From Mya arenaria (taxonomy: Eukaryota; Mollusca; Bivalvia; Myida; Myidae): DNA of 64,000 nt. A program made the position numbers and the translations under genes. The DNA lies in assembly GCF_026914265.1 (NCBI RefSeq), contig NC_069136.1, positions 37,490,362 to 37,554,361 of the forward strand, written 5' to 3'. The notes beneath the pieces were generated by a model that was not told the DNA's origin, searched no databases, and was given only the letters and a program-made list of their open reading frames with translations. Shown piece by piece: positions 1-64,000 of this stretch; within the stretch, counting starts at the first letter, position 1, and each line of letters begins with the position of its first letter.

Positions 1-349
1 GATACGTAAATAAAACAGGCTGCTAGGTCAGAAAGGGCACGTCTGATGCACATTCAATGATCCTTAATGGGGCACTTGGAAGGGCCAATGTTCAATTCTT
101 ATTATGTACGTGTTGTAACCGTTCTCAATACTTATAGTTTGTTATGAACACCTTAGTTGTTATCTCTACTTTAGTGTCCAAATGATGTATAATTTTATTT
201 TTTATACTCATTTCTGAAAAGTTGTCTCTGTCAAACAGAAGGGCACATCAGGGATCAGTAGTGAAATGATAGCAGGCTACCGGAAAAGAGCAGTGAGGTG
301 CCCTTTCCTGCTATCCTGGCCTAGCTGGAGCACTGACTATTTGAACATA

Positions 350-810
350 CCGTCTCCGAGGCCCAGTGTTAAGGCGTCCGCCTACGGAGCGGGGCTCGTG
401 GGTTCGAACCCGGGCCGCGTCATACCGAAAGACGTTAAAAGTTGGTACAAGTAGATCCCTTGCCGGGCGCTCGGCATTTAAAGGGTAGCGCTTGGAAAAG
501 TGGTGTACTCAGTACTGGTTCAACCCAGGAAAGTTGTATCCCGTGTATCGGTGCTTTACATCGAGCACGTTAAGGAACCAAGCGGTCTCTTCGCAAAGAG
601 CTAAGGTATCGCACCCTGATCTCTTGTATCTCACTTTGTTTCAAGTCTTCGAATGTCTGGATTTGACTGCTGTTACTTCTATCTCATGTCACTTATGGCA
701 TTTAAACACACTTTATGTCGAGATGGCGTCACGGCGGGTTCAAGCCATAATGCAGCCAATGGGCGCGGACAGACATTGATAAACTCAAATAAACAAAACA
801 AACAAACAGC
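350..810 (+). mobile_element. tRNA-derived SINE with A-rich tail
   Basis: A tRNA-like head contains a box-A-like region (ggcccagtgttaaggcg) and a clear box B (gggttcgaaccc). A body follows (gcgctcggcatttaaaggg...), ending in a taaacaaaacaaacaaacag-type tail. The first ~190 bp match a second copy at 47662-47849. Short open frames here are non-coding. Confidence 0.7.
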
Positions 811-1760
811 CACTATTTGAACTCAAAAGATCTGAAGAATACGTATAATTGAACCATCGGTGAATGAAATACTAAAAACACCCGACATCCCTTAAATAAA
901 TCATGAGGGAAACACTGGTTAATTATCATTTCCCTCGGATACCAAACAACAAAGTCACAATTATAATAATTTATTAGTATATGGAATTTAGATACTGGTA
1001 ATAAGGGGATATATCATTTGTAATTGAATATTTTACATAAAGATTCCTAACAATGACACATGTTTGTACGACCCCTCAAGATAATGTGTATTTCGTGTTA
1101 CACATGGCAGAATTAAGTGACGTAGTTGTCAATCCCTTCCATAGCAACATTTCAGTATGATTTATACATTTATTGTATAGATATCAATTCAATATCAACT
1201 TATTAACATCTCAAAAGTATCGACTTTTAAATTACAATACCTCGAAATTCCAGAAATACTTAAGCCTTGTCTCAAATGAGAACATATTTTTAATAGTATA
1301 TATAATGCAAACGGACAAAACATATTAACAAATAATAAAACATATTATTTATAGACGTATTGTATGGTTTCTGTAAGACAATTAACCAGCGCCCTATTTA
1401 ATGAGCAACTTAGATTCAATTAAAAGTTAAGATTAGAAATAAAGTGTTTTGATTGGTCTGTATATTTAGCTGACCAGTAGGCTGAATGGAGTCACTGAGG
1501 CTGATGTCTAAGGATGATGATAAGATCAATATTGAAAACTGTTGTGCAATTTTTGCTATAGAATATTTTCATTTAAAACTCTGAATGTGAAGGGAATATA
1601 CTTTGAGAAAGACTAAAATGTTAAATTTTGAATCATGCAGTGCTGTGTGGTGTAGAAAAGGAGCTTATGGGGTAAACTGATTTAATAATTTGTGTGATAA
1701 TGAAGCCCTAGTCACAATGACATTTAAGTCAAGATGGACACAAAAGTATGTCTTGTTACT
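811..1760. other. 3' flank of the sulfatase gene, nothing recognised
   Basis: AT-rich, without gene-like open frames or clear repeats. It should contain the sulfatase 3' UTR. Confidence 0.5.
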
Positions 1761-2894
1761 TCACCCAACTAACGCCGGGCCGGCCTGATGTAGGGACGGA
1801 CTGGCGTGCCTCCAGCCGGCATGTAACCGCCAACTAAGGTTTGCCCGCAGCGTGGCATACGCGGTGTCGTCAGCCCTGTTGTGATTCTCGTCAGGGTCTA
1901 CGGTGTGATCGTACAGTTCTACACCATGCAGCTTGGTCCAGTCAGGTTTGAAAGTCTGGTAGGAAAACTCGGGCCACTCAGTGTAGCGGTAGCGCTCCGT
2001 GCGGAGCGAGTAGCCCATAATGTTCGTTCGGTGTTGGTGCCGCTGGTACTGAGAAAACGCGACATGCTTCCAGTCTGCTGACGTGTTGTGAACGAGGGGC
2101 ATGAAACTCTCCCCTTCCGTACATGTGCTCACATGGGCTGAATTTTCGGGGCAAATGGAAACTTTGGGCAAGCCTACAGCCTCTACCAACGTTGGAAATA
2201 GGTCCACAAACTCCACAATACGCCTGGTGCTAAGGCCGGAGTCAGTTAAACCGGGAATCTTCAGTATCATCGGAGCATGGGTAGCCAGCTCGAAATTGGT
2301 AGATTTCCCCCAGATGCCGTGTTCTCCCAGCTGCCAGCCGTGGTCGCCAACTAGTGAAATCACTGTGCTATCTGCGAGGCCCAGTCTGTTCAGCTCGTCT
2401 AGAACTACACCTACCTGGGAGTCTACCCAACTCACCGCCGAGTAGTAAGCCCGTCTTAAGTCTAGTGCAATATTGTTTGGTATCGTATTGTTGATTTCGC
2501 CAGTAAAACTTGACCTATGAATATCTTCATACTGTGTTCGAATCTCATTACTCTTAAACCAGGCGACTTCTGGCATACCCACGGGTGCTTTATTATTGCT
2601 GGGAAGTTTCAAAGTGTTTAAGGGATACAGGTCACCGAAGGATGCCGGCGAGACAAACGGCAAGTGGGGGCGAATAAACCCCACGGCGAGGAAGAATGGG
2701 ATGTGCGCATATTTCCCGCCCGTTGCGAACTCGCCAAGTTTCTTGGTGGCGCTCTGGGCTATCTTGTAGTCGATAAGGGGATTGGCATGGAGAAGATTAT
2801 CGGGCACGAACTGCCAGGAGGCATTCTGCCGGTCCCAGTTGGAAGAGCCGGGGTAGATGTCGGGCTCAGACCAGGACAGGGGGTCTTTAATGCC
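1761..2894 (-). CDS. Sulfatase exon 3 (C-terminal two thirds)
   Basis: A single 1134-nt exon for residues 133-509 with stop, after acceptor tttccacag. It includes [28 protein letters not shown] and the C-terminal [15 protein letters not shown] block typical of IDS. Human IDS splits the equivalent region over several exons. The open frames on the opposite strand are shadows. Confidence 0.92.
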   Translation of the reverse strand, partial: GIKDPLSWSEPDIYPGSSNWDRQNASWQFVPDNLLHANPLIDYKIAQSATKKLGEFATGGKYAHIPFFLAVGFIRPHLPFVSPASFGDLYPLNTLKLPSNNKAPVGMPEVAWFKSNEIRTQYEDIHRSSFTGEINNTIPNNIALDLRRAYYSAVSWVDSQVGVVLDELNRLGLADSTVISLVGDHGWQLGEHGIWGKSTNFELATHAPMILKIPGLTDSGLSTRRIVEFVDLFPTLVEAVGLPKVSICPENSAHVSTCTEGESFMPLVHNTSADWKHVAFSQYQRHQHRTNIMGYSLRTERYRYTEWPEFSYQTFKPDWTKLHGVELYDHTVDPDENHNRADDTAYATLRANLSWRLHAGWRHASPSLHQAGPALVG

Positions 2895-4853
2895 CTGTGG
2901 AAACAATGAAAAGTAAGAAATAATGTATACAAATCTCTTTTCACGTCAGATATTATCTTGAAGGGCTTATTTCCGAAAAATGCCTTTCAAAAATGAAATA
3001 CAATGGAATATTTCAAATCATAGGAATATGAACATACAGTCAAAACTTGCAATGTCGAATTCGTTGTGACCTAAGAAAAAACCCTCGAGATAACGCGCAC
3101 ACGTTAAAAAACAAAATACCACAAATCTCTCATTCAATCCAAATTATTTGAAATAGTTCGACATAACCGGAACATCGAAATAACAGAGTTCGACAAAACG
3201 AATTTCGACTGTATGTTTTTTTTTTGTGTTTAAAGAACCAATAACACAAATGCAACACACAATTAGTTTTATAAAAACTGTGCGGATAACTTTCAACAAT
3301 CACAAATCAAGATGACTTTGACACATCAGATATCGATTATAGATCGGTAGATTGTTTTATTATAATCGATCATCGATATTATGACTACCTGATGAAAGAT
3401 CTTGCCGATGCCGATAGACCTGCGGCCATGATTCCGAAAGTACTGTGGCAGAGTGGTGAAGTTTCCGCCCGCAGACCGGAAATGCGTCTCCAGGTCGTAC
3501 ACGCGCGTGGTGTCCGGTCGCCGGCCTGGATAAATGCAAGTGTCATTGGAGAAAAGTTTCGAAAAGTTCAATGATTGTAGAGAAAGTAATATTAATTTAT
3601 GCTAATATAAAAGACTCTTATCCGATATTTTGCGTGAGAATTTTTGTGTTGTGGGGGGGGGGGGGGGGGTGCCTGTAGAAAGCCCACTTGTCTGGCTTAG
3701 TAACCACGAACCACACATATCTATACGTACGCCAAGTCCGGAAAACGAACCCGGGACGCCATAGTTAAAAGCGAGTGAGCTAATCACTTCGCTAAACGGA
3801 CAACATTGGATTAGTGTTAAAGTATGTATGATTTGTTTTATCCTTTGTTTCTCTAATTGTGATACACTAGCAGTAACAATTTTTCTTTATGTTTATAACA
3901 ACACACTGAATTTACGACAAGAACGCTGCGGAGCGAACTCCACCGTTCGTCTGTTGATGTTATTTCTCAGTCTAACAAGGGGCCTAACTTGACGATGATT
4001 AAAGGGACTACATACTATACTACATGTACATTGGGTCTCTCATAACATCCCACCCATATTTGATATGAATATCTTGAACATACGTTGAGCTATGGCTTAG
4101 GTTATAGTTTGTTTCGAACACCGCCGCTGACGAAGCCTAGAACACAATCAAAGCTTTGACAATACCTTGATCTGTTGACTTTGAACATCAGAACAAAAAA
4201 GAACAAAAAGAAATTAAATTAAGAAGCCGATAAAACACTTTTTTGCTATATGTTTATGTAACAGTCGAAACCCGTTATGTCGAACTCTGTTATCTCGATG
4301 TTGTGGTTATGTCGAACTTTTTTCGAATAGTTTGGGATGAGTTAGAGATTGGTAATTTGTATGTTATATTAAATATTCGTTATCTCGAAGTTTTCCCCGA
4401 GGTCCCCAAGAAATCGACATAGCGAGTTTTGATTGTATGTTACGGAGTTCTTATTTCAATGACTGGTGATTGAATCCTATTTTAGGCGTACAGATTTTGC
4501 AAAAGTTAATGTTTTTATTGGTTATTTCCCCCCGATCGAGTTTAAACTCTATAAAGTAAAGACGAAAACCTATAAACAATAAGTAGTATGTAACCTGTTA
4601 GGAAGGATGTCCTGCTGGGACTACATACGGCCTGCTGCACATACGCGCGGCGCACGAGAAGGGAACTTCCGGCCAGAGCGTCCATGTGGGGCGTGTGTGG
4701 CGGCGGATCGTCATGGGTCGGGAAATCGGCGCCCCGGAAGCAGCCGAGGTCAGGGCGGAGGTCATCCACGATGATAAACAATACATTCTTTCGGGCGCCA
4801 CATTGCAAGAAGAATCCGTATAGTAAGAATAACAATGTGTGTGCTCTATTCAT
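1761..4853 (-). CDS. IDS-like: Iduronate-2-sulfatase-like sulfatase (3 exons, complete)
   Basis: Exons in transcript order are 4853-4595, 3525-3389 and 2894-1761. All introns are GT-AG and the phases agree, giving 510 codons including the stop (509 residues; human IDS is 550). Residues 1-20 form a hydrophobic signal peptide ([20 protein letters not shown]), so a secreted or lysosomal enzyme is expected. Sulfatase landmarks: VDDLRPD (metal ligands D30, D31), CSPSR (C77 is the formylglycine site, R81), GKIFH (K128, H131), RPHLPF (H209), DHGW (D316, H317) and K329. They correspond in order to human IDS D45/D46, C84, R88, K135, H138, H229, D334/H335 and K347. The family removes 2-O-sulfate from iduronate in heparan and dermatan sulfate. 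An in-frame ATG at 4883 would add ten residues before the signal peptide; the 4853 ATG gives the cleaner signal. Substrate is inferred from similarity. A divergent paralogue of IDS rather than the strict orthologue is possible. Confidence 0.9.
3037..3211. mobile_element. pogo/Tigger-like MITE, TA target site
   Basis: It begins cagtcaaaacttgcaatgtc and ends ...aatttcgactg as its inverted repeat, with TA on both sides. CAGT termini with a TA duplication fit the pogo/Tigger branch of Tc1-mariner. It lies in sulfatase intron 2. A relative is at 4261-4435. Confidence 0.65.
3389..3525 (-). CDS. Sulfatase exon 2
   Basis: Codes for [13 protein letters not shown] through GIGKIFHQ (residues 87-132). 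The acceptor is tttatccag and the donor gtagtc. It carries the catalytic Lys and His of the GKxFH motif. Confidence 0.9.
3640..3810 (-). mobile_element. tRNA-like SINE head with long poly-G run
   Basis: On the minus strand, a box-A-like (agcgaagtgattagctc) and a box-B-like (gggttcgttttcc) block are spaced as in a tRNA. An uninterrupted G run of about 18 bp at 3653-3670 is next to it. Decayed and in an intron. Confidence 0.4.
4261..4435. mobile_element. Second pogo/Tigger-like MITE
   Basis: Shares the cagtcgaaacccgttatgtc end and the internal 'cgaact/ttatctcga' pattern with the element at 3037-3211, and is flanked by TA. It lies in sulfatase intron 1. Confidence 0.6.
4595..4853 (-). CDS. Sulfatase exon 1 (signal peptide, metal-binding Asp pair, CSPSR)
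   Basis: Codes for residues 1-86 plus one base. It ends at ...FLT G with donor gttaca, which is not a strong consensus, but the phase-1 join to the next exon gives [12 protein letters not shown], the expected IDS sequence. It holds the formylglycine motif CSPSR. Confidence 0.88.
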
Positions 4854-5171
4854 TGTTAAACTTAGCCGATAAAACAGGACCACGAGTTGTTAAATGTGAG
4901 TTGATAAGACATTGTGGTCTTGTTATTGACCTTTAATCGGAAGACAAGATAATTATGTTATTGTACGTTAAATTCATCTACGGGAGATAACTGTTGGAAT
5001 ATTAAACAAACCAAAAAACATGGTATTAATGACTACTGAACAAGAAAAATAATGTTATAAAATATAATAGCGTTGAATTTTTTGTGACGGCCAGTGACAA
5101 TCGAGGATTTTTCAAATGTCCTGTTCGTTAATGTTACGTCGAGCGATTTTGACAAATGCGCCCCAAAAAAA

Positions 5172-8100
5172 GTTGCATATATATATGCAACAACACATGT
5201 ATATATATTGTTGCATATAGTATATATAGTTGCATATACTCTATATATACATGTATTTGCATATGGTGTATATAGTTGCATATACACTATACATACATGT
5301 AGTTGCATATGGTGTATATAGTTGCATATACTCTATATATACATGTAGTTGCATATGGTGTATATAGTTGCATATACTCTATATATACATGTAGTTGCAT
5401 ATGGTGTATATAGTTGCATATACTCTATATATACGTGTAGTTGCATATGGTGTATATAGTTGCATATACTCTATATATACGTGTAGTTGCATATGGGGTA
5501 TATAGTTGCATATACTCTATATATACGTGTAGTTGCATATGGGGTATATAGTTGCATATACTCTATATATACGTGTAGTTGCATATGGGGTATATAGTTG
5601 CATATACTCTATATACACGTGTAGTTGCATATACTCTATATATACATGTAGTTGCATATGGTGTATATAGTTGCATATACTCTATTTATACGTGTAGTTG
5701 CATATGGGGTATATAGTTGCATATACTCTATATACACGTGTAGTTGCATATGGGGTATATAGTTGCATATACTCTATAGATACATGTAGTTGCATATGGG
5801 GTATATAGTTGCATATACTCTATATATACATGTAGTTGCATATGGTGTATATAGTTGCATATACTCTATATATACATGTAGTTGCATATGGGGTATATAG
5901 TTGCATATACTCTATATATACATGTAGTTGCATATGGTATATATAGTTGCATATACTCTATATATACATGTAGTTGCATATGGTGTATATAGTTGCATAT
6001 ACTCTATATATACATGTAGTTGCATATGGTATATATAGTTGCATATACTCTATATATACATGTAGTTGCATATGGTGTATATAGTTGCATATACTCTATA
6101 CATACATGTAGTTGCATATGGTGTATATAGTTGCATATACTCTATATATGCGTGTAGTTGCATATAGTATATATAGTTGCATATACTCTATATATACACG
6201 TAGTTGCATATGGTGTATATAGTTGCATATACTCTATATATACATGTAGTTGCATATGGGGTATATAGTTGCATATACTCTATATATACATGTAGTTGCA
6301 TATAGTGTATATAGTTGCATATACTCTATACATACATGTAGTTGCATATGGTGTATATAGTTGCATATACTCTATACATACATGTAGTTGCATATGGTGT
6401 ATATAGTTGCATATACTCTATATATACATGTAGTTGCATAAAGTGTATATAGTTGCATATACTCTATATATACATGTAGTTGCATATGGTATATATAGTT
6501 GCATATACTCTATATATACATGTAGTTGCATATGGTGTATATAGTTGCATATACTCTATATATACATGTAGTTGCATATGGTGTATATAGTTGCATATAT
6601 TCTATACATACATGTAGTTGCATATGGTGTATATAGTTGCATATACTCTATACATACATGTAGTTGCATATGGTGTATATAGTTGCATATACTCTATACA
6701 TACATGTAGTTGCATATGGTGTATATAGTTGCATATACTCTATATATACATGTAGTTGCATATGGTGTATATAGTTGCATATACTCTATATATACATGTA
6801 GTTGCATATGGTGTATATAGTTGCATATACTCTATATATACATGTAGTTGCATATGGTGTATATAGTTGCATATACTCTATACATACATGTAGTTGCATA
6901 TGGTGTATATAGTTGCATATACTCTATATATACATGTAGTTGCATATGGTGTATATAGTTGCATATACTCTATATATACGTGTAGTTGCATATGGTGTAT
7001 ATAGTTGCATATACTCTATATATACATGTAGTTGCATATGGGGTATATAGTTGCATATACTCTATACATACATGTAGTTGCATATGGTGTATAGAGTTGC
7101 ATATACTCTATACATACATGTAGTTGCATATGGTGTATATAGTTGCATATACTCTATATATACATGTAGTTGCATATGGGGTATAAATGTAGTTGCATAT
7201 GGTATATATAGTTGCATATACTCTATATATACACGTAGTTGCATATAGTATATATATAGTTGCATATACTCTATATATACGTGTAGTTGCATATAGTATA
7301 TATATAGTTGCATATACTCTATATATACGTGTAGTTGCATATAGTATATATAGTTGCATATACTGTATATATACGTGTAGTTGCATATAGTATATATATA
7401 GTTGCATATACTGTATATATACGTGTAGTTGCATATAGTATATATAGTTGCATATACTCTATATATACGTGTAGTTGCATATAGTATATATATAGTTGCA
7501 TATACTCTATATATACGTGTAGTTGCATATAGTATATATATAGTTGCATATACTCTATATATACGTGTAGTTGCATATAGTATATATATAGTTGCATATA
7601 CTCTATATATACGTGTAGTTGCATATAGTATATATAGTTGCATATACTCTATATATACGTGTAGTTGCATATATTATATATAGTTGCATATACTCTATAT
7701 ATACGTGTAGTTGCATATAGTATAAATAGTTGCATATACTCTATATATACGTGTAGTTGCATATAGTATATATAGTTGCATATACTCTATATATACGTGT
7801 AGTTGCATATACTCTATATATACGTGCATATACTCTATATATACGTGTAGTTGCATATACTCTATATATACGTGTAGTTGCATATAGTATATATAGTTGC
7901 ATATACTCTATACATACATGTAGTTGCATATGGTGTATACATGTAGTTGCATATGGTATATATAGTTGCATATACTCTATATACACGTGTAGTTGCATAT
8001 GGGGTATATAGTTGCATATACTCTATAGATACATGTAGTTGCATATGGGGTATATAGTTGCATATACTCTATATATACGTGTAGTTGCATATGGGGTATA

Positions 8101-11100
8101 TAGTTGCATATACTCTATATATACGTGTAGTTGCATATGGGGTATATAGTTGCATATACTCTATATATACGTGTAGTTGCATATGGGGTATATAGTTGCA
8201 TATACTCTATATACACGTGTAGTTGCATATGGGGTATATAGTTGCATATACTCTATAGATACATGTAGTTGCATATGGGGTATATAGTTGCATATACTCT
8301 ATATATACATGTAGTTGCATATGGTGTATATAGTTGCATATACTCTATATATACATGTAGTTGCATATGGGGTATATAGTTGCATATACTCTATACATAC
8401 ATGTAGTTGCATATGGTGTATATAGTTGCATATACTCTATATATACATGTAGTTGCATATGGGGTATATAGTTGCATATACTCTATATATACGTGTAGTT
8501 GCATATGGGGTATATAGTTGCATATAATCTATATATACATGTAGTTGCATATGGTATATATATAGTTGCATATACTCTATATATGCGTGTAGTTGCATAT
8601 AGTATATATAGTTGCATATACTCTATATATACATGTAGTTGCATATGGTGTATATAGTTGCATATACTCTATATATACATGTAGTTGCATATGGTATATA
8701 TATAGTTGCATATACTCTATATATGCGTGTAGTTGCATATAGTATATATAGTTGCATATACTCTATATATACACGTAGTTGCATATGGTGTATATAGTTG
8801 CATATACTCTATATATACATGTAGTTGCATATGGGGTATATAGTTGCATATACTCTATATATACATGTAGTTGCATATAGTGTATATAGTTGCATATACT
8901 CTATACATACATGTAGTTGCATATGGTGTATATAGTTGCATATACTCTATACATACATGTAGTTGCATATGGTGTATATAGTTGCATATACTCTATATAT
9001 ACATGTAGTTGCATAAAGTGTATATAGTTGCATATACTCTATATATACATGTAGTTGCATATGGTATATATAGTTGCATATACTCTATATATACATGTAG
9101 TTGCATATGGGGTATATAGTTGCATATACTCTATACATACATGTAGTTGCATATGGTGTATATAGTTGCATATACTCTATATATACATGTAGTTGCATAT
9201 GGTGTATATAGTTGCATATATTCTATACATACATGTAGTTGCATATGGTGTATATAGTTGCATATACTCTATACATACATGTAGTTGCATATGGTGTATA
9301 TAGTTGCATATACTCTATACATACATGTAGTTGCATATGGTGTATATAGTTGCATATACTCTATATATACATGTAGTTGCATATGGTGTATATAGTTGCA
9401 TATACTCTATACATACATGTAGTTGCATATGGTGTATATAGTTGCATATACTCTATAGATACATGTAGTTGCATATGGTGTATATAGTTGCATATACTCT
9501 ATACATACATGTAGTTGCATATGGTGTATATAGTTGCATATACTCTATACATACATGTAGTTGCATATGGTGTATATAGTTGCATATACTCTATACATAC
9601 ATGTAGTTGCATATGGTGTATATAGTTGCATATACTCTATATATACATGTAGTTGCATATGGGGTATAAATGTAGTTGCATATGGTGTATATAGTTGCAT
9701 ATACTCTATATATACGTGTAGTTGCATATGGTATATATAGTTGCATATACTCTATATATACATGTAGTTGCATATGTGGTATATAGTTGCATATATTCTA
9801 TACATACATGTAGTTGCATATGATGCATATAGTTGCATATACTCTATACATACATGTAGTTGCATATGGGGTATATAGTTGCAGTTACTCTATACATACA
9901 TGTAGTTGCATATGGGGTATATAGCTGCATATACTCTATACATACATGTAGTTGCATATGGTGTATATAGTTGCATATACTCTATATATACGTGTAGTTG
10001 CATATGGTATATATAGTTGCATACACTCTATATATACATGTAGTTGCATATGGTGTATATAGTTGCATATACTCTATACATACATGTAGTTGCATATGGT
10101 GTATATAGTTGCATATACTCTATATATACATGTAGTTGCATATGGGGTATATAGTTGCATATACTCTATATATACGTGTAGTTGCATATGGTGTATATAG
10201 TTGCATATACTCTATATATACGTGTAGTTGCATATGGTGTATATAGTTGCATATACTCTATATATACGTGTAGTTGCATATGGTGTATATAGTTGCATAC
10301 ACTCTATACATACATGTAGTTGCATATGGTGTATATAGTTGCATATACTCTATATATACATGTAGTTGCATATAGTATATATAGTTGCATATACTCTATA
10401 CATACATGTAGTTGCATATGGTGTATATAGTTGCATATACTCTATACATACATGTAGTTGCATATGGTGTATATAGTTGCATATACTCTATATATACATG
10501 TAGTTGCATATGGTGTATATAGTTGCATATACTCTATATATACATGTAGTTGCATATGGTGTATATAGTTGCATATACTCTATACATACATGTATTTGCA
10601 TATGGGGTATATAGTTGCATATACTCTATATATACATGTAGTTGCATATGGTGTATATAGTTGCATATACTCTATACATACATGTAGTTGCATATGGTGT
10701 ATATAGTTGCATATGGTGTATATAGTTGCATATACTCTATATATACATGTAGTTGCATATGGGGTATATAGTTGCATATACTCTATACATACATGTAGTT
10801 GCATATGGTATACATAGTTGCATATACTCTATATATACGTGTAGTTGCATATGGTGTATATAGTTGCATATACTCTATATATACATGTAGTTGCATATGG
10901 GGTATATAGTTGCATATACTCTATACATACATGTAGTTGCATATGGTGTATATAGTTGCATATACTCTATACATACATGTAGTTGCATATGGTGTATATA
11001 GTTGCATATACTCTATACATACATGTATTTGCATATGGTGTATATAGTTGCATATACTCTATATATACATGTAGTTGCATATGGTGTATATAGTTGCATA

Positions 11101-14100
11101 TACTCTATACATACATGTAGTTGCATATGGTGTATACATGTAGTTGCATATGGTATATATAGTTGCATATACTCTATATATACGTGTAGTTGCATATGGT
11201 ATATATATAGTTGCATATACTCTATATATACGTGTAGTTGCATATAGTATATATAGTTGCATATACTCTATATATACACGTAGTTGCATATAGTATATAT
11301 AGTTGCATATACTCTATATATACGTGTAGTTGCATAAAGTATATATAGTTGCATATACTCTATATATACGTGTAGTTGCATAAAGTATATATAGTTTTAT
11401 ATACTGTATATCTACGTGTAGTTGCATATAGTATATATAGTTTTATATACTGTATATATACGTGTAGTTGCATATAGTATATATATAGTTTTATATACTC
11501 TATATATACGTGTAGTTGCATATAGTATATATATAGTTTTATATACTCTATATATACGTGTAGTTGCATATTGTATATATTGTTGCATATACTCTATTTA
11601 TACGTGTAGTTGCATATAGTATATATATAGTTGCATATACTCTATATATACGTGTAGTTGCATATAGTATATATAGTTGCATATACTGTATATATACGTG
11701 TAGTTGCATATAGTATATATAGTTGCATATACTGTATATATACGTGTAGTTGCATATAGTATATATAGTTGCATATACTGTATATATACGTGTAGTTGCA
11801 TATAGTATATATAGTTGCATATACTCTATATATACGTGTAGTTGCATATAGTATATATAGTTGCATATACTCTATATATACGTGTAGTTGCATATAGTAT
11901 ATATAGTTGCATATACTCTATATATACGTGTAGTTGCATATAGTATATATAGTTGCATATACTCTATATATACGTGTAGTTGCATATAGTATCTATAGTT
12001 GCATATACTCTATATATACGTGTAGTTGCATATACTCTATATATACGTGCATATACTCTATATATACGTGTAGTTGCATATACTCTATATATACGCGTAG
12101 TTGCATATAGTATATATAGTTGCATATACTCTATATATACGTGTAGTTGCATATAGTATATATAGTTGCATATACTCTATATATACGTGTAGTTGCATAT
12201 AGTATATATAGTTGCATGTACTCTATACATACATGTAGTTGCATATGGTATACATAGTTGCATATACTCTATATATACGTGTAGTTGCATATGGTGTATA
12301 TAGTTGCATATACTCTATATATACATGTAGTTGCATATGGGGTATATAGTTGCATATACTCTATACATACATGTAGTTGCATATGGTGTATATAGTTGCA
12401 TATACTCTATACATACATGTAGTTGCATATGGTGTATATAGTTGCATATACTCTATACATACATGTATTTGCATATGGTGTATATAGTTGCATATACTCT
12501 ATATATACATGTAGTTGCATATGGTGTATATAGTTGCATATACTCTATACATACATGTAGTTGCATATGGTGTATCCATGTAGTTGCATATGGTATATAT
12601 AGTTGCATATACTCTATATATACGTGTAGTTGCATATGGTATATATATAGTTGCATATACTCTATATATACGTGTAGTTGCATATAGTATATATAGTTGC
12701 ATATACTCTATATATACACGTAGTTGCATATAGTATATATAGTTGCATATACTCTATATATACGTGTAGTTGCATAAAGTATATATAGTTGCATATACTC
12801 TATATATACGTGTAGTTGCATAAAGTATATATAGTTTTATATACTGTATATCTACGTGTAGTTGCATATAGTATATATAGTTTTATATACTGTATATATA
12901 CGTGTAGTTGCATATAGTATATATATAGTTTTATATACTCTATATATACGTGTAGTTGCATATAGTATATATATAGTTTTATATACTCTATATATACGTG
13001 TAGTTGCATATTGTATATATTGTTGCATATACTCTATTTATACGTGTAGTTGCATATAGTATATATATAGTTGCATATACTCTATATATACGTGTAGTTG
13101 CATATAGTATATATAGTTGCATATACTGTATATATACGTGTAGTTGCATATAGTATATATAGTTGCATATACTGTATATATACGTGTAGTTGCATATAGT
13201 ATATATAGTTGCATATACTGTATATATACGTGTAGTTGCATATAGTATATATAGTTGCATATACTCTATATATACGTGTAGTTGCATATAGTATATATAG
13301 TTGCATATACTCTATATATACGTGTAGTTGCATATAGTATATATAGTTGCATATACTCTATATATACGTGTAGTTGCATATAGTATATATAGTTGCATAT
13401 ACTCTATATATACGTGTAGTTGCATATAGTATCTATAGTTGCATATACTCTATATATACACGTAGTTGCATATAGTATATATATAGTTGCATATACTCTA
13501 TATATACGTGTAGTTGCATATAGTATATATATAGTTGCATATACTCTATATATACGTGTAGTTGCATATAGTATATATAGTTGCATATACTGTATATATA
13601 CGTGTAGTTGCATATAGTATATATATAGTTGCATATACTGTATATATACGTGTAGTTGCATATAGTATATATAGTTGCATATACTCTATATATACGTGTA
13701 GTCGCATATAGTATATATATAGTTGCATATACTCTATATATACGTGTAGTTGCATATAGTATATATATAGTTGCATATACTCTATATATACGTGTAGTTG
13801 CATATAGTATATATATAGTTGCATATACTCTATATATACGTGTAGTTGCATATAGTATATATAGTTGCATATACTCTATATATACGTGTAGTTGCATATA
13901 GTATATATAGTTGCATATACTCTATATATACGTGTAGTTGCATATAGTATATATAGTTGCATATACTCTATATATACGTGTAGTTGCATATAGTATATAT
14001 AGTTGCATATACTCTATATATACGTGTAGTTGCATATACTCTATATATACGTGCATATACTCTATATATACGTGTAGTTGCATATACTCTATATATACGC

Positions 14101-14269
14101 GTAGTTGCATATAGTATATATAGTTGCATATACTCTATATATACGTGTAGTTGCATATAGTATATATAGTTGCATATACTCTATATATACGTGTAGTTGC
14201 ATATAGTATATATAGTTGCATGTACTCTATATATACATGTAGTTGCATATAGTATATATAGTTGCATAT
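5172..14269. repeat. 9.1-kb minisatellite, 46-bp AT-rich unit (~200 copies)
   Basis: Head-to-tail units of 46 bp made of a 27-bp half (gttgcatatactctatatat + acatgta) and a 19-bp half (gttgcatatggtgtatata). Both halves start gttgcatat, so the unit probably arose from a shorter one. Variants (cgtgta, ggggtata, agtatata, ctgtatata) are clustered. Multi-unit blocks recur at offsets of about 1440, 2575 and 6227 bp. The many open frames (MQLHVYIEYMQLY...) occur because the unit lacks stops in several frames on both strands; they are not genes. It fills most of the interval between the sulfatase and transporter starts. Confidence 0.97.
10782..12019. repeat. Higher-order block duplicated 1440 bp downstream
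   Basis: This ~1.24-kb stretch of the 46-bp array recurs almost base for base at 12222-13459, including rare variants (agttttatata, tctacgtg, ttgtatatattg). One difference seen is gtatacatg versus gtatccatg. It is a recent segmental duplication inside the array. Confidence 0.85.
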
Positions 14270-14642
14270 CAGTCAAATTTAACAACAAGGCTATCTTGCT
14301 AGACTAGTGTCAGTACTTAAAGGCAGCATATACATACAATAAAAATTACATACTTTGTTTGATAACTGAATTTTTAAAATTACAGTGTATTTATTTGTTC
14401 ACAGGGTCTATGACCTTCTGGATATTCTGTAAATAAATTCTGAACTTGTAATAAAATCTAAAGTATTAAAGTTAAGTAAAAATCCATTAAATTATTACAT
14501 TCCTATTGAAAAAAAACAAACTATTCGTACGTGCAGTTTGTGTTGACAAACACTGTCCACTTCCTGTTGCATTGATACGCTACACGTATTGATTAGATAG
14601 TTGATGATAACTGCAAGGTTGCAAAACCTTTAACAAGTGCAG
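14270..14642. other. Unique spacer between the 46-bp array and the transporter start
   Basis: AT-rich. With 14936-15244 it is the only non-repeat DNA upstream of the transporter ATG within the window, so it probably holds its promoter and 5' UTR. No specific motif is called. Confidence 0.4.
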
Positions 14643-14935
14643 GCGCGTAGCTGCCTTTACGCGAGTACGCAGCTGATTCCACATAAATCTGCCAAAAAAA
14701 GAACAAACAAAAAACAGCCAAAGTTGCAGTATGCGTAGCTGCCTATATGCGAGTACGCGGCTGAATCCACATAATTCTGCCCCCAAAAGAATAACAACAA
14801 AAACAGCCAAAGTTGCAGTATGCGAAGCTGCATATACGCGGGCACGTGGCTTAGTCCACATGATTCTGACAAAAAAACAAACAAACATAAAAAAAACAGC
14901 CAAAGTTGCAGTATGCGTACTGTACTACATGATCC
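14643..14935. repeat. Three tandem ~90-bp repeats
   Basis: Units carry agttgcagtatgcg, then agctgcctatatgcgagtac, then an A-rich caaaaacagcc stretch. The anchor motif falls at about 14723, 14811 and 14903. Confidence 0.8.
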
Positions 14936-15244
14936 TAAAACTGCTCATTTTTCAGTACTAAATAAAGCACATCAGAACGCCCAGAATGCACCAAATTGCA
15001 CAATGGTTTTCATTTTTTTCCCGAGGGGGGCATACCCCAAAACCTCGTAACACAATTATGAATCCACATGAATAGAGGTCTAGCTACGCCCCTGACCATT
15101 GAATGTTCATGCGAAATCGTATGCGTTTGTTATTAAAGCGCACACAATTATTTGTCCATAACGTAAAAATAAATTTTGAGAAATAAACATTATATGAAAT
15201 AAAAAGTGGGGAAATAAATAAAGGCGAACGTGAGCTAAATTAAA

Positions 15245-15338
15245 ATGTTTGAAAGTATGACGTACACGGCTCGACGGAATATTGTTATTTTCGGAGGCTT
15301 CCTTATACACCTTTGTCTAGGAAGTTTTTATGCATTCG
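15245..15338 (+). CDS. MFS transporter exon 1
   Basis: Start codon and TM1 (residues 1-31 plus one base), ending ...SFYAF G before donor gtaagt. A second in-frame ATG follows at residue 5; the first was chosen as the longer open start. Confidence 0.85.
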
Positions 15339-15963
15339 GTAAGTCTTTTCTACCAAGTTTACGCATGTGCAACAAGAACTCGTGTATTGTTAACCCTTTC
15401 CATATCCCCTTTTCCCTATATCCCAGCGCTTCTTTCAAATTTGTTACGCCAATTAACCAGACAAATCAACATAAAGAGCATGTCTATCATTAACAGCAGT
15501 TAAAAAAACTAAAAATTGTATCTGCAGGCAATAACAGACCTGATCTGAATAAGACAAGGAATATCGAGCACTTTCGTCAAATTGTGCTGCCGTAGGCCCC
15601 GATGTAACTATGTATGTTTTGACAAGAACAAATCAGTTTGTAATTAATAGCAAATACATGTACCCTTGAATGCGTACCGCTCCCGCTTTCCCTACCCAAA
15701 GGTAATTTCCAGGCAATATCATTCCATACAATGTTATGTTTGACCGATGGGTTCGGACAATCAACACAAGTCACCCGATGCTTATCAACGATCCCACCCT
15801 TCGTTCACCCCAATATTCCATACAGCTATTTCCCTAAAAGGGCAGCCAAGATGTCTGCTTTCAATACATGGATTTCATTAAAATAAGTTTTCTTAACTGT
15901 TTATTTTACACGTTTTTATAGAGTATTTTAACAAGTTCCATTAACTAACGTTGTTAAAATGAA

Positions 15964-16029
<66 letters not shown>

Positions 16030-19000
16030 TAAAATGAAAGAACAAAAAAATGTTTGAAGGAAGTCACGTGAAATCGACCATCGTCACGTGAAATGCGTGA
16101 CTGCAGTGATTATTGTACAGTTAAAGACCTAGTTTTAAGAATGTTTGGCATGACAATCCCCTGCTGTGCATCTCCTGCTAATTGCACTGATGTCACAGTA
16201 AGGGCCAATTTCCTGTTTATTTGTTTATTGGTTCAGGGCCATTTAGGGTTCATTTCTTTAATAAAACCTCCAAAACTGCAGAGCAAGGTATTCAGATCGG
16301 AGATCTGATAAGACAATTAGGCAATTAGATTATGATCAATACACAGCGTTTATGTACAATACACGGTTAGAGGGGTGGGGTAACTTATAGAAGGATTAAA
16401 CTAGGCCTTTAAAGCAAGAAATCGCTGTGATGAGCTTGTCTAATTCCTTGTCCTAATTTTTTAAACATGATTTGCAAGGCAATATCAGCCCTTACATCAT
16501 GTCTTACCTGCGAAACCGGACACAAGAGACTTGGCTAGTAAACACCCAGAACTCGTGGATCATGAACGCAGCCGCCATTTCCGCGCCAATAGGATCCATC
16601 ACTGGAAGCTACATAGAACGGAACCACGGCGTGAGAATCGCTGTTGGAATTGGGTGTGTGCTGTTTTGGTAAGGGCTGTTTTGGTTTGGTGGTCAATCAT
16701 AAATCATAAATGTATGTACGTGTATTTAATCAATGGTATTATACTGTATGATCTCTTTCCTGGTAATTTGAAAGGTTAAACTAAGCTACTGTTAAGATAC
16801 TGGAGGGATTACACAGAGATCACGTAGCTATACTGATAAGGCAAATCAATCTATAAAATTCACACCAAATATTTAAAGATGCACTCTTACTCACAAATAA
16901 GATTTACCTCAATTAATAATATTGTTTTAAAATTCCAAAAAGGATGAATAAATGTCGAAAAGAATGGTTCTTATGAAGGATACCGAGTTGAATTTGAATG
17001 AAATTAGCATAAAACACGGTATTTCTACATTATAAAACTAAAGTAGACTACAATATCTGTTAGCGTTCACCAATCATTTAATATTTTTGCGTTTTCTGCT
17101 TTTATACGGTTACAATCTTGTTATCAGTAATTAATATTTTCCTTCTATGCATTTTTAGTAAGTAGTTATAGAGTCATCAGTCAAAATTGGTGTTTGTTAT
17201 ACATGTGCATTTATTGATTTTGAATAAGAGTGTCACTTTAAAGTCCACACCAACATATTTAATATAAGCGAATAAACTCACCCCATATACAGAGAAGGGT
17301 GGGGAGGTATGTTATTATTCCAGAAGTTTTCACATTTCTTTGTCGATAAGCATCGTTTAACCCTTCAATTGTGTCTCGCGTATAACTCCTTGATGGGATA
17401 CACAGAAGTTTAAAGTAGTTAATGTGTAAAATATTGTACTACAGGTCATTTTCGCGAGTTGTTTTATTCAAAGACTTGGAAAAAAAAGATGATTGTAAAA
17501 ACGCAGAAATGTTTAATTATGTTTATCACTTTTGCATGTGCTTTAATCATGTCGAAAGGTTAACTCAGTTAATATTTTGAATAAACGTACTCCGTACATC
17601 AAATCCTCACTAAACCGGAATCCTCACTAAACCGGAAATTTTGCCCAGTCCGGACCTTGTCCGGTTTAGTGAGTTTCTACTGTATATGCTAAACAAAACA
17701 AGACAACACTATATGGCTTTTATTCTAGATTACATAACATGCAAGGCACAATTCAATGGAAATGACAACAAAGCACATAAAATGTATTGTTCTCCACTTG
17801 TAAATTCTAATTGTTTTGAAATAATTGCAGCAACTTTTGCATATGAATGATCACTTTTTGTAGCGGTTCATTATGAAACCGTGCAAATGATGAAGCAGAA
17901 CTCAATAGTTATGCAAAAAAGCTACAGAAACAAGCTCAGTAGCAAAAAGTTTAAACATAAACCCAGTTTAGTGGCACTGGGCAAACGCCAAAGACATAGA
18001 ACACAAAATCACAGACAAGAAACATAGAAGAACAGCACAAAACTCCACAAACAGCACAGTGCATACATACTACATATATATTATATTATAATTGTTAGGT
18101 ACCGCCTTGGAACGGTCAGTAAAATGTAAATTTACTGGGGGTTTAAACCAGTTTGTGTGCACAAACCTCACTCTTATCCCAACAATCCTTAATAAATGTA
18201 AAACATGCTGTATCCATGATTGACTTCAGTGTTAGACCTCTTTTGCAATGCTAGTGAATGCTGCCCGTACATTATTGTTAACCAGGTTTTCAACGAAAAC
18301 CGGGTTATTAGAATGAGGTTGTCGTTGGGCGGGCGGGCTGGCGGGCGGGCTTCGGTCGTCAAACATTGGTTTCTGTTCACTAACTTTAGTTAGCATTGAT
18401 AGATATTGATGAAACTTGGTGTGTAGGTAGCTTATGAGAAGAGCTAGCTTGGGATTGGTTTTGTGAGGGTGGGGCTAAGGTCAAGGTCACTGTTACTAAA
18501 AATAGAAAAATGGTTTCTGCCCAATAACTTTAGTTAGCATTGATAGATATTGACGAAACTTGGTGTGTAAGTTGCTTATGTGAAGAGCTAGCTTGGGATT
18601 GCTTTTGAGTGGGGAGGGGCTATGGTCAAGGTCACTATTACTTAAAAAAGAAAAATGGTCAAGGTCACTGTTACTTAAAATAGAAAAATGGTTTCTGCCC
18701 AATAACTTTAGTTAGCATTGACAGATATTGATGAAACTTGGTGTGTAGGTAGCTTATGTGAAGATCTAGCTTGGGATTGCTTTTGAGGGGGGTGGGGCTA
18801 AGGTCAAGGTCGCCTGTTACTAAAAATAGAAAAATGGTTTCTGCCCAATAACTTTAGTTAGGATTGATAGATATTGACGAAAGTTGGTTTGTAGGTAGCT
18901 TATGTGAAGAGCTAGCTTGGGATTGCTATTGAGGGGGGAGGGCTAAGGTCAAGGTCACTGTTACTTAAAATAGAAAAATGGTTCTGCCCAATAACTTTAG

Positions 19001-22000
19001 TTAGCATTGATAGATATTGATAAAACTTGGTGTGTAGGTAGCTTATGTACAGAGCTAGCTTCGGATTGCTTTTGAGGGGGGAGGGGCTAAGGTCAAGGTC
19101 ACTATTACTTAAAATAGAAAAATGGTTTCTGCCCAATAACGTAAGTTAGCATTGATAGATATTGATGAAACTTGGTGTGTAGGTAGCTTATGTGAAGAGC
19201 TAGCTTGGAATTGCTTTTGAGTGGGGAGGGGCTAAGGTCAAGGTCACTATTAGGCCTGAAAAAATTGTTTGGTTAGGGTCAACCTTTTCAAAAACAGGTA
19301 GGGTAGGTAGGCTTTTTTTATTTATTTATTAGGCTTTATATAAGAATGTGATTTTTATCATTGGATAATGGTGTTAAAGTTATCTTCTGTATAAGCATTT
19401 TAGGTGTTCAACTACAAAGTGAAAAGCAATTAAAAAAAAGATTTTTTTTTTTTTTTTTTTTTTTTACTTTTTCATTTTTTTTTTTCAAATTGACTTTAAA
19501 AACGGTAGGGTCGGCGCCTATTCTGTAGACAGGGTCTGGTAACCCGAACCAAATGTATTTTTTTAGGCCTTGCTTAAAATAGAAAAATTGTTTCCGCCCA
19601 ATAACTTTAGTTAGGATTGACAGATATTGATGAAACTTGGTGTGTAGGTAGCATGTGAAGAGCTAGCTTGGGATTGTTTTTGAGTGGGGAGGGGCTACGG
19701 TCAATGTCACTGTTACTTGAAATAGAAAAATGTTTTTTGCCAAATAATTTTTGATAGTATTGATATATATTGATTAAACTTGGTGTGTGGGTGGCTTATG
19801 TAAAGAGCTAGCTTGGGATTGCTTTTGAGGGGGGTGGGGCTAAGGTCTAGGTCACTGTTACTAAAAAATTAAAAATGGTTTCTGCCCAATAACTTTAGTA
19901 AGGATTGATAGATATTGACGAAATTTTGTGTGTAGGTACTAGTAGCTTATGTGAAGAGCAAGCTTGGAATTTCTTTTGAGGGGGTGGGGTCAAGGTCACT
20001 GTTACTAAAAATAGAAAAATGGTTTCTGTCAAATAACTTTAGTTAGCATTGATAGATATTGATGAAACTTAGAGCGAAGGTAGATGATGTAAAGAGCTAG
20101 CTTGGGAGGTGGGGTCAATGTCACTGTTCCTAAAAATAGAAAAATGTTTTTCTGCCCATCAACTTAGTAAGAATTGATGGATAGTGATGAATCTTAGTGT
20201 GAATATAGCTTATATGAAGCTGCAGATTGAACTTGCTCATACAACAAATTAATTGGCTATAATTTCTGATTGCCCATAACAAAAACCTGGTTTCGTCGCA
20301 TTGCGGCGCTTCTAGTTTTTGTAATGTAATGCCAATCCAGCCTTATTTAAGAATTGCTCTGTACAGCGAGCGATTGTGTCTATTGAAACTCTTTTGTGTA
20401 GCTTTTGAAATACTAACCGTGAACCCCGTAATTATTGTGTTCTAGATAGATATTCTTTAAACGTCGTCACAATGCAAACTTTATCATTGTTCGGATATGA
20501 AATAAGTTAAATTGGAGGAAAATGATAACCTGGTCTAGATTGTTTTAATAAACGATTTGTCATTATCACCTATCATATGTAAGGATTGACATATATGGGC
20601 AGTTAATAATAAAAATAGCACACATAATATCCTTGTCAGCAATGTTTTATCAGAGTGTGAAGATTTAAAGTGACACTCTTATTCCAAATCAATACATACA
20701 CATGTATAACAAACATCAATATTGGCTGATAAGGCTTTAACTACTTGCTAAATAATGCATTTACGGAAAATATAAATGATTGATAACAGGATTGTAACCG
20801 TGTATTGAATAACAGAAAGCGCAAAAATATTAAAAGATTGGTGAATGGTTAAAGCTTAACATTGGTCTACTATAGTCTTATTAGAAAGAAATACCGAGTT
20901 TTATCCTCATTTCTTTCAAACAATATTATTAGTTGTGGTAAATCTTAATTGGTAATAAGGGTGCATCTTTAATGTTTTGCAATTCAGTTCAGGGATAAGC
21001 GACCTAAATAAATATACATTTCAATATTTTTTAACTACATGTGAACTAGCAAAAATGTCCCCCTTTGCACATAGTTAAAACTGATTAACTGCCGATAGTG
21101 CAATATAGATGGCTGAATATTTCATTGATTTAAATGCTGGTTAGAAATGTAATAAAAGTAATCCTAGTAGGTGCTAATGGATCAACATGTCGTTGAGAAC
21201 TAAAGAAAACCATTTGTTGAGAAATATGCTTATGTCTTTTATGTAGATTTTCGCCACAAACATAAAATTACACCATTAGTATCTGCAGTTAAATTTGTTT
21301 CCTTAAATATCCATGATACTATAGGAACGCTGCCAGTTTCATAATTTTCAATGGATGCCGGGCATCTGGATTGTTGTGTCATTCTAAGAATTCGCCGTGA
21401 TGTCGAAAGTTGCATGTACGTTTTCAATAGAAATCCCAACTTTTTTGGCCACAAGTTATTTGTTTTCCCAATTGGAGCCAGTAGAACCGCTTCCCCGACA
21501 TACATTTTCAGTTTCTGGAGCTCTTTGAGAATGAGACTGGAAAGGAAAACAGTAGAAGCAGCGATCTTTCTATTTCAATGAGAGAGCATCAATTGCAAAG
21601 CATCAGCGTCGGGATATCTTGAGACGTATTTGTATTACTCTATTTTGTAATCGTTCTTTGCAATGAAGAAAATACAATATACACGATACAAGTATCTTTA
21701 TTTAAAGTGGGGTATATGCTTACAAGAAACATCAGCTCAATAAGCTATTTTCCCAAATAAAAATATTACTTATAAATTAACCTGGTTCGGAACGATTTTA
21801 AACCATGTCAATAACATCAGTGCCAAAAATCTATTTATATTGGATTGGATTTTTTGCTGTTCAGTGTCCGAAAACTTTAAACGTTTGTGAACACTGGATT
21901 GTAATGAATTCCCATAAACATTTTTAAAAATCCAATTATTGTTCGTTGTCTTTTTCCAGTTGTTAATTAATATCCTAGTTTTTCTTGCTTTGAAATTGTC

Positions 22001-25000
22001 AATGTTTTTGTCAATGTATATTGAAAATTTAAATTTTATTTTGATCGAAATGTACTTATAACACTTGGTCCAGTGTTGGCTAACTCCGAGGAAATTGCTG
22101 TTTTGGATATTGCTTTCGAAAGCTGTTGGCAGCATTTCCTGATATTTTCGAAGCATGTGCGGCATGATATTGTTGTTTGTTTTGATACATGGGGTTTCTT
22201 GTTGTAATGGTTAAAGTTGGGCAACTCTTTATTGCCATGGCGTTTCTCTAAAAAGAAGTCGCTTAGTTATAGAACTGAACTGACCTGTGTGGCATTCAGT
22301 GTCTTTACTTTTTCAGTAAATTCTTCCCCGAACAGTCTCTTTCCGCTGATGTTATTTTCCGAGTCGCACAACGTTCTGAAATTTCAAACCAGTTCTTTTT
22401 CAATTATATATTTCCTTTGGCCGTTCCAAATGTTTATTTCGTTTGCCATTATCTTAAACGTTTCCCCCTTCATACTCGGCCACTTGTTGAGTAACTATAT
22501 GTTTGTCGTTCTGGATTGCATACATGGCTTGATTAATCATAAAATTCTGATTTTGCTTTTTGGCGTCTTCAATTTTTGTGGTATTTTTAATTGCTCATAC
22601 ATCATAATTTCAACCAGTGGTTCCTGTAAGTTGTTGTTGCTTCCCGGTCCTTTATTCTTTTCGAATACATTTTTCATTTGTCCTTGACGATCTCAATGCT
22701 TTGTTTACAGTTTTAGCAACCTTTTCACTGACTTATTCACCGGTATTCGAATCCCCAGTAAAGCATTGTTCGACTTTATGTTAAAGCTGCACTCTCACAG
22801 ATTTACCAGTTTTACAACTTTTTTATTTTTTGTCTTGAAAAGAGCAAATTTTTGCGTAAATATCTGCAAACCAATGATATAATGCTGCTGACAAAAGATC
22901 AGATAGCAGATTTTTAACGTCACTAACAGTTTAAGAAATAGGCATAAAACATCAATTTTTGAACATGTATATACAAATCTGCGTTCTAATTTTTGTCATC
23001 AGTCTTATATAACTGCCGTCCATGGATTTTCGCAAAAATTGGCTCGTTCCAAGACAAAAAATAAAAAGTTGTCAAAACGTTCAATCTGTGAGAGTGCAGC
23101 TTTAAAAGCCAGCAGTTGACTCTTAGGTTACTCGGGTTGGAATGTCAATCTGTTGATCGATCTCATCAACGTTCCATATGTCATGTATACTATTGTCGCA
23201 ATCGATCATCACACACTTCCTTTTTATTGTTGTTTCCTTACAACTTGTTACACCTTAATTCCTTTTTCGTTTGAGTTCATTAACTTTTTTTAAATCGTTT
23301 TTCAAATTGCAGTGTTTGTGCTACAAATCTTCAAATAGATAATTGAAAGGTTTGCAAAAGTTCCCCTTTTCGGATAAATTTGTTCAGATTAAAGGCCTCT
23401 TAACTTTCGAAAGCTTCCCACTATTCATTGGGCACCTGGCCCTTCTGTTTTTCATTTTCCATGTTCCCTCTCCTAAAGTAAATATAAAATACACATATTT
23501 AAGAAACTATTTCATAAATTTAAATGATTCACATTTTACATATATTATAAAAATAGGTTTGGCATGGCATTCTACGATACTTTTCAACTTTTTCAAACAC
23601 TAAGGCTTGGTTGATAATAAATGGAAACCCCTGATCCGTCATCTCTGTGTATCCCATCCAGGATTTATACGGGAGACAACACTTGATTAATGTGCACACG
23701 TAAGTATTTCATGCACTATCTGCTGTTTACTTTGTCAAACTATTAATCAAATTCTATATCATCAAATTACCTAGATTATTCTTCCATCTGCGCTTTTCGT
23801 GTGTTGTAAGAATTCACATTAGAATAAGTGGAAACTTCTGATTACTTGATGCTATTTTATTTTATAAATGTAACTTGTATAAGGACCAATCGGTATGGCT
23901 CCGACCCCATGGTCCTGACAATTAAAAGAAAATGCCTGAAAATTAAAATAAAATAAGTGCTTTACATGTGTTCTTGAACCTGCTGTTTTACCGTAAGCAT
24001 TATTAAAGTCAATTTCCAATCCCGCTGTGACAACTATCAAAATAAATAGCCATTATCGAACAAAAATGCGGTTATCAAATATACCAAGCTATTTTGCCGC
24101 TTATTTTTCTTCTCTGCCGTTTATTTTCACAGCTAGGCAGTGTTGGCGTATTTCGTCATTCAGAAGTCGCTGTACTTAAGTTGCGGTGACTGAGTTTTAC
24201 AAGGGTGTATTCCGTTTAGTTTATCCCTTCTGTTTATTACTGCATTGGTGTGACGAAGACGTAATTCGCCATTCAAAATTCGCTGTACACAAATGAGGGC
24301 TGACTTAGTTTAACAATAATACAATAAAAACTACAGGGACAAGCCTAGTAGCCAAAGTTAAAAATCAAGCCTTGTTAAGAGGCAGAATTTTAGCGACCGA
24401 ACTACACTGAACATGGTACATAATACCGTACAAATACCACGTACACGAAAAAGTCACAAATACAAACAAGAGAAGAAGACCAATCATATATAAAAATAGC
24501 TTGACCGATAAATGATGGGATAACCGTTTTGAACGGTCAGTTGAACACGAGTTCATTGGAAAACGAGTCTACTGGTGGCTTTAAAATGTTTGTATGGCAA
24601 TAATCTTACACTTGTCTCAACATTTATCAAGCCATTCCACCGATTAGTTTCTCTGTCTTGTGTCTTCAGCTCTGGTGTACTGCTGACGTATTTCGCCATC
24701 CAGCGGTCGCTGTACATAGTGGCTCTCACTTACGGGTTCATTACCAACCTGGGAACCTTTATAGCGTATGGACCTCCGGTACAGAACGCTGCTAAGGTTC
24801 GTAAACATTCGGGTTTGTTAAACTTTGTAATTATCTGCCACTTTCCATTTGACCTCGCCTTGATGCCATATGACCTAAATTTGTGCAAACATATCATTAG
24901 TGGCATTATATAAGAGTGACTGCCATTCTTAGTCAAGTACAGAAAGTAGAGGAGTGAATGAAGCGGAATGAGGTACACCGTGGTCTGGGTGTGGCGAATG

Positions 25001-28000
25001 TTGAACGCCCAACTATCAGCACTTGAAACGAACGCTCAACCACTAGGCTGTAGGAACCAACATTCGGATCTTCAAATAACCTTCATTCACATAACCTTCA
25101 AATAATGTCCTTTACAGTGAATAATTGTGAGTTTTCGCTCATGGTTTGTTCGGTACAAGTGTATTCAGCGTCGTCAATTTTGGTTGTGTAGAAAATTGTT
25201 GGCTATGACTAAATGTTCATGCACAGTAAGACCCAAAATTAAATCTTTAATAGAAACAAAACACGGTCGAGCTTTGGCGTTCGCTCCGCTTGCCCATGCT
25301 ATCTATCAGATACAGTACCAGGCCTCAGGATGCTGGTGTGTATGTTTGCCACACCTAATGTGGCTTAAATGTTGGGGAGTTATTTGTTATTTAGATATGT
25401 AGGTAAATATATGTTGTAAATCTGACCGACAGCCTTTGTCTTTTCTTTACATATCATGACTTATTTTATTTCAAACATGTCAGCTTGTGGCCTTCATCAC
25501 AATAAAACTGCAAACGTTCAACATATTTGTAGGAAATATCCAATTTTTCATAATTTCGTTTGGAGACTTTAAAAAATATGAATTGTAAATTTCGCAGAAG
25601 CTGTTTCCAAGCCCTAAACTTCGTATATCCCTTTGTTGCTTGATTTCTTGCAGTGGATGCCCGCCCGTCCAGCACTCGCCGTTGGATTGATTGTGGGCGG
25701 GTTTGGGCTCGGGGCGTTTGTGTTTAATCTCATTATAACATACTACATTAACCCCGACAACATACAGATCAACGACAACGAGTGAGTATTTTTACGATGC
25801 ATGTACAAGAAGTTCGTTGACTTTTTTCATATTTATTTTTTTGTGTAGATTTTAAGCAAGGCATTATTCTACTTAGACACATTTTTTTCATTTTAGTAAA
25901 TCAACCTCCATTTTTGATGCCTCAATGTGGCGAACGTCAAAATGATTGTTCAATTAGTTGTATCACTTTGTTGATAATACAGCTTCAAATTGTTTAAAGA
26001 AAATAAATTACTATTGTTGTTTCCTAGTATGGAATAATACTTAGCATATTAAAGCATTCAATTCTGTGATTATGCAGAAACAACATTAAAAAGTGCAAAA
26101 CGTGTTGACGAGATTCCTTTTGTAGCACAGAACCTTATGTCAATCACTTCTTTCTCTGAGATTTTTTATCAGGAATGGATCTCCTTCTGGCTGTTGAGAA
26201 TGTATATATAACGTAAATATATATTGAAAGAAAAATTGTGAGCTTAGCTTCCTTTTATAGGAGACATTAGATGTTTCTAAAAATTGGGGCCTGGCATAAA
26301 ACTGATATATCACATACATAATACATGGACAAAATATGGTTGATAAATAATATCCATGCATGATTTAACATCATCACATCGTTATGTGTCGTACGCCGCC
26401 CCAGCGTTTTATGCCCATCTTACAAAAACATAGTGCAAATTATGTCCGTGAAGTTGGCAGCCCAACAGACTGGCAGCGTACATTAGCAGACTGGCAGCGT
26501 GGTAGCCTGGCAGCGTGAAGTCAGCAGCACAGCAGACTGACAAATTTAGTATTTTGCTCAATCTAGCTGATAACGGACGTGGCAGTGATTGTACTAGCCA
26601 AGCTTGATTTAAATACTTCATAAAGTTAAAAATAAATATCAAAAGAAGTCCTTCAACTTCTTAAAAATCCCTAGCATTTTCTTTTAATAGTAACAATTAC
26701 ACTTGAAATTCACATCTGGTTACTTCTACATAGTTCTTTTTTCTTCTGAAACACACTTATAGGCATTAGAAGACAATGCAGACAGGGCGATATTCTTCAG
26801 TTACAAAATACCGAAACAATACACTAGTCAGCAGAAAGAACCCCTAGCACGCCAAGAAATAATCGCAAAATGTTGGCCTCGTCTATTATATTAAAAAGAT
26901 AGAACTGCAAATCGTATTGAAAAGTAGTTTGATTTTTATCATTTTTCTGAGAATGTATTTCATGTATTTATAGATGCACTATTACTCCCATTAAGAGTTA
27001 ACATATTTAATACAATTGTTTGAATATACCCAAAAGGATGAACAAATGAAAATAATGATGCTTATGAAAGATACCTAGTTTAATTTAAAAGAAATGTGCA
27101 GAACACCTGGTATTGCTACCTTATGTGACCATAGTAAATCGCAGGAAATCTTTAAGCATTCACCAATCATTTAATATGATTGCGTTTTAAGCTATTAAAT
27201 CCACAGTTATAATATTGTTAATAGTAATTAACGTTTCCCATGAATGTATTATTTAGTAAGTAGTTGAGGGTGTATCACTCAAAATTTATGTTTGTTTTAC
27301 ATGTGTATGTATTGATTTTAAATAAGAGTGTAATTTTAAATGAATTAAGACATCTGAGCCTTTCTACAGCTACTTCACTGACCAGGCTTTGCTGGACCGG
27401 GTACCACGCGTGTTCTTCCTGCTTGCCGGCATCTACATCGCACTGCAAGTCATTGGAGTGTTTCTTACGGCACCAGTTCCGCCGGAAAACGAGCATGTAC
27501 GGTGATATGTCTAAATATGATATCAATTGAAGGCCATATTGAAGAGAACACCTTTCGTATTTGTATAAATTACCTTCAGACTAGGTGACGTGTAATTAAA
27601 TGTCAGGATCCATGTTTACGAAAATCTTTAAACCAAGCCTAGGAGAATCATTCTTAATACAATATATTACAAATGCCCTGACCGGGACTCGAACCCACAA
27701 CCCGTGCAATGGACTCGCTTTACAATGAAACGACGACGATCTGTCCGACTGACTTAGCCGAATAGTCACCTAAAATAGCTTTACCAAAGCATATAAAGTT
27801 GATGTCCTACGTCTAGAATGAGAAGACGGGACATTGTTTTGCAAGATTGTATTACGTCTAATTCTGATAATTCTCAATGTGGAAGAGTCTTTGCTTTTTA
27901 AACCGCCCGGAACAGGAGAACCTTTTTGATATACTAGTACTTAGAAATGCGCCTACCAGGACTTGAACCCACAACCCATGCAATGAACGCGCCTACAAGT

Positions 28001-31000
28001 GAGCCACATTGGTCCTACCGACTGAACTAGCCGGTTGCCCCTTCTCCGACCGCCCCAAATATATTGTTATTAATATCCAAACTAACGCATATATTGTTGA
28101 CGTGGTTCCCGCTTAACGCGAAAGACGGGAAATTAACAAATCATTATATATTACATTTATCTTTTCAGAAATCGGTTGATTACTTACGAAACTTTGGAAT
28201 ATTAATAAACGCATAAATTGTAACCATCATAAGTTTTCTAAACTATTTCATACAATAAAAAAGGCGTTTAAGTTTTGAAAATCTGAAATTAGGTAAAAAT
28301 CGGCCCAGAAAGTTATATACAGCGTTGATGGGACACCGACTTTAAAGGGGCTAGACACCAGCTGATACAATTGCAAGAAAAACAGAGACATTTTTCAAAA
28401 ACTAATATTAAATTGATATCGGTCTGTACAACTCATTTGATCTCACTTACTGATGAATCACATCAGTTACGACACATGCGTCTTTAGCAGTTTTTGCGTA
28501 TTTTTCCAAAACGACATTTACAGGTTTTGTCTACCACTTAAAGCCAAGTTAATTGAAAAAATCGTCGGTACATATAACTGTACTAGTTATGTGGCTTACA
28601 CATGCTAAATATACACACTGTTATCTGGGAAACCATTATGCATTTATATTTTTAAATGGGATAACTCAGTTGAGACAGCGACAAAATAAAAAAAAAAAAT
28701 AAATCATGTAAAGTTATGTGTTATCGGTCCCATGCTTATATTGTCAATTCTAGGCTAAGTCTGTGGAAAAAATGTATTTGCCGATTTTGGGACCATCTGG
28801 TGTCTAGTCCTTTTAAGAAAATATTTTCTATTACGGAGAATACGAGGGCATAATATACCATTCTAAAATACGTATATGTGTCTGCCCACAGATACGAGTG
28901 TCACGGATGCGGGAAGATCAACCGTCAGGTGCAGTCGACGATGGGGCGGCCTCGTCAGACAGAGCCGATTTTGACGAGTCTGTTAATATCTTTGGCGATG
29001 AACATCATAACAATGACCAGTAACGCGTTTTTGGAAAATTAATGCACCAGTCAATTGTAACCTAGGCCTCCAGGTCCGGGAAATAGCGGGGACTTTGACT
29101 TTCGGTCCAGCCAACCCCGGGTAAAATCCCCGCCCGGCTGGTACACACTGCTGGTAAAATCCCCGCCAAATGCCACCGCACCCCAGGAACCCTAGGTTAG
29201 TCCCCCCCCCCCGCTTTTTTGGCGCGAAGACAAATCACCGCATTTACCCGGCACTTTGGGGCCACTTGGAACGCAAAACACGACCCATTATCCCGGCTAT
29301 CCCTGGTATACACCCGTACCTGGGGTAGGGGCCGTGGTTACAATTGACTGGTGCATAACAACATATTTGCGAGATGGTCTCAAATTGTTTTAACGGTGAA
29401 TGTATTTAATGCTTGCGAGCTTGTGTTTATTCCGACCTGCCAAAAAGTGCAGGTTCGGGATTTTCACTTTTAGTGTATGTTTTCTTTACCATTTTGGCAT
29501 TTACTGTTTTTTCATTCGGTGCGATTATGTATATACCAAACATGCGACGGTACTTCACCTCGCAACATATGTTATATCAGCCAGAGGGCATATTTTCGAT
29601 AGCCAAACTGTTTATAATATCGCTGTCTCCTTCATTGTTTGCTACGTATTCGTTGCAGGGCGCAGACAGTCTGGGGAACCGTGAAAGAGATCTTTGTGAA
29701 CAAGGACGCGTGGAAGATCCATCTCATCATACTGTTTGTTTATGCGGGAATGCAAGTCGTACATAGCTACTACAAGGTATGTTTTCAGTATCAGATAGCG
29801 CCAGATGATTTTGGATTATGGGAATTATCAAATGTGTGAACTCAAATTGAAAAATTAATGGAATATGCATTGGTAGTACAGTACATTACACTAAGAATGG
29901 TACAAACCCTTGGAGCTATTGAATTTAAAAAGACCAAGAGTAAATTTTGTAAGCTTTTGGCTGGTGTTACATTAATATTTTACCCCGTTGAAAACCAAGT
30001 TGAAAACTGGCCCTAAGGCATTTCACGCGGACTATGAGCACTCCGAGATAATGAGAGTAATCTGCCGATAAAGTATGTATGCTTCTGAGATCAGCGTTCT
30101 CGGTTCCATTGCGATTGTTCATTGAAAGCAATATAATATGCAACAGTACCATAGCCCATTCGGAACTCCTCGGCCCTTTTTATCGAAAATAACATCGGAT
30201 GTATGCCGGTACATTTTAGTAGAAGTAGTTCGTAAAATTTTGAATTATATCATTAATCTAATGTAGTAGTTAAGCTTATCTTTGTTAATCTAAGTTTAAA
30301 TTGATTGCCATTGAAGTGTAATATTGCAAACATAATTAAGATAACCTAGAGTTAAGTCATTAACCTTAACTTTAAAATTAAATTACAACGCGATCTACTT
30401 GCAGCGAGCTTAAATATACCAATTTCTGAGTATGTAAACCGTCCAAACACATTGTTTTCGATAAAAATTGGCGAGGAGTTCCCAATGTACCATAGCCAAT
30501 TTACTATTTGTTATTGTATGCATAAAAAGATAACGAACGGCTTTGTAAATATTTGTTCCAATATTTGTTTATTTCAACCTATATGCTTTTATTTCCAGGT
30601 CACAAACTTATTGTTGTATTTTTGATGTTTTATGTATGTTTGTTATTCATGTCGGAAATAGTTCATTGGGCTAATGTTTCTTGTTAACACATACCCGAAT
30701 TTAAATAAAGATTCCTGTATCTTGTATAGCCCGCTGCATTGGCATATTAGCGGTATATAATGTACAACTAAGTATCATGTCACCGCACCCCTGTCCTCTA
30801 CAATATACATGGACTTTATTGGCACTGCTTGGTCTTGGCATCGAACAAACGTCCACAATACGTACCATCTACTACTTAAATACAACATTTGCATTTCTTT
30901 GTAAGTTTAAAACGGTTTAAACTTTAAACCAAACTAAAGGCACGTCTTTTCCGTCAATCTATTGCAGATCTATGGACAAACCTTTATCAAGAACGACACG

Positions 31001-34000
31001 TATTTGGGTGTAGTCGGCTCCATAGCATCCGTGTTCAACAGTTTTTGTAGACCGCTCTGGGGAGTCGTGTTTGACAAGAAAGGTTTTAAGGTAGGACCGT
31101 CTTGTGTTGCACCCATTATTATCAACGTTACGGTATAGCTGATTGCATAATCATTTCGGGTTTCCAAGTCCTTATAAATTCAAAAAAGGGCAATTGTACT
31201 TCATTTCGTCACCACTGACCATCTCAGTACATGTGAATGGAAATAAATTTAAATCGGAATATTTCAGCTATGGAACACCTCTAACTGCTCAAACATGTTG
31301 ACCAAGAAAATATTTGTCATCAAAAAAGTGCAGTATTCAAACAGTTTTAATAAGTGCTTATGACATTCATGGCGATTTTGTTGATACCGAATTAGTTTAA
31401 GTTTGGGTTTCGGCGGGTTTCGGCGGTTTGGGAACCAGTTTCAAGACTTTTGCTTGAAGTAGCACATATATGGTTCTGTGTACAACTTCAACAACATGAT
31501 TGAGCTTTTGCATATAGCCAGTATTTCTCATTTTCTTCAAAATAATGAAACCGCCGATGATCGTTTGCCTGTTTTAACTAAATGGTGTTTCAACACTCGT
31601 CTTGGATCACTGTCAAGCCATGTTGTTGTTTCAAAGTGAATTAGTTTCCGGATGGAACGAACAGACGATACCGCCTCCAAATGGGGTTTCAATGCTTTCA
31701 AAAACCAGTTTCGGTTTTTGTACAACAACCAATTAAACTTGTAATCATTTATTTGAAACAAAAACAATACAATACCATAACTAGTATATAACTAACAAAA
31801 ACACCCTTATTATCCACATTTAGTTCACCATGACGATCATCTTGGCAATATACGTAACGCTGTCTTGCACCATCATGTATACAGAAAAGATCACTGCCCA
31901 CAACCAGGCCTTCGGGGAGGCCTGTTTCATGATCTGGATATGTGGAATGTACGCCATGTTTGCAGGTACAGGGATACACTTTATGGTTTCATAGTTTGTT
32001 CAAATGCATAAAGGCTCTATGTCCATAAGCATACATCAATGTAATTCATAATATATAATTATATATGCAATTCTGTCGATCCTTGGTAATAACATATATT
32101 AATATATGTATAAGTATTTATGCTAAAAAGGAAACACAAATTGTACATAGACATTTCACATAGACTACAGCTTAATCATAGTGAGGGGACAGTGGTTACA
32201 AATATCCTTTGAATGTGTTATGTAACATCATCATATTATACAATACGATGACCGAAGTTGTTTCACGTTTTTACTAAGTACATTGTTCAATAGATTCTAA
32301 CTATCAGGCTAAAGCTATAACACTGAGTATTTTATTGTCACGATTTATTATACTCAGAGTCATATTGTTACTATATATAAGGCTTAAACTTCAACACAGG
32401 GTATGTTATTGTCACTATTTTTCGGGCTTAAACTTAAAATACGGATCTTTTATTGTCATTAAATATCAGACTAAAACTACACATCAGATTCTTTTATTGT
32501 CACTAAATATCAGGCTCACTGTCAGACACCGCAACACAGAGTATTTTATTGCCTTTATGAATCATACGTAAACTACAACAGAGAGTATTTTATTGCCTTT
32601 ATGAATCATACGTAAACTACAACACAGAGTATTTTATTGCCTTTATGAATCATACTTTAACTCCAAGACAGAGTATTTTATTGCCTTTATGAATCATAAT
32701 TAAACTACAACACAGAGTATTTTGTTACTTTAAATCAGGCTAAAATATTACACAGAGTAGTTTGTGTCACTTTAAATCAGGCTAAACAACGGCACAGAGT
32801 TTTTTTGATACTGTATATCAGGCTAAAAGTAACACAGAGTATTGTTGTCACTTTAAAACAGGCTAAACAACAGCACAGATTATTTCTGTCACTTTTTTGT
32901 GACTTATCTTTCGAAATTGAACTTGCGAGAACAAAAGAAAAACAAATACGTAAGCTGACGCTCTTCTGTTTGTCAGGTCTGTGGTCCGTATGCCCGACTG
33001 TCTACAGTAAACTGTTTGGTCCGAACAACATGGCAGTGTGCCTGGGATATCAGTTCCTTGCGCTGGTTTGTATCGTCTCAAACAGATGGATTTCCTATTT
33101 AGAAAAAGAGTTGTATTTTGATGGCTGCATCTTTTGTTACCATATATAAGCAAAAAATGTAATTGTATGGCTGCAATGTATTGTAACTGTACTTCAACAA
33201 GGTTATGTTATTGTATGGCTGCAATGTATTGTAACTGTACTTCAACAAGGTAATGTTATTGTATGGCTGCAATGTATTGTAACTGTACTTCAACAAGGTA
33301 ATGTTATAGTATGACTGCAATGTATTGTAACTGTACTTCAACAAGGTAATGTTATTGTATGACTGCAATGTATTGTAACTGTACTTCAACAAGGTAATTT
33401 TATTGTATGACTGTAATGTATTGGTACTGTACTTCAACAAGGTACTGTAAGTGTATGGCTGCAATGTATTGTAACTGTACTTCAACAAGGTTATGTTATT
33501 GCATGGCTGTAATGTATTGTAACTGTACTTCAACAAGGTAATGTTATTGTATGACTGTAATGTATTGTAACTGTACTTCAACAAGGTTATGTTATTGCAT
33601 GGCTGTAATGAATTGTAACTGTACTTCAACAAGGTAATGTTATTGTATGACTGTAATGTATTGTAACTGTACTTCAACAAGGTAATGTAATTGTATGGCT
33701 GCAATGTATTGTAACTGTACTTCAACAAGGTAATGTTATTGTATGAATGCAATGTATTGTAACTGTACTTCAACAAGGTAATGTTATTGTATGAATGCAA
33801 TGCATTTTAACTGTACTTCAACAAGGTAATGTTATTGTATGACTGCAATGTATTGTAACTGTACTTCAACAAGGTAATGTTATTGTATGGCTGCAATGTA
33901 TTGTAACTGTATTTCAACAAGGTACTGTAAGTGTATGGCTGCAATGTATTGTAACTGTACTTCAACAAGGTTATGGTATTGCATGGCTGTAATGAATTGT

Positions 34001-37000
34001 AACTGTACTTTAACAAGGTAATGTTATTGTATGAATGCAATGTATTGTAACTGTACTTCAACAAGGTAATGTTTTTGTATGGCTGCAATGTATTGTAACT
34101 GTACTTCAACAAGGTTATGCTATTGCATGGCTGTAATAAATTGTAACTGTACTTCAACAAGGTAATGTTATTGTATGAATGCAATGAATTGTAACTGTAC
34201 TTCAACAAGGTAATGTTCTTGTATGGCTGCAATGTATTGTAACTGTACTTCAACAAGGTACTGTTAGTGTATGGCTGCAATGTATTGTAACTGTACTTCA
34301 ACAAGGTTATGATATTGCATGGCTGTAATGAATTGTAACTGTACTTCAACAAGGTAATGTTATTGTATGACTGTAATGTATTGTAACTGTACTTCAACAA
34401 GGTACTGTAATTGTATGGCTGTAATATATTGTAACTGTACTTCAACAAGGTAATGTTATGGTATGAATGCAATGTATTGGTACTGTACTTCAACAAGGTA
34501 ATGTAATTGTATGGCTGCAATGTATTGTAACTGTACTTCAACAAGGTACTGTAATTGTATGGCTGCAATGTATCGTAACTGTACTTCAACAAGGTAATGT
34601 AATTAAATCGCTACAATGTATTGTAACTGTATTTCCACAAGGTAATGTAATTGCATCGCTGCAATGTATTGGTACTGTACTTCAACAAGGTAATGTTATT
34701 GTATGAATGCAATGTATTGTAACTGTACTTCAACAAGGTAATGTTATTGTATGAATGCAATGTGTAGTAACTGTACTTCAACAAGGTACTGTAATTGTAT
34801 GGCTGCAATGTATTGTAACTGTACTTCAACAAGGTAATGCAATTGTATGGCTGCTATGTATTGTAACTGTACTTCAACAAGGTACTGTAATTGTATGGCT
34901 GCAATGTATTGTAACTGTACTTCAACAAGGTACTGTAATTGTATGGCTGCAATGTATTGTAACTGTACTTCAACAAGGTAATGTTATTGTATGGCTGCAA
35001 TGTATTGTAACTGTATTTCCACAAGGTAATGTTATTGTATGACTGCAATGTATTGTAACTGTACTTCAACAAGGTAATGTTATTGTATGGCTGCAATGTA
35101 TAGTAACTGTATTTCCACAAGGTACTGTAATTGTATGGCTGCAATGTATCGTAACTGTACTTCAACAAGGTACTGTAATTGTATGGTTGCAATGTATTGT
35201 AACTGTACTTCAACAAGGTAATGTTATTGTATGGCTGCAATGTATAGTAACTGTATTTCCACAAGGTACTGTAATTGTATGGCTGCATTGAATCGTAACT
35301 GTACTTCAACAAGGTAATGTAATTGCATCGCTGCAATGTATTGTAACTGTATTTCCACAAGGTAATGTAATTGTATGGCTGCAATGTATTGTAACTGTAC
35401 TTCAACAAGGTAATGTTATTGTATGACTGCAATGTATTGGTACTGTACTTCAACAAGGTAATGTAATTGTATGACTGCAATGTATTGTAACTGTACTTCA
35501 ACAAGGTAATGTAATTGTATGAATGCAATGTATTGTAACTATACTTCAACAAGGTGATGTAATTGTATGACTGCAATGTATTGGTACTGTACTTAAACAA
35601 GGTAATGTAATTGTATGAATGCAATGTATTGTAACTGTACTTCAACAAAGTAATGTAATTGTATGAATGCAATGTATTGTAACTGTACTTCAACAAGGTA
35701 ATGTTATTGTATGACTGCAATGTATTGGTACTGTACTTCAACAAGGTAATGTTATTGTATGAATGCAATGTATTGTAACTGTACTTCAACAAGGTAATGT
35801 AATTGTATGACTGCAATGTATTGGTACTGTACTTCAACAAGGTAATGTTATTGTATGACTGCAATGTATTGTAACTGTACTTCAACAAGGTAATGTTATT
35901 GTATGGCTGTAATGTATTGTAACTGTACTTCAACAAGGTAATGTAATTGTATGACTGCAATGTATTGGTACTGTACTTCAACAAGGTAATGTTATTGTAT
36001 GACTGCAATGTATTGGTACTGTACTTCAACAAGGTAATGTAATTGTATGACTGTAATGTATTGTAACTGTACTTCAACAAGGTAATGTAATTGTATGACT
36101 GCAATGTATTGGTACTGTACTTCAACAAGGTAATGTTATTGTATGACTGCAATGTATTGTAACTGTACTTCAACAAGGTAATGTAATTGTATGGCTGTAA
36201 TGTATTGTAACTGTACTTCAACAAGGTAATGTAATTGTATGACTGCAATGTATTGGTACTGTACTTCAACATGGTAATGTTATTGTATGACTGCAATGTA
36301 TTGGTACTGTACTTCAACAAGGTAATGTAATTGTATGACTGCAATGTATTGTAACTGTACTTCAACAAGGTAATGTTATTGTATGACTGCAATGTATTGG
36401 TACTGTACTTCAACAAGGTAATGTAATTGTATGACTGCAATGTATTGTAACTGTACTTCAACAAGGTAATGTAATTGTATGGCTGTAATGTATTGTAACT
36501 GTACTTCAACAAGGTAATGTTATTGTATGACTGCAATGTATTGTAACTGTACTTCAACAAGGTAATGTAATTGTATGGCTGTAATGTATTGTAACTGTAC
36601 TTCAACAAGGTAATGTTATTGTATGACTGCAATGTAATGTAACTGTACTTCAACAAGGTAATGTAATTGTATGGCTGTAATGTATTGTAACTGTACTTCA
36701 ACAAGGTAATGTTATTGTATGACTGCAATGTATTGTAACTGTACTTCAACAAGGTAATGTAATTGTATGACTGCAATGTATTGGTACTGTACTTCAACAA
36801 GGTAATGTAATTGTATGACTGCAATGTATTGGTACTGTACTTCAACAAGGTAATGTAATTGTATGACTGCAATGTATTGGTACTGTACTTCAACAAGGTA
36901 ATGTAATTGTTTGACTGCAATGTATTGTAACTGTACTTCAACAAGGTAATGTTATTGTATGGCTGTAATGGATTGTAACTGTACTTCAACAAGGTAATGT

Positions 37001-40000
37001 TATTGTATGACTGTAATGTATTGTAACTGTATTTCAACAAGGTAATGTTTTTGTATGACTGCAATGTATTGGTACTGTACTTCAACAAGGTAATGTTATT
37101 GTATGGCTACAATGTATTTTAACTGTACTTCAACAAGGTAATGTTATTGTATGACTGCAATGTATTGTAACTGTACTTCAACAAGGTAATGTTATTGTAT
37201 GAATGCAATGTATTGTAACTGTACTTCAACAAGGTAATGTAACTGTATGACTGCAATGTATTGGTACTGTACTTCAACAAGGTAATGTTATTGTATGGCT
37301 GTAATGTATTGTAACTGTACTTCAACAAGGTAATGTTATTGTATGACTGCAATGTATTGGTACTGTACTTCAACAAGGTAATGTTATTGTATGAATGCAA
37401 TGTATTGTAACTGTACTTCAACAAGGTAATGTAATTGTATGGCTGTAATGTATTGTAACTGTACTTCAACAAGGTAATGTTTTTGTATGACTGCAATGTA
37501 TTGGTACTGTACTTCAACAAGGTAATGTAATCGTATGGCTGTAATGTATTGTAACTGTACTTCAACAAGGTAATGTAATTGTATGACTGCAATGTATTGG
37601 TACTGTACTTCAACAAGGTAATGTAATTGTATGGCTGTAATGTATTGTAACTGTACTTCAAAAAGGTAATGTAATTGTATGACTGCAATGTATTGTAACC
37701 GTACTTCAACAAGGTAATGTTATTGTATGACTGCAATGTATTGTAACTGTACTTCAACAAGGTAATCTTATTGTATGACTGCAATGTATTGGTACTGTAC
37801 TTCAACAAGGTAATGTAATTGTATGGCTGTAATGTATTGTAACTGTACTTCGACAAGGTAATGTAATTGTATGAATGCAATGTATTGTAACTGTACTTCA
37901 ACAAGGTAATGTAATTGTATGAATGCAATGTATTGTAACTGTACTTCAACAAGGTAATGTTATTGTATGACTGCAATGTATTGGTACTGTACTTCAACAA
38001 GGTAATGTATTTGTATGGCCTCTAATGTATTGTAACTGTACTTCAACAAGGTAATGTAATTGTATGACTGCAATGTATTGGTACTGTACTTCAACAAGGT
38101 AATGTAATTGTATGGCTGTAATGTATTGTAACTGTACTTCAACAAGGTAATGTAATTGTATGACTGCAATGTATTGTAACTGTACTTCAACAAGGTTATG
38201 TTATTGCATGGCTGTAATGAATTGGTATTGTACTTCAACAAGGTAATGTAATTGTATGAATGCAATGTATTTTAACTGTACTTCAACAAGGTAATGTTAT
38301 TGTATGACTGCAATGTATTGGTACTGTACTTCAACAAGGTATTGTAATTGTATGAATGCAATGTATTGTAACTGTACTTCAACAAGGTAATGTTATTGTA
38401 TGACTGCAATGTATTGGTACTGTACTTCAACAAGGTATTGTAATTGTATGAATGCAATGTATTGTAACTGTACTTCAACAAGGTAATGTTATTGTATGAC
38501 TGCAATGTATTGGTATTGTACTTCAACAAGGTAATGTAATTGTATGACTGCAATGTATTGGTATTGTACTTCAACAAGGTAATGTAATTGTATGGCTGTA
38601 ATGTATTGTAACTGTACTTCAACAAGGTAATGTAATTGTATGACTGCAATGTATTGGTACTGTACTTCAACAAGGTAATGTAATTGTATGGCTGTAATGT
38701 ATTGTAACTGTACTTCGACAAGGTAATGTAATTGTATGAATGCAATGTATTGTAACTGTACTTCAACAAGGTAATGTAATTGTATGACTGCAATGTATTG
38801 GTACTGTACTTCAACAATGTAATGTAATTGTATGAATGCAATGTATTGTTACTGTACTTCAACAAGGTAATGTAATTGTATGAATGCAATGTATTGTAAC
38901 TGTACTTCAACAAGGTAATGTTATTGTATGAATGCAATGTATTGTAACTGTACTTCAACAAGGTAATGTTATTGTATGACTGCAATGTATTGTAACTGTA
39001 CTTCAACAAGGTAATGTTATTGTATGACTGCAATGTATTGGTACTGTACTTCAACAAGGTAATGTAATTGTATGGCTGTAATGTATTGTAACTGTACTTC
39101 AACAAAGTAATGTTATTGTATGACTGCAATGTATTGGTGCTGTACTTCAACAAGGTAATGTTATTGTATGACTGCAATGTATTGGTACTGTACTTCAACA
39201 AGGTAATGTAATTGTATGGCTGCAATGTATTGTAACTGTACTTCAACAAGGTAATGTAATTGTATGACTGCAATGTATTGTAACTGTACTTCAACAAGGT
39301 AATGTTATTGTATGACTGCAATGTATTGGTACTGTACTTCAGCAAGGTAATGTAATTGTATGGCTGTAATGTATTGTAACTGTACTTCAACAAGGTAATG
39401 TTATTTTATGGCTGCAATGTATTGTAACTGTACTTCAACAAGGTAATGTAATTGTATGGCTGCAATGTGTTGTAACTGTACTTCAACAAGGTAATGTTAT
39501 TGTATGACTGCAATGTATTGGTACTGTACTTCAACAAGGTAATGATTTTGTATGGCTGTAATGTATTGTAACTGTACTTCAACAAGGTAATGTTATTTTA
39601 TGGCTGTATTGTATTGTAACTGTACTTCAACAAGGTAATGTAATTTTATGGCTGTATTGTATTGTAACTGTACTTCAACAAGGTAATGTAATTTTATGGC
39701 TGTAATGTATTGTAACTGTACTTCAACAAGGTAATGTTTTTGTATGGCTGCAATGTATTGTAACTGTACTTCAACAAGGTAATGTAATTGTATGGCTGCA
39801 ATGTATTGTAACTGTACTTCAACAAGGTAATGTATTTGTATGGCTGCAATGTATTGTAACTGTACTTCAACAAGGTAATGTAATTTTATGGCTGTATTGT
39901 ATTGTAACTGTACTTCAACAAGGTAATGTAATTTTATGGCTGTATTGGATTGTAACTGTACTTCAACAAGGTAATGTAATTTTATGGCTGTAATGTATTG

Positions 40001-43000
40001 TAACTGTACTTCAACAAGGTAATGTTTTTGTATGGCTGCAATGTATTGTAACTGTACTTCAACAAGGTAATGTAATTGTATGGCTGCAATGTATTGTAAC
40101 TGTACTTCAACAAGGTAATGTAATTGTATGGCTGCAATGTATTGTAACTGTACTTCAACAAGGTAATGTAATTTTATGGCTGTATTGTATTGTAACTGTA
40201 CTTCAACAAGGTAATGTAATTTTATGGCTGTATTGTATTGTAACTGTACTTCAACAAGGTAATGTTTTTGTATGGCTGCAATGTATTTTAACTGTACTTT
40301 AACAAGGTAATGTAATTTTATGGCTGTATTGCATTGTAACTGTACTTCAACAAGGTAATGTAATTGCATGGCTGCAATGTATTGGCACTGTACGCCAACA
40401 ATGAATTGCAATTGTTTCCCTTACAAATTATTGCAATTGTGTTACTTATGCTGATACTTTGTCGTGCTTTGTGCTTTGTTGTCAATATCAGTCAGATATT
40501 GGGAATATTTTTACTATTTACTTAAATTATTAACACCTAGTATCGATATAACAATATCAACAACAACAACTGACGGATATTGACTTTGTGAAAAGACGTG
40601 GCACCCTTGCAGATTATGTTTTTACTGCCTCTTCCATTCGATCTGTGATGTCCTGTCGTGTGTAGTACAAGGAAAACCTTTTATGATCAATCTATTTAAT
40701 CAGAAAAATACTTGGCTACACAATAAAACAAACCCGCCATTTAAATAATGATATTTGAATGATTTGAGCGTTTATGTTCCATAAATGACCGTTGGTTCCA
40801 TTGAATAAATTGTTGAATAAGTTCTATCGAACTTCAAACAACGGTAAATTTATTTTGACAATTGAGTAATCCCACATGTCATGTGATGATGACCGAAGAC
40901 ACGTGTCTTCATTACAAAATTACAATTTGCTTAAATTTTACAAAGGATAGTTGATTGTTTACTTTAAAAACAACGGCAATAATGGAAAATCATAAAATAT
41001 TGCACGAATACGTATAAATAATACGAATAAAGCTATATTTACATATGTGGTGGCAGAGATCTGCCTGCTGGTCAAGGGAGGTAACTGCGTATGAGATTGA
41101 GGTTATATAATGCTGCTTGTCTCTATAATACTTGTATTTGATTCATAAGTGAGTCGCAAACTGGCTTTAAAAAAAGGTGATTCTGTTTTCGATTATATCT
41201 GAAAGGAAAATAATCATCAAAAAAAGGTGGTATATTTTACATGTGTATTGGTTGTATAGAAACAAGTTAATTTAACACAGTTCTCTTATATATGCATATG
41301 TGTACCTTTTTGTATTTCATTTGATATTTGCCTTGTATCATGTATAATGGGCCGGAGGCCTTTTATTTCAATAGATGTTCGTTCCTTCGATCATTTAAAT
41401 ATGCTTTTAGGGGATCGGTATACTGGTTGGAAACTCCGCTGGGTTGTGGCTGAAGGATATAATTGGCTGGCACTGGATGTACATCCTCGCTGGCACCATG
41501 GACGCTGCAGGTCAGCACCTATTATTAGTTTCAGAAGCATTTGAACTCGAACAAAACTATATACATTTATGATAAACTTGTCCGGGAACGTTGCATTAAA
41601 AACAGGTACATAGACATAGTACTGGTGACATACAACATCAGAAACAACATAAAAAACGGGGCTCCTCAAGATATAACTTTACTTTTCTCAGCTCCACAAT
41701 ACGAATGAAAATAATAGTTGGATACCATTCTCTCTTTCCTCTCAAACCTGTATAACCAATAGCTACATAGATCTGGGTCCCTTTTATCACAAACTGAACG
41801 AATTTTCTTAATATTGACTTAATCTGCCGAGCTAAGTCTCTTGCAAGGCTGACGTGAGATGAAACATTCACCTTCTGCGGTATGAGTAGGGACAAATCCA
41901 GTTGACCACAAACTTAAAACTATTTGTTTGGTCCCAACAAAGATAAAACCGATACACATGACACATATTCAATTCCATATGAAGCCTACATGACAATAAG
42001 AAAAATAAAGTGCATGTACATATCAATCAGAAATGTTCGTAGATTTTATCGAGGACATGCATATCAGTGTGTTCAAATGCAATTTTGATTAATGCTGCTG
42101 GCAGAGTACCCATATTCGCAATGTCTGAAGTTTGAGTTTAGACTAAGGCATATATTAATTAATTTTGTTATAATTGATCTTACATAAGTAAGGATGGTAA
42201 AAATTGCTATGTCTGTCATAAATAATCTGTTCTACGCTCAGGCAAACATCTTTTGTCGAAATAAACTATGTTATATATATTTTGAAACATCTAAGAATTC
42301 AATTAATGAGCTTATCTACACAGAATATGAAAACTACTGTTACATATTCACGCGCATTATATGTGGTAATACTATTCAATGAATGAGATTATCATCAGAA
42401 CAGGGACTATTTTCTTTCCGAAATTCAATTTCATGCTTGGTTGACGGAAAGGTCATTTGGCATCTCGCTCATATTCAGTGGGGTACCACATAATTGAGCG
42501 CAGACTTTATTGACTTAAAAAGAAGTACCGTTGGTAACACCCGCATATTGAGAAAAAATGGATTTCACTGTCATCCCAGGAAGAAAAGGGTGAACACAAT
42601 CCTTGTTAACTTGCCGTCGGGAATAACGTTCCAGAAAGAGTATCTCCTCTATCACACAATCAATACCACAGTAATAGTACACGCATGATTAGCCTAACAC
42701 GAAAATTATAGAAAAAAAACATTTTGTTTTATTAAAAAGCGCATTGATAATGAAGCTATAGCCTTCCTATTCAAAGGGACGCAACTAATGAAAGTGGACT
42801 GCCGAAGCAGTCACCACCCATTTCAGATAAAAACAAGCAACACTCGTGCAACAACTTCTCAGGGATTTTGTCTTGTATGCATACCTGGAAAGTTTTCTTT
42901 ATGTCTACGTTATTATATGTTTCAGTTTTAAACTAACAGAACGAACTCAGCTGTTTTAAGTTTAACTCTAGATTCTAGCCATTATCAAACAAAGCTCTTG

Positions 43001-45234
43001 CTGAATGTAAATTAAAGTAGTGTTACAACTGAATGACCATAAATCTATGCCTTAAAATATGAATCCATTTTGTCATGTCTTTTGTTTAACGGTCTCTATA
43101 CATTGGTTAAATGGACGATAACTTTTTTTTCACCGTTTGTCTGAATATTGTTTTAATGAACAATGTTTTTTAGCGATTGTCTGTACACAATGGTTCAATG
43201 AACAATGCCTTTTGTTTCAGACTTCTCCTGTACACAGTGATTCAATAAACAATGAGTTGTGTTTCAGACTTCTCTTGTACACAATGTCTCAATGAACAAT
43301 GGCGTTTGTTTCAGACTTATCTTGTACACAATGGCTCAATGAACAATGGCGTTTGTTTCAGACTTCTCCTGTACACAATGGTTCAATGAACAATGCCTTT
43401 TGTTTCAGACTTCTCCTTTACACAATGGCTCAATGAACAATGCCTTTTGTTTCAGACTTCTCCTGTACAAAATGGCTCAATGAACAATGCCTTTTATTTC
43501 AGACTTCTCCTGTACACAATGGCTCAATGAACAATGGCGTTTGTTTCAGACTTCTCCTGTACACAATGGCTCAATGAACAATGCCTTTTGTTTCAGACTT
43601 CTCCTGTACACAATGGCTCAATGAACAATGGCGTTTGTTACAAACTTCTCCTGTACACAATGGCTCAATGAACAATGCCCTTTGTTTCAGACTTCTCCTG
43701 TACACAATGGCCCAATAAACAATGACTTTTGTTTCAGACTTCTCCTTTACACAGTGGCTCAATGAACAATGATTTTTGTTTCTGGCATCTTCTGTACACA
43801 GTGGCTCAATGAACAATGATTTTTTTTTTGGCATCTTCTGTACACAGTGGCTCAATGAACAATGATTTTTGTTTCTGGCATCTTCTGTACACAGTGGCTC
43901 AATGAAAAACTACTTTTGTGTCAACGTTCGCCGGTACACTGTGATTTAATAAACTGTCAGCTTTGTTTCAGCGTTCGCCTGTACACTCTGGTCTTATTAA
44001 CAATGAATGTGTTTCAGCTTTCGTCTGTACAATGGCGGCCAATGAACAATTACTTTTGTTTTAGCGTGTGTCTGTTCATTGTTGTTCAAAGAACAATTAC
44101 TTGTCCGTACACTGACGTCCAACGAACACTGACTTATGCTTTAACGTTCGTCTGTACAATGTTGTCCAATGAGTAATGACTTTGTTTCAGTATTAGTCTG
44201 CACACTATGTTTAATTATCACTGATTTTGTTTTGAGCGTTCGTCTGCACACTGGTGTTAAATGACCATGATTTTGGTTCAGCGTTCATCTGAACACTGGT
44301 GTTTAATGATCCTGATTTTGGTTCAGCGGTCGTCTGCTCACTGTGTTTAATGAATACTGACATTCTTTCAGCTTTCGTCTGCACACAAGTTTTTATTGAT
44401 CCCTCATTTTGTTTCAGCGTTCGTCTGCCGATGTGGTTTAATGATCAATGACTTTGTTTCACGATGTGGTTTAATGATCAATGACTTTGTTTCAGCTTGT
44501 GTCTGCACACCGTGGTTTTATGATTCCTGATATTGTTTTAGCGTGTTGCTGCACACTAAGTTTTAAAAATCAATTCAAGTTCGTCTGCACATTATGGTTC
44601 AATCATAAATGCCTTTGTTTCAACGATTGTCTGCACACTGCTGTTCAATTATCAATGCCTTTGTTTCAGCGTTCGTCTGCACACTGTTGTTCAAATTTCA
44701 ATGTCTTTGTTTCAGCGTTCGTCTGTACATTGTTGTTCAATTTTCAATGCCTTTGTTTCAGCGTTCGTCTGCACATTGTTGTTCAATTTTCAATACCTTT
44801 GTTTCAGCGTTCGTCTGCACATTGTTGTTCAATTATCAATGCCTTTGTTTCAGCGTTCGTCTGCACATTGTTGTTCAATTTTCAATGCCTTTGTTTCAGC
44901 ATTCGTCTGCACACTGTGGTTCAATTATCAATGCATTTGTTTCAGCGTTCGTCTGCACACTGTTGTTCAATTTTCAATGCCTTTGTTTCAGCGTTCGTCT
45001 GCACACTGTGGTTCAATTATCAATGCCTTTGTTTCAGCGTTCGTCTGCACACTGCTGTTCAATTATCAATGCCTTTGTTTCAGCGTTCGTCTGCACACTG
45101 CTGTTTAATTATCAATGCCTTTGTTTCAGCGTTCGTCTGCACACTGCTGTTCAATTATCAATGCCTTTGTTTCAGCGTTCGTCTGCACACTGTGGTTTAA
45201 TGGCAAGAACATTGATACTGACGACGATATTTAA
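15245..45234 (+). CDS. MFS transporter, oxalate:formate antiporter / monocarboxylate carrier-like (12 exons, 474 aa)
   Basis: Exons: 15245-15338, 16479-16668, 24670-24796, 25654-25781, 27370-27496, 28892-29019, 29659-29776, 30968-31090, 31824-31965, 32977-33065, 41411-41510 and 45176-45234. Every intron is GT-AG and each phase matches the next, giving 1425 nt with stop. The product has about 12 hydrophobic segments, as expected for the major facilitator superfamily. TM1 begins NIVIFGGFLIHLCLGSFYAF. An MFS motif-A-like loop follows TM2 (GSYIERNHGVR), and its second-half equivalent is RPLWGVVFDKKGFK. An acidic, polar central loop covers residues ~219-264 (exon 6). The GNISPYIMSYL segment after TM1 and the overall pattern resemble the oxalate:formate antiporter-like / apicoplast pyruvate carrier-like group in invertebrate genomes. 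The substrate is unknown; a small monocarboxylate is an inference. Introns 2 and 10 exceed 8 kb because of repeats. Introns 9, 10 and 11 hold minisatellites. Confidence 0.88.
15967..16026. repeat. (AT)n microsatellite
   Basis: About 30 uninterrupted AT dinucleotides in transporter intron 1. Confidence 0.95.
16121..16413 (+). mobile_element. MITE family with aggcctagtt termini, copy 1
   Basis: Begins ttaaagacctagtttta and ends ttaaactaggcctttaaa as an inverted repeat. The internal block (gatctgataaga, ccatttagggt, cctccaaaactgcag) is shared with inverted copies at 51983-52320 and 60160-60366. Confidence 0.65.
16479..16668 (+). CDS. MFS transporter exon 2
   Basis: Residues 32-94: NISPYIMSYL loop, TM2 and the motif-A-like GSYIERNHGVR, running into TM3. 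Acceptor atttgcaag, donor gtaagg. Confidence 0.88.
16872..17242 (+). mobile_element. ~370-bp MITE (tttaaagatgcactctt termini), copy A
   Basis: Left end tttaaagatgcactcttact; right end aataagagtgtcactttaaa, its imperfect inverted repeat. Related copies in this window: 20664-20972, 26967-27340, 50980-51335, 55538-55860 and 56188-56580. No coding capacity, so non-autonomous. Confidence 0.75.
17605..17682. repeat. Short palindromic remnant (tcactaaaccgg / ccggtttagtga)
   Basis: Two direct copies of tcctcactaaaccggaa face an inverted gtccggtttagtgagttt. It looks like the end of a pogo-like element collapsed to its terminal repeats. Confidence 0.45.
17925..18185. repeat. Interspersed repeat shared with 24330-24585
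   Basis: Both stretches have 'acagaaacaagc..agtagc(a/c)aaa' near the start and 'ccg..ttggaacggtcagt' then 'tttactgg(g)gg(t)ttt' near the end. Type unknown; no coding sequence seen. Confidence 0.5.
18280..20320. mobile_element. Helentron-like non-autonomous element with ~145-bp core repeats ('pearl'-type)
   Basis: Left end: aaccaggttttcaacgaaaa, then a G-rich gggcgggcgggctggcgggc stretch. Right end: aacctggtttcgtcgcattg, then cggcgcttctagttttt. Between are about 10 tandem ~145-bp units (aactttagttagcattgata, gaaacttggtgtgtaggtag, gctagcttgggattgctttt, aaggtcaaggtcactgttac). Short inverted ends, a hairpin-like 3' end ending in ctagttttt and tandem cores fit molluscan Helentron-derived elements. 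The family call is from memory of such elements. No replicase is present. Confidence 0.6.
19252..19571. mobile_element. ~320-bp element inserted into the Helentron-like core
   Basis: Interrupts one core unit between ggtcactatta and cttaaaatag. It begins aggcctgaaaaaattgtttg and ends with an inverted ccaaatgtatttttttaggc + ct. A long T run lies inside. It must be younger than the host element. Confidence 0.6.
20664..20972 (-). mobile_element. ~370-bp MITE family, copy B
   Basis: Inverted relative of 16872-17242, from tttaaagtgacactcttatt to aataagggtgcatctttaa. Somewhat shortened internally. Confidence 0.7.
21770..23500 (-). pseudogene. Degraded coding-like region, family not recognised
   Basis: On the minus strand, stretches of protein-like sequence with charged, lysine-rich and cysteine-bearing segments recur across about 1.7 kb, broken several times and interrupted by a MITE (22781-23105). 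The longest surviving open stretch is 21770-22165 (131 codons). Codon-like composition differs from the surrounding AT-rich intron. It could be a dead transposon gene, another old mobile-element fragment or a processed pseudogene. No domain was recognised, so no function is given. Confidence 0.35.
22781..23105. mobile_element. ~325-bp MITE with 23-bp near-perfect inverted ends
   Basis: Left ttaaagctgcactctcacag, right ctgtgagagtgcagctttaa. Internal sequence is also partly symmetrical (gtcttgaaaagagc / gctcgttccaagac). The termini resemble those of the ~370-bp MITE family, hinting at a shared transposase type. Confidence 0.75.
24060..24320 (+). pseudogene. Two decayed duplicates of transporter exon 3 with acceptor region
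   Basis: Around 24108-24200 and 24215-24310 the sequence follows the exon 3 boundary: a pyrimidine tract, then gtattt/taattcgycattcarra, tcgctgtac and a gg(t/c)tgac..agttt stretch. This parallels gtatttcgccatccagcggt, cgctgtac and ctcacttacgggtt in exon 3 at 24670. The upstream intron bases (accaagctattttgcc versus atcaagccattccacc) also align with the first copy. Neither copy keeps a full exon or a good donor. Confidence 0.6.
24330..24585. repeat. Interspersed repeat shared with 17925-18185
   Basis: Matches the other copy at both ends (ctacagggacaagcctagta; gttttgaacggtcagttga). It sits between the decayed exon 3 duplicates and exon 3. Confidence 0.45.
24670..24796 (+). CDS. MFS transporter exon 3
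   Basis: Residues 95-137, CSGVLLTYFAIQRSLY through PPVQNAAK (TM3-TM4). Acceptor tgtcttcag, donor gttcgt. Two decayed relatives of this exon lie about 0.4-0.5 kb upstream. Confidence 0.88.
24955..25075 (-). mobile_element. tRNA-like SINE head
   Basis: On the minus strand, an A-box-like segment (agcctagtggttgagcg) is followed by a B-box-like gcgttcaacattc. It lies in transporter intron 3. Decayed. Confidence 0.4.
25654..25781 (+). CDS. MFS transporter exon 4
   Basis: Residues 138-179, WMPARPALAVGLIVGGFGLG through the NPDNIQIND loop. Acceptor ttcttgcag, donor gtgagt. Confidence 0.9.
26195..26300. repeat. Short interspersed repeat shared with 54620-54725
   Basis: Both contain ttgaaa(g/a)a(a)aaa.. 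then gtgagcttagctt, ttataggagac / ttataagggac and aaattggggcc. Type unknown. Confidence 0.5.
26967..27340 (+). mobile_element. ~370-bp MITE family, copy C
   Basis: Same family, ending 29 bp before transporter exon 5. The termini are more decayed (tagatgcactattactccc ... aataagagtgtaattttaaa), suggesting an older copy. Confidence 0.7.
27370..27496 (+). CDS. MFS transporter exon 5
   Basis: Residues 180-222, DYFTDQALLDRVPRVFFLLA (TM6 region) to PPENEH. Acceptor tttctacag, donor gtacgg. It starts 29 bp after a ~370-bp MITE. Confidence 0.86.
27655..27790 (-). mobile_element. tRNA-derived SINE head, copy 1
   Basis: Minus strand: box A ggctaagtcagtcgg and box B gtgggttcgagtcccgg. The spacing is tRNA-like but no tRNA fold with matching acceptor stem is seen. 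Confidence 0.55.
27940..28060 (-). mobile_element. tRNA-derived SINE head, copy 2
   Basis: Minus strand: box A ggctagttcagtcggtagg and box B gtgggttcaagtcctgg. Same family and orientation as the head at 27655-27790, about 280 bp away. Confidence 0.55.
28341..28816. mobile_element. MITE with ctagacacca termini, copy 1
   Basis: Begins tttaaaggggctagacacca and ends gggaccatctggtgtctagt + ccttttaa, an inverted repeat. The second copy is at 50583-50984. It ends 75 bp before transporter exon 6. Confidence 0.7.
28892..29019 (+). CDS. MFS transporter exon 6 (central cytoplasmic loop)
   Basis: Residues 223-264, polar and acidic (IRVSRMREDQPSGAVDDG ... HHNND). Acceptor ctgcccacag. The donor gtaacg is unusual and overlaps a TAA: reading through would end the protein one codon later. 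The phase-2 join to exon 7 (ca|g) restores an open frame into AQTVWGTVKEIF. Confidence 0.78.
29043..29355. mobile_element. GC-rich MITE with 20-bp perfect inverted ends
   Basis: Left tgcaccagtcaattgtaacc, right ggttacaattgactggtgca, flanked by TAA on both sides. This fits a PIF/Harbinger-type 3-bp TWA target duplication. The interior is far more GC-rich than its surroundings. It starts 23 bp after the donor of transporter exon 6. Confidence 0.8.
29659..29776 (+). CDS. MFS transporter exon 7
   Basis: Residues 265-304, AQTVWGTVKEIFVNKDAWK then TM7 and HSYYK. Acceptor cgttgcag, donor gtatgt. A longer open frame crossing this exon in another phase is not the gene. Confidence 0.88.
30157..30487. 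mobile_element. 331-bp MITE with intact 10-bp target-site duplication
   Basis: Ends cattcggaactcctcg and cgaggagttcccaatg are inverted repeats with one mismatch. The direct repeat taccatagcc lies immediately outside both ends (30147-30156 and 30488-30497). A 10-bp duplication fits Mutator-like elements. It lies in transporter intron 7. Confidence 0.8.
30968..31090 (+). CDS. MFS transporter exon 8
   Basis: Residues 305-345, IYGQTFIKNDTYLGVVGSIA through the second motif-A-like RPLWGVVFDKKGFK. Acceptor ctattgcag, donor gtagga. Confidence 0.9.
31395..31700. repeat. Interspersed repeat pair, copy 1
   Basis: Shares long near-identical blocks (gcatatagccagtatttctc, gcctgttttaactaaatggt, tggatcactg) with 53068-53360, in the same orientation. 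Lies in transporter intron 8. Type unknown. Confidence 0.7.
31824..31965 (+). CDS. MFS transporter exon 9
   Basis: Residues 346-392, FTMTIILAIYVTLSCTIMYT through ICGMYAMFA (TM9-TM10). Acceptor cacatttag, donor gtacag. Confidence 0.9.
32290..32880. repeat. Degenerate 44-56-bp minisatellite in transporter intron 9
   Basis: Recurrent cagagtattttattg + cctttatgaatcata + cgtaaactacaaca. In the best part (32525-32710) the period is 44 bp. The left part is a longer, older variant (tattgtcactaaatatcagg). It ends about 95 bp before exon 10. Confidence 0.85.
32977..33065 (+). CDS. MFS transporter exon 10
   Basis: Residues 393-422, GLWSVCPTVYSKLFGPNNMA through YQFLAL. Acceptor gtttgtcag, donor gtttgt, which is weak. 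The 48-bp array with many stronger donor-like sites starts about 90 bp downstream. Confidence 0.86.
33155..40402. repeat. 7.2-kb minisatellite, 48-bp unit (~150 copies) in transporter intron 10
   Basis: The unit reads gtatggctgcaatgtattgt + aactgtacttcaacaagg + taatgttatt. The period of 48 is divisible by three, so the minus strand shows very long open frames of a 16-residue repeat (ITLLKYSYNTLQ..., up to 744 codons). These are a by-product of the period. Variants (ggctg/gactg/gaatg; attgtaac/attggtac; gttattg/gtaattg) alternate in higher-order patterns. Every unit contains the donor-like caacaaggtaatg on the plus strand. About 150 such sites follow the weak real donor of exon 10. Confidence 0.97.
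39590..40400. repeat. 288-bp higher-order repeat (six 48-bp units) at the array's right end
   Basis: The series gtaattttatggctgtattg (twice), gtaattttatggctgtaatg, gtttttgtatggctgcaatg, then two gtaattgtatggctgc-type units repeats with a 288-bp offset: the gtttttg unit starts near 39731, again 288 bp later at 40019, and again 240 bp later at 40259 in a five-unit version. Confidence 0.8.
40403..41410 (+). other. Rest of transporter intron 10
   Basis: Unique-looking AT-rich intron sequence between the 48-bp array and exon 11. No further gene or named repeat is seen. Confidence 0.6.
41411..41510 (+). CDS. MFS transporter exon 11
   Basis: Residues 423-455, GIGILVGNSAGLWLKDIIGW through GTMDAA (TM11-TM12). 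Acceptor atgcttttag, donor gtcagc. The correct frame is not the one with the longest open reading frame here. Confidence 0.86.
41511..43074 (+). other. Left part of transporter intron 11, no recognised element
   Basis: AT-rich sequence with short open frames on both strands (up to 85 codons at 41638-41895, minus) that show no recognisable motif. Confidence 0.5.
43075..45175 (+). repeat. Tandem array of the exon 12 splice acceptor and exon start (46-48-bp unit)
   Basis: The proximal unit (about 44580-45175) reads tttgtttcag + cgttcgtctgcacactg + ctgttcaattatcaatgcc, 46 bp. It is the same as the true junction tttgtttcag|cgttcgtctgcacactgtgg at 45166-45195. Distal units (43140-43900) have diverged to tttgtttcagacttctcctg + tacacaatggctcaatgaac + aatg, 47 bp; the middle section is intermediate. 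About 40-45 copies. Nearly all keep a pyrimidine tract followed by CAG. The 46-bp period rotates the frame, and the proximal copies have almost no stops in any plus-strand frame. Confidence 0.9.
45176..45234 (+). CDS. MFS transporter exon 12 (last exon)
   Basis: Phase-1 join gives A-FVCTLWFNGKNIDTDDDI-stop, the end of TM12 and an acidic tail. The acceptor is ctttgtttcag. The acceptor plus the first ~25 coding bases are repeated tandemly upstream through most of intron 11, so the true acceptor was chosen as the last copy, the only one followed by unique coding sequence and a stop in phase. Confidence 0.75.
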
Positions 45235-45980
45235 ATGGCACAGCCACGTCAGAGTATACCACATTGACCTTACTGACATACAAGAGGACGATGCTGCTGT
45301 TGTTGTTGGTGTAGTTCTTTGATGCTGTTGTTGATACTTCCTTGAAATAACAACAGCAAAAACAAAATCAAAAGGAGTCTAATTAAATTGCATTATATAC
45401 GATGGTTGTGTAAATGTTCCTCTGTCATTCAGAATTAAATACGTGCCATGGAATCGATATTTTCAAATATGTTGCTCAAATATATAGCGGATTACATGGC
45501 TACATGTATATAAAACCAATTACATTTTACTTACAGCTCGATTTAAGGAAATTCAATGAATATATTCAGAGTTGACTTTGATTTTATATGCACTGAAGGG
45601 GTCATCATATGAACTTTCTTAGGAAATTCAATTGATTAACTAAGAGTGAGAAATCGAATACAGATTTTATTTTTAAGAAGAAAAGACAGTCTATCATTTC
45701 AATTCTAAAGGTTTGTTTCAAAAATAGATTTTATCACAATACAGTTATGTTTATTTGAAAAAGGGATCGTGAGATACGATCATTGATAAGATGGGGTTAT
45801 TTGGTCCACTTTATCATCGGGCGTACGACCAAATATAGTAAAATGAAGAATTTCAGTTAAATATTGAGTAAATGTAACAAATTAAAACTTTAACTTACAA
45901 AATCAAACGATATTTGCCCAAACCTTTATTAAAAGCTCTTATTTTCGAGACGGACATTAACACTCTTCAGAAATATCAAT
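45235..45980 (+). other. 3' flank of the transporter gene
   Basis: AT-rich sequence after the stop codon. No canonical AATAAA was picked out close to the stop. No other feature recognised. Confidence 0.5.
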
Positions 45981-45984
45981 TTGA

Positions 45985-46373
45985 AAAAGAAATAAAACGT
46001 CGTAAGATTGCGTGTGTTGATAAAATGGGGGCCAACTTATTCAGTGTGTTTATACCACGTGATAAATTACGTCATAAATTCTTCTTCGGAAGGCAACATT
46101 TTACTTCGATTGAAGACTTAAAACAAAGAATAATCTTAACTATCTCTTTACCATTTTAATTGAAATTAAGTACAGTCTACGCCGCTTACGGAGCCCCGAA
46201 TTCTGTGTTTACCAGAGTTAGATTGAGAGTTTAGTTTCTTCAAACACTTCTGCCGCCTGATGAAACTTTGTCAAACATTGTTTTTGAAAGAGGTTTGTCA
46301 ACGTGTTTATGGCAACTAATCACCAAATCAAATTCAAGTATCAAAACGAAGGCGGGTCTCTTTAAGCTGCATT
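45985..46373. repeat. Left outer foldback units flanking the palindrome
   Basis: Contains diverged versions of blocks found in the palindrome arms: ataccacgtgataaattacg, ggaaggcaacattttacttc, then cagtctacgccgcttacgga and a facing cgaaggcgggtctc. An open frame at 45914-46159 is carried by this repeat and is not supported as a gene. Confidence 0.6.
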
Positions 46374-47527
46374 AAGGGCAGTAATGTCAGGTGCGTCCAT
46401 GCTTACCGGTTCATTGTTTTCAGTGATAAACGTCCTCGATTCGGTGAGTATTACCACTGTTTTCTATATGTTTCAACGATAATTTTTAGAAACGACCCTG
46501 TGCACCGAATGTAGAGCAATTGCTCGTTTACGAAGACGCTTGTTTTAGATTAAAATAATGTCTATATTAAAATATCTCGTGAAAACAATGCACGTTCTTA
46601 CTAGGCTTCCCGACTCACTCAATGCATTTTTTGCTTCAAAACAACTATTTAATACCGTTCTCTTGCATACAAACCCCACCCGATGCTTTGTTTTGGACAA
46701 TAACAGTATTGCTATTGTTTTCCGAATGCAGACAGCCACTTTTGAAGTTAAATTGGCTCATTTACGAAAATGCTTGCTGGTTCATTCTATACATTTTTAG
46801 AACCTAGGTTCATCCCCAATCTTGAAGATCTATGGCACACTAAAATAACGAATAAAAGGCGTCGATTTTTTTTTAAATTCATGTATTCATCCTAAAGCAC
46901 GTCTAAGAATGGTAATTTTGTACAGGCAGTGTGGGTATACCTCGTGATAAATTACGTCATATATGCTACGTCGGAAGGCAACTTTTTGCTTAAAATGAAG
47001 ACTTAAATCGAAGATAAGTTTTCAATCACTACACCATTTTAAATGAAACAAAGGGCAGTCTATGCCACCTAAGGAGTCACGCCTTCGTTGTTTTACCGGA
47101 GTTTGATAATGTGATTAGTTTCAACAAACACTTCGACAAACCTGTTTCCAAAATAATGTTTTGACAGTGCTCTGTCAGACGGCCGTATTGTGTCGTAGTG
47201 TTTTATGAAACTAAACTCTCAATCAAACACTGGCAAACGACCGAAGGCGGGACTCCGTTAGCGGCGTAGACTGCGCTATATTTAATTTAAAATGGTGAAG
47301 AATTAGGAAAGTTATCTTTGTTAAAAGTCTTCATTCGAAGCAAAATTTTGTTTTCGGATGTAGCGTTTATGACATTTTTTATCACGTGGTATACACACAC
47401 TGACAGGGCTATCTACTTAAAGTAGAACTGTAATTAGTTTTGGAGGTTATATAGTAAGTCGAGACAAGGTTATGTCTTAACATAAAACAGTTTTAAGACC
47501 TTAAATTGTTGACTGTTTCCTCCAGGT
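46374..47527 (+). repeat. Left arm of a 2.6-kb near-perfect palindrome
   Basis: Each base pairs with the complementary base at 95378 minus its coordinate, over about 1154 bp. One difference seen near the outer end is atgtc versus atatc. Inside the arm is a smaller inverted unit (about 47050-47275) with ends gcagtctatgccacctaagg and ccgttagcggcgtagactgc. Confidence 0.93.
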
Positions 47528-47661
47528 TGTCTCCCTTTTTATTACGATTGCCAAAGTAAACATATAGCACACTATTTAGGTAAACTTTTAGTTCCTTTTC
47601 ATTGCTATTTCCTAAAAAGGTAGTTTTAAATTATCCACAATTCTACCTTACATTATTACAT

Positions 47662-47849
47662 TATCCGTGGCCTAGTGGTTAAGCGTCCGCCTACGGAGCG
47701 GGAGGTCGTGGGTTCGATCCCTGGCCGCGTCATACCAAAAGATGTTAAAAATTGGTACGAGAAGCTCCCTTGCCTGGCGCTCGGCATTTAAAGGGTAGCG
47801 CTTGGAAAAGAGGTGTGCTCAGTACTGGTTTAACCCAGGAAAGTTGTAC
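47662..47849 (+). mobile_element. tRNA-derived SINE in the palindrome spacer, 3' truncated
   Basis: Box A tggcctagtggttaagcgtc and box B gggttcgatccc, followed by the same body as 350-540 (gcgctcggcatttaaagggt). It breaks off at aaagttgtacc, exactly where the right arm begins, and lacks the rest of the body and tail. Confidence 0.8.
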
Positions 47850-47850
47850 C

Positions 47851-49004
47851 ACCTGGAGGAAACAGTCAACAATTTAAGGTCTTAAAACTGTTTTATGTTA
47901 AGACATAACCTTGTCTCGACTTACTATATAACCTCCAAAACTAATTACAGTTCTACTTTAAGTAGATAGCCCTGTCAGTGTGTGTATACCACGTGATAAA
48001 AAATGTCATAAACGCTACATCCGAAAACAAAATTTTGCTTCGAATGAAGACTTTTAACAAAGATAACTTTCCTAATTCTTCACCATTTTAAATTAAATAT
48101 AGCGCAGTCTACGCCGCTAACGGAGTCCCGCCTTCGGTCGTTTGCCAGTGTTTGATTGAGAGTTTAGTTTCATAAAACACTACGACACAATACGGCCGTC
48201 TGACAGAGCACTGTCAAAACATTATTTTGGAAACAGGTTTGTCGAAGTGTTTGTTGAAACTAATCACATTATCAAACTCCGGTAAAACAACGAAGGCGTG
48301 ACTCCTTAGGTGGCATAGACTGCCCTTTGTTTCATTTAAAATGGTGTAGTGATTGAAAACTTATCTTCGATTTAAGTCTTCATTTTAAGCAAAAAGTTGC
48401 CTTCCGACGTAGCATATATGACGTAATTTATCACGAGGTATACCCACACTGCCTGTACAAAATTACCATTCTTAGACGTGCTTTAGGATGAATACATGAA
48501 TTTAAAAAAAAATCGACGCCTTTTATTCGTTATTTTAGTGTGCCATAGATCTTCAAGATTGGGGATGAACCTAGGTTCTAAAAATGTATAGAATGAACCA
48601 GCAAGCATTTTCGTAAATGAGCCAATTTAACTTCAAAAGTGGCTGTCTGCATTCGGAAAACAATAGCAATACTGTTATTGTCCAAAACAAAGCATCGGGT
48701 GGGGTTTGTATGCAAGAGAACGGTATTAAATAGTTGTTTTGAAGCAAAAAATGCATTGAGTGAGTCGGGAAGCCTAGTAAGAACGTGCATTGTTTTCACG
48801 AGATATTTTAATATAGACATTATTTTAATCTAAAACAAGCGTCTTCGTAAACGAGCAATTGCTCTACATTCGGTGCACAGGGTCGTTTCTAAAAATTATC
48901 GTTGAAACATATAGAAAACAGTGGTAATACTCACCGAATCGAGGACGTTTATCACTGAAAACAATGAACCGGTAAGCATGGACGCACCTGATATTACTGC
49001 CCTT
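47851..49004 (-). repeat. Right arm of the palindrome
   Basis: Reverse complement of 46374-47527. It starts acctggaggaaacagtcaac at the spacer and ends attactgccctt. Open frames of 61-80 codons in this arm mirror those of the left arm and are not independent genes. Confidence 0.93.
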
Positions 49005-49174
49005 GTGCATAGTCTTCCCTTTGTTTCATTTAAAATGGTGAAGAAAAAGTAAAGTTACCTTTGTTTTAAGTCATCAGTCGAAGCAAAATGTTGCCTTCCG
49101 ACGAAGTTTTTGTGACGTTATTTAGCATGTGGTATACACATAATGACTTACATTCTTTGAAAATGAAAGCAATA

Positions 49175-49570
49175 TAAGCAGCTAAATATAATGAATAATG
49201 TTTAATTTCTAATTGTGTTCGTTAATAAATTGTCATGTTTGAATTGGTTTTGAGCGTATCTACATACATGAATAATATTTAATTTCCTATGGTGTGTGTT
49301 AATAAATTGATATGCTTGAATTCGTTTTGACAGTAGCTACATGTATGAATGATATTTCATTTTCTATGGTTTGTGTTAATATTAGATAAGTTTGGATTCG
49401 GATTGATCACAGCTAAATATGATATGAATGGTATTTAATTTTCTATTGTTTTTGTTAATAAATTGATATGTTAAGGTTTGTTTTGATCGCAGCTCAATAT
49501 TAATGATATTTATTTTCCAATTGTGTTTGTTAATAATTTGATACGTTTGGATTTGCTTTAATCAATTTAT
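49175..49570. repeat. About five degenerate ~80-bp tandem units
   Basis: Recurrent gttaataaattgatatg, then ttgaattcgttttgat(c), agcta, then gaatgatatttaattttcta. The gttaat anchor falls near 49221, 49308, 49375, 49455 and 49529. Confidence 0.8.
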
Positions 49571-50124
49571 ATTCTATGCATATAGTGGACATTAAGGGCC
49601 GTAAATTTAGAAAAATAACTTCATCTTCCTGCTTCTAAAAAGAGATAGTCTTGGCTTTGGTAAGTTCATTTATGTAGAGGGAACCAAAATAACAGGTAAA
49701 ATTCTCTAAAATCTCTATTTTGTTTTCAATTGAATCTAAGAACGATATAGCTAATCGGATTACGTGTTATTCATAACTGACAATGATCATTCGTCAATGA
49801 TGTATGACCATAAGATTGACTTATATTGAACATTACATATTGAATACCACCCCTGGGAACTGGGTTGTTACTCAAGTACCTATTAGCGACAAATGTTTAC
49901 AAAATTGTTAACTGAAGTATGCTTACGTAGTGCTTGTCATAGTGTGTTTTGCTTATTTATTTATTTTTGTAAAAGAAGTCTTTTTCATGAATATAAATGT
50001 ATAGAAAAATGTAAAATTGTTTTAAAGGAATTTGAAGATCGCGCATGCGCAGCAGTCAGGTAAACTATAAATATATTACAAGCTGGGGTCCCAATCGCAA
50101 ACATTATCAGTTCAAGCTAACAGT

Positions 50125-50468
50125 CATTCGGAACACCTCGTCCATTTTTCATCGTAAACAAACTCGGATGTATATGGACGGTTTACTGTATCAGAAATCT
50201 TTACATTTAACTACGTTGCAAGTAGATGGCATAGAAATTTCAATAGAGCAGTAAAACCTATTACCTTTACTCATGGGTGGAAATCTAAATTATTTATGCA
50301 ATAATACACTTCACCGGCTATCAATTCAAACTTAGTAATGCAAAATGCACGTTCAAACACTAAAATTATTTAATACTATGTTTTTCAATTTTACAAACTA
50401 ATTCTACAGATGTACCGGCATACATCCGAGGTTGTTTTCGATGGGGAAAAGCTGAGGATTTCCGATTG
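50125..50468. mobile_element. Second copy of the cattcggaact MITE family
   Basis: Begins cattcggaacacctcgtcc and ends gctgaggatttccgattg. Interior blocks (aactcggatgtat, tgtaccggcatacatccgag) match the copy at 30157-30487. No clear target-site duplication, so it is older. Confidence 0.65.
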
Positions 50469-50582
50469 CGCAAATAGTCGCTCACGACAGCCTACGTTGG
50501 TTCCCCGCTTGTAGTGTATGCGCATTGATATTACAGGGAGGCTAAACAAAACTGTTTGCTATTGCGATAACTTAGGCGACTA

Positions 50583-50984
50583 TTAAAGGAACTAGACACA
50601 AGATGGTCCAAAAATCGGCAAATGTAGTATTTCCTCAAAACAAGCCTTAGGCTAGTATTGTCCTTGCGAGCTTGAAGGAAGCCGATGATACGTCACTTTT
50701 TATGGCTAAAATAATAAACGCAACAACTGTATTGCTATCTAATCTGTGTTTCCCCGTTTAAAATAGCGCATACCGGTTTCCCAGTTTGTTCATGAGTAAA
50801 GATTAATATACCGACGCTATTTTTAAACTAACTGGGCTTTAGTGGTAGACAACCGTAGTCAAGTTGGAATTTGAAAAATGCGCAAAAACTGCGAAATATC
50901 CATGTGTCATATGCGATGAGTACACAACGATGTCAATTTTCTTTTTCTCTTGCAATAGTATCATCTGGTGTCTAGTCCCTTTAA
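50583..50984. mobile_element. MITE with ctagacacca termini, copy 2
   Basis: Begins ttaaaggaactagacacaag and ends catctggtgtctagtccctt + taaa. Interior blocks (ccaaaaatcggcaaatg, ctcttgcaatagtatcatc) match the copy at 28341-28816 in the opposite orientation. Confidence 0.7.
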
Positions 50985-51335
50985 AATGCACTCTAACAAT
51001 TAATACAATTGTTTTAACTTACCGAAAAGGATGAATAAATATCGGAAAAAAACGTCATTATGAATGATACCGTGTTTAGTTTAAAAGACAGGTGCAGCAA
51101 ACACGGTATTTCTACATTATGAGGTAATAGTTAATCACTGTAAATCTTTTAAGACCAACCAGTCATTTAATATGTGTGCGTTTTAGCTATAAAATAAACG
51201 GTTACAAACTTGTTATCAGTTATTTATATTTTCCATAAATGTATTATTTAGGGAAATAGGTAAAGATTTATCGCTCAAAATGTATGCTTGTTATACATGT
51301 GTATGTACTGATTTTAAATAAGAGTGCCACTTTAA
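50980..51335 (+). mobile_element. ~370-bp MITE family, copy D
   Basis: Runs from tttaaaatgcactctaac to aataagagtgccactttaaa. Its left TTTAAA coincides with the right end of the MITE at 50583-50984, so the two abut or share a target. Confidence 0.7.
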
Positions 51336-51699
51336 ATAATTTTAGAATTGAGTACAAGATTACCTCAAACAGAACATGGAAAACAAAGAATGCTCAGGTT
51401 TCATTTTTATTAGAAAATATTAGCTACCCATTTGCTGTGTATCTGTGATAACTGTTTTCTCATTAAAATGGAGCAAATATTTTGACCTTTTGACAATTTG
51501 TATTTTAAAGGACCCCATTGGAAATAAGTTGTAAAACTTTATGGGTTATCCTGTGAAAATATACATGTCTTAATCTTAATGTTTTTGTCATTTTAATTGT
51601 AAGTCGTTATCATTTTTTGATAATATCTTCCTTTTGTGAAAGTTTCATTCAATCAATCATAACTAACTAAACAGTTTATAGAGGTTAAACTTTGATTGT

Positions 51700-51812
51700 A
51701 TCTTTATATATACTCTCTTATTATAACAGCCTGGGACCAATAACAATAATCGTTACTCCCAGTCATAACTTGACATATATATTGTACAAATAAAATGAAA
51801 TGAAATGAAATT
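51700..51812 (+). mobile_element. Possible LINE 3' end with (aaatg)n tail
   Basis: tgtacaaataaaatgaaatgaaatgaaat follows a short non-repetitive stretch, the look of a CR1/RTE-type 3' end with a short tandem tail. No reverse transcriptase is present. Confidence 0.3.
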
Positions 51813-51982
51813 GCTCGATTTTTATCCCCGCCCGCCCACTCTTTATTACTCTTTCCCCCCGCTCTTAAATATTATTGATTCAATAAAAAAAAGTTGAACT
51901 TATGCCAGTATTTGCGTATCTGTCCGGTACTCTCCGGGACAGGCGTTAATTCATACCTACGGGGTCGATCTATAACATTCAC

Positions 51983-52320
51983 TTTTAAGGCCTAGTTGAA
52001 GCCTTCTATAAGTGACCCCCCCCCCCCCCCCCCTTTCCAAAGAAATAAAAATACAAAAAATAAATAAATAAACTGTGTATAGTACACAACCTATGTTTAC
52101 TGATATTGATCTACTCGCCTTGATCCCTCTTATCAGATCTCTGATCTGAGTATCCTGCTGTGCAGTTTTAGAAGTTTTATTATAGAAATGGACCCTAAAT
52201 GGCCCTGAGCCAATAAACGAATACACAGGAAATCGGCGCCTACTGTGACACCAGTGCAATTGGCAGGAGATGCACAGTAGGGGATTATCATGTCAAATAT
52301 CCTTAAACTAGGCCTTCAAA
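51983..52320 (-). mobile_element. MITE family with aggcctagtt termini, copy 2
   Basis: Opposite orientation to the copy at 16121-16413, with the same termini and internal blocks (cttatcagatctctgatctg, gaccctaaatggccc). It contains a C run of about 17 bp. Confidence 0.65.
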
Positions 52321-52619
52321 AATAGGAAATTTGTTACGATCGTCTTTGTGGTTCGTCTAGAAACATATGTGTGTGGTCCAGTGAGAAAGAGTGTGAACAC
52401 ATATTCAACGGTGAAACAGTCATCTAAGAAAAAAAATGTGACCCATTTAAAACAAAATTGATAAAAACCTAGCTGTTGAATTGTATTGGCCTTGACGATG
52501 CTAGAAATGAAGCAGGCTTCCCGAAAAGTTCTGATTAGATTGCTCGAAATCTGAAAGGGGCTGTACCCCGTATGATAAAAAAGCGGGAAAAAAGAAAATT
52601 GTCGAAAACTGATATAAAC

Positions 52620-53050
52620 TTGGCATCGATGTGTACAATCCATTTAAACTTACTAACTGAAGTACCACATAGTTTACAATTTATTTAAGTTTAGCAGTTA
52701 TTTCGTATTTTTCCATTAAAAAAGATTACTGGGTATGTCGACAAGGTAGAATTCATTCCTTATGCGTGATTGGCTAGTCGGTGTTATCACGTGATATTAC
52801 CGAGGTAGGTTTATAGCTTAATTATGTCACCCAATTAGAGTAAGCCGTCGTAGCTTAGTGGATACGACGTTGGACTGTTATTTGGCGACACGGGTTCGAA
52901 CCCAGTCACCGACACATTTTTTTTTTACAATTTGGTACTTTTTTACAACTATAATATAAAAGCGTAACACATTCTATTAGATAATTGTCCTGAGATTCGT
53001 TACAGAAAAAAGACGTTTTTTAGTGTCAATCTGGTGTACAGTCCCTTTAA
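52620..53050. mobile_element. MITE-like element with internal tRNA-like box B
   Basis: A gatgtgtacaatccatttaa end faces a ggtgtacagtccctttaa end. A tRNA-like stretch lies inside at 52846-52915 (tagcttagtggatacgac; gggttcgaaccc), followed by a T run. The acceptor-stem halves do not pair, so it is not a functional tRNA gene. Confidence 0.4.
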
Positions 53051-53067
53051 TATCAAACTTATTTCCG

Positions 53068-53360
53068 TTTTGATCACAAGGGTTTCGGTGGTTTGTAAAC
53101 CTGTTTCGAAAGTTTTTCTTGAAGTAACAAATGAGTGGGTTTGTGTACAGCTTCAACACCATGATGAAGCTTCTGCATATAGCCAGTATTTCTCATGCAG
53201 TTTCTTCAAAGCAATGATACCGCAGATGGTCGGTTGCCTGTTTTAACTAAATGGTGCTTCGAGTCATGTGTTGGATCACTGCCCGCCATGTTTTTGTTGT
53301 TTTTTTTCAAAGTGATCTAGTTTTGGATTGAACGAAACGACGAAACCATTATTGATCTTT
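53068..53360. repeat. Interspersed repeat pair, copy 2
   Basis: Matches 31395-31700 (gcatatagccagtatttctc; gcctgttttaactaaatggt). No coding sequence. Confidence 0.7.
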
Positions 53361-53483
53361 AGAAAGAAGAAACAATGGAAGAAGATTTGCAATTCTTTAT
53401 TCTTTAATCTGCACTCAGTCTTGAGACTGTTTGTATTCATGGCCACGGATATCCCAGAGTCACATACTTGTACATCGCACTAG

Positions 53484-54165
53484 CGGGTCCAGGGTCGGGG
53501 AGGGGAGGGCATACACTAAAATCGTCCAAGTTTATTTTTTATTTCAATATAGGAGAGAAAAATATAAAAATACGCCCAAAATGGACCATTTCGGACAAGA
53601 TATTGTTAAATCCCTCCTGTCAAAACTTGAAACCAAGTTAAAATCGGTTCTGATACGGGGGCGCAAGTCAAAATGGTATGCCCCTTAGTTACTCCCCCTC
53701 TATAAAAATCCTGGATCCGCTCCTGAAACCCCCCTTCCAACACTTTACAATATTCGGTTCGAAAGAAGGGGCGCAAGTCAAAAGCTTACACTCCCAAAAT
53801 ACGCCCCCTTCTAACAAAAATCCTGGATCCGCCCCTGAATACCCCCCTCCCAAAACTTTACAATATTCGGTTCGAAAGAAGGGGCGCAAGTCAAAAGCTT
53901 ACACTCCTAAAATACGCCCTCTCTAACAAAAATCCTGGATCCACCCCTGAATACCCCCCTCCCAAAACTTTACAATATTCGGTTCGAAAGAAGGGGCGCA
54001 AGTCAAAAGCTTACACTCCTAAAATACGCCCCTCTAACAAAAATCCTGGAACCGCCCCTGAATACCCCAAAACTTAACAATATTCGGTTCGAAAGAAGGG
54101 GCGCAATTCAAAATCATACATCCCTTAAATACGCCCCCTCTAACGTCAAAATCTGGATCCACCAC
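53484..54165 (+). repeat. Interspersed repeat with ~4 internal tandem ~110-bp units
   Basis: Units share caatattcggttcgaaagaa, ggggcgcaagtcaaaa and aatcctggatccgcccctga. The gaaagaagggg anchor falls near 53761, 53874, 53986 and 54091. The left part matches an inverted copy at 60895-61175. Confidence 0.75.
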
Positions 54166-54725
54166 TGTATTTGATTCGTGATATTAATTCAAATCAAACA
54201 TATGTTAGACCGAGTCTTTGTCGAGACATTTCCGTTAACAAAATCTGCCAATTCAGTTTACTAATCCATTTAGAATTCTTCTGCTAAAAGCTCAGTAAAA
54301 ACTACTTCTTTCGCGTATAACATGACTATTTTCTTAAACCATCCCTTTAAACTAATGTGCGGTTCTGATATGTATAAACAACCTTTTGAAGTCACTCAAA
54401 GATAATTGAGAATTGTAAACGTAAATATTTTTTCCATATATTTAGTCATACTAATGACGTTCTCAGCCATTCACAATATTTTGATTAGGCCAAACCAAAT
54501 TTGTGTTGTTTTTTTTCCAATGACATTTCAAACAATAGGGTTAACATTAGACTTAACATATGTTGAAAAATGGTTTAATGTGATTATCATAAATATGATT
54601 CCTAAGTATAAGAACTCTTAACGAATGAATATAACGCAAATTATTGAAAAACAAAAATAGTGAGCTTAGCTTAATTCTGTTATAAGGGACTTAAGAAGTT
54701 TTGAGAAATTGGGGCCAGCTTGTTT

Positions 54726-55537
54726 CGGAAACAAACCGACCTATATCGCTATTGTAGAAAGTTTTAAATTTAAAATGCTCAACATTTAACCTGTTCACTC
54801 ATAAATGAACAATTTCTTTAGGAAATTACGAAAACAAATCCACATTACGGCAAAAAAAATGGAAGCCGGGGGTTGGGAGGAAAACATAGGGTCGGTCGGG
54901 TTACTTGAAACAAACAATTATTTTTTAAAACCTTAGCCTTATAATGGGGCATTCGATTTCTTGCTCGGGAGTGAGCGATTCTTTTAAATCGAACCAAAGT
55001 TTTACGCCAGATCTATTAAAATATAAGGTTTCTGATATTCTGTTTTGACGTATTTGCTACTATAAACTTGTCAGTGCTTAAGAATGCCGATCAACGATTA
55101 TTTCTCATAATGTTGTTAAACCTTAAGGCATTGAGTTCAAACGAAGACCGGTAAGTTTAGTTAATAATTGTTATCTGAAAATAGATTTAATACGCACGGT
55201 AAATATTCAATCGAACATTATAATTGGACAAACGTTAAAATTTAAGTCGATACTAAATTGTAGAGTAGCACATTAGAGCATATGTTACAGCTATCGATCA
55301 TTTCGGTTTAGGAAACAATCATTAAATGGCTTAAGTTCTGATTGCATGTTATATTTAATTAAACGGATTAAATGGGAAATTTGAGATTTTACTTTGTTTT
55401 CGTAGTCTATACCCGGGAAGAATAATTTTTCAAAGGTAAGACGGATTTTGTATGTAAATTTCTATTTATCTGTGATTTTGCTTTGCTATTTTGTTAAATC
55501 AATTTTTTATTGCCTTTATTCATGTCTTCGCATATGT
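54726..55537. other. Intergenic DNA, nothing recognised
   Basis: AT-rich, with no open frame above chance and no clear repeat. Confidence 0.5.
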
Positions 55538-55860
55538 TTTAAAGATGCACTTTTACTCCCAAATAAGATTTACTACATTTAATAATATTGTTCTAATATT
55601 CAAAAGGGGATGAATAAACGTCGAAAACAATGGTTCTTTTGAACGATAGCGAGTTTAATTTGAAAGAAATGAGCATAAAACACCGTACTACTACCGTATT
55701 AGACTATAGTAGATCACAGTAAATCTTTTAGCATTCAGCAATCAGTTAATATCTTTGTACTCTCTGCTATTAAATACACGGTTACAATATTGTTATCAGT
55801 ATTTAATATTTTTCATACATGTATTATTTAGTAAGTAGTTAAAGGTTTATCAGCCAAATT
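55538..55860 (+). mobile_element. ~370-bp MITE family, copy E (right end missing)
   Basis: Begins tttaaagatgcacttttact and follows the family to gtttatcagccaaatt, where similarity stops. It lies about 330 bp from inverted copy F. Confidence 0.65.
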
Positions 55861-56187
55861 ATTTTTTTAATGTTTGGTACCAAATTCGATGTTTGTTTAG
55901 AATAATGAAAAACAAGCTGTGGTTTCAAGAAAGTATTTTTACTAAGTGCAGCACGGGTCAGCTGTTTTTTAAAGGGACTCGTACAGGCTGTATAGGGTCG
56001 GGTATCGCCAAAAAAAATGAAATGTGAAATAAGAACAAATGCTTGTTGCAATAATAAAATTGTATTCTATTGTCAATAATTATTTAGAAATGTGATAGAA
56101 AATGATATTTTTTGCCGAAAAGCGATAGAAACACTATGGGCAATTGAAACAGTTTATTCATATTTTAGCTTACAAAATACTTCATAT

Positions 56188-56580
56188 ATAAAAGTGACAC
56201 TCTTATTCAAAATCAATACATTCACATGTATAACAAACATACATTTTGAGTGATAAACCTTTAACTACTTACTAAATACTTCATTTATAAAAAATATTAA
56301 TCACTTAAAACAAGATTGTAACCATGTATTATATCGCTGAAAACGCAAAACTATAAAATGATTGATGAATGCTAAAAGATTAACTGTGATTTACTAACAT
56401 CTCGTAAGGTAGAAATATTATGTTTTCTTCACCTTTTTTGTCTCTTTTTTTCTTTCAAATTTAACTCGGTATCCTTCATAAGAACCATTGTTTTTGACAT
56501 TTATTCATCCTTTTTGGTATATTAAAACAATTGTATTAATTTTGGTAAATCTTATTTCGGAGTAAGAGTGCATCTTTAAA
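56188..56580 (-). mobile_element. ~370-bp MITE family, copy F
   Basis: Inverted copy from tataaaagtgacactcttat to gtaagagtgcatctttaaa, with an inserted T/C-rich stretch near 56430-56455. Confidence 0.7.
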
Positions 56581-56853
56581 TAATATTGAGTACGTTTTTA
56601 TTATGCATTTTTGTTTATAACGACACTAAACACTACTACCTTATATATAAGTAATTAACCCTCTGACAAAACAAAAGCAACTATTCAGATATTTCACAAT
56701 ACAGTAATTGAATATCTGTGTGATTACAACGTATACTAAGTGCAGAAGATACTAGTGTCTGGTGTAAAATGTTTTCATTTTAAAGTAAAAGCATGCTTAC
56801 ATTTTAACCAGTCTGTTAATTCAAAACATTAACACTCATCTCAACTCAAATGC

Positions 56854-57107
56854 AGGGACGGTATGCATAAAACATACTAAGTCATTTCCTAACTTATGTC
56901 ATTTTCATATGTTAAGTACCTCATTTAGCATTCGATCTAATAACTTCATAATAATTCTTTATTATCAAAAATTTGATTCAATATATATGCGAAAACATGT
57001 ATACTTTTCTTTAATTTTACTAAAAGACTATTTTATTAAAAATAAATAAATAGGAAATTGACTTAAGTTAAGAAATGACTTAAGGTGTTTTTTTTAATAC
57101 CGGCCCT
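56854..57107. mobile_element. ~254-bp MITE (gggacggtat termini), unexpanded copy
   Basis: Left gggacggtatgcataaaaca then tactaagtcatttcctaact. The right end is its inverted repeat: agttaagaaatgacttaagg ... aataccggccct. A second element with the same ends lies at 57245-59650. Confidence 0.7.
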
Positions 57108-57244
57108 AGGATTGATCCGTATGTAATGGGTAAATTGACTATATTCTGAATGTTTTCAATGGGGTCTGGTGCCCTAATTTCTATACATAATATTGTGCCA
57201 GTTGGACTAAAAATAAGCAAAATATCAGGCTACCGGATTAATCC

Positions 57245-59650
57245 TGGGACGGTAATCATAAAGCATATTAAGTCGTTTCCTAACTTAAGTTCATTTCTTA
57301 AAATTTTCATAGTCGAATTACAAGAAATGCACAAGTGTTTTGCTTAATTACGTTTAATGCAAATAATGTATTTAGGAAAGTCTTTATGTTTTATTTCATA
57401 TGACTAAGGAGATACTAAACTTAGGAAAGTGACATAAGTTAGGAAATGACTTTCATTTCCTATCTTAAGGCATTTCCTATCTTAAAGCATTTTCTATCTT
57501 AAGACATTTAATTTCCTATCTTAAGTCTTTTCCTATCTTAAGTCATAGCTTAAGTCGTTTTCTATCTTAAGTCATTTCCTATCTTAAGACATTACCTATC
57601 TTAAGTCATTTCCTATTTTAAGTCATTTCCTTTCTTAAGGCATTACCTATTTTAAGTTATTTTCTATCTTAAGTCATTTCCTATCTCGATGCATTACCTA
57701 TTTTAAGTCATTTTCTATCTTAAGTCATTTCCTATCTTAAGGCATTACCTATCTTAAGGCATTACCTATCTTAAGTCATTTCCTATCTTAAGTCATTTCC
57801 TATCTCAAGGCATTACCTATCTTAAGTCATTTCCTATCTTAAGGCATTACCTATCTTAAGTCATTTCCTATCTTAAGGCATTACCTATCGTAAGTCATTT
57901 CCTATCTTAAGGCATTACCTATCTCAAGGCATTACCTATCTTAAGTCATTTTCTTTCTTAAGGCATTTGCTATCTTAATGCATTTCCTATCTTAAGGCAT
58001 TACCTATCTTAAGGCATTTCCTATCTTAAGTCATTTTCTATCTTAAGGCATTTCCTATCTTAAGGCATTTCCTATCTTAAGTCATTTCCTATCTTAAGGC
58101 ATTACCTATCTTCAGGTATTACCTATCGTAAGGCATTACCTATCTTAAGTCATTTTCTATCTTAAGGCATTTCCTATCTTAAGGCATTTCCTATCTTAAG
58201 TCATTTCCTATCTTAAGGCATTACCTATCTTAAGTCATTTCCTATCTTCAGGCATTTCCTATCTTAAGTCATTTCCTATCTTAAGGCATTACCTATCTTC
58301 AGGCATTTCCTATCTTCAGGCATTTCCTATCTTAAGGCATTACCTATCTTAAGTCATTTCCTATCTTCAGGCATTTCCTATCTTAAGTCATTTCCTATCT
58401 TAAGGCATTTCCTATCTTAAGTCATTTCCTATCTTAAGGCATTTCCTATCTTAAGTCATTTCCTATCTTAAGTCATTTCCTATCTTCAGGCATTTCCTAT
58501 CTTAAGTCATTTCCTATCTTAAGGCATTACCTATCTTAAGTCATTTCCTATCTTAAGGCATTTCCTATCTTAAGTCATTTCCTATCTTAAGGCATTACCT
58601 TTCTTAAGGCATTACCTATCTTAAGTCATTTCCTATCTTAAGTCATTTCCTATCTTAAGGCATTACCTATCTTAAGTCATTTCCTATCTTAAGTCATTTC
58701 CTATCTTCAGGCATTTCCTATCTTAAGGCATTACCTATCTTAAGTCATTTCCTATCTTCAGGCATTTCCTATCTTAAGTCATTTCCTATCTTCAGGCATT
58801 TCTTATTTTAAGTCATTTCCTGTCTTAAGGCATTACCTATCTTAAGGCATTACCTATCTTAAGGCATTTCCTATCTTCAGGCATTTCCTATCTTAAGTCA
58901 TTTCCAATCTTAAGGCATTACCTATCTTAAGGCATTTCCTATCTTAAGGCATTACCTATCTTCAGGCATTTCCTATCTTAAGGCATTTCCTATCTTCAGG
59001 CATTTCCTATCTTAAGGCATTTCCTATCTTAAGGCATTACCTATCTTAAGTCATTTCCTATCTTAAGGCATTACCTATCTTAAGTCATTTCCTATCTTAA
59101 GGCATTACCTATCTTAAGTCATTTCCTATCTTAAGGCATTACCTATCTTAAGTCATTTCCTATCTTCAGGCATTTCCTATCTTAAGGCATTACCTATCTT
59201 GAGGCATTTCCTATCTTCAGGCATTCTCTATCTTAAGTCATTTCCTATCTTAAGTCATTTCCTATCTTAAGGCATTACCTATCTTAAGTCATTTCCTATC
59301 TTAAGGCATTACCTATCTTAAGTCATTTCCTATCTTAAGGCATTACCTATCTTAAGTCATTTCCTATCTTCAGGCATTTCCTATCTTAAGGCATTTCCTA
59401 TCTTAAGGCATTTCCTATCTTCAGGCATTCTCTATCTTAAGTCATTTCCTATCTTAAGTCATTTCCTATCTTAAGTCATTTCCTATCATAAGGCATTTCC
59501 TATCTTCAGCCATTTCCTATCCTAAGGCATTCTCTATCTTAAGTCATTTTCCTAAGTAAAACACTGATCATATGATGGAATAGTTTGATAATAACAGAAA
59601 AACTTAAGCATCAGTTAAGAATTGACTTAAAATGATTTATGAATTCCATC
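57245..59650. mobile_element. Same MITE family, enlarged to 2.4 kb by an internal minisatellite
   Basis: Left gggacggtaatcataaagca then tattaagtcgtttcctaact. Right end inverted: cagttaagaattgacttaaa ... catccatt. Nearly all of the interior is the 17-bp array at 57455-59555, whose unit resembles the element's own terminal block. Confidence 0.65.
57455..59555. repeat. 2.1-kb minisatellite, 17-bp unit (~123 copies)
   Basis: Unit cctatcttaagtcattt with main variants aagGcat, ttCagg and catTAcc. Most units contain the palindrome CTTAAG. Variants form short runs with two- to four-unit periodicity. Confidence 0.95.
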
Positions 59651-60159
59651 CATTATTTTATTGACTTACACCGGAATAGACTCACCTTGACCTCTCTAAG
59701 GGCCGTTTCGCTCCTGTGAGAGATTTTCTTAAGACGAGTGCAAAACTACTATTTAACATATCCCCCAGGCCAAAATATCACACAAATACTCAAGACAAAT
59801 CTCACTCTCACTCTCAACTTAATTCACCACAAAGAGCGTAGTTTTATTCAAAATCATGCATGTTTTGATACGTTTTGAAAACTTATTTTCTCATAAGATG
59901 TGTTGTTAATATATGTGTCATTAGTTGAAAGAAAACAAATTCTAGACCAAATGATATACTCGAGTATTCCTTAAGAAATTGTACTCAAATACATTTTTTT
60001 CGCTGTGTAATATTTTACATTAGGAATCTTCACAAAAAGACGTTATTCAACTTATTCTTTGATATAATGCGCTTTTAAAACTTGTAAAACATATATATGA
60101 TTTTAATAACTTTTCATTTTATGTGGTTAGATGAGATAAGCCTAAGATTAAGATTTGGT

Positions 60160-60366
60160 TTATATGCCTAGTTTAAACCTTCTATAAATTACCCCACACC
60201 CCGACCCACCCCCAATCTGTGTACAGTACACAACCTCTGTGTGTTGATCCTAATCTTATTGACCTCTTATCAGATCGCTGATCTGAGTATCCTGCTGTGC
60301 AGTTTTGGAGGTTTTATTATAGTAAAGGACCCTAAATGGCAAACGTTCCTTAAACTAGGCCTTTAA
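60160..60366 (-). mobile_element. MITE family with aggcctagtt termini, copy 3 (shorter)
   Basis: Has tgcctagtttaaaccttcta at one end and taaactaggcctttaa at the other, with the shared cttatcagatcgctgatctg block. It lacks part of the interior present in the other two copies. Confidence 0.6.
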
Positions 60367-60894
60367 GTAGTTTCGTGATATTGGGTCAGGTATAAAATCG
60401 CTCATATTCTTCATGCAAAATGATTCGCTACATAACGCTAATGTAAACAGCATGGTTCATGCTTTTTACTGGAATTATTGGCAATTAATATCAGAAAATA
60501 ATTCATTCTGTGTGATTTCTCTGATCCACGCACTTATTAAACTCAATTTGCACTGGAAATGTATCTAACAAATGGTTCAGATTGTTACTGAATATGTAAT
60601 TCATTTATTATTGTTGCTGTATTGTTGTATTTTAAGGGAGGGGATCGTTTGTTATTTCAGAATAGATTTTCGTACTAAAGGTTGCCACTTAACATGAAAC
60701 ACTTTGGTATGGCCTGAAGCCTGTGTCTCAAGTCTCACAACTCATGATTCAATCTGATTGTTATGTCCCTTTGTGTACCGAACATGAGAGTTACCGTGCT
60801 CTTCTTATACTATCATGGTATTAAGAATGCTTTAACGTTAAATATAAACAGCTATCAAATCTCAAACCGAAATGAAAATAATTTACATGGCAAT

Positions 60895-61175
60895 ACCAGG
60901 GGAAGATCCAGGATTTAACGTGTGAGGGGCGTTACTTAGGGCCCAAAGCTTTTTACTTGCGCCCCCCACCTTTACAATCGAAATTTATCTGCTTTAAAAT
61001 GTTGGCAGGGGGTGGGGGTAACCATTTATTGTCCAAAATGATTAATTTCGGGCGAATTTTATTCATATTCTTTTTCCTATATTGAAATAAAAAAGTAAAT
61101 TGGGACGATTTTAAGGGTGGCACACGCTGGGTGCCCCCTCGCCCACTTTCTCTCCCCCACCCCTAGATCTGGTAG
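60895..61175 (-). repeat. Inverted copy of the 53484-54165 repeat without the tandem expansion
   Basis: Shares (reversed) ccaggatttaacg, ttacttgcgcc, ccaaaatgattaatttcggg, attgaaataaaaaagtaaat and gacgattttaagggtg. A short open frame at 61117-61305 is incidental. Confidence 0.65.
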
Positions 61176-61739
61176 TGAATACTGTACCCACAAGAGAGTG
61201 CAAATTTCTCCACCATATGATTTTTCGTTTGCTCACAGCGTGAAAATTGCCTTAACATGTAAGGAAACACTTATCAATATAAAAGGTATGTTTTTTGAAG
61301 TATAGGTATAAAACGCTTGAAAATCACTTGAGAAATGAGTAGCTTATTTGACGTTCAAATAATATAGAAACCTTATCAGCAGATTTTGACTGAACCAAAG
61401 TTTTGACACTTAATGATAACTGGCGGGAGCTTCTATCAAAATACCTTTCATACTTGACAAATGTTTGTATATCTTTGTGTGAGATAAGTTGAGATATATT
61501 GGATATAAGTTTGCGAAACTTAAAGGGGAGAAGCAGTATGATTTACTATTAAACTTGTATTCACTTTTTTGTGCCTCATCAAAATGCCTAAAAAAGATAA
61601 TATAAGTAAATAGTAATGGAAAAAAATATGTGGAAACATAACGTCGTATTTGTTCCTGCTAAATTATATACTTGAGTAAAGTGTATCTCTTTCCTTTGTT
61701 TATTTTCAAGACAAAAACACTATCAGCTAACTTGTACAT

Positions 61740-61768
61740 AAACCGGAAGTTATCAAACCGGAAGTGAA
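61740..61768 (+). promoter_or_regulatory. Two ETS-like CCGGAAGT sites next to the CARD gene start
   Basis: CCGGAAGT occurs twice, about 17 bp apart, just before the ATG at 61769. This core is the binding site of ETS/GABP-type factors, which in animals often sits close to transcription start sites. Function here is inferred from sequence only. Confidence 0.4.
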
Positions 61769-61903
61769 ATGAACGCGAGGCAGCGGGAGGTGCTTCAGCA
61801 GCACCGCGGATTTCTGTCGCGCAACCTGCCATGGACGGACGGTCTGGCGCGGCAGCTGGTCAAACATGGCGTCATCACGGACACCATTGTAAAGGACATA
61901 CAG
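61769..61903 (+). CDS. CARD-domain protein, first coding exon (partial gene)
   Basis: ATG followed by 45 open codons, GC-rich against an AT-rich background, ending at donor cag|gttaga (phase 0). The peptide runs from MNARQREVLQQHRGFLSRNL through LVKHGVITDTIVKDIQ. It has the amphipathic helix pattern of the N-terminal half of a caspase recruitment domain, resembling initiator caspases (caspase-2/9-like) and CRADD-type adaptors. CARDs mediate homotypic binding in apoptosis and innate immune signalling. The rest of the gene must lie beyond position 64000; no second exon was recognised in the last 2 kb. Whether a caspase, kinase or adaptor domain follows cannot be told. Confidence 0.7.
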
Positions 61904-61952
61904 GTTAGAGTGGCTTTGTTTTGCTAATACCATTACAATCATCAGCAGTTTT

Positions 61953-61972
61953 AATTATTATTATTATTAGTT

Positions 61973-62036
<64 letters not shown>

Positions 62037-62043
62037 CATTATT

Positions 62044-62109
<66 letters not shown>

Positions 62110-62159
62110 GTTTATGTTTATTATTAATATTATTATTATTATCATTATTATTGTTTTTA

Positions 62160-62232
<73 letters not shown>

Positions 62233-62297
62233 GTATCATCATTATAATCATCATCATCATCATTATAATCATCATCATCATCAACATCATCATCATT
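61953..62297. repeat. (TTA)n then (CAT)n microsatellites
   Basis: Triplet repeats about 50 bp into the CARD gene's first intron. Because they are triplets, they create homopolymer-like open frames (poly-Ile, poly-Tyr, poly-His, poly-Met, poly-Asn) that are not genes. Confidence 0.97.
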
Positions 62298-62629
62298 GAA
62301 GTAGTTGGTGCTCGTTTCATTTACAACATTCTCACATTGGTATGATAATATTGCAATTTCATTTTAGTAGATAATTGTTAGATAAGAGCGTTCAGAGATG
62401 GATATATGGTGAGCCTATAATTGCTTTTTAATATCCTTCTTCAAGGGACACTTTTGTAAAGATTTGTTTGTGAACAAACAGATTAGGCAATATAGTTTTA
62501 GAGCAGTTTTTCACAGGTATATTTTTATCATGACATATGTATATGAATCGGTGTTTAAAAAACAACGACACATAGTGATTTTCAACAGCCTCTTAGGTCT
62601 TGATCATTCTATGTCGCGTTTATATGACG

Positions 62630-62880
62630 AGTATTACCCCATTGGGTAAATTTACCCCAGGGGCTAGAACTCGCAAATAAACGCAAATACCAAAGGGGAT
62701 CAACTTGCCCCCGGGTGCAAATTCACCCAACGGGAAAATGCATATTAGCGTATCGCAAGCTCTTGGCTTTTTATTAAAATACCAATGTTCTCAATATCCG
62801 TTTAAACGCGTTTAAAATACCACAGGGGCAAATTTCCTCGTTGGATAAATTTACCACAGGGGCAAATGTTGGTCATGTAA
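62630..62880. repeat. Palindromic 'gggtaaatttaccc' repeat cluster
   Basis: gggtaaatttaccccagggg recurs in altered form (ggataaatttaccacagggg) with inverted partners (ccccgggtgcaaattcaccc). Possibly a decayed foldback element. Confidence 0.45.
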
Positions 62881-63704
62881 AAGATAATTTAAAGTGTTTT
62901 GGCTTTGAACAACATACAGAAAAGTAAAGTTCTAGATTCAAAAAAAGGTTGCAAAATTACCACAATGAATATTATGAAAAAGAGATCATTTTCATTTGAT
63001 TAATTATGATTACAGACAAATGATTTAAAGACCTTGCTGTTTAAAATAACTAAACAAACTTAATGCAAGATTACGTCCTTAATAGGAGTAATCGCAACTT
63101 AACCGCTTAACCCATGGTCAAAAACTTAATACTATTAGGCGGGGTAGACGATCTGTCGGCTAAAAGATTATGATCAATTTATCTTTTTACATAAACTAAT
63201 CTGATCACGCTAATGAAGTATGCTATGAATTTAAGTTCCTGTCGCTTTAAAACAAAACAAAACAAATTCACAGAATAATACACGTTTTTCTTCATTTCGT
63301 AATAATAAGTACATAATGCATTGTTGTCAAGTTATGCCGTGGTATCAAATGCTGTTTAATATGAAACCTTGCATGACCTCTTATTTACAGATATATTTGT
63401 GTTTTGCTATTGACGCCACCTCGGCTTAAGACATGTTTATGTTGTAAAAGGGCAACGATTATTCCAAGTCAATACAATACAGAACTATTCGATTCAATTC
63501 AATTCAATACTTTATTGCCTCTAATAATGAAGATAGGAAAAATAAAAATATATATTAGACAAAACACATACAAATGTATTTGGTGAAATAATATCCACAT
63601 ACAATAACATATGCATGCTATTGATTGAGATATAAGTCATATTTTCAGCGGTTAAGATACGCACATATAAGTAAATTAATTTAAATATCATTAAACTTTT
63701 AGTA

Positions 63705-63900
63705 AATGTGCGAGGATCTAGTGATTAAGGTGTCCGTGTCTCATCCAAGAGCCTCAGAGTCCAAGTCCAACCAAGGGTATGTTATCTTCGGCTCTTAACA
63801 CCAAGGTCCCGTTTGAAGACAGGTCGTAATGCTTAAGATAGTAAATTTCCAGGCATGACCCTTTTTTGGGCGTAAATGGCGTTCCAATTAACAAATATCG
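63705..63900 (+). mobile_element. Possible decayed tRNA-derived SINE
   Basis: A-box-like gatctagtgattaaggtg and B-box-like agagtccaagtcc, spaced as in a tRNA and followed by a body without coding sequence. Confidence 0.35.
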
Positions 63901-64000
63901 TAGAGACATTAATACCATAGATTCTGCCCATAGTTTTATGGGTGTACCTGCGCACTCTTAAGCAGTTTGTTTACTACTAAGATATTTAATTGAAACATGG

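Follow-up and report, generated by a model that had tools for sequence, protein, structure and literature searches.

The window analysed, 64,000 nucleotides of Mya arenaria DNA, contains a predicted 12-exon gene of this clam encoding an MFS (oxalate:formate antiporter-like) transporter of 474 aa, and a tandem array lies across the border of its last intron and last exon. The gene and its relevant parts are as follows.

15245..45234, + strand: host gene, predicted in this analysis from gene prediction, a profile match, tblastn and protein alignment
15245-15338, 16479-16668, 24670-24796, 25654-25781, 27370-27496, 28892-29019, + strand: exons 1-6
29659-29776, 30968-31090, 31824-31965, 32977-33065, 41411-41510, 45176-45234, + strand: exons 7-12
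41411..41510, + strand: exon 11, with donor gtcagc, predicted to join to exon 12
45157..45175, + strand: 3' end of native intron 11, a T-rich tract and CAG, forming the intronic half of the last array unit
45176..45234, + strand: native exon 12, phase 1, coding for AFVCTLWFNGKNIDTDDDI and a stop; the exonic part of the array unit comes from its first 27 nt
43072..45202, + strand: array of tandem units, each 46-47 bp long, of the 'mirage' minisatellite type; it takes up the intron 11 3' end and extends 27 nt into exon 12; 5' edge approximate, placed by eye

The MFS_1 profile PF07690 matched the predicted protein with an E value of 2.1e-26 and 93.1 bits (cut-off 33.4), and ten aligned bivalve homologues gave full-length alignments at 35-46% identity, two of them named 'oxalate:formate antiporter-like' and one 'L-lactate transporter-like'. 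By profile and homologues the predicted gene is of the MFS, oxalate:formate antiporter-like class, and its substrate may be oxalate, formate or a related organic acid. Support from tblastn covers exons 1-11, while for exon 12 it comes from the protein alignment. All ten homologues cross the exon 11/12 junction gap-free and have their C-terminal end at the same place, hence exon 12 is the ancestral last exon. Past the amplified 27 nt it is still open, and K466 and the terminal I are kept in comparison to the homologues. The exon starts at 45176, which corrects the position of 45175 given for it in an earlier sequence-only reading.

The public Mya arenaria model of the gene (LOC128219342, 324 aa) terminates in intron 7, an AATAAA is found in the same intron at 30704, and CAAGGTAATG, a donor-like motif, occurs 122 times in a 7.2-kb array of intron 10. 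These features would suit a decaying or truncated gene whose transcripts end in intron 7, leaving the terminal array in an unused 3' part where it is irrelevant to splicing. We consider this highly improbable, since exons 8-12 are all open, have GT-AG intron ends and together specify the second, conserved half of the MFS fold, and since long repeat-filled introns may easily yield a truncated prediction.

Tandem arrays are common in the window, with 12 counted that together make up 37% of it, and when arrays were placed at random at least one array edge fell within an exon of the host gene in 42% of trials.

The unit of the terminal array consists of the last 19 bases of intron 11 and the first 27 coding bases of exon 12. 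A gapless scan of the window with the native junction from -20 to +26 (46 positions) gave 44 scored units, namely 43 upstream copies and the native junction, with acceptor registers running from 43134 to 45176 at a spacing of mostly 46-47 bp. The units scored 26-46 of 46, against best scores elsewhere in the window of 24 on the + strand and 25 on the - strand. Furthermore, TTTGTTTCAGCGTTCGTCTG with up to three mismatches occurred 24 times in the window, every time within the array, whereas shuffled sequences gave a mean of 0.00 (n=100). By eye, truncated extra units were seen at 44065-44145 and 44418-44496, in two gaps of 78-80 bp, with a further, degenerate unit near 43090, bringing the total to about 46-47. 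An array spanning the intron 11/exon 12 border is thus confirmed, and with it the roughly 40-fold amplification of the last 3' splice site that had been proposed. The units fall into three blocks.

43202..43905, + strand: distal block, homogenised, with 15 scored units each about 47 bp long; mean identity among them 0.86, and 0.65 to the native unit
43906..44650, + strand: diverged middle block, 15 scored units together with the truncated ones in the two gaps, mean identity 0.61 (12 of the 15 units used)
44651..45156, + strand: proximal block, homogenised, with 11 units each 46 bp long; mean identity among them 0.93, and 0.91 to the native unit, with CAG in 11 of 11

The distal and proximal blocks are only 0.61 identical to each other, and identity between units drops with distance, from 0.77 at lag 1 to 0.66 at lag 8. 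Two homogenised blocks around a diverged core are typical of ordinary minisatellite turnover. Likeness to the native unit climbs toward the exon (Spearman 0.76), in agreement with the claim that the nearest copies match best; the distal copies, however, had been described as drifted, and they form a homogeneous 47-bp family of their own, with the most diverged units lying in the middle. Divergence among these middle units, at about 0.5-0.6 substitutions per site, suggests that the array is old, assuming that the units diverge neutrally. Homologue support for native exon 12 at 45176-45234 places the source of the units at the intron 11/exon 12 border. The proposal that the array grew from the exon boundary therefore holds as to its origin, but the two blocks and the diverged core do not fit steady outward growth.

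The acceptor AG is retained in 35 of the 44 units including the native one, that is in 34 of the 43 upstream copies, and the exact 20-mer in 12 of the 44. Hence most units do carry an acceptor as had been claimed, although not each of them, nine having lost the AG. The native site over -20 to +3 recurs unchanged in five upstream copies, in four of these over -20 to +17, so the local sequence provides no reason for exclusive use of the native acceptor. The AG columns are conserved at about 0.88 against a column mean of 0.76 over all copies, and at 0.83 against 0.73 in the middle block, values that would be compatible with weak constraint; AG conservation falls below average in the distal block. 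Other columns at least as conserved as the AG make up 36% when all 43 copies are taken, and 84%, 32% and 75% in the distal, middle and proximal blocks respectively. AG conservation in the middle block is thus somewhat above average, yet not exceptional.

Entry one copy upstream runs to a stop at 45198-45200, and entry two copies upstream to a stop at 45320-45322, both as the sequence-only reading had predicted. All AG-bearing upstream copies enter in one phase, with predicted tails of 3-219 aa, and not one of the 34 leads back to the native C-terminus. The proximal copies (11 of 11) begin AFVCTL, preserve the end of TM12 and give tails of 23-217 aa. A stop codon within the terminal exon is not expected to elicit NMD, and the altered tails, which end there, should accordingly escape it. 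These properties, together with the retained AGs and the copies identical to the native site, are consistent with a leaky or stochastic choice of acceptor, in which several proximal copies are used appreciably to give the same TM12 with varied, unselected tails; we regard this as rather unlikely, in part because no database protein model containing array-encoded sequence was found, a weak test since the models are predicted proteins and the candidates were limited in length and number.

A selected device, in which the array sets the tail diversity or the splicing rate of the terminal intron, would draw on the common phase, the retained TM12 end, the AG columns exceeding the column mean and the single stop over three frames in 44625-45175. 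The near absence of stops had been remarked on correctly, for the proximal block only. However, copies derived from the native border will share its phase and retain the end of TM12 in any case. In the proximal block a single 46-bp unit recurs in about 12 near-identical copies, which makes the scarcity of stops essentially one chance event and no evidence of selection. At least one third of the other columns match the AG in conservation, the native tail is never regained, and the RNA at the 3' end of the array (45038-45260) is not unusually structured (z = +1.77). With these results and the protein models above, the suggestion of a tail-diversifying or splicing-rate device finds little credence. 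A copy-number-variable generator of C-terminal tails, built from the 34 same-phase acceptors with TM12 kept in the 11 proximal ones and NMD avoided, is likewise very unlikely.

The closest precedent is provided by the mirages of amphioxus, described in the portions of two reports drawn on here as tandem duplications across an exon/intron border in globin BflGb6/BflGb9, Adh3, troponin C and PGBD5, with length instability (PMC3087553, PMC3902484). As in BflGb6, the clam array repeats an intron 3' end and the 5' part of the next exon, here in 44 units with a homologue-supported exon. Both systems keep AG/GT signals in many but not all units (AG in 35/44 here), and both show concerted evolution within clusters (0.86 and 0.93 within the distal and proximal blocks, 0.61 between them). 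The clam array differs in its mollusc host, its position at the terminal exon of a transporter gene, its 43 upstream copies in the one haplotype analysed as against 6 and 3 units in two BflGb6 haplotypes, and its unit of 46-47 bp as against 150-160 bp in BflGb6 and 10-72 bp in Adh3. The same accounts report that regular splicing is undisturbed by the Adh, troponin C and globin mirages (PMC3087553, PMC3902484), which argues against leaky choice, although their authors consider that the copies could serve as cryptic sites (PMC3087553). Leaky choice is also favoured by human variable internal tandem repeats, minisatellites with units of about 30 bp that sit at exon-intron boundaries and can alter splicing: in the sections cited, 66% of intron modifications also have an alternative transcript retaining the repeat (PMC2812944). 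Those cases are segmental duplications, averaging 4 units, with novel introns and RNA support, whereas the clam repeat lies in an existing intron and is known from DNA alone. In the AGGT model, as outlined in its source, tandem genomic duplication likewise copies splice signals (PMC3443670); there an exonic AGGT is duplicated to give a new intron, whereas the clam array multiplies a 3' splice site that already existed, without implying any new intron.

We favour, with a probability of about 0.73, a long, neutral minisatellite of the mirage type in a mollusc, where splicing would proceed mainly to the native acceptor. Neutral expansion with decoys was among the options first put forward, and it fits best, with the amphioxus mirages as a named precedent. 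A 46-bp border segment (19 intron and 27 exon bases) would have been tandemly duplicated, followed by expansion and local homogenisation via slippage or unequal exchange. The last copy would stay joined to the remainder of exon 12 after every duplication, so that growth of the array within the intron would leave the coding sequence undamaged. The native, 3'-most acceptor at 45176 would mainly be taken, chosen by context and not by local sequence, probably because the downstream exon and the poly(A) site take part in terminal-exon definition, and the upstream copies would be mostly unused decoys. Occasional upstream use may be tolerated, because the 11 proximal copies share codons and phase and finish TM12, and because the stop lies in the last exon without NMD.

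Mirages have been described from lancelets, in the parts of the reports considered here (PMC3087553, PMC3902484), and a bivalve case of more than 40 units suggests that they may be a general product of genomes rich in tandem repeats. Since several identical acceptors follow one another at 46-nt steps and are distinguished by nothing but their position and downstream context, the clam array offers a clean natural test of whether 3' splice-site choice falls on the first acceptor, on the last one or on any of them at random.

A gapless scan with the segment spanning the native intron 11/exon 12 border (-20 to +26) found 44 units: 43 upstream copies plus the native junction. Each matches at 26-46 positions, and the best match outside the array was 24 or 25. 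This count agrees with the sequence-only reading that the 3' splice site of the last exon has been amplified about 40-fold just upstream of the exon. When as many as 3 mismatches are allowed, a junction 20-mer is present 24 times, always inside the array (shuffle mean 0.00). A unit consists of about 19 bases of intron and then 27 of exon, and most distal units are one base longer. The features concerned are as follows.

15245..45234 (+), host gene, a predicted 12-exon MFS transporter, oxalate:formate antiporter-like
43072..45202 (+), array of 46-47 bp tandem units, occupying the 3' end of intron 11 and the first 27 nt of exon 12; 5' edge approximate
43202..43905 (+), distal block of the array
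43906..44650 (+), middle block
44651..45156 (+), proximal block
45176..45234 (+), native exon 12

With the two outermost units set aside, the array falls into three blocks of 15 (distal), 15 (middle) and 11 (proximal) units. Within-block identities are 0.86, about 0.6 and 0.93, and identities to the native unit 0.65, 0.73 and 0.91, respectively; the within-block values took 12 of the 15 middle units (44065, 44418 and 44542 were omitted as over-long or truncated) and also omitted the outermost units 43134 and 43174. The suggestion that copies resemble the native site more closely towards the exon holds as a trend (Spearman 0.76, 43 copies), but the distal units form a separate homogenised family and are not simply degraded. 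The middle block also contains a perfect 33-bp direct duplication (44429-44461 and 44462-44494), which is a sign of local slippage.

The same comparison with the other exon borders of the gene (10 acceptors and 11 donors, + strand of the window) gave best matches of 23-28 out of 46 each, versus 44 for exon 12. A 7.2-kb array with a 48-bp unit, repeated about 151 times, fills intron 10 (33156-40415). The intron carries 122 copies of the donor-like CAAGGTAATG, which matches the donor consensus at 7/9 positions, against 6/9 for the native exon 10 donor, CTGGTTTGT. There are many donor decoys in intron 10, parallel to the acceptor decoys in intron 11. We rejected this array as a duplicated donor border, the exon 10 donor border having its best match (27/46) elsewhere. 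A 9-kb array of TATA/GTTGCATATA units with periods of 46, 92 and 138 lies upstream of the gene (5201-14274), and a further array of TCATTTCCTATCTTAAG-like units is found at 57453-59554.

Splice signals and the reading frame served to place the exons of the host gene. When joined, the 12 exons give an uninterrupted protein of 474 aa, the introns have GT-AG ends, and the product matches MFS_1 (profile) and bivalve proteins. A search with this protein gave 33 proteins above threshold (7997 candidates scored); a search with its last 170 aa gave no match (71 candidates). The nearest protein is Mya arenaria LOC128219342 (324 aa), which shows four differences over the first 304 aligned residues, so that the window probably derives from a Mya clam, either another individual of that species or a close relative. 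The public model of LOC128219342 continues past exon 7 and terminates within intron 7 (29777-29836), and so falls short of the array; it may represent an incomplete prediction, or a genuine short isoform without the second half of the transporter.

Thirteen of the 33 matches were retrieved and 11 aligned. In the 10 aligned homologues other than this truncated protein (P0001), the alignment is gapless across the exon 11/12 junction and the C-terminal ends coincide with that of the host protein, one gap column apart. Shared residues of exon 12 are F457 in 10/10, F463 in 9/10, G465 in 8/10, K466 in 6/10 (with R in a further three) and the final residue in 9/10. Exon 12 as a real last exon is therefore supported at the sequence level by 10 of the 33 matches; P0007 (Mercenaria) and P0009 (Mya isoform X2), retrieved but left out of the alignment, end otherwise. 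Their differing C-termini lend no support to the exon 12 end, and we assume that these models are mis-predictions or other isoforms. P0009 is isoform X2 of the Mya arenaria paralogue LOC128219536, and from approximately the exon 11 region its C-terminus leaves the family, as though an alternative splice had shifted the frame. The amplified 27 nt encode AFVCTLWFN, and from the alignment the last transmembrane helix appears to end with this segment.

Of the 44 units, 35 have retained the AG, which makes 34 of the 43 upstream copies. Five of these (44670, 44854, 45038, 45084 and 45130) are identical to the native site over -20 to +3, and any scoring limited to those bases must therefore rate them equal. 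A PWM built from the gene's 10 other acceptors was judged too weak (real sites scored from -6.7 to 9.7 in leave-one-out) and replaced by literal identity to the native site. The PWM gave the native site 3.4, which is less than the 95% point of 2835 background AGs (4.9), a point exceeded by 8 of the 35 AG units. RNA structure gave no indication of a selector, as the fold of 45038-45260 is less stable than that of most of its own shuffles (z = +1.77; 196/200 are at least as stable).

The tails predicted for entry at the 34 upstream AGs are 3-219 aa long, and none reaches the native C-terminal end. The entry phase is identical for all copies by construction, all 11 proximal copies start with AFVCTL, and copies offset by a multiple of three run into a stop, the proximal ones at 45106-45108. 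Stops within a last exon should not trigger NMD, and since exon 12 is the last exon the same should apply to the stops of these altered tails.

There is no clear sign of selection on the AG or on the array. AG columns have a conservation of about 0.88 versus 0.76 for other columns over all 43 copies, and 0.83 versus 0.73 in the middle block, with 36% and 32% of other columns, respectively, being at least as conserved. In the distal block the AG lies below average (0.87 versus 0.92); almost every column of the proximal block is conserved. Positions -19 to -13 of the middle block are poorly conserved (0.52) in the ungapped CAG-anchored comparison, a value that is partly an effect of indels and anchoring. 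The interval 44625-45175 has 1 stop versus 21.1 in base shuffles, but as it consists of about 12 near-copies of one unit, this does not count as independent evidence. Nor is it remarkable here that an array reaches into an exon, since 12 counted arrays (a hand merge of 61 tandem-repeat rows, with the short rows 17602, 19442, 23914 and 25071 uncounted) occupy 37% of the window, and when arrays were placed at random at least one array edge fell inside an exon of the host gene in 42% of trials.

By its sequence, the array fits the description of the 'mirages' of amphioxus, in which exon/intron borders have been tandemly duplicated in the manner of a minisatellite. PMC3087553 and PMC3902484 describe these in globin, Adh, troponin C and PGBD5 genes, with lengths that differ between haplotypes and with regular splicing reportedly undisturbed in the globin, Adh and troponin C cases. 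A related precedent is that of human variable tandem repeats at exon-intron boundaries. Alternative transcripts are common in those cases (PMC2812944), which counts against taking all the clam copies as silent. Among the matches listed from open-licence papers, none described a mollusc mirage or duplicated-acceptor array, and passages of PMC3448621 and PMC12783039 yielded nothing on acceptor arrays. Of the roles proposed earlier, a splicing or tail-diversifying device is not favoured, given the lack of a clear selection sign, whereas a neutral expansion agrees with the mirage-like structure and the block pattern. The AG averages and the human precedent nevertheless shift the balance very slightly from the neutral reading towards leaky acceptor use, which is the less likely of the two.

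From that block pattern, it is most likely that the border segment was duplicated and that the array then grew by slippage or unequal exchange. Provided that the middle units diverge neutrally, their divergence implies that the array is old; that the unamplified part of exon 12 is intact despite such an age argues that the native acceptor is used. We prefer a putative model where the identical sites beginning 46 nt upstream are ignored via terminal-exon definition. Duplication on the upstream side would leave the last copy contiguous with the remainder of exon 12, and the array could thereby grow without coding cost.
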